In this document: piece after piece, positions 1 through 38,386 of the stretch | How positions within the stretch are numbered: the first letter of the stretch is position 1 | Layout: each line of letters opens with the position of its first letter | Virus record (IMG/VR): IMGVR_UViG_3300031539_000131 | Location: 1-38,386 of that record | Reading direction: 5' to 3' (one strand) | From: a virus | Length of the DNA stretch: 38,386 nt | Program-made: the position numbers and the translations under genes | Notes under the pieces: generated by a model | Databases searched by the model: none | The model's input: the letters and a program-made list of their open reading frames with translations, nothing else | Told to the model about the DNA's origin: nothing

Positions 1-93
1 ACGGTACACATCTATATCTTCACCGCTTAGAATAGGGCGCCCCGCTGGTTGCCACCACCTAGGGAAGTAACCAAACCGTTGTCCTTTCTCCAT
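1..93 (-). CDS. Partial leftward gene, N-terminal 31 codons only
   Basis: An open frame starts at an ATG complementary to 91-93 and stays open to the left edge of the window, so the 3' part is missing. The 31 visible residues begin MEKGQRFGYFPRWWQPAGRP and continue with an acidic stretch; I do not recognise a family. An AGGTG Shine-Dalgarno-like motif lies about 9 nt upstream of the ATG. A leftward TATA-like element at 128-136 would place a transcript start close to 105, giving a short leader that contains this motif. The frame has no stop over its whole length, but 31 codons is weak evidence, so the call rests mainly on the start context. Confidence 0.5.
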   Translation of the reverse strand, partial: MEKGQRFGYFPRWWQPAGRPILSGEDIDVYR

Positions 94-124
94 CCTCAAA
101 CACCTATATACCCTTAAACCACAT

Positions 125-136
125 AAACTATATAAA
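125..136. promoter_or_regulatory. Shared TATA-like element between divergent genes
   Basis: AAACTATATAAA lies between the leftward partial gene (ATG at 93) and the rightward 36-residue ORF (ATG at 204). Read leftward it is TTTATATAG, about 25 bp before a plausible start near 105. Read rightward it could serve the ORF at 204, although a second AT-rich stretch at 174-190 is closer. The same AACTATATA core recurs at 2744-2753, 20889-20897 and, inverted, at 2668-2677. The assignment to an archaeal TATA box is inference. Confidence 0.4.
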
Positions 137-203
137 CATATCGATAAACCAATCTTTATCCTACATCCATAAACCCTATATTATTATATTGGAGTTCTAA
201 ACC

Positions 204-314
204 ATGTATACCCCAGAACAGTTAGACGTATTAGACTTACTGATAAACATAATAAAAGACCACGAGGCCAAGCTAGATCAGCTTATCACCAAGTTAGAGC
301 AAACAACCAAATAA
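204..314 (+). CDS. Small helical protein, 36 residues
   Basis: The ORF starts at ATG 204, with GGAG at 191-194 giving a 9-nt spacer. The product is a single amphipathic helix pattern (LDVLDLLINIIKDHEAKLDQ, then LITKLEQTTK) with heptad-like Leu/Ile spacing, so a short coiled coil is likely. There is no Cys, signal peptide or membrane segment. No family is recognised; small coiled-coil proteins like this are common in viral accessory regions and often act as binding partners or regulators, which is only a guess here. The start is well supported by the Shine-Dalgarno motif. Confidence 0.55.
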   Translation: MYTPEQLDVLDLLINIIKDHEAKLDQLITKLEQTTK

Positions 315-373
315 CCCAAACCCCTTTACTCACCCTAACTTCTTAACCAACACCCAACAAAAACCCCCACAAG

Positions 374-418
374 GTAACTTACCCACACGTAAACCACCCA
401 TACGTAAATTACCCATAG
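374..418 (+). repeat. Three tandem 15-bp direct repeats (iteron-like)
   Basis: Three consecutive 15-bp units share the pattern GTAAnnnACCCAyAc: GTAACTTACCCACAC (374-388), GTAAACCACCCATAC (389-403) and GTAAATTACCCATAG (404-418). They lie between two small ORFs in a C/A-rich, G-poor stretch. Tandem 15-bp units with a conserved core suggest a multimeric protein-binding site such as a replication iteron or an operator for the ORF that follows. Function is inferred from form only. Confidence 0.6.
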
Positions 419-444
419 TAGAGGTCTACCTGGTTAGTAACATA

Positions 445-621
445 ATGTTTAAATATATGATGTGTGTAGAGGCAGTTAGGTGTAAAGGGATGGAGACTAA
501 AGGTGTGCCTGAGTGGGTAAGGAGTCAGCAGGCTGCCCGGTGCTTGTCTTGCTGGGCTACTAAGGAGACTCGGTTAGTTGGGTGTCGTGGGCCCTGTTGC
601 CCCAACTGGTTTAAGGTTTAG
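445..621 (+). CDS. Small Cys-rich protein, probable zinc binder
   Basis: The open frame from ATG 445 encodes 58 residues. The C-terminal half holds CLSC, then GC, then CC (CRGPCCPNW), consistent with a compact zinc-binding fold, plus a Trp-rich tail. The start is uncertain. TTTAAATATATG at 448-459 looks like a TATA box inside the first codons, and the internal ATG at 490, preceded by AAAGGG, would then start a 43-residue product that keeps C33, C36 and the later Cys residues. No family recognised. Many other small Cys-rich proteins in this window support its reality. Confidence 0.45.
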   Translation: MFKYMMCVEAVRCKGMETKGVPEWVRSQQAARCLSCWATKETRLVGCRGPCCPNWFKV

Positions 622-745
622 AGTTAGGCTTCTTATCACATAATCTATACTCACCCATTAACCGGGGCTGTACCCTACTCTGTGTGTATGCACACTTATT
701 GGTACTTGTAGTTAAAAGAAGATATATAAAGAAAGAGGGGATAAG

Positions 746-862
746 GTGAGCCTCTACCTAGTTAGGCGTTCACGGATCAATATAACCAGACACGACACCA
801 GGCTTAAACCAATCAGTATCAGGCTATACGTTACTACATATGACACTCTTCAACTCACCTAA
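746..862 (+). CDS. Small basic protein, 38 residues (tentative)
   Basis: GTG at 746 opens a 38-codon frame ending in TAA at 860-862. GAGGGG at 735-740 gives a 5-nt spacer, and a TATA-like ATATATAAAG lies at 722-731. The product is rich in Arg (about seven) with beta-prone segments (ISIRLYVTTYD), which would fit a small nucleic-acid binder. The TATA box is too close for this start to lie downstream of its own transcription start, so another promoter or a later start would be needed. No family recognised; could be chance. Confidence 0.3.
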   Translation: MSLYLVRRSRINITRHDTRLKPISIRLYVTTYDTLQLT

Positions 863-876
863 CCCATGAATTGACG

Positions 877-888
877 CTATACGTATAG
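877..888. repeat. 12-bp perfect palindrome
   Basis: CTATACGTATAG is a perfect 12-bp palindrome in the gap between the small ORF ending at 862 and the leftward mini-gene ending at 987. Its left part CTATACGT also occurs at 824-831. A dimeric regulator could bind here; there is no further evidence of function. Confidence 0.4.
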
Positions 889-986
889 GGTTTGTGGACA
901 GTGAGTATAGACTAACGATACCAATAAAGACACCCCATTGATACAGAGTGCTGATAATATAAGAAAGATAAAAGGGGCGCTACGCC

Positions 987-1136
987 TCACCGGAGGCTAG
1001 GCGACACCCTGAGGATGTCCTCGATCATGCCCCGCATCACGCGGAGCTGGTCCTCACCGTAGAGGCCCCGCCTATTCTCGACGCGAGCTCGGAGGATCCT
1101 AAGCTCCGCCGTTACCCTACTCTCTCCTCTCCTCAC
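987..1136 (-). CDS. GC-rich 49-residue helical protein
   Basis: On the minus strand a GTG start (complement of 1134-1136) opens 49 codons ending in TGA at 987-989. The product (VRRGESRVTAELRILRARVE, later GLYGEDQLRVMRGMIEDILR) has two amphipathic helices rich in Arg, Glu, Leu and Ile. Codons are strikingly GC-rich (CTC, CGC, ATC, GTC, GAG) in a locally AT-richer area, which argues that it is a coding segment of distinct origin. A CTTATATG TATA-like box lies about 40 bp upstream, around 1171-1176. Downstream on the minus strand a CGCCT/AGGCG inverted repeat followed by CCCCTTTT may end the transcript. No family recognised. Confidence 0.5.
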   Translation of the reverse strand: MRRGESRVTAELRILRARVENRRGLYGEDQLRVMRGMIEDILRVSPSLR

Positions 1137-1186
1137 TCTTAGACACCTACCCTACCTACATCCCCACATCATATAAGGTTATTGGT

Positions 1187-1345
1187 TCACCCACACACGG
1201 CCCACCCACCACGCCCACCTTCACCTACACCCACAACCCAGCCTCACCCTACACACTCACACATATAGACACACACACAGCACACCTACACACACACCCT
1301 GTCACCCAGACACACACCCCACCCACATACAGACACACACAGCCT
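1187..1345. repeat. CA-rich low-complexity tract
   Basis: About 160 bp are built almost entirely of A and C with runs of (CA)n, and G is nearly absent on the plus strand. No plausible ORF exists on either strand. This is the core of the only stretch of more than 300 bp without a gene (1137-1450). Such strong strand asymmetry can mark origins or easily melted DNA, or a GU-rich untranslated RNA if copied from the other strand; the sequence does not say which. Confidence 0.75.
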
Positions 1346-1405
1346 AGAGTGTAGGGGACACACAACTAGGCGAGCCACGGGGCATACGGAATGGTGGGCA
1401 TTACT

Positions 1406-1450
1406 GTTTTTTTGTTCTGGTGTTTTTGTTTTATTTTTTTGTGTTTGTTA
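1406..1450 (+). terminator. T-rich tract, probable terminator of rightward transcripts
   Basis: The plus strand holds several T-runs (7 T at 1407-1413, 5 T near 1423, 7 T at 1434-1440) immediately beyond the stop of the leftward gene at 1451. U-tracts without a strong stem are the usual archaeal terminator. It would stop rightward transcripts of the left region before they read antisense into the 1451-2593 operon. Confidence 0.45.
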
Positions 1451-1885
1451 TTAGGGTTGGTTTAGTTGGTGGTTTACTCCGTGTCCGAATCCGTCTAGGT
1501 ATCCTTGTTTGTAGTGGGTTTCTGTTAGTTTGTCTATTAAGTGTTTTATATGCGGCAGGGGTTTTTCGTTCCATGTCCCAGATATGGCGCATAGGTGTAG
1601 GTTTACCAGTATTTCGGCTAGTATTTCGTTTACTGGGTTTTCCTCTATTTTTGTTCTCCACCGTATGTATTCTGTGAGGGTGCATGTGCAGGATGCTATA
1701 GTTTCTCCGCATTTGTTGCAGTGGAAGTCGTTTACTAGTTGGTGTCTGTTCTCGTATAGAGTTTTGTGGTACTCGTATCTTGCCTCGTCTTCGTTAACGA
1801 ATGGCGTAACAAACTGCGTCCATGGTTTAGCGAACTCTAGGTTGCTCATGGTTGGTTGGAATGTTCCTCCTTGTTCGCGTGTCAC
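1451..1885 (-). CDS. Zinc-ribbon protein of unknown function
   Basis: 144 residues from a GTG start (complement of 1883-1885) with GAGGAG eight nt upstream, which decides the start over the internal ATG. A zinc-binding cluster CNKCG...CTCT sits near residues 56-69. The rest is charged and helical with many His, Tyr and Trp, and ends in HYKQGYLDGFGHG. No membrane segment. Last gene of a leftward operon: its start overlaps the stop of the preceding 41-residue gene in GTGA, indicating translational coupling. Function unknown; DNA binding or a structural zinc site are both possible. Confidence 0.8.
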   Translation of the reverse strand: MTREQGGTFQPTMSNLEFAKPWTQFVTPFVNEDEARYEYHKTLYENRHQLVNDFHCNKCGETIASCTCTLTEYIRWRTKIEENPVNEILAEILVNLHLCAISGTWNEKPLPHIKHLIDKLTETHYKQGYLDGFGHGVNHQLNQP

Positions 1886-2007
1886 TGTTTTGTCTCCTCT
1901 AACTTGAATTTATGTCCGCAGTTCAGGCATTCTGCGTGGTGGTTGTCTAGTGGCTTTAGGTTTGTTGATCCGCAGTTGGGGCACCTGATTAGCGCCTGCA
2001 TAGTCAT
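1882..2007 (-). CDS. Minimal zinc-ribbon protein, 41 residues
   Basis: ATG (complement of 2005-2007) with GAGGAG eight nt upstream; the stop overlaps the next gene's GTG. The product MTMQALIRCPNCGSTNLK..., then AECLNCGHKFKLEE, is a classic two-knuckle zinc ribbon (CPNCG and CLNCG, Cys 9, 12, 27 and 30), the same layout as the zinc ribbons of archaeal transcription factors and small viral regulators. It is translationally coupled on both sides: ATGA overlap with the upstream gene and GTGA with the downstream one. Probably a regulator or adaptor; target unknown. Confidence 0.8.
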   Translation of the reverse strand: MTMQALIRCPNCGSTNLKPLDNHHAECLNCGHKFKLEETKQ

Positions 2008-2297
2008 AGTTCTTTCTCCTCGGTTAATATACCTATTTTGATGCTTGTAATCCAATCCGTGATTGTTTCAATTATTGGTTTACCCTCATCATCTTGTACG
2101 GGTTGCCCTTTTTCGTCAACTACAATTCGCTTTACTTCTACGATGGTGCGCACAGATGGAATTGGGGGACCATTTATTATTCTGTATGCTGAGATTGGAT
2201 CTAACTCAATAAACCCTGTTGCCATCTGGTCTGGTTGAACCTCAGCTTTAAACAGTGGATGAACGGGGTAATCTTTCCCATTAATCATCATAGTCAT
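2004..2297 (-). CDS. Hypothetical beta-rich protein, 97 residues
   Basis: The product MTMMINGKDYPVHPLFKAEV... is mostly beta-strand with a central TIVEVKRIVVDEKGQPVQ hairpin and an acidic tail EEKEL. There is no Cys, no membrane segment and no recognised motif. The TGA stop overlaps the ATG of the zinc-ribbon gene (ATGA), placing it in the same leftward operon. Two Met codons (residues 1 and 3) are possible starts. Function unknown. Confidence 0.7.
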   Translation of the reverse strand: MTMMINGKDYPVHPLFKAEVQPDQMATGFIELDPISAYRIINGPPIPSVRTIVEVKRIVVDEKGQPVQDDEGKPIIETITDWITSIKIGILTEEKEL

Positions 2298-2329
2298 GTT
2301 TACCTAGTTGTTTTAGGTGTCTTAAAAAC

Positions 2330-2593
2330 TTATGGTTCATTACCATGAATGTCTAGAGTTCCATCGTATACGTCAAGCATAAGACACATGGCTTCTAACA
2401 CGATTTTTGGTTCTACTGAGTCCTTGTTTTCCCTATAATCGTCTTTCATTCGTATTAATGTATCTAAGTAAAACCCTTGATGATTTACTCTTTTCTTCCT
2501 CAAACTATTCTCTATTTCCAAATCTATCACAGTATCTACTTGTTTTATGTTCCTTAAAAACTTTGTGGGGTTGTCCGGCTCGCAGCGTCTCAC
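2330..2593 (-). CDS. Hypothetical helical protein, 87 residues
   Basis: First gene of the leftward operon. The only usable start is GTG at 2593; upstream in frame there is no ATG, GTG or TTG. The Shine-Dalgarno match is weak (GACGAG, 9 nt before). The protein is helical and charged (LEIENSLRKKRVNHQG, then a C-terminal PKIVLEAMCLMLDVYDG). A strong AT-rich promoter lies at 2668-2685, giving a leader of about 50 nt. No family recognised. Confidence 0.65.
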   Translation of the reverse strand: MRRCEPDNPTKFLRNIKQVDTVIDLEIENSLRKKRVNHQGFYLDTLIRMKDDYRENKDSVEPKIVLEAMCLMLDVYDGTLDIHGNEP

Positions 2594-2667
2594 GGTGTTT
2601 GACTCGTCTGCGTGAGCCGGTTTGCCCCTGTACCTATGTTGCTGTCTCGTAGTTAAAAACCTTTCTC

Positions 2668-2685
2668 CTATATAGTTATATATAT
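2668..2685 (-). promoter_or_regulatory. TATA-like promoter of the leftward operon
   Basis: On the minus strand the sequence reads ATATATATAACTATATAG. A start about 26 nt downstream would fall near 2645-2655, upstream of the GTG at 2593. It contains the AACTATATA core also found at 125, 2744 and 20889. It sits back to back with the rightward late promoter region (2715-2768). Confidence 0.55.
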
Positions 2686-2714
2686 CTGTGGGTGAGTGTA
2701 TGGTATCTGTCGGC

Positions 2715-2768
2715 TAAATATAGAAATGCTTTTATAGCAGAACAAACTATATAGGTGCTATATAGGTG
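2715..2768 (+). promoter_or_regulatory. Rightward late promoter region with tandem 11-bp repeat
   Basis: TAAATATAG (about 2715) and TTTTATAG (about 2730) are TATA-like. They are followed by two exact copies of CTATATAGGTG at 2747-2757 and 2758-2768. The first copy contains the AACTATATA core. This is the only long gap upstream of the rightward gene block, so it is the likely start of the late operon. The tandem repeat could be duplicated TATA boxes or a regulator site. Confidence 0.5.
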
Positions 2769-3056
2769 CGTGGGCGCCTGTTGCCGTGGCCCCGGCGTTG
2801 CTTGGGTGGCGATGTAGTGGGTAGAAGGCTATACGATAGGATGGTTCGCGCTGTACGTGGCTACGTTGCTGGCTCGGCGTATGTAGACACCCTCTTAGGG
2901 GAGTCTGTGTGCGTCGTCAACGAGCACCGTTTAGCGGGTTTTCTGCGTTGGCGGTTCGGGGTCGTAGATTGGAGGATCGTTGAACTGTTTACTAAGGGTG
3001 AGGTTTTGAGTAATCCACGTGGAGAGGGTTCTCTCCAAGTAGTTGAGGAGGAGTGA
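2766..3056 (+). CDS. Hypothetical basic protein, first gene of the rightward block
   Basis: 96 residues from GTG 2766 or, since the start lies inside the TATA repeats, from a later in-frame start (GTG 2817 or ATG 2841, MVRAVRGYV). The protein is Arg-rich at the N-terminus and has a conserved-looking middle (VDTLLGESVCVVNEHRLAGF) and an acidic C-terminus. It may bind nucleic acid. Its TGA overlaps the GTG of the next small gene. I recognise no family and the N-terminal 25 residues are doubtful. Confidence 0.6.
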   Translation: MRGRLLPWPRRCLGGDVVGRRLYDRMVRAVRGYVAGSAYVDTLLGESVCVVNEHRLAGFLRWRFGVVDWRIVELFTKGEVLSNPRGEGSLQVVEEE

Positions 3057-3163
3057 GTGAGGTATTGGAGCCGCTTAATTATTGGTCCCCCGTCGAGTAT
3101 CTTTTTAGATACCCAGAGGAACTTGAGAAAATTATGAAGATAGAGGTCGATGACGATGAATGA
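3053..3163 (+). CDS. Small acidic protein, 36 residues
   Basis: GTG 3053 overlaps the previous stop (GTGA) behind a GAGGAGGA tract. The product VSEVLEPLNYWSPVEYLFRY, then PEELEKIMKIEVDDDE, is acidic with an aromatic centre. It ends inside the start of the next gene, so it is coupled on both sides. The Pro/aromatic middle followed by an acidic helix resembles small adaptor proteins, but no family is recognised. The tight packing within the operon is the main support. Confidence 0.6.
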   Translation: MSEVLEPLNYWSPVEYLFRYPEELEKIMKIEVDDDE

Positions 3164-3470
3164 GTTTTGGTATCCTGTTGTAGTTAGCTTCGTGTTGGCG
3201 TTGCTCGGTTACTTGAAGAACCGCGAGAAGGAGGAGTTCAGTGGTTGGAAGTTCTGCTACACCCTGTTCTGGGGGCTAGTGATAGCGGTGTCAGCCACGT
3301 ACTTCGGGTTGCCGATTAACACTGTTGAGGATCAGGTTATGGGCCTCGCTGCACAGGTTGGGTTAATAGAGTTCACCGCCCTGTTCTTTAAGGCGCTGTG
3401 GGTTAACTGGTTGCGGGACTTCACGAAGAAAGTGTTCCCGTGGCTGTGGCAAAGCGGCTTACCGGAGTAA
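3156..3470 (+). CDS. Membrane protein with three helices, holin candidate
   Basis: The start at ATG 3156 is preferred to ATG 3150 because AGAGGT at 3142-3147 gives an 8-nt spacer. Three hydrophobic segments are visible: FWYPVVVSFVLALLGYL near residues 3-19, FCYTLFWGLVIAVSATYFGL near 34-53, and a third around IEFTALFFKALW near 73-90, with a charged loop KNREKEE between the first two. About 104 residues, three membrane spans and a position just before a cell-wall-hydrolase-like gene fit a holin. The sequence itself matches no holin family I can name, so this is contextual inference. Confidence 0.65.
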   Translation: MNEFWYPVVVSFVLALLGYLKNREKEEFSGWKFCYTLFWGLVIAVSATYFGLPINTVEDQVMGLAAQVGLIEFTALFFKALWVNWLRDFTKKVFPWLWQSGLPE

Positions 3471-3475
3471 ACCAC

Positions 3476-4135
3476 ATGTGGCTGCTCGACCTACTCTGCG
3501 GAGGGCTTCGCGAGAAGTATGAGGCGGGTCAGTGGCGCATAGTGGACCTTGAGAACCTCCTTGAGGCTCAGAGAAAAATATCCGAGTCATATAGCCTAGT
3601 CTACGAGGGCTCTGTGGAGCTTCAAGACTATTATCGGGGTGAGGTTGACCGGCTGCTGAGGGCGCTCACGGAGTACAAGTTGGCGCTGGATAAGAGCGTC
3701 ACGGTGCCAGAGTTGCCCGATGGATTGCCTGACGGTAAACTGGTTGACGCTTACGGTGTCCCGAGTCTACAGGGGTACAGTTACAGGGCGGCGGATTATG
3801 AGTACCTTGTGTACCCGAAGGAGGTCTGGGTGAACATCTGCCGCGTAGTCTACCCTGTGGTGAGGAAGGTTCAGCCGGTGTGGGTGGAGGAAGTGGGGGA
3901 CTGTGATGATTATGCTTCAACGTTTAATGCCTTCGTTTCACTCATGTTCAGGGAGTCAGGGTTGGATAAGCAGGGGTTCTTCCTTACCTTGTGGAGCAGG
4001 AATCACGCTTATAACGGTTTCGTTGACAGCAACCTCGACGTGTGGGTTGTTGAGCCTCAGAGCGGGGAGGTGGTTGGGAGAATCGAGGACTGTAGTGAAC
4101 CATATGTAACGAGAGACGTATTTCTAATTATATGA
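3476..4135 (+). CDS. Transglutaminase-like cysteine hydrolase, endolysin candidate
   Basis: GGAG at 3464-3467 with an 8-nt spacer supports ATG 3476 (219 residues) over an upstream GTG. The C-terminal half carries the signature of the transglutaminase-like papain fold: the catalytic Cys in GDCDDYASTF (C143), the His in WSRNHAYNGF (H177), and an acidic residue in LDVWVVEPQSGEV (D188 or E193). The N-terminal half is a long helical region. Phages use this fold in peptidases, and archaeal pseudomurein endoisopeptidases also use a Cys-His-Asp triad. With membrane proteins on both sides, a role in host envelope cleavage at lysis or entry is the best inference. A virion-processing protease is the alternative. 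Confidence 0.7.
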   Translation: MWLLDLLCGGLREKYEAGQWRIVDLENLLEAQRKISESYSLVYEGSVELQDYYRGEVDRLLRALTEYKLALDKSVTVPELPDGLPDGKLVDAYGVPSLQGYSYRAADYEYLVYPKEVWVNICRVVYPVVRKVQPVWVEEVGDCDDYASTFNAFVSLMFRESGLDKQGFFLTLWSRNHAYNGFVDSNLDVWVVEPQSGEVVGRIEDCSEPYVTRDVFLII

Positions 4136-4149
4136 GTGGGTGAGAACAC

Positions 4150-4422
4150 ATGAATGACGGAAATGGCGACGGAGACGGAGGCACCGGAATCGTATCGGCA
4201 CCCTCCACAGGTTTCACACAGTACGTTGAGAAACGTGAGTTTCAAGAGTTCTGTAACACCATTGAGACAGCGTTGTGGGGGGCAGATAAGCGAAACGGGT
4301 TAGTTGCAGACGTAAATGAACTTAAGATACAGATCAAGTTATGGATGGGAATAATAGCTTTCATAACGGGAATAGTTAGTCCACTGATAACCGTCATCAT
4401 ACTAAAATTTTTCGGGATGTAA
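4150..4422 (+). CDS. Tail-anchored small membrane protein, XhlA-like layout
   Basis: 90 residues: a Gly/Asp-rich N-terminus, a helical segment (EKREFQEFCNTIETAL), a short coiled region (LVADVNELKIQIK) and one C-terminal membrane helix (WMGIIAFITGIVSPLITVII). This order resembles XhlA/haemolysin-type holin-associated proteins, although I see no diagnostic motif. It follows the hydrolase by 14 bp and precedes the terminase, so it may complete a holin/endolysin group with the membrane protein at 3156. Confidence 0.6.
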   Translation: MNDGNGDGDGGTGIVSAPSTGFTQYVEKREFQEFCNTIETALWGADKRNGLVADVNELKIQIKLWMGIIAFITGIVSPLITVIILKFFGM

Positions 4423-4426
4423 TGAT

Positions 4427-4843
4427 ATGAGTGAAGAGAGAAGCCTGTACGAGGAGCGTGAACACGCTGAACCAATAGAGTCAACCAAACTACATTTTGA
4501 CACCATCTTCAAGTTCATGATTGAGAACGACAGGGTTCCTACAGTACCAGAGACAATGGAGATAACTAAACTAAGTTACCACTACGCAGCCCACATCAGG
4601 CGCAGGGCACTCAGAGAGTTCCCTAAACTAGACATAGACGAAATAGGTTTCGCCGTCAGAAAACTCTTGATGGAACGGTTGCAGAGTGGAGATGTCGAGA
4701 CCAGTAACCTCGTTAAACTGATGCCGTGGGTAGCCCCCCAGATGGCTTCGGCGGTTGACGTGAAGCAGGAGATAACGCATAGATTCATAGTTGTAAAGCC
4801 GGGAGATGAGAAACCTGCCGAGGAAAAGGCAGAAGATAACTGA
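4427..4843 (+). CDS. Terminase small subunit (probable)
   Basis: 138 residues immediately upstream of the large terminase and overlapping it by 38 bp. The centre looks like a helix-turn-helix: VPTVPETMEITKLSYHYAAH followed by IRRRALREFPKLD. A helical oligomerisation region follows, and the C-terminus is acidic and disordered (PGDEKPAEEKAEDN). Small terminases recognise viral DNA with an N-terminal HTH and contact the large subunit with the C-terminus. The call relies on position and this layout rather than a sequence signature. Confidence 0.7.
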   Translation: MSEERSLYEEREHAEPIESTKLHFDTIFKFMIENDRVPTVPETMEITKLSYHYAAHIRRRALREFPKLDIDEIGFAVRKLLMERLQSGDVETSNLVKLMPWVAPQMASAVDVKQEITHRFIVVKPGDEKPAEEKAEDN

Positions 4844-6137
4844 GAGCCACGACTTCATATTTAAGCCCCACCCGACTCAGTGGCAAGTCTATAATGATAA
4901 ACATCGGTTTCAGATAGTGAGCGCCGGACGCAGATGGGGTAAGACGCGTTTAGAGTGGATGAAACTACTTGAAGCCGCCCTCAGCATACCTAACGGGCTA
5001 TTCTGGTGGGTAGCCAGCATATATAAGGAACTTGTACCTGCATCCCAAACGATACGTGAGACAACTCCACCAGACATCATAAGCGAACGCAGTTTCGAGA
5101 GAGAGAACATCCTCAGATACCTGAAACTCTACAACGGCACAGAGATATACTTCCACAGCGCCAACACCGAGGACAGCCTACGTGGAAGCGGCTTAGATGG
5201 ACTCGTCATAGATGAAGGGGGAAGTTTCCCGAAGATGCGGTATGAGGAGGAACTACGAGCCAGCCTCATAGATAAGAAGGGGTGGGCAATCATAGGCGGA
5301 ACGCCAAAAGGTCGCGGCTGGTTCTACGACATGTGGCTTCGAGGACAAGACTCAGAGAACTTCCCAGAATACAAGTCGTGGCAGTTCAGTAGTTATGAGA
5401 ACTCAACTGAGAACGGCGGCTACCTCGAAAAATCTGAGATAGACTCATTGGCAAAGGAACTCCCTGAGATGATATTTAGGCAGGAGATACTCGCCAACTT
5501 CATAAAAGGCGAGGGTGACGTGTTCCGAAACATATATGGTTGTATAGCAGGAGAACTCGGAGAACCAGAGCCAGATAGACGATACGTGATAGGCGGCGAC
5601 TTGGGGAAAACACAGGATTGGACTGTACTCACCGCTATGGATAACATGGGTCACATACGGGGGTTCCGCAGATTCAAGGACTTGGATTGGACTATCCAGA
5701 AACGTGAGATAAAGAACTTTCAAGCAATATATAACCAGTACGCCCCAGCGCCGATAATAATAGACGCCTCTGGGCTGGGGAACCCGATCTACGATGAGTT
5801 ATTTAATGAGGGCGTATTGGTGCGTGGATACAAGTTCACAAACGAGAGCAAACGCAATCTCATAGAGAACCTCAACCTCTGCGTAGACCAGACGAGAATA
5901 ACGATTCCCGGTACATCAACATCACTTGGAATAAGACCTGACCCCACATTAAAGGTTCTAGTGGACGAAATGGAGGGATTCACCTACGAGGTGCTACCCA
6001 GTGGAGCCATAAGGTACGAGGCATCCGGTGGAAAACACGATGATTGTGTCACGAGCCTCGGATTAGCGGCGTGGGGTGTATTCAGCGGAGGAGTAACGGG
6101 AGGAGTTAGTGCCTCAACGGGAGGTAGAAACAGGTAA
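4806..6137 (+). CDS. terL: Terminase large subunit
   Basis: 443 residues with both enzymatic domains of the DNA-packaging motor. ATPase: Walker A SAGRRWGKT at 39-47, Walker B LDGLVIDEGG at 130-139 with the D136-E137 pair, and a coupling motif IIGGTPKG at 162-169. Nuclease (RNase H-like): GGDLGKTQDW with D265, IIIDASGLG with D320, and KHDDCVTS with D412/D413. All expected catalytic residues are present, so the enzyme should be active. ATG 4806, behind GGGAG, overlaps the small subunit gene by 38 bp. Length is in the usual range. It cuts concatemeric DNA and pumps it into the prohead at the portal. Confidence 0.95.
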   Translation: MRNLPRKRQKITESHDFIFKPHPTQWQVYNDKHRFQIVSAGRRWGKTRLEWMKLLEAALSIPNGLFWWVASIYKELVPASQTIRETTPPDIISERSFERENILRYLKLYNGTEIYFHSANTEDSLRGSGLDGLVIDEGGSFPKMRYEEELRASLIDKKGWAIIGGTPKGRGWFYDMWLRGQDSENFPEYKSWQFSSYENSTENGGYLEKSEIDSLAKELPEMIFRQEILANFIKGEGDVFRNIYGCIAGELGEPEPDRRYVIGGDLGKTQDWTVLTAMDNMGHIRGFRRFKDLDWTIQKREIKNFQAIYNQYAPAPIIIDASGLGNPIYDELFNEGVLVRGYKFTNESKRNLIENLNLCVDQTRITIPGTSTSLGIRPDPTLKVLVDEMEGFTYEVLPSGAIRYEASGGKHDDCVTSLGLAAWGVFSGGVTGGVSASTGGRNR

Positions 6138-6346
6138 TGTCATTTAACCCAAAGTTCATATGTTGCCCAGGAAGCAAGAAGAATGGCGTTAAGTATCCCT
6201 GCGGCGAAGTCACAGGCATACGCAGAATCGGCTCAGTGGGTGTACGAGGAATCAAGGATAGCCGCCTATTCTACTGTGAAGCGTGCGGCTCCTATTTTAA
6301 GAGCAACGGAGAAACATGGAAAGAGGCACACGGGGAGATAAGATAA
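6137..6346 (+). CDS. Small zinc-binding protein
   Basis: 69 residues starting at the ATG that overlaps the terminase stop (TAATG). The Cys pattern ICCPGSKKNGVKYPCGE and later FYCEACGSYF gives a four- to five-Cys zinc site with a beta-rich middle, reminiscent of Com-like or ribbon domains. It sits between terminase and portal, where small zinc proteins occur in some phages, possibly acting in DNA packaging or regulation. The function is not established by the sequence. Confidence 0.75.
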   Translation: MSFNPKFICCPGSKKNGVKYPCGEVTGIRRIGSVGVRGIKDSRLFYCEACGSYFKSNGETWKEAHGEIR

Positions 6347-6504
6347 TGGGTCGTTGTAGGTGTGGTAGAGTTATACCAACAGGGTGCCCTAACTGTCCCC
6401 CACAGTTGATACGGTGCCCATGCGGAGAAATGATACTCATAGAACCCGATACAAGCGAGTTCCTGAAAGAAGTGTTAAAGAAATACAAGGAGAAACAGAG
6501 TTGA
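6346..6504 (+). CDS. Small double-knuckle zinc protein
   Basis: Start at ATG 6346, overlapping the previous TAA, with GGGGAG at 6332-6337 and an 8-nt spacer. The 52-residue product begins MGRCRCGRVIPTGCPNCPPQ and continues IRCPCGEM, giving eight Cys, enough for two zinc sites. The C-terminus is a charged helix (FLKEVLKKYKEKQS). It is coupled to the portal gene by a TTGA overlap. No family assignment. Confidence 0.75.
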   Translation: MGRCRCGRVIPTGCPNCPPQLIRCPCGEMILIEPDTSEFLKEVLKKYKEKQS

Positions 6505-7904
6505 CGGTCAGACAGAACAGGTTCATAATAGCGGTAGAGGGCTTCAGCACCCGCCTACTAGGGCCAAGGGCACCCGTAGAGGAGAAACTTAAGAGCCTCA
6601 GCGTCACCACGGGTCCACGTCTAGGAGGCAAATCGGAGTCACAGAAACCGAAGGGCATCGCAGGGTACTATGGCTGGTACGAGTCAGATGGGGCGGTGTT
6701 CGCTGCGGTCAATAGCCTCGCAGAGTTCAGCACAGGCGGAGGCTACGTGAACGCGATGCCCGGTACGACTCCAAGTGAGACTCCCGTTGAGAAGCCGAAG
6801 GAGCTTCAACTCGTTGATGAGTTAGGCGAGTTCCTTAACCTCGACTCTGTGCTACCCAACATAACTCGCAACATGTTGATAGCCGGTTTTTGTGGTGTAG
6901 AGGTTTCTATGAAGCAGTTTCCATCAAAATGCAAAATCAAGGTAATTCACCCCGCAACCATCACAAAAATTGAGTTAGGAGGCGAGAAATACCATGGAAT
7001 CGACTATATTTTGCAGAAAGTCGGCGATAAAGAGGTAAAAATAGATGGAAAAAACCTCGCTTGGTATGTCAACTATGAGATGGGGAACGATAAACGTGGC
7101 GTGAGCATCATCATGGCGATAGAGAAGCTCCTCTCAACCAAGATGAATACACTCGACAAGATAGATAAACTGCTTGACAGGCGCCTAGCCCCACTTATCA
7201 TCTGGAAGACCATGCGCGACGAGACGGCACTAAAGGAGGCGATAAGCCAGCGCGACGCCGATGAGGACATATTCCTCGGGCACCTCACACAGGAGGAGAT
7301 GGCGAGCCTCGCGCAGGTCGTTGACACCGAGGGTGACGTGAAGTACTGGGAGTACATCGAGTACATAGATAGACTTATATATAAGAGCCTCTTCGCAGGT
7401 GACTTAGATTACTGGCGTCAGGCTACTCAGGCATCCGCCACGGTGCTGTTGGAACTTGTTGACCGCAACATCATGGGCATCCAGAGACAGATTAAGCGCA
7501 GCACAGAGCAGGGAATCTATCAACCCCTCATGGAGTTAAACAATCTGGATGTTGTTCCTAGAATCATATGGAACCAGGAGGACGCCAAGTTCCGTGGAGT
7601 ACAGTTGGAGCGGTTCCTACAGACAGGTGTAAACGCGGGTTTCATACAGATGCCTCAGTTCTACGAGATACTGAAGCGCGGCGGATTAGACATACACGAG
7701 CCAGAGGAAGTTGTGGTGCCCGCCAAGGGTGGAGTTCCAATCGACCAGCCAGAGGAGCCATCCGAGGAGCCGAAGGAGACGCCTGAAGAGACCCTTAAAC
7801 TCTCGGAGGCGTTAGCGGAGGAGGCGCGGGTGAAGGCTCTACGTGAACAGTTTTACAGGGAGAGACTTGAGTTAATCAAGAAACTTGGGGAGGCGGTTAA
7901 GTGA
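6501..7904 (+). CDS. Portal protein
   Basis: 467 residues from TTG 6501 (TTGA overlap with the previous stop; AGGAG at 6488-6492, 8-nt spacer). A longer GTG start at 6414 would run through the zinc gene and is less likely. It follows terminase and has the portal layout: an N-terminal alpha/beta wing, a middle with a long helical stem region (IEKLLSTKMNTLDKIDKLLD), a conserved-looking DLDYWRQATQASATVLLELV segment and a helical crown. The C-terminal 70 residues are Pro/Glu-rich, then a charged helix. It resembles the Mu gp29-like DUF935 portals more than HK97 portals, but I cannot confirm the subfamily. Forms the dodecameric DNA channel. Confidence 0.85.
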   Translation: MTVRQNRFIIAVEGFSTRLLGPRAPVEEKLKSLSVTTGPRLGGKSESQKPKGIAGYYGWYESDGAVFAAVNSLAEFSTGGGYVNAMPGTTPSETPVEKPKELQLVDELGEFLNLDSVLPNITRNMLIAGFCGVEVSMKQFPSKCKIKVIHPATITKIELGGEKYHGIDYILQKVGDKEVKIDGKNLAWYVNYEMGNDKRGVSIIMAIEKLLSTKMNTLDKIDKLLDRRLAPLIIWKTMRDETALKEAISQRDADEDIFLGHLTQEEMASLAQVVDTEGDVKYWEYIEYIDRLIYKSLFAGDLDYWRQATQASATVLLELVDRNIMGIQRQIKRSTEQGIYQPLMELNNLDVVPRIIWNQEDAKFRGVQLERFLQTGVNAGFIQMPQFYEILKRGGLDIHEPEEVVVPAKGGVPIDQPEEPSEEPKETPEETLKLSEALAEEARVKALREQFYRERLELIKKLGEAVK

Positions 7905-8209
7905 TGAGTAGAAAGTGGAGCATCCTAGTATCGAGTGACGCGGAGGGTAAACACCCGGTCTATACTCTGGATTTTGGGGTGGTGAATGAGAACAATGAGA
8001 AGACACTGACCCTCTACATAAGAAACCTTGAAAACTACAGGGTATTCAACATAGACTACATAGTTAAGAGCAAAGACGTGCAGGTTGATGGACCGTTAAC
8101 GTTGGATAAGATGGGGTCCGCTGAACTTAAAATATCGTGGAGTGTAGGCGAGGAGACGGTTGCGTTGAAGGATGTCGTGAGTTTTAAGTGTGAGATGTTG
8201 AAGGAATAG
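7904..8209 (+). CDS. Small Ig-like beta-sandwich protein
   Basis: About 101 residues, starting at ATG 7904 or at GTG 7901, which overlaps the portal stop. GGAG at 7889-7892 serves either. Alternating strands (KTLTLYIRNLENYRVFNIDY, then GSAELKISWSVGEETV) without Cys clusters suggest an immunoglobulin-like or decoration domain: it resembles the archaeal/bacterial families in which an N-terminal strand pair precedes a LYIRNL-type core. A minor capsid or neck component is possible given its position after the portal. Confidence 0.65.
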   Translation: MSRKWSILVSSDAEGKHPVYTLDFGVVNENNEKTLTLYIRNLENYRVFNIDYIVKSKDVQVDGPLTLDKMGSAELKISWSVGEETVALKDVVSFKCEMLKE

Positions 8210-8211
8210 TC

Positions 8212-8280
8212 GTGGTTGGTGTGTATAGAAACATGAGTTACTATGGTTACTTTGCGTTGACTGTGGAGGTTGACTTTTGA
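8212..8280 (+). CDS. Very small ORF, 22 residues (tentative)
   Basis: GTG 8212 with AAGGA about 7 nt upstream opens 22 codons (VVGVYRNMSYYGYFALTVEV then DF) that stop in TGATG with the next gene. The tight fit between two genes and the coupling overlap are the only support; the composition is aromatic and hydrophobic. It may just be a translated spacer that carries ribosomes into the next start. Confidence 0.3.
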   Translation: MVGVYRNMSYYGYFALTVEVDF

Positions 8281-8711
8281 TGAGTGACTACGGGGTTTCT
8301 AAGTTGGGGGTGCGCCGCGTCGTTGACCTGATTAAGGAGTACAGACAGACGTTACATCAACTTGAACTGAATAAGAAGCAGGATTTTCCCCTACCCCTTG
8401 GATGGACGGTGGAGCAAGAAGAGGCTTTCATTGATGCCCAAATCGTTGAGATTGACAAACAGAAGGCACGTATAAAAAACAAGTTAGAAAAAGTGTGCGA
8501 GCGCGCGCTTCTGAAGCTGGGCGTTGTCAGCGATGTTACAATCACCGAGAACAGGTATGGGCGCATACGGGCGATGGCAGTATGCCCCGCCTGTAAAAAG
8601 CAGACAGACCTCGCTGAGTCTGTGGATTGGGCTGTGGTTGCTAGAACGCTGAGGATTAGGCTCAGGTGTATGGAGTGCGGGGCGCAGAAGGTGGTGACTG
8701 TAGTTGGTTGA
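8280..8711 (+). CDS. Coiled-coil zinc-ribbon protein
   Basis: ATG 8280 overlaps the preceding TGA. 143 residues: an N-terminal helical part with a coiled pattern (VVDLIKEYRQTLHQLELNKK and a second helix around IDKQKARIKNKLEKV), then a C-terminal zinc ribbon CPACKKQ...CMECG near residues 100-131. The stop overlaps the TTG of the beta-helix gene. No known family; by position it may be a minor capsid or head-completion protein or an assembly factor for the following surface protein. Confidence 0.7.
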   Translation: MSDYGVSKLGVRRVVDLIKEYRQTLHQLELNKKQDFPLPLGWTVEQEEAFIDAQIVEIDKQKARIKNKLEKVCERALLKLGVVSDVTITENRYGRIRAMAVCPACKKQTDLAESVDWAVVARTLRIRLRCMECGAQKVVTVVG

Positions 8712-10146
8712 CTTCTGTTTAGATCGTTTGAATAAGACGGGTGACCTCACGGGCACATGGACCTTCACACAGGGAAGCCCAAACGTAAATGCACCCGGAG
8801 CTGATGGGAACGCTGTAGCTGAACTTGCGGTGAACGACTATGTTAAACCTACTGCGACAAACGAATGGTATCGCGTTTTGAGCGTCACTGATGATGATAA
8901 CTTTGTGTTGGCTTACAACTTCGTTCAGGCCACACAGGTTGACGTAGTTACTAACTATGCTGATGTGTCGGTGAATGATGGAACAAGTGCGGCTAAAGCC
9001 TTCGTTCATGTTAACCAATATACAACAGATGCTGTAAGAAGCGCAGGCGACACTCTGCATCTGCGTCGAGGACAGACGCATCTGATTCAAGCCGTTCAGG
9101 TTACATCTGATGAAACCTCTTCCACAACATACATCTCAGTAATAGCCGATGATGGAACATGGTGGGTGGGAGAGGGTGGACTGGCTGCACCTATTTTTGA
9201 TTTTGGCTCGGCTCTGTTCCGATGGATAGCCGCAAGGAGTAACTGGTGGTATGAGGGTTTTGAGATTAGAAACAGCGCGTTTTCTCATGCGATGCTCGTT
9301 CAAGCTATCACATATTTCATAGACATAACATTCAGGGGTAACGTAATCGGGATTGAACTCTCAACCGTAAGTTTCTTCGTTATAGATGGGTGCGTGTTTG
9401 TGGATAACAGTTCCATAGGGATAAGCGCAGGCACTGGCTCAATTAATGGGATAATTAGGAACTGTGTTCTTGATGGCACAGGAGCAATTGGCATCAACCT
9501 TTCAGCGTCTGGTATTGTTACCATCGAGAACTGTGTATCTGGGGGAACAACCCCTTTCACAACAGGAGACATTCGCATCCAGAACTTTGGTGGAAGCGTC
9601 TACCTGATAAACTGCAAGTTAAGCAGCGCAACCCCCATCAGCGAACTTAGTTGGCGAATTGGTGGAAGACTCTATGTCGTAGATAGAGATGATACCAAGG
9701 ACTACCACCTTCTTTATTATGAAGGGGCATGGGCAGCAAAGGAAACAGGCACTACGAGAGTGGGAGGGGCAACCACTAGCATTAAGGCGACCCCATCCAC
9801 ATATTCAGATGATAACCCCCTTTATCCCTTCATTCCATTTGAGACGTGGATATATAATGCAGGTGAAGCAAAGACTTATACAATCTACATGCTGGCTGGC
9901 GGAGGATGGACAGCACTTCCTAACAGTTCAGAGGTCTACATCGAGGCACAATACTATGATGCAGGAGGCGATGCTGGGCGCGCAGAGGTTGTCTCAAACG
10001 ACGCCTTTGCCGATGAGGTTAACTGGAAAGCCTATGATGTAACCTGCACCCCTGCGGCGGCTGGAATGGTTAGGCTCAGAGTCTACTGCAAGAAGTATGA
10101 GGCTGGAAAACTCTTCTACATTGACCCGCTTCCAGTGGTGAGTTAA
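8704..10146 (+). CDS. Virion surface protein with right-handed beta-helix
   Basis: 480 residues from TTG 8704, overlapping the previous stop. Residues of about 120-330 show repeated short strands with Asn/Gly turns (VIDGCVFVDNSSIGI, GIIRNCVLDGTGAIGI, VTIENCVSGGTT), the pattern of pectate-lyase-like beta-helices found in tailspikes and capsid spikes. The C-terminal 140 residues look like a carbohydrate-binding beta-sandwich (NAGEAKTYTIYMLAGG, then a strand ending YDVTCTP). No membrane or signal peptide. It could bind or cleave host polysaccharide; no catalytic residues can be assigned. The mucin-like gene follows after 2 bp. Confidence 0.75.
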   Translation: MVDFCLDRLNKTGDLTGTWTFTQGSPNVNAPGADGNAVAELAVNDYVKPTATNEWYRVLSVTDDDNFVLAYNFVQATQVDVVTNYADVSVNDGTSAAKAFVHVNQYTTDAVRSAGDTLHLRRGQTHLIQAVQVTSDETSSTTYISVIADDGTWWVGEGGLAAPIFDFGSALFRWIAARSNWWYEGFEIRNSAFSHAMLVQAITYFIDITFRGNVIGIELSTVSFFVIDGCVFVDNSSIGISAGTGSINGIIRNCVLDGTGAIGINLSASGIVTIENCVSGGTTPFTTGDIRIQNFGGSVYLINCKLSSATPISELSWRIGGRLYVVDRDDTKDYHLLYYEGAWAAKETGTTRVGGATTSIKATPSTYSDDNPLYPFIPFETWIYNAGEAKTYTIYMLAGGGWTALPNSSEVYIEAQYYDAGGDAGRAEVVSNDAFADEVNWKAYDVTCTPAAAGMVRLRVYCKKYEAGKLFYIDPLPVVS

Positions 10147-10148
10147 CA

Positions 10149-10922
10149 TTGACTGACCCCAAGTGGGTACTTGGGCGACCCTACGAGCCGCACAGTACCA
10201 CAGACACCAATGTACGCTGGGCACTTGGGGCACCGTATCCTCCTGCATTCATTGAGGGAGCCGCCGCAACCACAACCACCACTCTACCTCCGACAACAAC
10301 GACCCTTCCTCCCACTACAACCACGCTTCCCCCGACCACTACAACCCTGCCTCCCACCACTACTACATTACCGCCAACGACTACAACCCTTCCTCCTACT
10401 ACAACTACTTTACCACCTACCACTACCACTTTACCTCCAACCACGACTACTCTTCCACCCACCACTACGACACACCCTCCAACAACTACGACTCTCCCTC
10501 CGACTACTACTACGGTTCCACCTACGACAACAACCTTACCCCCAACCACTACCACTATACCTCCGACCACCACCACATTAACTCCCCCGCCAACCACAAC
10601 CACGATAACCCCGCCACCGACAATAGAGCCAGAGGTAAGCACTGGAAAATATCCCCCGTGGCTCCCACTGCCACCGATAAAGCGTATAGAGAAAGAGATT
10701 TTAACATACAGTCTCCCCATAAAGGGAAGCATACTCACCGAACTGTTTGCATCAATCCCGTGCTCCGGCTCCGTACTAGCCAACCTTGAATACGAGTTAC
10801 CATTATCCGGCAGAGTATCAATGGTGTACTATACATCCAGACCACTAAGAGGCATAAACTGTAACGCAGTTATACGGCTGCTAGATGAACTGGATGACGA
10901 ACCCATGTATAAGGTAAATTAA
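10149..10922 (+). CDS. Mucin-like Thr/Pro repeat protein
   Basis: 257 residues from TTG 10149. The N-terminal 40 residues contain a duplicated motif (WVLGRPYEP and WALGAPYPP). Residues 41-158 form a rigid extended stalk of about 14 heptads, mostly LPPTTTT with H, V and I variants, ending in two TPPPTTTT-type units. The last 100 residues are a globular domain, probably beta, with KGSILTELFASIPCSGSV. Thr/Pro stalks like this are typical O-glycosylation targets. Codons for the repeats are highly varied at third positions. It lies just upstream of three glycosyltransferase genes, making it the prime candidate acceptor of a virus-encoded glycan. A fibre or spike stalk at the virion surface is inferred. 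Confidence 0.8.
   Translation: MTDPKWVLGRPYEPHSTTDTNVRWALGAPYPPAFIEGAAATTTTTLPPTTTTLPPTTTTLPPTTTTLPPTTTTLPPTTTTLPPTTTTLPPTTTTLPPTTTTLPPTTTTHPPTTTTLPPTTTTVPPTTTTLPPTTTTIPPTTTTLTPPPTTTTITPPPTIEPEVSTGKYPPWLPLPPIKRIEKEILTYSLPIKGSILTELFASIPCSGSVLANLEYELPLSGRVSMVYYTSRPLRGINCNAVIRLLDELDDEPMYKVN
10269..10622 (+). repeat. In-frame heptad repeat LPPTTTT, about 14 units
   Basis: The DNA encodes about 14 consecutive units of seven residues (9 LPP, then HPP, LPP, VPP, LPP and IPP), followed by two eight-residue variants. The units differ at many synonymous positions (ACA, ACC, ACG and ACT are all used), so protein identity is kept while DNA identity is lost. This suggests old repeats under selection for protein sequence, or avoidance of recombination. 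Confidence 0.9.
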
Positions 10923-10923
10923 T

Positions 10924-12618
10924 ATGAAGATAGGAATATATCACCCGTTCTCACAGTTCCCCGACAACTACAGCCTAACACACGTTGTACGGGAGCAGAT
11001 GCTCATGATCACCGAGAACGGGCACGAGTGCCACTTCATCACACATAAGAACTTCAGGGAGAAGGTTCCTGAAGGAGTAAAAGTATACCCGGTACTACCT
11101 AACCCGGACGGAGTTGAAGTAGAGAAAACATGCTCAGACATAATCAGCACACTGGACGCGGTGCTCACACACGACGTAGCCTATATGAGCGTCTACAATA
11201 ACCATGCCGCCGCAATAAAACTGATTGCCGAAGCCAACCCCCAGATTAAATGGTTCCACTGGGCACACTCAGCCCCCAACACACTTGAACAACGTGAGGC
11301 TCTCCCTAACAGCATCTATGTGGGGATGAACTACAGTGATCTCAGACTATTAGCCCAACAATTCGGCGTACCCGTAGCGCGGTGCCAAGTAGTCTATAAC
11401 CCTAGAAGCCCAGACATCTTCCATGCGTGGCATAAGGAGACAAAGGAGTTCGTTGACACACATAAACTCCTCGAATGCGACATACTTATGACGTACCCAC
11501 TTGACACTGGGCGGTTTGATGCTAAGGGCGGAAGCGACGTAATGCTTCTGGTTGACTGCCTCAATGAGCAGGGTAAGAACGCTAAAGTCGTGTTCGTGAA
11601 CGCAGCCGCCAATGACCCGGAGCGAAAGAAGAAGGTGGAGAAGTGGAGCGAAAACAAGAACACAGTCTTCACAAGCAAAGCATTCCCCCAATGGGCGCAC
11701 ACAGCCCCTAACTGGTTCGTCCACGAGTTAATGCAGATAAGTGACGTGTTCCCCCTATTCAGCATCAGCGAAGGATGCAGTTTAACGATGCTTGAAGCAG
11801 GTTTAAGCGGCGTCTTATTCCTACTCAACGAAGACTTTCCGCCCATGCTAGAGTTCGCCAATGTGGATGAAGCCATGTACTTTAAACTAGGGAGCACAAG
11901 ACAGAAAACAAATCATGTGAACCGTAAAGAGTATATGGCTGAGAGAGCAAAGTGGCTAATCTACGAGTTAGCGACAAACAAGGCACTACGGTTCAAACGC
12001 AAAGTATTGAAAACCTTCAACCGTCAATGGATATGGGAGAACCAATTAGCCCCACTGCTAGAACTAAACGTGGTAACCCCTAGACCACACGAAGAATGGT
12101 GGACTAAGAATGCACCGATAACCTTCCTCGATGGATACGATGAAGCCCGCGAACCATTATTCAAACTAGTAGCAGGCATGTGTGATGGAAACGTACTGGA
12201 TGTGGGGGCTGGCTCCTGCAAACTTTACCCCTACCTGAAGGATACGGCTAAGAGTTACACGATGCTGGAAATCACCAAGAAATTCGTGTTAGCCGCGAGG
12301 AAGACGTACCCCGAGATTAACGCTGACTATGGAACCATCCTAGACCTACCCTACAAAGATAAACAGTTCGATACCTCTGTAGCCATAGCGTTATTCAGGC
12401 ACCTCAGACCAGAGGATATGCCTAAAGCCATGAGTGAGTTAATGAGGGTAGCAGATAAGACAATTATCGGGTGGGCACTAATACCTCAAGATAAACCAAC
12501 TTATGTGAAGGAACAAGGATTCGTTGACACAGTATTCAACGTAGACGACGTAAAGACAGCAATCGGGAAACCCTTCAAGACTCATAAAGTTGGGAGATAC
12601 GAGGTATATGAAATTTAG
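10924..12618 (+). CDS. Glycosyltransferase-methyltransferase fusion (GT-B, then class I MTase)
   Basis: 564 residues. Residues 1-385 are a GT-B glycosyltransferase of GT4 type: N-terminal Rossmann (MKIGIYHPFSQFP), a donor-site E-x7-E motif at EGCSLTMLE (E283 and E291) and a C-terminal helix returning to the first domain. Residues 400-564 are a SAM methyltransferase with motif I VLDVGAGSC (424-432), an acidic strand-2 end (MLEIT) and DLPYKDKQFDTSVAIALFRH. It may add a sugar and methylate the same or a neighbouring sugar. ATG 10924 follows AAGGT by 8 nt. Compare the gene at 20926, which has the same domains in reverse order. Acceptor and donor are unknown. Confidence 0.85.
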   Translation: MKIGIYHPFSQFPDNYSLTHVVREQMLMITENGHECHFITHKNFREKVPEGVKVYPVLPNPDGVEVEKTCSDIISTLDAVLTHDVAYMSVYNNHAAAIKLIAEANPQIKWFHWAHSAPNTLEQREALPNSIYVGMNYSDLRLLAQQFGVPVARCQVVYNPRSPDIFHAWHKETKEFVDTHKLLECDILMTYPLDTGRFDAKGGSDVMLLVDCLNEQGKNAKVVFVNAAANDPERKKKVEKWSENKNTVFTSKAFPQWAHTAPNWFVHELMQISDVFPLFSISEGCSLTMLEAGLSGVLFLLNEDFPPMLEFANVDEAMYFKLGSTRQKTNHVNRKEYMAERAKWLIYELATNKALRFKRKVLKTFNRQWIWENQLAPLLELNVVTPRPHEEWWTKNAPITFLDGYDEAREPLFKLVAGMCDGNVLDVGAGSCKLYPYLKDTAKSYTMLEITKKFVLAARKTYPEINADYGTILDLPYKDKQFDTSVAIALFRHLRPEDMPKAMSELMRVADKTIIGWALIPQDKPTYVKEQGFVDTVFNVDDVKTAIGKPFKTHKVGRYEVYEI

Positions 12619-13627
12619 TGTAGTCATACCATACTCACAGGACTACCCCTGCATATGGTTCACAGTCCAGGACAAGTACCTAAGATTAATGGAGAACTAC
12701 TCACACGACGAATACGAAGTCATAATAGTAAACAACGGTTCCACTGGCGACAACCTCTCACTGGCTAGAAGAATGTGTGGGCGAGATGAGAACAACCCAA
12801 ACACCTTCACAGACCACCTATCAAAAGAACCGTCACCAATGAGGAGAAACCTCAAATACGTAGAGATAGAGAAACAGCTTTCACCCAAGACAGCCATCAA
12901 CGTTGGAGCATGGAAAGCAAAAGGCAAGTACCTGATGGTGTGCGACGCACATGTGCTGGTTAACAGCGACTACTTCACCCAAGCAGAACAGTTCATGGAT
13001 GAGAACAACGCCTGCTCTGTTCTCCACTCAAGCATAAGTTGGAACGTAAGAGACGCCACAGTGAGAGCATACCAATACAAACTAGGAGTAAACGAAGACG
13101 GAATAGGCGCAGGGCATCTTCTAGGAACATGGTCAACAACCAAACACTCAGACAAACCATACAGAGTATCATCATCAGGAACATGCTCATACATATTAAG
13201 AGCCAAAAACTTTAAAGAAAAATATGTGGGATACCCCTCAATGCTAAGAGGCTACGGCGGAGGCGAACCCTACATAGACATACTTGCATGGATGATGGGC
13301 GACGAAGTATACCTTCACCCAGACATGTACTCAGCACACTTCGCCTTAACACGGTCAAGAGGATACGACCAGGGCGGCCCCATAGTTATGGCTCGGAACT
13401 ATATTTTGGCGTGGTACATTTTAGGTGGATTAAAATGGGCTAACCTGATACGAGATAACGCGGTAAACAAGAATCGGGAACGGCACCCCGACTGGACACC
13501 TAAATTCTATGAGGCGTTCAACGAGGCTGTAAGGTGGGGGAGATTCAGGCGAAAACAGGTAGAGGAGACAGCGGATTATACTCTTGAAGAGTTGCTGAGA
13601 AAATTTAAGAATGATAACATTCCGTAG
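12608..13627 (+). CDS. GT-A glycosyltransferase with GT7/GT27-like motifs
   Basis: 339 residues from ATG 12608, overlapping the fusion gene by 11 bp; a TTG 18 nt upstream is less likely. GT-A signatures: N-terminal FSVVIPYS, VNNGSTGD (42-49), a metal-binding DxH motif in VCDAHVLV (D113, H115) and RGYGGGEPYIDILAWMMG (214-231) with a later His (H244). The DxH plus GGE arrangement is shared with polypeptide GalNAc-transferases (GT27) and the GT7 C-terminal domain, while ordinary GT2 enzymes have DxD. That is notable beside a Thr/Pro repeat protein, since GT27 starts mucin-type O-glycans. The similarity is motif-level only; a GT2 acting on other sugars is quite possible. Confidence 0.85.
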   Translation: MKFSVVIPYSQDYPCIWFTVQDKYLRLMENYSHDEYEVIIVNNGSTGDNLSLARRMCGRDENNPNTFTDHLSKEPSPMRRNLKYVEIEKQLSPKTAINVGAWKAKGKYLMVCDAHVLVNSDYFTQAEQFMDENNACSVLHSSISWNVRDATVRAYQYKLGVNEDGIGAGHLLGTWSTTKHSDKPYRVSSSGTCSYILRAKNFKEKYVGYPSMLRGYGGGEPYIDILAWMMGDEVYLHPDMYSAHFALTRSRGYDQGGPIVMARNYILAWYILGGLKWANLIRDNAVNKNRERHPDWTPKFYEAFNEAVRWGRFRRKQVEETADYTLEELLRKFKNDNIP

Positions 13628-13641
13628 GAGAAAAAGAAGCG

Positions 13642-14256
13642 TTGAAGATAGCGGCTATAGTGATGACTCTTAACGAGTCACAGAGGATAACAGACTGCCT
13701 GACACACCTGAAGCCTCACCTAGACTACATCGTGGTGGTTGACGGTGAAAGCACCGATGATACAGTTATGAAGGCATCAGGACTCGTGGATAGGGTTGTG
13801 AAGCGTCCACCGTATAAGGATTGGAGCGATGGGAAGAACTACGCTGAGACACTGGTTCCAGAGGATACGGATTGGGTTCTTCATTGCGACGCTGACGAAC
13901 GTTTCCATGATAGACTCATACCGGAGATAAAGACAGTGATAGAGGGTGTATTAGAGAAGCATCCTGAAACAATAGCCTTTAGATTTCCGAGAGCTAACTT
14001 ACCGACTTGCTTCGACTTTCCAGATTTTCAGGTGCGTCTGCTTAAACGTGGTTCAGGGTATGTGTGGAGTTACCATATCCACAGTGTGCCAACAATCAAC
14101 GGTGTAAATATCGACACGATACCTCACAGATGTATGACGATGCTCGATCTACCGATATGGCACCTTCCAAGAAGAACAGACATTAAAAGACCGTGGTGGA
14201 GCGTCGAGAAGGGAAAACGAGATAAGACAAACGAGGAAATGAAAAAAGATGAGTGA
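13642..14256 (+). CDS. GT2 family glycosyltransferase
   Basis: 204 residues from TTG 13642, with AGGAG about 11 nt upstream. The compact GT-A domain has the GT2 N-terminal strand and NES turn (MKIAAIVMTLNESQRITDCL), the nucleotide-binding VVDGESTDDT (about 32-41) and the metal-binding DxD in HCDADERF (about 81-88). The GT core is short, with a His-rich C-terminal part (VWSYHIHSVP, later IWHLPRR). Family members transfer sugars from NDP donors to glycans or lipids. Third enzyme of island A; the next gene starts within its last codons. Confidence 0.85.
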   Translation: MKIAAIVMTLNESQRITDCLTHLKPHLDYIVVVDGESTDDTVMKASGLVDRVVKRPPYKDWSDGKNYAETLVPEDTDWVLHCDADERFHDRLIPEIKTVIEGVLEKHPETIAFRFPRANLPTCFDFPDFQVRLLKRGSGYVWSYHIHSVPTINGVNIDTIPHRCMTMLDLPIWHLPRRTDIKRPWWSVEKGKRDKTNEEMKKDE

Positions 14257-14737
14257 GTGTTCGTATCTGAAATACAAAGCATCGTCATGTGCCTCGTGTA
14301 CGGGGTACGTGTGTCAAGCCTACGGGCGAGAGAAGAAACTCAGCGACACCACACAGTGTAAGTCAGACTACGTTGAGTGTCCACGTTACATAGATACTCT
14401 GCCTAAAACACCAGAAAAGTCAGTTGAACCCAAAACGTTTGAAACAAGTAACGTTGAACCAGTTGAAACAGTTATACTCAACATAACACCTGATGCATCA
14501 ACCCAGACACAGCCACCTAAACAACGGTTCATTAAGAGTCCATGCGGATGCGGAGAAGACACACGATTAAGCGACTGCCCATACCAGACAACCAACGTAC
14601 CTGAAGGCAGAAAGAGTTGCACCGGAATCTGGTGCTACGTTAGCAACAAGAGTGTGCGCGTACCTAAAGGCTGCTGGAACTATCAGATATGCACAGACTA
14701 CTTGATGAGTAAGTATAAGGGGGTGCCATTCCCATGA
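14249..14737 (+). CDS. Two-lobed Cys-rich protein
   Basis: 162 residues with 13 Cys in two blocks: six in residues 1-47 (SSCASCTGYVCQAYG and TQCKSDYVECPRY) and seven in residues 95-150 (SPCGCGEDTRLSDCPY, SCTGIWC, GCWNYQIC). The blocks are joined by a Thr/Pro-rich linker of about 45 residues. The spacing does not match classical zinc ribbons, so disulfides or an iron-sulfur/zinc cluster are open options. No signal peptide. It lies between glycosyltransferases and a decoration-like protein and could be a surface or glycan-related protein. I recognise no family. Confidence 0.7.
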   Translation: MSECSYLKYKASSCASCTGYVCQAYGREKKLSDTTQCKSDYVECPRYIDTLPKTPEKSVEPKTFETSNVEPVETVILNITPDASTQTQPPKQRFIKSPCGCGEDTRLSDCPYQTTNVPEGRKSCTGIWCYVSNKSVRVPKGCWNYQICTDYLMSKYKGVPFP

Positions 14738-15315
14738 GCGAACCACATAGACAAGAGAACTTTAGCAGTCTCATGGAGTTTATGAAGTGGTTATTTGGAG
14801 GACAATCACTCGTAAGAGACTCATTAATTAATACACAGGTGATGCTGGATGCGGTCCACTACGAGGTACATGAAGGAGACTTCTACACCTACAGCAACGC
14901 AGCAACCATAAACGCTGGAACCGCCACCGCCCTCAGTATGGTTGTTAGGCCGGGTGTGGGAAAACAACTGCACTTCCAAGGAATAGTTTCATCCAAGAAC
15001 AGTGGGTGGGCTGAACTATTTGAAAACGTGGAATATACTGGTGGAAGCACAATCTCACCCAAAAACAATAACCGCGCAAGCGCCAACACATTCGGTGGAA
15101 CCATGATAGTCAACCCTACAATAACTGATTTCGGCACACAACTACAGAGTAGAGCAGTGGGGTCAAGTGCCCCCGGAGTGAGGATAGGTGGAGAATCGGA
15201 GACGCGAAACGAGTGGATACTGTCAGACGAGTACTGGTATCTTATCTGGTTCTACGCCGACAGCGCCACCACACAGGTATCACTCGACTTCGAGGCATAT
15301 GAGGTGACAACATGA
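14734..15315 (+). CDS. Decoration- or fibre-like structural protein
   Basis: 193 residues, ATGA overlap with the previous gene, GGGGGTG as Shine-Dalgarno. After an N-terminal helix (FSSLMEFMKWLFGGQSLV) it is all beta. The segment pattern YSNAATINAGTATALSMVV, FENVEYTGGSTISPKNNNR, ASANTFGGTMIVNPTITDFG, EWILSDEYWYLI matches the architecture of a widespread unnamed phage structural protein, in which a long run of strands with an NRNSAN-type loop ends in an E-W-x-L strand. A jelly-roll head fibre or decoration protein is the likely role. Its position before the protease gene fits a capsid accessory protein. Confidence 0.7.
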   Translation: MSEPHRQENFSSLMEFMKWLFGGQSLVRDSLINTQVMLDAVHYEVHEGDFYTYSNAATINAGTATALSMVVRPGVGKQLHFQGIVSSKNSGWAELFENVEYTGGSTISPKNNNRASANTFGGTMIVNPTITDFGTQLQSRAVGSSAPGVRIGGESETRNEWILSDEYWYLIWFYADSATTQVSLDFEAYEVTT

Positions 15316-17354
15316 GCAACATAATCCTAAGTGAACCATTGCATCCAGATTTTCAACGCATATTAGATAACTTCATTAAACAGTACGGCAAAGAGAAGGG
15401 CACAGAGTACTTCTATAGGTGGGTACGTAAACACAACCTAGATGATACCAAACCCTACAGCAACCAAGCCCAACTAGGGGAATGCTATGGAGCCCTCTGT
15501 GAATCATTCAGGTGGCTGGACGAACCCCTCATCAAGTTCTATAAGAGCGACGACACAGGCAAATACTATAAATGCGTAGCACTCACCGCAAACATGAGCA
15601 TGAACAGGAACGACTACAGCGACGTACCTGAGTTCAAGCAAGCAGCAGGAACCCTAACGTGGCGACCACTCAACCTGAACCACGATCACAGCAAGTGGCT
15701 ACCCTTCCCAGCGAACAGGGTAGACTACGCAGTATTCGAGGACAACGAGGTAGAGACCATCATACGCATAGACGACGCACAGAGAGACATACAGCGCATG
15801 ATAGAGAATGGAGAAATACTTCACCCAAGCATAGAGGCAAACCCGAGAGGGTTAACGGTGACAGACCGCAATACGCCGTCAAAGTGGAACTACACCGCGA
15901 TGGCGCTCCTACAGAAAGGAGTCACGCTCCCAGGCGACCCGTTAACCTACCTTGAGCCACTGCCACTGAACGAGTCTATGGGGAAGAGTCTAGTGGAGAG
16001 CCTGAGTGTGGAGAAGGAGGAGAAAGATATGAGTATAGAAGAGTATGAAAATGGAATAACCCTGACAGAGGAAACATGGAGCACAGCGTACAAGAACGAC
16101 CTACCTGACTCATCCTTCGCCTACATAGAACCAGGCGGAAAGAAAGATGAGGACGATAAAACTGTTCCACGAGGCAAACGTCACCTACCGTACAAGGACA
16201 GCAACGGCAAAGTAGATAGAGCACACGTAGTGGCGGCTTGGCAGGCACTCCACGGAGCACGAGGCGGACTCGGCTCATGGGCATCTGACAGCATCGTGAG
16301 CGCCATCAGACGCAAACTACTATCAGCGGCGAGAAGCGTCGGCGTGAAACTCTCAGAGGAAGAGGAACACCTCAAAGAGTACAAAGGCATAGACGGCATG
16401 GACATATGTGGACAGTGTAGGTTCTTCGAGGACTTAAGCGACACCACAAAGACATTCCCCAAGGCAACGGGGCAACCAGACGACGCCGAGATAATGATAT
16501 CTACAGGCGCAGTCGGCCCCGGAGTAGGAGTATGTGGGGTGGCGACAAGGTTACTTGGATACAGGATTCTTGTACGTAAGAACGACTCTGCGTGTACCGA
16601 TGGCAGGGTAAGAGAAACCCCAACAGATGTTGATAGAACGATAGAGAAGAGGATTGATTTGAGCGAAATAGAAAAAGAGGCAATGAAAAACGACTACGAG
16701 AAGCGACTAGCCGACAAGGAAGCCGCCATCATAGAGGAAACCCAGAACACCAGCCGTGAACGCGAGGCTAAAATTAAGGCACTCATGGAGGTATCCATGC
16801 AGGCTAACACGTTAAAGGACAAGGAACGCATCATAGCGACCCAGACAAGCGAGATAACTCGGTTAACGGAGGACCGCCAGAAGCTACGCAAAGAGGTAGA
16901 CAACCTAAGTGAAAGCGAGGCCACCCTCAAAATAGGTATGACGGAACGCGACAAGGACATCAAGTACTACAAGGACAGGAACGACGCATACGAACGCACC
17001 CACAAAGAGTTACGCGACGAGACAATAATGCTGAAGGAGAGACTATCCTCAGCCATAGCGATGAGGGATGAGGAAGCCACCAAACGCGCAGAGGCAAACC
17101 AGAGAGCACTCAACTCGGAGCAGGAACGGGCACGCATCGCCCAAGAGAACGCCCTAATCATAGAGAAACTCGCTGGACTACAACAGGAAATCTACGACAG
17201 TTCAAGGATACGCGCCGACACAGCAAAGACACAGATAAAGGACGGGCAGTTGATCGAGGAACTTCGCAAGGAGAGAGAAGGACTCGTCACCACCATACGG
17301 GAACTAAAACAGAAACTCGGTACACAGCCAAGCAAAATCATTGTGAGGGGATAA
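15312..17354 (+). CDS. Maturation protease fused to scaffolding coiled coil
   Basis: 680 residues, four parts. Residues 85-215 look like an HK97-type prohead protease: ALTANMSMNRNDY, LNLNHDHSKWLPF with the catalytic His (H124 or H126), and LHPSIEANPRG with the nucleophile Ser (S173). Residues 265-350 resemble DUF6582-type segments (SFAYIEPGG, GKRHLPYKDSNGKVD, VSAIRRKLLSAARSVGV). Residues 364-430 hold four Cys (C366, C369, C408, C428), a possible zinc site. From 448 to 670 there is an uninterrupted coiled coil suited to be the internal scaffold that the protease removes. ATG 15312 overlaps the previous stop (ATGA). Unusually large for the family, where scaffold and protease are often separate. 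Confidence 0.85.
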   Translation: MSNIILSEPLHPDFQRILDNFIKQYGKEKGTEYFYRWVRKHNLDDTKPYSNQAQLGECYGALCESFRWLDEPLIKFYKSDDTGKYYKCVALTANMSMNRNDYSDVPEFKQAAGTLTWRPLNLNHDHSKWLPFPANRVDYAVFEDNEVETIIRIDDAQRDIQRMIENGEILHPSIEANPRGLTVTDRNTPSKWNYTAMALLQKGVTLPGDPLTYLEPLPLNESMGKSLVESLSVEKEEKDMSIEEYENGITLTEETWSTAYKNDLPDSSFAYIEPGGKKDEDDKTVPRGKRHLPYKDSNGKVDRAHVVAAWQALHGARGGLGSWASDSIVSAIRRKLLSAARSVGVKLSEEEEHLKEYKGIDGMDICGQCRFFEDLSDTTKTFPKATGQPDDAEIMISTGAVGPGVGVCGVATRLLGYRILVRKNDSACTDGRVRETPTDVDRTIEKRIDLSEIEKEAMKNDYEKRLADKEAAIIEETQNTSREREAKIKALMEVSMQANTLKDKERIIATQTSEITRLTEDRQKLRKEVDNLSESEATLKIGMTERDKDIKYYKDRNDAYERTHKELRDETIMLKERLSSAIAMRDEEATKRAEANQRALNSEQERARIAQENALIIEKLAGLQQEIYDSSRIRADTAKTQIKDGQLIEELRKEREGLVTTIRELKQKLGTQPSKIIVRG

Positions 17355-17357
17355 TAG

Positions 17358-17747
17358 ATGAGTGCAGCAATAGAAGGACTAGTAGGACAACTTAGCATCG
17401 GCGGAACACTCATCGGCTTCCTAACAGGCATAGAGTTCAGCGGAGATAGGTCACAGACCCCGTGGAGAGCCATGGGTAGTTACGACCCGACACAGATACT
17501 TAAAGGCAGACGCAACTACGAAGGCACCGCACGTAAAGCATACATCTGCGGAGACTGGGTAGACCTATTCATGGTTAACCTACTCAACTACGCCGCAACC
17601 ATATACCCGAGAGGCTCAACCGCCTGTGGAACCATCGCTGGAAGCCTAGCAATAAAAAGTTACAGAGTAACAGGCATGGAAACCGAGTCAGAGGCCGCCG
17701 TAATAGAAGAGATCGGCTTTGACATGTTTGCGGTAACTACGCCTTAG
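17358..17747 (+). CDS. Tail-tube-like protein
   Basis: 129 residues, ATG 17358 with GAGGGG 8 nt upstream. The N-terminal pattern IGGTLIGFLTGIEFSGDRSQ, then IGS-like GSYDPTQILKGRRNYEGTA, and the C-terminal strand KSYRVTGMETESEAAVIEEI are what tail tube proteins of the phage tube fold show: a GIEFSGDR strand, a loop naming a Gly-Arg-Arg-Asn-Tyr turn, and an EEIGFDMFAV end. Placement between scaffold and capsid genes is odd for a tube gene, so a capsid decoration protein is the alternative. A strong terminator follows, fitting an abundant virion protein. Confidence 0.6.
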   Translation: MSAAIEGLVGQLSIGGTLIGFLTGIEFSGDRSQTPWRAMGSYDPTQILKGRRNYEGTARKAYICGDWVDLFMVNLLNYAATIYPRGSTACGTIAGSLAIKSYRVTGMETESEAAVIEEIGFDMFAVTTP

Positions 17748-17766
17748 TGCTTAGAATGTCTACCAA

Positions 17767-17793
17767 AATGCTTTAATACTTCCCATTTTTTTT
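17767..17793 (+). terminator. Terminator after the tail-tube-like gene
   Basis: AATGCTTTAA (17767-17776) is followed by a pyrimidine-rich stretch and eight consecutive T at 17786-17793, 40 bp after the stop. The same AATGCTTTAA plus pyrimidine tract follows the capsid gene at 20827. No stable stem is seen, in line with archaeal U-tract termination. Confidence 0.55.
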
Positions 17794-17834
17794 ATTAGTG
17801 CGGAGAGCCAAGAAGGGAGGACTATCATTAAAAC

Positions 17835-18242
17835 ATGGTTAAAGTAATAAAGAAAGAGATTAATTATGAGGATGAAAGAGGAATAATAAGAGACATTTTG
17901 TTTAATGAGGTTATTGAACACGTTACCATTATATCATCAAAAAAGGGTGCTGTACGGGGGGATCATTACCATAAATATACGTCACAGTATACCTACGTCA
18001 TTAGAGGATCATTTAAAGTAATATCGCAGATGCAGAATGAACAAGTAGAGGTAGGGATAATTAAGCAAAACGACTTATTGTTCACCCCTCCTATGGAGAA
18101 ACATGTTTTAATCTCTTTAGAGGACTCAGAGATACTTGCACTTACAAGGGGACCGAGAGGAGGAGAAAACTATGAGAACGATACGTTTAGGTTACACGGG
18201 GCAGAGTCATTATTATCAAAAATAAAGGGGATTGCGCCATGA
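17835..18242 (+). CDS. Cupin sugar isomerase/epimerase (FdtA/WxcM type)
   Basis: 135 residues forming a single cupin domain. RGDHYHKYTSQYTYVIRGSF (about 42-61) is the FdtA/WxcM-type motif with the His-x-His pair and the Gln/Tyr on the next strand; TPPMEKHVLISLEDSE is the second cupin strand. Such enzymes convert NDP-4-keto-6-deoxy sugars by 3,4-ketoisomerisation or epimerisation. Only a distant GGGAGG (17814-17819, 15 nt spacer) precedes ATG 17835. It is translationally coupled (ATGA) to the C-methyltransferase gene. The pair is more AT-rich than the flanking structural genes, suggesting later acquisition. Confidence 0.8.
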   Translation: MVKVIKKEINYEDERGIIRDILFNEVIEHVTIISSKKGAVRGDHYHKYTSQYTYVIRGSFKVISQMQNEQVEVGIIKQNDLLFTPPMEKHVLISLEDSEILALTRGPRGGENYENDTFRLHGAESLLSKIKGIAP

Positions 18243-19474
18243 TTCAGCAACCAGTTTGCCAAGTTTGCGGTTCATTTGACTTGAAAGAGGTTTTGAACCT
18301 AGGTCTTCAACCCCTATGTAACGAATTTAAGTTACCATCCCAACTGAATAGCCCAGAGACATATTACCCTCTCTCCTTGGTGTATTGTGAGGACTGTGAA
18401 ACAGTTCAACTCTCATATATCATCCCCACCGAACAAGTATTCGGAGAACAGTACACGTATCTCACAGGTTCCACTAGGGCAGTGGTTGAGTACTTCAACA
18501 ATTTGGCTGCACAACTTATACAAAGGTTTAATCTAGTGAGAGGTGACGTAGTTATTGACATCGGATCAAACGACGGAACCTTTCTAAACGCGTTCAAACG
18601 CTTAGGCATCAACGTGTTAGGCATCGAAGGATCACCCAAACCCGCCTCCTTCGCTGAGACATACGGCATAAAAACGATTCAAAACTTTTTTGGAAAAGGA
18701 ATCTCGGAACTAATAAAAAAGGAAGTACCCGATCTAAATAGAGTTAAACTTGTTACGGCTATGAACGTCATCGCGCACACCGATAACATTAACGAGTTTT
18801 TAGATGAAGTTAAACTGATAGTGAACCCTGAAACAGTTTTTGTAACTCAGTCTCACTATTTGATTTCACTACTAGAAAACTTAGAGTTTGACACAATATA
18901 TCATGAGCATTTAAGGTACTACTCTTTAAAGAGTTTGATAAATCTATTCACAAGGCACGGTTTCACTGTTTTTGATGCAGAGGTTGTAGATGTTTATGGC
19001 GGTTCCATAGTCGTATATGCAAGTTTAAGTGATGGCAACCATACAACCACCCGGTTCCTAAATCTGCTGAAAAACGAAAACAAAGTTAACATTTTAGAGA
19101 GATTCAGAGAAACAAATAATGTACTATTACAGAACAAAGCAAAACTATTAAACATGTTATATAGATACAAAAAACAGGGTAAACATATAATTGGGGTTGG
19201 GGCGCCGATGAAGTCCTCAACACTCCTAAATTTTTATGGTATCACGCCAGACCTCTTAGACTGTTTAACTGAAGTTAACCCATTGAAGATAGGAACCATG
19301 TCCCCCGGAGTTCACATACCCGTTGTCGATGAAACCATGGTTTTCGATGACCAACCAGACTACGCTTTAATATTGTCGTGGAACATAGCAAACCAGATAA
19401 TGAAGTCGTACCGACAAAAAGGATATAAGGGGAAATTTATAATCCCGGTTCCTAAAATAAGGATCATTAAATAA
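18239..19474 (+). CDS. NDP-hexose C-methyltransferase (TylC3/NovU family)
   Basis: 411 residues with all three family domains: an N-terminal zinc site (C7, C10, C50, C53 in QPVCQVCGS and VYCEDCETVQ), a SAM domain with motif I VVIDIGSNDGTF (104-115), and the C-terminal domain with GVGAPMKSSTLLNFYGI. The catalytic DTIYHEHLRYYS motif (218-229, Y221, H222, H224) is intact. These enzymes methylate C3 (or C5) of keto-deoxysugars to make branched sugars. Its substrate could come from the SDR dehydratases of island C plus the cupin just upstream. The partner cupin and methyltransferase form a two-gene unit between two terminators. Confidence 0.9.
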   Translation: MIQQPVCQVCGSFDLKEVLNLGLQPLCNEFKLPSQLNSPETYYPLSLVYCEDCETVQLSYIIPTEQVFGEQYTYLTGSTRAVVEYFNNLAAQLIQRFNLVRGDVVIDIGSNDGTFLNAFKRLGINVLGIEGSPKPASFAETYGIKTIQNFFGKGISELIKKEVPDLNRVKLVTAMNVIAHTDNINEFLDEVKLIVNPETVFVTQSHYLISLLENLEFDTIYHEHLRYYSLKSLINLFTRHGFTVFDAEVVDVYGGSIVVYASLSDGNHTTTRFLNLLKNENKVNILERFRETNNVLLQNKAKLLNMLYRYKKQGKHIIGVGAPMKSSTLLNFYGITPDLLDCLTEVNPLKIGTMSPGVHIPVVDETMVFDDQPDYALILSWNIANQIMKSYRQKGYKGKFIIPVPKIRIIK

Positions 19475-19542
19475 ATCATTATATTACTCGGTTTACACCG
19501 AACATCATAGTCAACCCCTGAAACGTAAGTTGAGGGGGATTC

Positions 19543-19602
19543 ATGACCCCGCACAAGTACCTGCGGGCTACAAATTTTGGCACTCGGCAGACTAAAAATT
19601 AG
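19543..19602 (+). CDS. Short Shine-Dalgarno-led ORF at the capsid gene start
   Basis: ATG 19543 follows GAGGGGG (19532-19538) closely and opens 19 codons (MTPHKYLRATNFGTRQTKN) that end at TAG 19600-19602, overlapping the capsid gene in a different frame. It may be a leader peptide coupling ribosomes to the capsid start, or the true capsid N-terminus if a +1 shift or a base error lies between 19575 and 19600. A CCCGC/GCGGG inverted repeat (19548-19552 and 19563-19567) lies within it. Confidence 0.35.
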   Translation: MTPHKYLRATNFGTRQTKN

Positions 19603-20815
19603 GGAGGCTGTCGTTAGCGTCACCAACCGGGAGGTTGCACGCACGCCCATCACCATTGAGGTGAGAAATAGTTTGTCACAACCCGTAATAGAGTTAGACC
19701 TAACCGAGTTCAAGAAAGACATCAAGAGCGACCTGAAGAACTACATGGATCAGATGATGGAGAAGATGACCCCACCTGGTGAACTTAAGAGTCTCACTGA
19801 GAAGAAAGCACCTGTCGAGTTTGACTACCGGCAAGGCATAATCAAGAGACTTGGCTCATTCAAGGAACGCATTGGACTAGATGACTACAAGTACGAAGAT
19901 ATCAAGAAAGTTGCCACACCAAAATACGATGAGAAAGCGAAGACCACCAGTTACACGTTGAACGAGAGTCTCATAGAGACGATTGGCACCGTTGACCCTT
20001 CCTGCTGCATACCCGAGATATGGGCAGACAAGATTGAGCGTGACCACGTTTACCCAGGCTCCGTTTTCCTTGGAGCATGGTTCGTAAACTGGTACGATGA
20101 GATTGAGGGGAAACCAGGAGACAAGGTTCACATCTGTAGCGTCGGGCCAGCCACATGCGTTGACCTAACCTGCGATGAGCCAACCTCAGTCGCCGCAACT
20201 GTAGACTGTCCTTACATTACTCTTCAAGAGGATGCTTGTGCATACACGATCTGTCGCGCGGACATCGAGGACGTACAGGTAGGACTCGTAGACGCCTTAA
20301 ACGAGGGTCTTGGAAGCTGCCTAGCGGTCTGTATAGACAACTACTTCTTCAACATAGCGTTAAGCTGCACCAACGGCGGAACCTTAACCAGCACCGGCCC
20401 CATGACAGGCAGCCTTATACTAGAGGCAATGGGAAGCATGTTAGCGGGAACCTATACACCCGTAAAGTTAATCATGCACCCTGTCCCATGGACGAGCCTG
20501 ATGCAGGACACCAACTTCAGGTACGCCAACCAGTTCGGGGCACGCGACGTGATCACCAGCGGACGCCTAGACAACGCGTTCGGCATCGAGATCAACGTCA
20601 CCCCCAAGGGCACCCTAACTACCGGCGGAGGCACCTATCGGAGCCTTCTCCTAGCGAAGGGAGCCTTAGCTGGGGCACTGAAGCACGGTATAACCGTCGA
20701 ATCAGAGTACAGTCCACGCTTCCAGAAGAGGTGGGTCATAGCAGACATCCGCTACGGCGGAAAGTGTCTTCACCCAGACGGTATCTGGTGGATCAGAACC
20801 GTCGAGACTCCTTAA
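19577..20815 (+). CDS. Major capsid protein, HK97 fold (probable)
   Basis: 412 residues in the position of the capsid gene after protease-scaffold. Residues 30-120 are a helical, charged delta-like region (LTEFKKDIKSDLKNYMDQMM) likely to be removed by the protease. The remainder shows typical capsid features: a Cys-rich stretch (DPSCCIPEIWADKIERDHVY), an alpha/beta body (AIKLIMHP-like VKLIMHPVPWTSLMQ), and a C-terminal RFQKRWVIADIRYGGKCLHPDGIWW. The start is uncertain: TTG 19577 lacks a good Shine-Dalgarno, GTG 19661 is an alternative, and an out-of-frame SD-led ORF lies just upstream. The frame is followed by a terminator. Confidence 0.8.
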   Translation: MALGRLKIREAVVSVTNREVARTPITIEVRNSLSQPVIELDLTEFKKDIKSDLKNYMDQMMEKMTPPGELKSLTEKKAPVEFDYRQGIIKRLGSFKERIGLDDYKYEDIKKVATPKYDEKAKTTSYTLNESLIETIGTVDPSCCIPEIWADKIERDHVYPGSVFLGAWFVNWYDEIEGKPGDKVHICSVGPATCVDLTCDEPTSVAATVDCPYITLQEDACAYTICRADIEDVQVGLVDALNEGLGSCLAVCIDNYFFNIALSCTNGGTLTSTGPMTGSLILEAMGSMLAGTYTPVKLIMHPVPWTSLMQDTNFRYANQFGARDVITSGRLDNAFGIEINVTPKGTLTTGGGTYRSLLLAKGALAGALKHGITVESEYSPRFQKRWVIADIRYGGKCLHPDGIWWIRTVETP

Positions 20816-20826
20816 ACAACACAACT

Positions 20827-20866
20827 AATGCTTTAACAATCTTCTTTCCCCTATTTTCTTATAGTA
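20827..20866 (+). terminator. Terminator after the major capsid gene
   Basis: AATGCTTTAA (20827-20836) is followed by a pyrimidine tract (CTTCTTTCCCCTATTTTCTT) right after the capsid stop. It matches the element at 17767-17793. A pyrimidine-rich U-tract with no stable stem fits archaeal-type termination. It separates the capsid transcript from glycan island C. Confidence 0.55.
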
Positions 20867-20912
20867 AAGTTTTAATATAAGGTAGTTAAACTATATAGAG
20901 ATATATAGTTTA
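20867..20912 (+). promoter_or_regulatory. Promoter of glycan island C with inverted repeat
   Basis: Two TATA-like blocks (TTTTAATATAA near 20868-20878 and AACTATATA at 20889-20897) precede the first gene of island C. The second block lies in a perfect inverted repeat with 10-bp arms, TAAACTATAT at 20887-20896 and ATATAGTTTA at 20903-20912, around a 6-bp spacer. Starts from the second block would fall near 20920-20933, close to the TTG codons at 20926 and 20935, so a leaderless message is possible. Confidence 0.5.
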
Positions 20913-20925
20913 GTAGTGTTAGTAG

Positions 20926-22947
20926 TTGGTAGACTTGAGTAAACGAGACATTAAGCGTAGTAGCGACAAGGTTTTTAAAGGGTCAAAGGACTCCACGTTC
21001 TATTCTAGTGGATACTTTTTAAGCGGAATCGGTAGCAACTACGGGGTTGGGGGCTTCATCCCGTATGATGAGCAGTACCTTGAACGTGACCGAGCAACCA
21101 TCCCGGCAATCCGCAACACTCTGAAAACGCATGGTTCTGACCTTAAAAGCGCCCTGATACTTGGTTGTGCGCGAGGTTACTTGATACAAGCCTTCAGAGA
21201 GACGGATGTGGAGGCTGTCGGCGTAGACATCAGCGAATGGGCTGTGGAGAACTGCGCCGAGGGTGCAGAGGACCACATCTACTGTGGCGACGTGTGCGAC
21301 CTCTCTAAGTGGCGTGACGGCGAGTTCACGATTGCGGTTGCCTTTGATATTTTTGAACATATAACTGTACCCGACCTATATGGTGCAATTAACGAGGCGT
21401 GCAGGGTGGCTGAGTGGGTGGTGATTAACCTCCCCATTAACCCAGACGATGAGACACCCGATATGAGTGCAGGGCAGGATAAGAGTCATGTAAGCGTCTA
21501 CAGTAAGATGTGGTGGATACAACAGTTCATGGCTGCTGGGCATGAGCCGGCGGACGTACAAGAATGGATGTACCCGACGCCAAGCCCCGGCAGCAGATGG
21601 GATGATAAAAAGGATCACAACGTTACAATCTATTTCCGTAAAGCAGAGAAAAATATAACCATCAAACACATATCGATACCCACCATAAAGGAAGGCGAGA
21701 AAGGCTTCAAAATACTCTGGTGGTCAAACGGATCATGGTGCGGAACTGGATACGGCGTTGGAACTAAACACGTTATCTATCCATTGAACGAACACTATGA
21801 TGTAGCGGCTTTAGCATATTGGGGTCTTGAGGGAGCCGCACTTAACTTCAATGGATTAAAAGTGTTCCCCAAGATGTATGACCAGTTCGGAATAGATGCG
21901 GCGGATTTGATTTGCCGAAACTGGAAACCTGACATCATGATCACATTATTTGATATCTGGATAGGTGACTCGCCACTATTTAATGGAGAGCGAGATTGGT
22001 TTAGCAAGATACATCCCCATTGGTGTCCGTACTTCCCTGTAGATCACTACCCTATACCTATACCTATTCTCAACCAGGCGCAGAAGGCTTATCATTGTAT
22101 AGCGATGAGCAAATTCGGGTTAAAGGAACTACGTAATAATCATATAGATGCTTCCTATATCCCACACGGTGTTGAAACAAAGGTTTTTACACCAATAGAG
22201 GATAACACTATCCCACGTAAATGGTTAATAGACACTGCGGGTATCCCCCTCTTCAGCGGTTCCGAGGTGGAGAAATGGGATCATGATAATTTCATCATCG
22301 GTAAAGTGGCGGCTAATAAAGATACTTCCCGTAAAGGGTTTGATAGGGAGATGGCTGCCTTCAGAATCTTCCTTGATCAGAACCCTGACGCTAAGAAGGA
22401 TGCACGCCTATACTGGCACACTGACCCAAGGTTCCCCGGAGGATACCACCTAGACCACTACGCGCATCTAATGGACATAGATAGGTACATTAAGAAGACT
22501 CACCCGTTCTACCTATATGGTGGAGTATCTGAACCTAATATGGCTAAGATGTACCAGAGTTTCAACCTATTCACTAATGTCTCAAGAGCCGAGGGTTTCG
22601 GGATTCCAATTATAGAGGCCCAGAGTTGCGGTGTGCCCGCCGTAGTAAATAATTCTACTTCGATGCCTGAACTCGTGTCTGGGCATGGGTGGGTGTGTAA
22701 ACCTAAGACTTGGGAGACAACGGCGTTACTTAGCAGCACCTTTATACCCGACGAATACGAAATAGCAAAAGTATATAGTGAAGCCTATAATAACCCTGAT
22801 CAGTTGAAGTCATATGGTGTAGCGTCACGGGACTTCGCCGAACAGTATGATTGGGACAACGTGATAGTTCCTCAATGGTTACAGTTAATAGAGAAACTTA
22901 GGGAAGAGTTAGGTACAAAGACGTTAGATGAAAGGAGGTTGATTTAG
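20926..22947 (+). CDS. Methyltransferase-glycosyltransferase fusion (reverse order)
   Basis: 673 residues from TTG 20926 (no Shine-Dalgarno; TTG 20935 is an alternative). Residues 60-240 are a SAM methyltransferase: motif I ALILGCARGYL (76-86), VGVDIS and AFDIFEHI (139-146). Residues 262-655 are a GT-B enzyme of GT4 type, with WWSNGSWCGTGYGVG, IGKVAANKDTSRKGF and the donor-site EGFGIPIIEAQSCGVPAVV with the E-x7-E pair (E556, E564). The methyltransferase comes first here, whereas the gene at 10924 has the glycosyltransferase first. It starts the seven-gene sugar operon C behind its own promoter. Donor and acceptor unknown. Confidence 0.85.
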   Translation: MVDLSKRDIKRSSDKVFKGSKDSTFYSSGYFLSGIGSNYGVGGFIPYDEQYLERDRATIPAIRNTLKTHGSDLKSALILGCARGYLIQAFRETDVEAVGVDISEWAVENCAEGAEDHIYCGDVCDLSKWRDGEFTIAVAFDIFEHITVPDLYGAINEACRVAEWVVINLPINPDDETPDMSAGQDKSHVSVYSKMWWIQQFMAAGHEPADVQEWMYPTPSPGSRWDDKKDHNVTIYFRKAEKNITIKHISIPTIKEGEKGFKILWWSNGSWCGTGYGVGTKHVIYPLNEHYDVAALAYWGLEGAALNFNGLKVFPKMYDQFGIDAADLICRNWKPDIMITLFDIWIGDSPLFNGERDWFSKIHPHWCPYFPVDHYPIPIPILNQAQKAYHCIAMSKFGLKELRNNHIDASYIPHGVETKVFTPIEDNTIPRKWLIDTAGIPLFSGSEVEKWDHDNFIIGKVAANKDTSRKGFDREMAAFRIFLDQNPDAKKDARLYWHTDPRFPGGYHLDHYAHLMDIDRYIKKTHPFYLYGGVSEPNMAKMYQSFNLFTNVSRAEGFGIPIIEAQSCGVPAVVNNSTSMPELVSGHGWVCKPKTWETTALLSSTFIPDEYEIAKVYSEAYNNPDQLKSYGVASRDFAEQYDWDNVIVPQWLQLIEKLREELGTKTLDERRLI

Positions 22948-23753
22948 TGTCTACCGCAGTTTGTGTACCGATTAAGTATCCAGCAGGCGAGTGGTTGCAC
23001 CTCTTCCTCAGAGAGGTTGAACGATTCAAGGATGTAAGCCGATTCATTTTCAGTTATGGTTATCCAAAAGAAGACCCTGAAGGTGAAGACCCCACTCTTA
23101 TAAAGTTAAAGAGTTGGATTAAAACCACTAAGCATAAGGTTGAAGTCTATGAAGAACCGAAACTAGAGGTCATCTCGGGCACCCCACAACTCGCCGCCAT
23201 CTACCATGATTTCCAGAAACTTGTAGACCCAGAGAAAGAATCCCATGTTCTTCTTATAGACTCCGACTTGGTTAAAATACCTCACGACCTAATCCAGCTA
23301 TTGAAGAAACAGAACAAGGACATCATCGCCCCCTACCCGTGGGTGAAGAACCACGTGCCACCACTTTTTTATGATTCAATGATTTTCAGGGTCAACGGAA
23401 AAAGGTTTCATCCACTACTACCGCCCACATCAAAGGAGACTATGAAAGTCGATAGCGTAGGCACATGTTTCCTCGTTCGATCCAAAATCTTCAAAGAGAT
23501 TCCCTACAGAAACCCCTACACGGCGATGCCATTCTGTAATGACGCTCGCGCCAAAGGTTACGGTGTCTGGGCTGACCCACGTATCAAGGTCTGGCACCTC
23601 GACATTACACGACTCGGAATCTCCCACAGGCCATTGTTCCCCGATGAAACTCCCCTTGTCACTGAGAGTGGAGCCGAGTTCACGCCAAGGGAGGCTGGGG
23701 GGCACTTATATCGGGCGTACGTAGAGGGACGTATTCCACGGGAAGTTCATTAA
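22947..23753 (+). CDS. Anp1-like (GT62-type) glycosyltransferase
   Basis: 268 residues; GTG 22947 overlaps the previous stop (TAGTG) and follows an excellent AAAGGAGG. Features of the Anp1/GT62-like GT-A fold: VLLIDSDLVKIPHDLI with a DxD (about 97-112), then DIIAPYPWVKN with the FYDSMIF strand, VDSVGTCFLVRSKIF and FCNDARAKGYGVWADPR, WHLD. Anp1 enzymes of fungi extend mannan; prokaryotic and viral relatives have unknown sugars. The Asp pair and the WHLD His are the probable metal ligands. Coupled second gene of island C. Confidence 0.75.
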   Translation: MSTAVCVPIKYPAGEWLHLFLREVERFKDVSRFIFSYGYPKEDPEGEDPTLIKLKSWIKTTKHKVEVYEEPKLEVISGTPQLAAIYHDFQKLVDPEKESHVLLIDSDLVKIPHDLIQLLKKQNKDIIAPYPWVKNHVPPLFYDSMIFRVNGKRFHPLLPPTSKETMKVDSVGTCFLVRSKIFKEIPYRNPYTAMPFCNDARAKGYGVWADPRIKVWHLDITRLGISHRPLFPDETPLVTESGAEFTPREAGGHLYRAYVEGRIPREVH

Positions 23754-23754
23754 A

Positions 23755-24666
23755 ATGGTTAGGGTGCTTATAACTGGTGCTTCAGGCTATATAGGGAGTG
23801 CCTTAGTTAAGAGGCTAGAGTCCATAGACTTTGAAGTAACTAAGGTTAATAGGAACTCGGTGAGCGCCGATACTCTGGCTTTAGATGTAGCCACTGAGAG
23901 ATTCCTTGAAAAGATGAAGGAACATAAAAGATTTGACTGTATCTACCACTTTGGTGCACCTAGTTCTATAATAGAGTTTAACAGAGACCCCGTTTATTGT
24001 GTGAGAAACACTTTGAGAGGCTTCCGCAACATCCTAAAGTTGGCTGAACTAGATGATGCGAAGTTGATATACCCCTCCTCTGGGAACGTCTACGGAACTG
24101 CTCCCAAACCCCTTAACGAACTAACTGAACCTGAACCTACAAACCTCTACGCACTCTGTAGACTTCAGTGTGAAGAGATGGCGAAGGACTCCAAAGTAGA
24201 AAGCGTGGGACTTAGAGTATTTACGGGGTATGGTCCAGGAGAAGAGAAGAAGGGCGAACGGGGGAGTGTTATCTATCAGTTCTTGAAGGAGATGATACAG
24301 GGAAATTCGCCGATAATCTGGGGGAATGGAACACAAGCACGGGATTTTATCTATATCGAAGATATTGTTGATGGGATGCTTTCCGCAATAAACAGTTTTG
24401 TTCCCTCCATAGTTAATCTGGGAAGCGGAAAGAGTTTTTCCTTTAATGAAGTAGTTGAAATCATTAATTGTTGCCTCAAAACCGACACCAAACCAATCTA
24501 CGTAGAAGATAAAAAACCTCGTGTCGAAACCACGTTAGCTGATGTTAGTCTCATGAGGAAGACTTTAAACATTAACCCTAGACCCTTAGAGGAGGGTATC
24601 CTTAACTTCATTGATTATTTGAATGGGGAAGATAGGGTTATCTGGCGGCATATAAATGATAACTAA
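23755..24666 (+). CDS. Extended SDR sugar-nucleotide epimerase/dehydratase with YxxxR
   Basis: 303 residues. TGASGYIG (7-14) binds NAD(P). IYHFGAPSS and the LIYPSSGNVYG strand (S108/S109) match extended SDRs such as UDP-glucose 4-epimerase and dTDP-glucose 4,6-dehydratase. The catalytic Tyr is present in NLYALCRLQCEE (Y132), but the usual Lys four residues later is Arg (R136). The second half (GTQARDFIYIEDIVDGMLSA, NLGSGKSFSFNEVV) is the normal sugar-nucleotide domain. The enzyme may be slow, reprogrammed or structural; alignment error is unlikely in this well-conserved spot. GGGAAG lies 9 nt before ATG 23755. Confidence 0.8.
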   Translation: MVRVLITGASGYIGSALVKRLESIDFEVTKVNRNSVSADTLALDVATERFLEKMKEHKRFDCIYHFGAPSSIIEFNRDPVYCVRNTLRGFRNILKLAELDDAKLIYPSSGNVYGTAPKPLNELTEPEPTNLYALCRLQCEEMAKDSKVESVGLRVFTGYGPGEEKKGERGSVIYQFLKEMIQGNSPIIWGNGTQARDFIYIEDIVDGMLSAINSFVPSIVNLGSGKSFSFNEVVEIINCCLKTDTKPIYVEDKKPRVETTLADVSLMRKTLNINPRPLEEGILNFIDYLNGEDRVIWRHINDN

Positions 24667-25195
24667 CATATATGGGGCATTAGTTGAAGGTACGTTATAC
24701 GATGACCGAGAGTTTCTTCTCCCTCTATTTAAAAAGATAATTGGGCGATATGATGATGGGTATAGTAGGATACTAGATGTAGGATGCGGTTCACTCTGTG
24801 AACCATTCATCAAAATATATGGTGAAAGATATGTTGGGTTGGATGTTCCATCATCACTTTATCCTAAGACTGGTTTATGGGTTGAAGGTGACGCCCATGA
24901 CCTATCTCAGTACCCTGATAATAGTTTTGACATAGTGACGATGTTCAGCGTATTGGAGCACCTATATGACCCGTATGTGGGGCTATCTGAGGCTATAAGA
25001 GTAGCTAAGAAAGTTGTTATAATTACCACAGATTATATGCAGACAGATAAAGATAGGGCGGTTGATCATTACTATGCGTGGACACCTAAAACTCTACTCC
25101 ACCTATTAACTTTATTTGGTAAGGCTAAGACATGGACGGAGGGAAGCATTGTTCCCAGCGTGATGGATGTTCTTTGTGGAGTGATAGAGAAATGA
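24656..25195 (+). CDS. Class I SAM methyltransferase
   Basis: 179 residues, overlapping the SDR gene by 11 bp. SAM motif I is ILDVGCGSLCEP (39-50), followed by VGLDVPS at strand 2, WVEGDAHDLSQYPDNSFDIV and a VLEHLYDPYVGL segment typical of small-molecule or sugar methyltransferases of the Methyltransf_11 type. The substrate cannot be told from sequence; its place in island C suggests O-methylation of a sugar or glycan terminus. It overlaps the next gene by ATGA. Confidence 0.8.
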   Translation: MITNIYGALVEGTLYDDREFLLPLFKKIIGRYDDGYSRILDVGCGSLCEPFIKIYGERYVGLDVPSSLYPKTGLWVEGDAHDLSQYPDNSFDIVTMFSVLEHLYDPYVGLSEAIRVAKKVVIITTDYMQTDKDRAVDHYYAWTPKTLLHLLTLFGKAKTWTEGSIVPSVMDVLCGVIEK

Positions 25196-25500
25196 ATATC
25201 TATATAGATATGGATGTAGCTGTTGATCATCAAAGAAAACTGTATCAGGTGCAGTTACACTCGGCTTTGAGGCTAGGCAACGAGGATGTAGAGGAGTTGA
25301 CAACACATTATACACTTGATGGTGCCCCACTTGACTTGCTTGAATACTCTGCGGTGCAGGACTTCAGGAAATTCACTGAGACAATGAATTATATCCGCCA
25401 ACTCATAGTAAATGGCTACTTTCCTGTAGGTAAGGGAACTATGTACCCCGAGATAGTGCTTCCAAGCAAGGCACAGAACACGTTGGGTGAGTGGATGTAG
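25192..25500 (+). CDS. Hypothetical protein inside glycan island C
   Basis: 102 residues from ATG 25192 (ATGA overlap with the methyltransferase stop). A longer frame from 25132 is rejected because its first 20 codons overlap the methyltransferase coding sequence. The sequence begins MNIYIDMDVAVDHQRKLYQV and is otherwise helical with a C-terminal Pro-rich tail (VGKGTMYPEIVLPSKAQ). There is no Cys and no membrane segment. Not recognised; its place between a methyltransferase and an SGNH hydrolase suggests a role in sugar modification, but the sequence gives no hint of catalysis. Confidence 0.65.
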   Translation: MNIYIDMDVAVDHQRKLYQVQLHSALRLGNEDVEELTTHYTLDGAPLDLLEYSAVQDFRKFTETMNYIRQLIVNGYFPVGKGTMYPEIVLPSKAQNTLGEWM

Positions 25501-25506
25501 AGAAAC

Positions 25507-26124
25507 ATGATACACGTCATAGGGGATAGTCACTCACAATCATTTGGAGGTTATCCTGGGTTTACCGTACACTGCATAGGAAGTGCCACAGCCCACAACC
25601 TAATGAAAGATAACAGCGCAACACAATCAAGACAGAAGATCATCACTTTGATGAGTATAATACCAAAAAACGCGGTGACATTATTCGTGTTGGGGGAAAT
25701 TGACTGCCGGATTCACATCTATCAGAAATATATGGAGAACAATGAGGCAACCCCAATCGAGAAACTCATATCTACCACGGTTGAACGATATATAGGGTTC
25801 CTAAAACAATTCAAGGAACACCGAAGAACCACATCAACCATCCCTCCGGCAGGATACCAAGGAAACATATATAGTTACCCGTTCTATGCTTCGCCGAAGA
25901 TTAGAGGCTACATTAATAAAACATACAATGAGTTGCTCCGAGAGGAGTGCAGTAGGGTTAACATTTCGTGTATAGACATCTATGATAAGGTTGTAGGTGA
26001 AGACGGTTTAGCGAAACAAGAGTATTTACGCGACCAAGTACACTTTAACCATAAAGCAATAGCGTTAATAGTTGAAGAGTTAAAGAGACAGAAGTTAATG
26101 GAGGAAGAAAACAATGGGAGATAA
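25507..26124 (+). CDS. SGNH/GDSL-type esterase or acyltransferase
   Basis: 205 residues. Block I GDSH at 6-9 gives the nucleophile S8, block III is GEID (63-66), and block V is DQVH with D176 and H179, all intact. Family members remove or transfer acyl groups, often acetyl, on polysaccharides and sugars. A middle basic stretch (LKQFKEHRRTT) may sit near the substrate. No signal peptide, so action in the host cytoplasm is expected. In this operon it would edit acetylation of the glycan. The start is ATG 25507 with only a weak Shine-Dalgarno. Confidence 0.75.
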   Translation: MIHVIGDSHSQSFGGYPGFTVHCIGSATAHNLMKDNSATQSRQKIITLMSIIPKNAVTLFVLGEIDCRIHIYQKYMENNEATPIEKLISTTVERYIGFLKQFKEHRRTTSTIPPAGYQGNIYSYPFYASPKIRGYINKTYNELLREECSRVNISCIDIYDKVVGEDGLAKQEYLRDQVHFNHKAIALIVEELKRQKLMEEENNGR

Positions 26125-27037
26125 AGTTTTTGTAACGGGGTCTGCGGGCTTTATTGGAAGCCATGTAATAGATGAATTAAAGATTAGAGGATATAAACCT
26201 GTAACTTTTGATATATGGGATAATCCCAAACAAGATGTGAGAAACCCTAAAGCAGTTATGAATGCGATGGATGGTTGTGATTTTGTTATTTCTTTAGCCG
26301 CTTGCCCATATATTCCTTTTGGGTATATCAACCCTCAAGAGTTTTTTGAGACAAATGCAAATGGGGTTCTTCACGTTTTGGAAGCAGCGAAAAAACATGA
26401 AGTTCGTATGGTTCATGTTTCCACCTCAGAGGTATATGGAACGGCACAAGACCCGTTGAAGACAATGAATGAAAACCACAGGATACATCCCCACAGTACA
26501 TATGCGGTAGCCAAGTATGCGGGCGATGGACTCTGCTTCACCTACTATAAGGAACATGATGTGGATGTAACTGTGGTGAGGATGTTCAACAACTTTGGGC
26601 CACGGGAGACTTGGCGCTACGTCATACCCGAAATAATTGACCAGTTACATAAGTCGCCTATACTTCACCTCGGAAACATCTACACTGAACGCGACTTCAC
26701 CTATGTTGAGGATGGGGCGAGAGCATTAGTTGACGTGATGGAGTGCAGCGGATTGGAGGGCGAGGTACTTAACTGTGGAAGCGGCTCAACCCATAGTGTG
26801 CAGAGCATAGCGTTCACACTAGGCGAGATTATGCATCCAACTGAGGAAATATCCATAAAGGTTGATGATTGGAGACTCCGCCCCTACGACGTGGATAGAT
26901 TGTTATGTAATAACAGTAAGATTCGTAGACTTACGGGGTGGTCACCAGAGACAGAGTTCTACGAAGGGTTGGTTAAAACAGTGAATTTTTTCAGGGAGAA
27001 TGGAGAGAAATGGAACTACAGGACGGTGTATAAGTAA
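26114..27037 (+). CDS. Extended SDR NAD-dependent sugar epimerase/dehydratase
   Basis: 307 residues; GGAGGA at 26100-26105 sits 8 nt before ATG 26114. TGSAGFIG (8-15) binds NAD, HVSTSEVYGTA contains the catalytic Ser/Thr region, and TYAVAKYAGDGL provides the complete Tyr-x3-Lys pair (Y130, K134). The RDFTYVEDGARALVD and LNCGSGSTHSVQ motifs mark sugar-nucleotide binding. Nearest types are UDP-glucose 4-epimerase and dTDP-glucose 4,6-dehydratase; the order STSEVYG fits both. It could provide a 4-keto-6-deoxy sugar for the cupin and C-methyltransferase of island B. It ends island C. Confidence 0.85.
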   Translation: MGDKVFVTGSAGFIGSHVIDELKIRGYKPVTFDIWDNPKQDVRNPKAVMNAMDGCDFVISLAACPYIPFGYINPQEFFETNANGVLHVLEAAKKHEVRMVHVSTSEVYGTAQDPLKTMNENHRIHPHSTYAVAKYAGDGLCFTYYKEHDVDVTVVRMFNNFGPRETWRYVIPEIIDQLHKSPILHLGNIYTERDFTYVEDGARALVDVMECSGLEGEVLNCGSGSTHSVQSIAFTLGEIMHPTEEISIKVDDWRLRPYDVDRLLCNNSKIRRLTGWSPETEFYEGLVKTVNFFRENGEKWNYRTVYK

Positions 27038-27708
27038 TGGTAAGATATTGTGGCTCGTATGATGTGACTCTGTTCGGTCAGGTAACCTATGCCCAAGTTG
27101 GGTTTGCTTCACAGGTATTGATGGATGCTTGGGTTCAGGGAACACTCATACCTAAGTGTCAGGACATAGTGAACAACTATGCTGGACACGACTTCTATCA
27201 TAACCATGGAACCATCCGAGTTGATGGCTCAGGTAAGGAGACTCAACTAATCACTGGTTCATCTACGGTTGTACGCAGTAACCAGGCAGTTACAGGGTCA
27301 GGCAACCCCATACCCGTTGAGCTGCTCCCTCTCCCGCTAGTCACCGTAGACGAGGTCTGGGTCGACGGCGTGGCTCAGACGGTTACAGACTTCCAGACAT
27401 ATAAGAGTTACGTCACCTATGAGGGTAACGTATTCTGTGGGGGAAGACAGAACGTGGACATCATTGGTACGTGGGGCTACGGAACCTATCCTCACGACGT
27501 GCAGTACGTGACGGCGCAGATAGCGGCTAACTGCCTCAGCGAGATGGTGAGGCGACGCATGGTGCCCGACATCATAACCCCTGTGCTTGAACGAGGCATG
27601 GCAAGTGATAGGGCAATAGCCATAATGCTCAGGACACCCTTAGTGTTTACGCAAAACGAACGCGAGATTTTGAATAAATATCGGTACTATTCCTTGGAGG
27701 TAGCATAG
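27037..27708 (+). CDS. Head-tail connector (adaptor) protein
   Basis: 223 residues, TAATG overlap with the SDR gene. The layout is that of gp6-like adaptors: a helical N-terminus (AQVGFASQVLMDAWVQGTLI), a beta insertion (PVELLPLPLVTVDEVWVDG and GNVFCGGRQNVDIIGTWGYG), then two C-terminal helices (VTAQIAANCLSEMVRRRMVP) with a tail. It belongs to the ring under the portal. The first gene after the sugar island, which shows that the island interrupts the head-to-tail gene order. Confidence 0.75.
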   Translation: MVRYCGSYDVTLFGQVTYAQVGFASQVLMDAWVQGTLIPKCQDIVNNYAGHDFYHNHGTIRVDGSGKETQLITGSSTVVRSNQAVTGSGNPIPVELLPLPLVTVDEVWVDGVAQTVTDFQTYKSYVTYEGNVFCGGRQNVDIIGTWGYGTYPHDVQYVTAQIAANCLSEMVRRRMVPDIITPVLERGMASDRAIAIMLRTPLVFTQNEREILNKYRYYSLEVA

Positions 27709-27709
27709 G

Positions 27710-28177
27710 GTGACTGTGGCGGGAACCATAATGGGGATACTTCAAACCAACTGGGGTTTAGCGGGTGCCCTCATAGCGGCAAACATCCACTTTGATGAAG
27801 GATGGTATGACATGCGGGCGACTGTTCTCGACCACCAGGTAATCGTGAGTCATGTGACGAGCCCACCCACTAGGTTCTTTGGCCCCAATTATACCGTTGA
27901 TACTTATCTTAATCTCCTTAACTTTGATAGGTATGCGGTTGACTGCTGGGTGCGTGTGCCTCGCGGGGAGAACGGCGCCACGGAGCAACAGCAATGTACC
28001 GATATGAAGAACGAGGTTGTTAGGATACTTAACTTTTACCGAGCGACCTATGCGGCACCGATAGGGCTAGTGTTTCCCCTAGACTATGGTACGCAACTTA
28101 ACGAGGTTGATGCCACTGGTGTTCCACGCATAATGAGGTGGAGGGTGCTCACTCAGGCGAACGCTAAGACGAAGTGA
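27710..28177 (+). CDS. Tail terminator or neck protein (probable)
   Basis: 155 residues from GTG 27710, GGAGG about 10 nt upstream. Alpha/beta protein with a first helix (GTIMGILQTNWGLAGALI), a beta-rich middle (ATVLDHQVIVSHVTSPPTRF, YAVDCWVRVPRG), a helix (QCTDMKNEVVRILNFYR) and a C-terminal strand (RIMRWRVLTQ). Similar layouts are found in tail-completion proteins placed between connector and chaperone genes. The call is by position and fold layout. Confidence 0.55.
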   Translation: MTVAGTIMGILQTNWGLAGALIAANIHFDEGWYDMRATVLDHQVIVSHVTSPPTRFFGPNYTVDTYLNLLNFDRYAVDCWVRVPRGENGATEQQQCTDMKNEVVRILNFYRATYAAPIGLVFPLDYGTQLNEVDATGVPRIMRWRVLTQANAKTK

Positions 28178-28193
28178 TGAGGGATTGGTAAAC

Positions 28194-28277
28194 ATGAATA
28201 TAGTTGAATTTATTGGATGCTTAACAATATTCATATTAGGGTATTTATATATTAAACATAAAAAACATGTGAAGTGA
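28194..28277 (+). CDS. Single-span membrane peptide, 27 residues
   Basis: ATG 28194 follows GAGGG (28179-28183) with about a 10-nt gap. The product MNIVEFIGCLTIFILGYLYI plus HKKHVK is one membrane helix with a basic tail. The DNA is more AT-rich than its neighbours. It may be a small membrane effector or an accessory holin. It lies between connector-type genes, in a place where the operon is otherwise tightly packed. Function unknown. Confidence 0.5.
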   Translation: MNIVEFIGCLTIFILGYLYIKHKKHVK

Positions 28278-28283
28278 TAAAGG

Positions 28284-28541
28284 ATGGAGAAAAAAGAATA
28301 TAGGAAGTATAGTATAGATGAGTTGAAGTTGGCAGACGAGGACTTGCAGATGAAACTCACCATGGGGGTTACCATGGCTGGGACATACCTCGATTTGCTC
28401 AGGTTGAAGAAGTATCTGACAGAATTACCGGACTTTGAAATCATATATAATACGATAAGTTCAGTACATCTACGGATAGTGAAAATTGAGGAGTGGGAGG
28501 AGTTTATTTCTTGGAAAAAACAGAAGAACAACCAAGTGTAG
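28284..28541 (+). CDS. Hypothetical helical protein upstream of the chaperone
   Basis: 85 residues from ATG 28284. Almost wholly helical and charged, with an N-terminal KKEYRKYSIDELKLADEDLQ and a C-terminal helix IVKIEEWEEFISWKKQK. Its 3' end overlaps the start of the chaperone gene by 31 bp. The Shine-Dalgarno is weak. The chaperone's own Shine-Dalgarno lies inside its coding sequence, so the two are probably coupled. No family recognised. Confidence 0.6.
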   Translation: MEKKEYRKYSIDELKLADEDLQMKLTMGVTMAGTYLDLLRLKKYLTELPDFEIIYNTISSVHLRIVKIEEWEEFISWKKQKNNQV

Positions 28542-28993
28542 AAACCAACGAGGATCGGTTAAAGCGACTAGAGGGAGTCGCAGATAAAACCGAGGAGAAG
28601 GAACAGTGGGATAGAGCAGAGGCTCAGAACCTACTAGACGCGGATGATTTAATCAACTACGCGAACATCAAGAAGAAGTTGGTGCTGCCAACGATAGGGG
28701 GGCACGTCATGTACTGCCCACTACGCATAGAGGATCGCAGCGAGGTAATGAAGATTAAGGACAGCGACCCCGACGTACAACTTGATAAACGTAACCGGCA
28801 TGTCGTGTATATGATGCTGAAGCGGGCTGACGATAGGTGGACACAGGATAAGGTCTACGGGTTACCCGCCGCGTGGATAGATGCCATCCTCATCGAGTAT
28901 ACTAAGGAGGAGCAGGACCGTTTTTTGCTTCCGATCTATCAACGAAGGCTCGATGGGTTAGCGTCAATCCGAAGGCGCAGAAAATCATCTTAG
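28511..28993 (+). CDS. Tail assembly chaperone, short form (G-like)
   Basis: 160 residues starting at TTG 28511, eight nt after GGAGGAG (28496-28502); a longer GTG start at 28493 is less likely because it lies inside that motif. It resembles gpG-type tail chaperones: a charged N-terminus (EEQPSVETNEDRLKRLEG), a core with beta strands VLPTIGGHVMYCPLRIED and helices around YTKEEQDRFLLPIYQRRLDG. The reading frame ends at TAG 28991 shortly after a slippery site that leads into the -1 frame. Such proteins guard the tape measure and recruit tail tube subunits. Confidence 0.8.
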   Translation: MEKTEEQPSVETNEDRLKRLEGVADKTEEKEQWDRAEAQNLLDADDLINYANIKKKLVLPTIGGHVMYCPLRIEDRSEVMKIKDSDPDVQLDKRNRHVVYMMLKRADDRWTQDKVYGLPAAWIDAILIEYTKEEQDRFLLPIYQRRLDGLASIRRRRKSS

Positions 28994-29109
28994 TGGCTAA
29001 ACACTACGGGTACACTCTCAGGGAGATAGGTGAACTAGCGGAGCCTCAACTGGATGCACTTGTAGCGGGACTCATGTGGCTTAAGGAGATTGAGTTGAAG
29101 AATGAGTGA
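28511..29109 (+). CDS. Tail assembly chaperone, frameshifted long form (GT-like)
   Basis: A -1 slip at 28921-28927 would extend the chaperone into a frame that is open from 28906 to the TGA at 29107-29109. Reading through gives about 199 residues: 139 from the zero frame and 60 from the -1 frame. The extension includes VAKHYGYTLREIGELAEPQ and LDALVAGLMWLKEIEL, a helical acidic domain like the T part of lambda gpGT, which binds the tape measure. The -1 frame has no good independent start (a GTG at 28993 would lose much of the domain). The next gene overlaps it by 8 bp. Confidence 0.8.
28921..28927 (+). other. Programmed -1 frameshift slippery heptamer
   Basis: T TTT TTG in the zero frame of the chaperone (codons CGT TTT TTG CTT). 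It fits X XXY YYZ, and after a -1 slip both tRNAs re-pair on TTT. It lies in the segment where the two frames overlap, 64 bp before the zero-frame stop. A modest stem (GGGTT/AATCC at 28955-28970) lies downstream but is not convincing on its own. Confidence 0.8.
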
Positions 29110-29551
29110 GTACAGGGTAGCGATAACTGGCGTAGCGAATGTGCAGGAAGCGTTCGAGAAGATCAGGTTATCGGCTCTAAGGGAATGCGTAGACGCCGTG
29201 AGGATTACCGCCAAGAAGATTGTGGTGGACGCCAAAACCATAGCCCCTGTGGGTACACCTGAGTCAACTGGTATGCCTAACTACGAGATTTCATATGCCT
29301 ACATGAGAAGCATCAGGGATACGCCGCTAGAGATAACCTACGATAAGAGAAAGATAAGGGCGGGTGTGACGGCGGGAGGCAAGATAATTAACCCTAACAC
29401 GGGGCGTCCCGTAGACTACGCTGTCGCACTTGAGTTCGGCAGAAGCAGACAAGCCCCGAACGGGGTACTCACACCATCAGCACTTAAAAACATAACATAT
29501 TTAGTGGTTGAGGCGAAGAAGGCTGTTGTGAGGGGGATACTGAGCGTATGA
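29102..29551 (+). CDS. HK97 gp10-like tail completion protein
   Basis: 149 residues. An N-terminal strand (YRVAITGVANVQEAFEKI), a long helix containing AVRITAKKIVVDAKTIAPVG and a C-terminal EFGRSRQAPNGVLTPSALKN region match the gp10 family (tail completion/neck), which characteristically has a helix with VDAKxxAPVxTG and a final (E)FG(T)xxxPxxPF-type loop. It is unusual that this gene follows the chaperone rather than preceding the tube gene. ATG 29102 overlaps the GT frame by 8 bp. Confidence 0.75.
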   Translation: MSEYRVAITGVANVQEAFEKIRLSALRECVDAVRITAKKIVVDAKTIAPVGTPESTGMPNYEISYAYMRSIRDTPLEITYDKRKIRAGVTAGGKIINPNTGRPVDYAVALEFGRSRQAPNGVLTPSALKNITYLVVEAKKAVVRGILSV

Positions 29552-31713
29552 GTACATATGACGTAGGAGAAATAACCGTCTACATAGTGGCGGACACCAC
29601 TGGATTCGACAGAGGCATCAGTCGTTCACGCGACACCATGAACAGTTTCCAGCGCAGCATGCAGATAGCGGCAGGCGTAATGATGCGCGATCTCTTCTAC
29701 GGCTTCATCGGGGCAATACAGGAGGCAACCGATTTAGGTGCCGAGATGCAGACTCTCCGAAACAGTTTTGAGGCATTCACAGATGCGGCTGGTGCACAGG
29801 GAATAACTCTTGAACGCCTCAGAACCGCCACGATGAACATGGTGTCCGACGTTGACTTACTTACTCAGGCTAACCGTATGCTCTCAGCGGGTATGCCCAT
29901 CGACCAGATAGAGGAGTTGTTCGGCGGTGCAATTAAACTAGGTAAAGCCATGGGTATAGATGCGTCGATGGCTATAGAGAAACTGACTCTGGGTTTGGTT
30001 CGGCAGAGTTGGCGGCTGATGGATGACTTAGGCATCATCATGAGGGCTTCACAGGCATACAAGGAGTACGCGGAGAGCATCGGCGTGTCCACGTCGAGCC
30101 TCTCGGCATCACAGAAGCAGACGGCTTGGCAGATATATGGCATCAACCAGTTGCGTGAGAGGGTCGTCATACTACGTGACAACATAGGTGAAGCCGACAA
30201 AATGCTTGACCAGTTCGCAGCGTCCATGAGGAACCTCTACACAGCCATCGGGGAGAACATAGCCGCTGTACCCGTGGTGACAACTCTCCTTAACGCCTTC
30301 GCCCCTGTGGTAGGCATCGTGCTCGCACAGCAATTTATGGTGATGTCAGCCGCAGCATCCGCAGCGGGAAAGGCATTAACCGGGTTCCAGGCAGCGGCGG
30401 CGATGGGTGTAGCCCTATCCCCATACCTCGCATTCGCCGCCGTGATAGCGATGCTTCCTACATCCATCAAAGGCTACAGTATGGCGCTGCATGACTTGAG
30501 GATGGCTACTGATGACGTGTATGCGGCTCAGGAGCGCCTTAAACAGTCAACTGATGAACTGGATAAACTAATACAGCGGGTGGACACGACGGCATCCGCC
30601 TACGAGGACGCCCAGAACAAGGTGGCGGCTAACTATCAGGCGTTGCTCAGCGCCGTGGATGCTTACTCTGATGCGTTGAGTAGGCAGCAGACTATTGAGG
30701 ATGACCTTGAGAATGCGTTGCGCGTCAAGACGGTTGCCTACGCTGATTTCATTGCGGCGTTGCAGTTTGCTCGCGGCGAGACTGAGGCTTACCACGCTGT
30801 TCAGGCTGATTTGACGTGGGCTACAAGGGAGTCCGAGATGGTTTACCTGAGCCTTCAGAACACGTTGTTTGGTTTACAGGATACGTATAAGGCTCTGAGC
30901 GTTGAGATGGATGCGTTGCGTGCGAGCGATGATGAGACAACTCTAGCCACGATGGAATTAAATCTAGAGAGAGATAAACTCACGGTTGCCCATAATAAGG
31001 GGCAGATAAGCGACAAGGCGTATGAACGGGGCATGAAGCGACTCGGTAAGGCACAGGATGAACTGCGAGTAAAGAGTGATGAGAACAGGATAGCGCAGTT
31101 CAAGTTAACGAACCAGATGGATGATACACAGAATGGTATGACTGAAACTGAGAATAGTATAAATGCTCTAATTGCCGCCGATGACCAGTATGAGCAAACC
31201 ATGAATAATGTTATCACGCTTCAGAATCAGTTAATTGAGGCAACACAAGACCTTAACGCAGCGTTCGTCGCCACTCAATCCTCACTTGATATATATAATC
31301 AGTCGCAGATAGCTCTCGCTACAGCATATACTGATGCGTGGATGGCGGCGAAACTTGAGGCACTGGCAATAATAGAGGTAGATAAAGCCGCACAAGAAGC
31401 ATGGAATAACACGGTGAAGAGAGATGAAGAGAGAAGAAAAAGAGAACAAGAGGCGAGACCCCCTGATGATACAACTCCGGGTACAAACTCTTTCCCTACT
31501 CCTTCAGTTCCCTCACTTGAACCTACCACGCAGGGCGGAGGCGGGGCGATTGGCGGAGGTAACACGTTTAACCCGACAAGTAACTCTACATCCCTACAGG
31601 TGAACATCGGAACCGTGGTTGGCACAGATAAGGCTACGGCCGAGAAGACGGGTGAAATGGTCATCGACTACGTTGTACGTGGACTCAGAACTAGGGGCGT
31701 GAATGTGCGTTGA
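29548..31713 (+). CDS. Tape measure protein
   Basis: 721 residues, largest tail-lumen protein. Residues 1-230 contain ADTTGFDRGISRSRDTM and a TMP-type helical domain (LTQANRMLSAGMPIDQIEEL, LGLVRQSWRLMDDLGI) typical of phage tape measures. A hydrophobic region with probable membrane-interacting helices follows at about 245-305 (AFAPVVGIVLAQQFMVM, ALSPYLAFAAVIAML). Residues 310-590 are coiled coil, and the C-terminal 130 residues include a Pro/Thr and Gly-rich linker and a beta segment. At about 0.15 nm per residue the tail would be roughly 100 nm. Lack of a peptidase domain is noted. ATG 29548 overlaps the previous stop. Confidence 0.9.
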   Translation: MSTYDVGEITVYIVADTTGFDRGISRSRDTMNSFQRSMQIAAGVMMRDLFYGFIGAIQEATDLGAEMQTLRNSFEAFTDAAGAQGITLERLRTATMNMVSDVDLLTQANRMLSAGMPIDQIEELFGGAIKLGKAMGIDASMAIEKLTLGLVRQSWRLMDDLGIIMRASQAYKEYAESIGVSTSSLSASQKQTAWQIYGINQLRERVVILRDNIGEADKMLDQFAASMRNLYTAIGENIAAVPVVTTLLNAFAPVVGIVLAQQFMVMSAAASAAGKALTGFQAAAAMGVALSPYLAFAAVIAMLPTSIKGYSMALHDLRMATDDVYAAQERLKQSTDELDKLIQRVDTTASAYEDAQNKVAANYQALLSAVDAYSDALSRQQTIEDDLENALRVKTVAYADFIAALQFARGETEAYHAVQADLTWATRESEMVYLSLQNTLFGLQDTYKALSVEMDALRASDDETTLATMELNLERDKLTVAHNKGQISDKAYERGMKRLGKAQDELRVKSDENRIAQFKLTNQMDDTQNGMTETENSINALIAADDQYEQTMNNVITLQNQLIEATQDLNAAFVATQSSLDIYNQSQIALATAYTDAWMAAKLEALAIIEVDKAAQEAWNNTVKRDEERRKREQEARPPDDTTPGTNSFPTPSVPSLEPTTQGGGGAIGGGNTFNPTSNSTSLQVNIGTVVGTDKATAEKTGEMVIDYVVRGLRTRGVNVR

Positions 31714-34157
31714 TGGCTGACCTCATCCTCGGCGGCACACAGAGAACCTACAAGAACCTCGATATAACCTACGATGTGCGTAACCTCGACAACATATCAG
31801 GCGACGTAGTTGAGCCGATGCTTCTCCCAGACTTCACCATAGCCACCGTTGACCGCGAAGGCGGAGAGATATTCGGCGGCATCCTCGACACCCAGATAAC
31901 AAGATATGCATCTGATGGCTCAGAGTTACGCATAGAGGGCAACGACTACCGTGTGAAACTCCTCCAATACTTTACGCCCGTGGCGAGCATCGCCGGAACC
32001 ACGACAGCCGCCGCCCTCGGAACAATTCTCCTAGACTCCCCGATAAATGTATCCGTTGACGGAGACTTTGGGTACATCGCGGAACTTAGGACATGGGATA
32101 CGTGGGTTGAGTTCACCACCGAGATAGATATATTCAGTTATACGACGGTTGAGTTAGACCTACAGAAACCTGAATTGAATAACCTTGTGAACGCAGGTAC
32201 GTGGACGGGGTGCAACGCTGGGCTACGGTCATGCTTCTTCTACGATGGGGTCACGCAACGATACTATATTTTCGTGAAGAATGCGGCTAACGACCTCTAT
32301 TACTATCATAGTTTGGATGGGGTAATCTGGACGGGTGTAGACACCACGTATAACCCATCTGGGGATGCATGGGGCGTCGCGTGGTATAACAGCAAAGTCT
32401 ACTTGTTCACATATGATGGAGTATTCACAGACTTTTACCGTGGAACCATAACTGATGCCACGGGCGCAATAGGGTTCGCTGCGATAAGTGCAGACATATT
32501 CGCAGCCACAATCACCTTTGGACCTGTGTGGGACGATCAGGGTGACATGTGGGTGATACGAAACAACCTTGGCGGACAGGCTTACGAGTCAACGGATGAT
32601 GGTGCGACGTGGAACTACAGGTTTGGCCCCGGAGCAAATACGCTTCACGGCATTCTCCCCGTTGGTTCAGATGGAGACATGATTGGTTTTGCGTTAGATG
32701 TCCCAAACACAGATCTTGAGGAGTGGACTTGGGATCGGAGTGCGGGAACATTCACATTCACGGCTAAGGTGGAGGATGAGGACGGGGTTAACCAGTTTGA
32801 TGCCTGCTGCGATGCGGGGTATAACCCTTACATCATCTGGGTTGACACAAACACGGAGACATGGTACGGGGATAGGTTGAGTGGACCATGGGGTACGCAT
32901 CTTCTCAGCAACACCGCCGTAGAGCAGGCACCCACAATATCATGTGACGGCTACAGGAACGCCTACGTGTCCTACTGTAACCTCAACGGTGTGCCCTTCA
33001 AGAAGTACACTGACGGCAACATAGTTCAAAGTACGAGTGTCACGCACGGGCAACCCGTATACATCAGCAGCCCACGGGCGTACCTGCAAGATGGGATGAT
33101 AGCGGTGTTCTTCACGGAGATAGATAATGGCACACATGACCCCTACATGGTTGCCTTCGGTCCAGTAGGCATACGCCTCATTGAGGGTGCAACCACAGGC
33201 TACTTCCAGGGTGAGGCGGTGACTGGCAGCGGAGCCTTCGTTGACTGGGGTTGGTTGGTAGGTGACGGTCAATCACTCACCGACATCGTTTGGAGCATCC
33301 TAAAGGCTACTGATGACAGCGTGTTGACTGAAAATCAGTATATACCGTTTGACATCAGAATCGCGGGTGTGCCGTCAACCGAGACGAGCATCAAGATACG
33401 GGCAGACTTCACGGATACCGGGGTAGACCCATACGTATTCGAGTACACTCTCAGCGAGAGGATTGACGAGGTTTACCGCGACCTAGATTATGAGGGGTGC
33501 TTCGACGCGGTGGTGTGGCTCGCTGACTTGGCGGGAGCCGAAACCTATATGACGTATGTGGGCGGAACCTACACGCTTCACTTCGTCGAGAGCAGAGGCA
33601 CAGACATCAGCGACATAGTTACACTCAAATCGGGTTACGTTAACCTATACCCAGATATACCCCCCAACATTAAGGCGTTGAGCAGAACCCTCGACTTAAC
33701 CAGTTTCGCTAACAGCGTCAGAATCATAGGCGGCTTAGAGGGCGGAGTCACCCGCATAGACGTTGAGTTGCAGGACTGGGACGACTTGACTGCTAGAGGC
33801 GGCGAGGAATACTGGGCGGTGATACGTGACAGTGACATCATCACGACGGGCATGGGGCAGACGAGGGCAGCCATAGAGTTAACTAAACGTAACGCGGTTG
33901 TGGAGAGGGTTGAGGTGGAGTTCGTAGACCCGTATATAGCGGATATGGTTGGCATAGGTGACACGGTGCATCTGGTGGCGCACTTCGTAGATGAGTTTCT
34001 GGATGTGGATGGAGACTACCGGATAATCAGTTTGACGAGGCGCTATGGCGCGGATGGGGAGACGGTTACCGCGAGTCTGGTTAACAGGATGAGGTACACG
34101 GAGTTCTGGAACTATATGAAGAAGACGAATACGCTTGAGAGGTGGGCTACGGCATGA
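31713..34157 (+). CDS. Tail hub/tip protein with beta-propeller insert
   Basis: 814 residues from ATG 31713 (a TTG 31710 is also possible). Residues 1-145 (MADLILGGTQRTYKNLDITY, VDREGGEIFGGILDTQITRY, LRIEGNDYRVKLLQYF) and 530-800 (TLDLTSFANSVRIIGG, VDPYIADMVGIGDTVHL) look like the hub domains of baseplate proteins that form the tail tip. Between them, residues of about 150-500 repeat W-x-x-strand blades with Asp-box-like motifs STDDGATW (about 292) and SLDGVIWTG (about 200), as in sialidase-type propellers. The insert might bind or process host glycans. It follows the tape measure in canonical order. Confidence 0.75.
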   Translation: MADLILGGTQRTYKNLDITYDVRNLDNISGDVVEPMLLPDFTIATVDREGGEIFGGILDTQITRYASDGSELRIEGNDYRVKLLQYFTPVASIAGTTTAAALGTILLDSPINVSVDGDFGYIAELRTWDTWVEFTTEIDIFSYTTVELDLQKPELNNLVNAGTWTGCNAGLRSCFFYDGVTQRYYIFVKNAANDLYYYHSLDGVIWTGVDTTYNPSGDAWGVAWYNSKVYLFTYDGVFTDFYRGTITDATGAIGFAAISADIFAATITFGPVWDDQGDMWVIRNNLGGQAYESTDDGATWNYRFGPGANTLHGILPVGSDGDMIGFALDVPNTDLEEWTWDRSAGTFTFTAKVEDEDGVNQFDACCDAGYNPYIIWVDTNTETWYGDRLSGPWGTHLLSNTAVEQAPTISCDGYRNAYVSYCNLNGVPFKKYTDGNIVQSTSVTHGQPVYISSPRAYLQDGMIAVFFTEIDNGTHDPYMVAFGPVGIRLIEGATTGYFQGEAVTGSGAFVDWGWLVGDGQSLTDIVWSILKATDDSVLTENQYIPFDIRIAGVPSTETSIKIRADFTDTGVDPYVFEYTLSERIDEVYRDLDYEGCFDAVVWLADLAGAETYMTYVGGTYTLHFVESRGTDISDIVTLKSGYVNLYPDIPPNIKALSRTLDLTSFANSVRIIGGLEGGVTRIDVELQDWDDLTARGGEEYWAVIRDSDIITTGMGQTRAAIELTKRNAVVERVEVEFVDPYIADMVGIGDTVHLVAHFVDEFLDVDGDYRIISLTRRYGADGETVTASLVNRMRYTEFWNYMKKTNTLERWATA

Positions 34158-34573
34158 CAACCATAGGACCAGTCACATTAACAGTGCCCTCAGAGTACCG
34201 AAGAAGCGGATGGGATGTGACGGTGACTGTGCTACAGGGAACAGAGGCATTATTCACGAGTCTCCACGAGTTATTCGGAAAATGCAGTTACGGCACCACG
34301 ATTCACGGCGTTCCCGGTGCATACCCGTGGGGCGAGGACTTGGCTGCCGACGAGGTTAACACTCAGTACTGTGACTTCACGGACGGCACAAGCGGGAAGC
34401 CGATTGACGGGTGGTATCTGCTGAGAGGATTTAGCTATACGGAGGATGAGACTCCGGAGGGACACCACTACGTGATGGTGCTGAGCCTATTCCTCGTCGG
34501 CACGAACGCATTGTATGAGTGCGGGGAAATGGTGATAGACTTGGAGGATGTAGTCAATGACTGGCTTATGTGA
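34154..34573 (+). CDS. Small tail-tip associated protein
   Basis: 139 residues from ATG 34154 (ATGA overlap with the hub stop; GAGGTG about 9 nt before). A longer GTG start at 34142 is less likely. Mostly beta with a Gly-rich loop: TIGPVTLTVPSEYRRSGWDV, GAYPWGEDLAADEVNTQYCD, GWYLLRGFSYTEDETPEGHH. The shape resembles tail-tip adaptors, but no family is recognised. It lies between hub and fibre, so a baseplate-to-fibre connector is the natural guess. Confidence 0.65.
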   Translation: MTTIGPVTLTVPSEYRRSGWDVTVTVLQGTEALFTSLHELFGKCSYGTTIHGVPGAYPWGEDLAADEVNTQYCDFTDGTSGKPIDGWYLLRGFSYTEDETPEGHHYVMVLSLFLVGTNALYECGEMVIDLEDVVNDWLM

Positions 34574-34578
34574 AGTGA

Positions 34579-34710
34579 CTTAATATACCTAGCAAAGAGT
34601 TTGGTTTACCGATAGGAGTTACGAGTGTACGTGCGGTTAAAGATGGCGTTGAGTACCCTATTGACACTACTCATATACATAGTAGGACGGGTTCGGCTGG
34701 CGTAGTCAGG
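34579..34710 (+). other. Open in-frame extension of the fibre gene without a usual start codon
   Basis: In the frame of the fibre gene (stop TGA at 34576-34578) the 44 codons upstream of GTG 34711 are open and look coding: FGLPIGVTSVRAVKDGVEYP, IDTTHIHSRTGSAGVVRV. None is ATG, GTG or TTG; ATA 34585 or ATT 34660 would be needed. A +1/-1 join to the previous gene is excluded because the frame-1 stop at 34576 follows the zero-frame stop at 34571. Possible explanations are a rare start or a base error. Confidence 0.5.
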
Positions 34711-37212
34711 GTGCTCACACTCAACACTGGTGACTATTATAGCGGGGAAATTTTGGAGGCGGCATTTAGGAAAAATTGGGATGCCAACATCGGGGGCACT
34801 CAGCCCTTTGTGGCTAAACTGGATACTACGAATAAGTTGCTGATGCTGTATGGGACGGCTAAAGTGGCGGGTACGGCGGGTAACGGTTGGGCTAATAACA
34901 GGAACCCGATTGTATTCATTGATGACACTGAGATTGTCGTCGAGTTAGAGTCACCCATCAGCGACACGGGTGCGGTAGCCGCCAGAGATATAATATTCAA
35001 CTTCTACCTAATTCCCTCATTCGTTGAAACCATTCCAAGTGGAGAGACAAACTATCTACAACTCAGACTTGACGTGGATGAGGATGGATTACTCGCCGTC
35101 ATATCAAAGTACGTAAACTCTGTTGCTACGACTTTCTGGGATGGCTCAACTAAGGACGGCAACAGCGCACGCGACCCCGCAGCCAACAAGTTCTGGAAGT
35201 TCAAACTGGTGTTCAACGGTAAACCGGGTACGGCTGGCGCAACTGTATCAATCTACGCTAAGGTGGGGGTGACGAGGGTTGCGATGGAGGCTGATTCATG
35301 GATAGAACTCTATGACACGGTGGGTACACAGAACAGCCCCTTCAGTATCAGCGACCTCGCCTTCCACATCGCATATCCTTGTTATCAGATTTATACGCAG
35401 AACGATACCTACTTTGGGGCGGCTACGGCTGCCCAGAGCACCGAGTTGACAGTCACGTACCCTGACTTCCAGTTAAAGTGGAGTGACACGGACACCGACT
35501 ACACGGGCGGCGTAGAATTATTTGATGGCGACCCTGCGACTGGTGGGCAGAGGGTGTTGAGTCTTGACCACGAGTTCTCTGTGACAGATGACATCTACAT
35601 TCAGAATGGTTTAATTCGGCTCTACATTGATGAGTTGGCTCAATATGGTTTAAGAACTCTCTGTTATTCAACTTCATGGCTTGATGCATTTGATAGATTC
35701 TACCCATATCTCGTATCTTCTACTCAGACTCTTAGTTTTCCCCACCTTCTATCAATCACCAAGATAACACCTGAAGAATGTAAAGTTAAGATAAGGTTCC
35801 TTGATTCAGCAACAGTGAATCAAGACTATTACCTTGACGCTTACCTTACTTTACGGAGAGGCGAGTACGTTGTAGAACTTGAAATAATCAACGTTTACCC
35901 TACCCAGAACGTGAGATTCACCTATACTGATGCCACCAAATATCGTTTTGGGTATGCTGGTAACAACTATATTGGAGACGATGATTTAGACGTAACAGGA
36001 AATAATGCTATCCTCGGAGATAACTATCTCGTAGCCTTCGATGATGCGGGTGTAGCTGTAATTGGTTTCCTATTATCAAACCAGAAACCCGCAGGAGGTA
36101 ATGTAAGGTTCCAAGCCTCGGATGGCGGGGTGCTCGTCTACGAAGATGCACTTGTAGCAGATTTAACAATAACTAAATTATGGTTTGGTGCTGTACCATT
36201 TGCTTTAAAGGCTAACCTGTTTAAGGAGGCTGAGTCGGCTACCATAACGGCTGCCGTGAGGCTGTACCTCGACGGGGCGGGTGAGGACACTGACACCGAG
36301 AACACAGGCGTCTGGGCGGCGACAACCAACTGCGCCAAAGACGAGAACGACGCCACAGACCCACAGGTAGGAGCCAAAGACGTAAAGATAACGTCGTCCG
36401 CAGGAGGAGCCGTAGTAGCCACATGCACCCCCGCCGCACCACTCGGCAAGTTAACGAAGTTTGACAACCTGAAACTTTGGCTGTGGAGCGCGGCTGGGCC
36501 AGAGGTGGCGACAGTAACCATCAGACTCGTAGATGCGGATGGTGACTCATGCACTAAGGCTCAGGCGATAACGGATACGCCTACACAGTACAGCATCGCG
36601 TTACCTCATTCAGCCACGGATTTGCAGGGGTGGACACAGGTAGGAACATACGATTTCGCCACATTCACAAGCCTAACAGTTGAATGGACGGCGGTGGGAG
36701 CTAATGAGGATGTCTACGTTGACGGGCTTCACGAGTACATTGGCACCACCACCACGAGAGGCAGAGGAGAAACTCTAAGCGGAGGTTCAGCGGTGGTGCT
36801 GGATGCTATAAATGAAGATGTTCATTATCATGCTGTAAATGTCTTAACATTATTACCTATCGGAAGATATCTCCTTATAGAACGCGTTAAGAGTCTGGAT
36901 AACGTAGCCAGCGCAGTAAGGATGGCTGCATTTCAGGGTACACATGCAGACTACAACAACGAGGAACATATAGAAATCGCACGAACCCCCGGAGCAACTT
37001 TCAGTTACATTGCCACTGTATTTGATTTATCATCAATAGATTCTGGTGATACCATAGACTTTTATTGTATCAAGCGCTTAGTAACAGAGGATACTTTGAT
37101 TGTTGACTACTTCTTGATAATTCCTCTCGGTGATGGGCGTGATGGTGCAATGGATTTGGCTCACTCGGCTCTCCGTACATCAGATAACCGCCGCAGAGTC
37201 TACCGCCGCTAA
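34711..37212 (+). CDS. Tail fibre / receptor-binding protein
   Basis: 833 residues from GTG 34711, the first usual start; the true N-terminus probably lies farther upstream. Beta-rich throughout, without Cys-rich or membrane parts. Residues 1-240 look like a lectin-type domain (NYLQLRLDVDEDGLLAVISK and VFNGKPGTAGATVSIYAKVG). Residues about 500-690 hold a second carbohydrate-binding-like sandwich (VRLYLDGAGEDTDTENTG, VTIRLVDADGDSCTKAQA). The C-terminal part ends RTSDNRRRVYRR. Last gene of the rightward block and tail-distal, as expected for an adsorption protein. It overlaps the end of the minus-strand gene at 37180 by 33 bp. Confidence 0.75.
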   Translation: MLTLNTGDYYSGEILEAAFRKNWDANIGGTQPFVAKLDTTNKLLMLYGTAKVAGTAGNGWANNRNPIVFIDDTEIVVELESPISDTGAVAARDIIFNFYLIPSFVETIPSGETNYLQLRLDVDEDGLLAVISKYVNSVATTFWDGSTKDGNSARDPAANKFWKFKLVFNGKPGTAGATVSIYAKVGVTRVAMEADSWIELYDTVGTQNSPFSISDLAFHIAYPCYQIYTQNDTYFGAATAAQSTELTVTYPDFQLKWSDTDTDYTGGVELFDGDPATGGQRVLSLDHEFSVTDDIYIQNGLIRLYIDELAQYGLRTLCYSTSWLDAFDRFYPYLVSSTQTLSFPHLLSITKITPEECKVKIRFLDSATVNQDYYLDAYLTLRRGEYVVELEIINVYPTQNVRFTYTDATKYRFGYAGNNYIGDDDLDVTGNNAILGDNYLVAFDDAGVAVIGFLLSNQKPAGGNVRFQASDGGVLVYEDALVADLTITKLWFGAVPFALKANLFKEAESATITAAVRLYLDGAGEDTDTENTGVWAATTNCAKDENDATDPQVGAKDVKITSSAGGAVVATCTPAAPLGKLTKFDNLKLWLWSAAGPEVATVTIRLVDADGDSCTKAQAITDTPTQYSIALPHSATDLQGWTQVGTYDFATFTSLTVEWTAVGANEDVYVDGLHEYIGTTTTRGRGETLSGGSAVVLDAINEDVHYHAVNVLTLLPIGRYLLIERVKSLDNVASAVRMAAFQGTHADYNNEEHIEIARTPGATFSYIATVFDLSSIDSGDTIDFYCIKRLVTEDTLIVDYFLIIPLGDGRDGAMDLAHSALRTSDNRRRVYRR

Positions 37213-37398
37213 CCTAGCCTTCTTTCTTCTGTACTGAGTCCACTTCTTATATTTTGGACGCGTGACAACCCGTTTATTACATCCCTGTTTTGGGCACCTA
37301 TACCCAGAGTCACTGTCAACACACTCGCCTTGAAGAATCCATCCATGTGAAGGACAACGGTAATCTGTTTTATAACTGTGGGGCGAACCGCGAACCAT
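37180..37398 (-). CDS. Small zinc-finger protein
   Basis: 72 residues on the minus strand. The pattern YRCPSHGW, GEC, YRCPKQGCNKR gives four Cys plus a His, a zinc-finger or ribbon site, followed by a strongly basic stretch (VVTRPKYKKWTQYRRKK) suited to nucleic-acid binding. It ends 33 bp inside the fibre gene, convergent. Separated from the next leftward gene by a 117-bp gap with an AT-rich promoter-like segment, so it could be transcribed alone. A transcription regulator is plausible. Confidence 0.7.
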   Translation of the reverse strand: MVRGSPHSYKTDYRCPSHGWILQGECVDSDSGYRCPKQGCNKRVVTRPKYKKWTQYRRKKARLAAVDSAAVI

Positions 37399-37515
37399 AG
37401 GGTTAACAACTAGCCGTTCTAGACATAAAAACCTTACTACGAGAAATAAAAATCTGTGACAAGGCTAAATCTATTATCCTAGTTCTCTCCAAACTGTTAT
37501 GGTTTTTCTCTATCT

Positions 37516-37713
37516 TCATTCTTTCACCATCAACAAGTTAACTAGAATACATCCAATACACAGAACTAATTCTATAAATGCAATATACTTGTTTGGTTCC
37601 ATCATTACAAAGTATTTTCCTCTAAGGTGTTCACTGAACCTAACCGCATAACCAGCCAAGGCAGATATGTTTAAACCAATTACAACTATTTTTAGATAGG
37701 GATTAATCTTCAT
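37516..37713 (-). CDS. Two-span membrane protein
   Basis: 65 residues with two hydrophobic segments: LKIVVIGLNISALAGYAV near 7-24 and AFIELVLCIGCILVNLLMV near 44-62, linked by a charged loop RFSEHLRGKY. No motif recognised. ATG (complement of 37711-37713) overlaps the stop of the preceding gene (ATGA). It is followed by a gap of about 117 bp with a T-rich tract on its strand, a likely terminator. Confidence 0.7.
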   Translation of the reverse strand: MKINPYLKIVVIGLNISALAGYAVRFSEHLRGKYFVMMEPNKYIAFIELVLCIGCILVNLLMVKE

Positions 37714-37868
37714 TCAGTTTCCTCCTTGGTACTTGACACAGAACTAAGATTTATGATGGCTCCTTTTACCACAAGCATAAAAATATTATGGTTTTTGTCT
37801 TTGAATAGGATTGTAATGGTTCCATCAACGTTTTCATAAATATTTGTAATTTTATCAAAATCACTCAT
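37710..37868 (-). CDS. Hypothetical protein, 52 residues
   Basis: ATG complementary to 37866-37868, AAGGAG about 8 nt upstream; the stop at 37710-37712 overlaps the membrane gene start (ATGA). The product MSDFDKITNIYENVDGTITI, LFKDKNHNIFMLVVKGAIIN ... is a small beta-hairpin-rich protein without Cys. No family recognised. It is coupled on both sides in the leftward operon, which supports its reality. Confidence 0.65.
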   Translation of the reverse strand: MSDFDKITNIYENVDGTITILFKDKNHNIFMLVVKGAIINLSSVSSTKEETE

Positions 37869-38068
37869 TCTCTCATCTCCTTCAAGGGATTACCCTCATT
37901 CTCCTTGTACTGTCCACGAATCGGGTTCCACCTACTCCACGCCCCCTTCGGCTTAGGAACCCACTTACCACACGAAACACAGTAATGGCTAACATAGGTT
38001 TTCTCCTTATAAGGATACTTTAACTCTGATACAAGTTCACTATAACAATCAGGACATATCTCTGTCAT
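37865..38068 (-). CDS. Zinc-ribbon protein, 67 residues
   Basis: The zinc ribbon CPDCYSELVSELKYPYKEKT... and YCVSCGKWVPKPKG (CPDC and CVSC) is clear. The C-terminal half is basic and Pro/Trp-rich, ending NEGNPLKEMRE. ATG overlaps the previous gene stop (ATGA), and its own TGA overlaps the next start. Probably a regulator or a component of a nucleic-acid complex; substrate unknown. Confidence 0.75.
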   Translation of the reverse strand: MTEICPDCYSELVSELKYPYKEKTYVSHYCVSCGKWVPKPKGAWSRWNPIRGQYKENEGNPLKEMRE

Positions 38069-38370
38069 CCTACGTGCCCCCCATGGCGACTACTATTAAC
38101 ATCTACATCCAATTCCTCAAGCACCCGATTAGAGTAATATTGAATATCGCTTAAAACATCATTAATATGTTCATCAGGAATCCACGTAACTAAAGCGTGA
38201 ATAACGGCCTCAGCCATGCGCCGATGATATTCTGGCAGTAGTCCCAGAAAACGTGACGTTGCAACTACTTCTAGTTTCTCGGTGCGATCCATATCTCTCG
38301 TCTCCACATCCATAGAGAAATAAGGGAGTAAAGAGGATAAAAGGCTATCGGTGCGGTGGATAGTTGTCAT
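38065..38370 (-). CDS. Hypothetical helical protein
   Basis: 101 residues. Helical with a charged middle (TRDMDRTEKLEVVATSRFLG, YHRRMAEAVIHALVTWIPDE) and an acidic C-terminus with a Gly/His tail. No membrane segment or Cys. ATG 38370 lies 16 bp from the window edge, so its leader and promoter are not visible and a longer N-terminus cannot be excluded. First visible gene of the leftward operon (38370 to 37516), each member coupled by ATGA. Confidence 0.65.
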   Translation of the reverse strand: MTTIHRTDSLLSSLLPYFSMDVETRDMDRTEKLEVVATSRFLGLLPEYHRRMAEAVIHALVTWIPDEHINDVLSDIQYYSNRVLEELDVDVNSSRHGGHVG

Positions 38371-38386
38371 TGAACTATGAAAAAAA

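What the first reader, a model, noticed from the sequence alone, without database searches (positions are those of the whole stretch)
10149..13627. Mucin-like Thr/Pro stalk gene next to a DxH/GGE glycosyltransferase
A protein with about 14 LPPTTTT heptads lies directly before a GT-MT fusion and a GT-A enzyme carrying DxH (CDAHVL) and GGGEP motifs that resemble GT27/GT7 rather than ordinary GT2. GT27 enzymes start mucin-type O-glycans on Thr in Pro-rich stretches. An acceptor and an initiating transferase encoded side by side in a virus would be a self-contained mucin-type system. The repeat units keep their amino acids but differ widely in codons.
Basis: partly seen in the sequence, partly recalled or inferred. 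Interest (0 to 1): 0.8.

Follow-up and report, generated by a model that had tools for sequence, protein, structure and literature searches.

The report
Viral mucin-like stalk beside GalNAc-transferase-like enzyme
A tailed virus of microbes carries, side by side in its particle-building genes, a mucin-like threonine/proline stalk protein and a sugar-attaching enzyme that looks distantly like the animal enzymes that start mucin sugars; two unrelated viral lineages show a similar pairing, so viruses may build their own sugar-coated stalks, though no sugar has been shown on the protein.

Summary
Window 10149-10919 encodes a 257-aa protein with 14 perfect (L/H/V/I)PPTTTT heptads. All 84 Pro/Thr codons are kept while third bases differ between units as much as random codons, so the array is held at protein level and is not recent slippage. 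It abuts a GT-methyltransferase fusion, which overlaps a GT-A enzyme (12608-13624) with DAH and GGGEP. The GT27 reading is partly supported. A profile of five viral DxH enzymes finds polypeptide GalNAc-transferases as its best solved structures (GalNAc-T4, E 4e-15) over the whole catalytic domain, with D-x-H, E and the last His invariant; plain GT2 enzymes match only the first half. But the window enzyme alone shows this only weakly, two AlphaFold models were poor (pLDDT 58) and did not separate GT2 from GT27, and the ricin domain is absent. So it is GT27-like, not filed as GT27. A second adjacent GT2 resembles only protein/peptide glycosyltransferases (GmaR, SunS, ThuS). Two other viral lineages place Ser/Thr-repeat proteins within about 1.5 kb of a DxH GT-A; 0 of 52 random viral stretches hold such a tract. 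Most likely: virion-protein O-glycosylation with the stalk as main acceptor. Donor sugar and modification are untested.

The parts
8704..10146 (+). Right-handed beta-helix protein (480 aa), gene directly upstream of the stalk; possible virion adhesin/spike
   Evidence: Pfam Beta_helix E 1.6e-5, just under the curated cut-off; stop codon two bases before the stalk start codon
10149..10922 (+). Stalk protein, 257 aa: N-terminal tandem motif (KWVLGRPYEP / RWALGAPYPP), Pro/Thr array, C-terminal small domain of LPxxG(S/R) repeats; no Pfam, PHROG or phage match, no transmembrane stretch
10284..10577 (+). 14 heptads (L/H/V/I)PPTTTT
   Evidence: tandem repeat finder period 21 at 10278-10576 with 70% DNA match
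10924..12618 (+). GT-B (GT4-like) + SAM methyltransferase fusion
   Evidence: Methyltransf_11 1.2e-11, Glycos_transf_1 0.0034; phrog_2170 glycosyltransferase 0.0044
12608..13627 (+). GT-A glycosyltransferase, 339 aa, GT27-like (DxH / GGE / His)
   Evidence: PF00535 1.1e-9; family profile best PDB hits = pp-GalNAc-Ts; invariant D113, H115, E220, H244
12944..12952 (+). DAH (D113-A114-H115), putative metal-binding DxH
   Evidence: aligns with DCH/DAH of GalNAc-T4, T12 and Toxoplasma GalNAc-T
13256..13270 (+). GGGEP (residues 217-221), aligns with WGGEN of GalNAc-Ts
13337..13339 (+). H244, aligns with the third metal-ligand His (GHVF) of GalNAc-Ts
13642..14256 (+). Small GT2 with DAD motif, resembles polypeptide glycosyltransferases GmaR/SunS/ThuS in its first 90 residues
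4806..6137 (+). Terminase large subunit
   Evidence: Pfam and PHROG; nearest named phages Tunturi_4 and Halorubrum phage Hardycor1 at 31% identity
17835..19474 (+). Cupin-like protein and C-methyltransferase (Methyltransf_13/14), sugar-modifying type
19577..20815 (+). Major head protein
   Evidence: phrog_267 2.4e-6
20926..27037 (+). Second glycan block: methyltransferase-GT4 fusion (20926-22947), Anp1-like GT (22947-23753), two NDP-sugar dehydratase/epimerases (23755-24666, 26114-27037), methyltransferase (24656-25195), GDSL esterase (25507-26124)

Best explanation
A virus-encoded protein O-glycosylation operon. The stalk is made in the host cytoplasm together with its enzymes (adjoining or overlapping genes, no transmembrane segments). 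A soluble GT-A enzyme of GT27-like type, or the neighbouring GmaR/SunS-like GT2, attaches a first sugar directly to Thr in the PPTTTT heptads. The GT4-methyltransferase fusion and the downstream sugar-making block extend and methylate the glycan. The decorated, extended Pro/Thr stalk is then built into the virion, probably next to the beta-helix protein encoded just upstream, as a rigid, protease-resistant, sugar-coated arm. Shown: gene order, motifs, protein-level conservation of the repeat, profile similarity to GT27, recurrence in other viruses. Inferred: acceptor identity, initiating enzyme, donor sugar, virion location.
For: Heptads held at protein level with randomised synonymous sites. 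Abutting or overlapping genes stalk/GT-MT/GT-A. Profile of five viral DxH GT-As: GalNAc-T4 3.7e-15, T12 3.6e-12, Toxoplasma GalNAc-T 4.1e-12, T10 4.9e-11, aligned over DxH, GGE and (except T10, which ends before it) the last His, while GT2 enzymes align only over the first ~125-150 positions; Asp, His and distal His are the Mn ligands in GalNAc-T (PMC11074326). Same pairing elsewhere: G003/L016 has a PPTTTT/SSTTTT protein overlapping a GT2, then a DCH GT-A, placed between portal and major head genes (model built without it E 2.4e-7); G001 and G002 have a Ser/Thr-octad multi-domain protein 1.5 and 0.45 kb after the GT-A. Random viral DNA: 0 of 52 loci (439 kb) have such a tract and none matches the GT model convincingly (best E 0.018). 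The second GT2 hits only GmaR, SunS and ThuS-type enzymes in the PDB. No transmembrane segment by a hydropathy scan of the stalk, the three adjacent GTs or the Anp1-like GT. Precedent: capsid and tail-tube glycosylation by phage GTs (cited in PMC10877033 and PMC12619734).
Against: The window GT-A alone hits only GT2 structures; the GGE region is shared by an ordinary GT2 control. Twelve of 13 PPTTTT viral contigs have no such GT-A in the DNA held, so the tract does not need it. Tunturi_4 has the GT-A beside its terminase but no Ser/Thr-rich tract at the threshold used. The recurrence sample is small and partly picked by the tract itself. No direct evidence that the stalk is in the virion or modified.
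Confidence: 0.5

Rival explanations
1. The Thr/Pro array is a plain extended spacer, unmodified or incidentally modified, and the nearby GTs decorate other virion proteins such as the major head protein, the tail tube or the beta-helix protein.
For: PPTTTT linkers are found in many viral and secreted proteins without this GT-A nearby. Phage capsid and tail-tube glycosylation is established (PMC12619734, PMC10877033). The second glycan block lies next to the head gene.
Against: Immediate abutment and overlap of the stalk with the GT genes and recurrence of the pairing in G003 and G001/G002.
Confidence: 0.27
2. The glycan genes remodel the host surface (S-layer, LPS or wall glycan) to block superinfection or alter receptors, and the stalk gene is an unrelated neighbour.
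For: phrog_2170 and phrog_13126 are filed as moron/host-takeover glycosyltransferases. The poor structure models match wall-teichoic-acid transferases TarS, TarP and RmlT best.
Against: No transmembrane segment in the stalk or in four of the GT proteins tested; no GtrA/GtrB-type membrane enzyme, flippase or polymerase was recognised among the genes scanned; the genes sit within the virion structural module.
Confidence: 0.15
3. The GTs hypermodify viral DNA bases.
For: Virus-encoded GTs that glycosylate DNA are known (Pyle et al. 2024, cited in PMC12619734).
Against: No thymidylate-synthase-like or base-hydroxylating gene was recognised in the window genes scanned, though no replication genes were recognised either and the contig may be a fragment; adjacency to the stalk is unexplained.
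Confidence: 0.05

Closest known systems
Polypeptide GalNAc-transferases (CAZy GT27), e.g. human GalNAc-T4/T12/T10, Toxoplasma GalNAc-T
   Same: Catalytic-domain profile match, DxH, GGE glutamate, distal His; Thr/Pro-rich putative acceptor next door
   Different: Remote similarity, no ricin lectin domain, no membrane anchor, virus of a microbe, donor and acceptor untested
Mycobacteriophage virion glycosylation (Freeman et al. 2023, known here through PMC10877033 and PMC12619734)
   Same: Phage-encoded GTs, virion proteins as targets
   Different: There the targets are capsid and tail-tube C-termini; here a dedicated tandem-repeat stalk and a DxH GT-A
Serine-rich repeat glycoproteins of Gram-positive bacteria with linked Gtf genes
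   Same: Low-complexity Ser/Thr acceptor encoded with its own cytosolic GTs (PMC7948813, PMC5207161)
   Different: SRRPs are exported by the accessory Sec system and started by GtfA/GtfB; here no export signal was seen and the initiating candidate is GT-A
GmaR / SunS / ThuS GT2 protein or peptide glycosyltransferases
   Same: Best solved-structure matches of the small GT2 at 13642-14253
   Different: Match limited to the first 90 residues; 204-aa enzyme without the rest of those proteins
Tunturiibacter phage Tunturi_4 gp2 glycosyltransferase
   Same: 27% identical DxH GT-A (DNH, GEEP) in the structural module next to the terminase
   Different: No Ser/Thr-rich stalk found in that genome

Membership tests
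GT27 (pp-GalNAc-T) | DxH metal-binding motif | tested here: met
   D113-A-H115, invariant in 5 viral relatives
GT27 (pp-GalNAc-T) | WGGE-type motif and distal metal-ligand His | tested here: met
   GGGEP with E220 and H244 aligned to WGGEN and GHVF; the GGE region is also matched by a GT2 control
GT27 (pp-GalNAc-T) | Homology over the whole catalytic domain | tested here: met
   Family profile positions 4-233 of 239, E 3.7e-15; only weak for the window enzyme by itself
GT27 (pp-GalNAc-T) | C-terminal ricin-type lectin domain | tested here: not met
   339 aa, no Ricin_B hit; residues past 257 predicted helical, in low-confidence models
GT27 (pp-GalNAc-T) | UDP-GalNAc to peptide Ser/Thr activity | not testable with these tools
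   needs enzyme assay
GT27 (pp-GalNAc-T) | GT27-like fold by structure comparison | tested here: inconclusive
   pLDDT 58; TarS, RmlT and TarP rank first by E-value, GalNAc-Ts appear with similar query TM 0.42-0.47
GT7 | DxD plus Glyco_transf_7C domain | tested here: not met
   DxH; no GT7 Pfam match
GT2 (typical) | PF00535 domain | tested here: met
   E 1.1e-9
GT2 (typical) | DxD motif | tested here: not met
   DAH at 12944-12952
Virus-encoded virion glycosylation | GT genes inside the structural gene module | tested here: met
   Between terminase/portal and head genes in the window and in G003; beside the terminase in Tunturi_4
Virus-encoded virion glycosylation | Glycan detected on a virion protein | not testable with these tools
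   needs mass spectrometry
Serine-rich repeat glycoprotein system | Export signal / accessory Sec and GtfA-GtfB pair | tested here: not met
   No hydrophobic signal stretch in the stalk; no such genes recognised in the genes scanned

The most novel reading that the evidence does not exclude
A self-contained mucin-type O-glycosylation system in tailed viruses of prokaryotes: a GT27-related initiating transferase and its tandem-repeat acceptor in one operon, used in several unrelated viral lineages to build sugar-coated virion stalks.
Probability: 0.3. Interest if true: 0.82.

Novelty: new variant of a known kind. Interest (0 to 1): 0.6.

Why it matters
Mucin-type initiation is regarded as a eukaryotic trait (GT27; general knowledge). 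Viral DxH GT-A enzymes that sit beside Ser/Thr repeat proteins would extend it to viruses of microbes, give soluble one-step protein O-glycosylation tools without lectin domain or membrane anchor, and make directly testable whether viruses sugar-coat their own appendages. It also gives a simple search rule, DxH GT-A next to a Ser/Thr-rich tandem array, for finding virion glycoproteins.

Tried and rejected
Single-protein and two-sequence scans of viral contigs found no relatives, nor did the genome-contig scans with the alignment or the G(G/E)EPY motif pattern (the automatic patterns were narrow), so cellular relatives and the host stay unknown. No plasmid match. The stalk without its repeats matches nothing in phage records, and its N-terminal part matches nothing in the related loci except itself. 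Two AlphaFold runs with 4 and 6 sequences stayed at pLDDT 58, and Foldseek against PDB and BFVD returned generic GT-A folds, so structure was not used as evidence for GT27. Recent slippage as origin of the repeat rejected by the codon test. Minus-strand coding of the array rejected because the residue at the Leu position varies there. GT7 rejected (DxH, no Pfam hit). Specificity of the GGE motif to GT27 rejected: a GT2 control scores as well in that half.
Full report
What is there. The window is a complete IMG/VR virus record of 38,386 bases with a tailed-virus gene set: terminase (4806-6137), portal-like protein (6414-7904, weak), major head protein (19577-20815), neck protein (29102-29551) and tape measure (29548-31713). 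Between portal and head lie a beta-helix protein (8704-10146), the Thr/Pro stalk protein (10149-10922), a GT4-like/methyltransferase fusion (10924-12618), a GT-A enzyme (12608-13627) and a small GT2 (13642-14256), all on the plus strand. The stalk start codon lies two bases after the beta-helix stop, one base separates the stalk stop from the next ATG, and the next two genes overlap. Further downstream, around the head gene, are a cupin-like protein, a C-methyltransferase, a methyltransferase-GT4 fusion, an Anp1-like GT, two NDP-sugar dehydratase/epimerases, another methyltransferase and a GDSL esterase. The virus therefore seems to carry the means to make and attach elaborate, methylated glycans.

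The repeat. Fourteen heptads run from 10284 to 10577, eleven LPPTTTT and three with H, V or I in the first place. All 84 Pro and Thr positions are intact. Identity between units is 0.91, 0.98 and 0.273 at codon positions 1, 2 and 3; codons shuffled within the array give 0.263 at position 3 (23% of shuffles reach the observed value). Neighbouring units are no more alike than distant ones, and the longest exact DNA repeat is 12 bases. So the array is old at DNA level and kept at protein level. Wobble variation alone would also be silent in the mirrored minus-strand ORF, but the Leu position is kept in the plus frame with TTA and CTN codons and is K/R/T/C/N/S/I in the minus frame, so the plus frame is the coding one. 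Flanking the array are an N-terminal tandem motif and a C-terminal domain of LPxxG repeats, with no database match and no transmembrane stretch.

The enzyme. Pfam places 12608-13624 in PF00535, a clan-wide domain. A single-sequence PDB search finds only GT2 enzymes. Relatives were found as Tunturi_4 gp2 (27% identity), two related viral contigs L017/L018 (= G001/G002) and L016 (= G003). Aligned over the catalytic region, five sequences share only 14 invariant residues, among them D113, H115, E220 and H244. A profile of these five finds GalNAc-T4 (3.7e-15), T12 (3.6e-12), a Toxoplasma GalNAc-T (4.1e-12) and T10 (4.9e-11) first, aligned almost end to end in most cases with DxH on DxH, GGE on WGGE and H244 on the His of GHVF; GT2 enzymes align only to about position 125-150. 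In GalNAc-Ts the DxH Asp and His and the distal His bind Mn (PMC11074326). The reverse test with a small GalNAc-T model ranks the four DxH enzymes tested above three viral GT2 controls and aligns the window enzyme from residue 95 to 244 through all three motifs, but with a low score. Limits: window plus Tunturi_4 alone reach GalNAc-Ts only at E 0.04-0.6; the GGE half is not specific to GT27, since a GT2 control scores similarly; AlphaFold models are poor, and GT2 wall-teichoic-acid enzymes and GalNAc-Ts are about equally close by query TM-score; the ricin domain is missing. I therefore call it GT27-like and do not file it as GT27.

A second candidate. The small GT2 at 13642-14253 matches in the PDB only GmaR, SunS and a ThuS-type enzyme (that the last entry is ThuS is from general knowledge), all protein or peptide glycosyltransferases; NCBIfam also gives SunS first. 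It may be the initiating enzyme, with the DxH enzyme extending.

Recurrence. A pattern search for three PPTTTT units found 13 viral stretches. One, L016/G003, a distinct virus, has a PPTTTT/SSTTTT protein (6958-7584) overlapping a GT2 (7581-8288), then a DCH GT-A (8285-9112), again between portal and head genes; a model built without it finds this GT-A at E 2.4e-7. G001 and G002, found by the GT motif, carry multi-domain proteins with long STTRSSSV-type arrays 1.5 and 0.45 kb downstream of the GT-A. Tunturi_4 has the enzyme without such a tract. In 52 random viral stretches (439 kb) no ORF reaches 30 Ser/Thr in 50 residues and the best match to the GT model is E 0.018. Counting only lineages found through the GT, 1 of 2 has the tract against 0 of 52; counting from the tract, 1 of 13 has the GT. 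The link is suggestive, not proven.

Mechanism. Soluble enzymes and a soluble acceptor encoded together in the structural module point to cytoplasmic glycosylation of the stalk before assembly, rather than host envelope remodelling. Phage-encoded GTs that modify capsid and tail-tube proteins are established (PMC10877033, PMC12619734), so the kind is known; the dedicated mucin-like acceptor and the GT27-like enzyme would be the new variant. Acceptor identity, initiating enzyme, donor sugar and virion location are inferred.

Noticed in passing
window 13642-14256: Small GT2 whose only PDB matches are protein/peptide glycosyltransferases (GmaR, SunS, ThuS-type); a possible initiating enzyme in its own right.
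   Followed up: partly
window 17835-27037: Large sugar-modification block (C-methyltransferase, cupin, two dehydratase/epimerases, Anp1-like GT, GDSL esterase) interleaved with the head gene.
   Followed up: partly
L006, L011, L012, L013, L014: Thr-rich proteins from different viral contigs share a C-terminal motif (around DIYKEGLDDYVPVGSxIPVGQRR); a recurrent Thr-rich viral protein family of unknown role.
   Followed up: no
L025 (G001) 4017-8513 and L030 (G002) 10027-14775: Large proteins in which Ser/Thr octad arrays (SSSVSTTR) separate globular domains; in G002 one of them looks like a right-handed beta-helix by eye, as in the gene upstream of the window stalk.
   Followed up: partly
window 1-1400: No ORF of 60 aa or more; short tandem repeats at 374-417 and an AC-rich run at 1251-1341; a long apparently non-coding end.
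   Followed up: no
window 10181-10783 minus strand: Open 200-aa minus-strand frame (VVVVGGR repeats) mirrors the stalk array because wobble bases coincide; a trap for gene callers, also seen at L016 7197-7571.
   Followed up: yes
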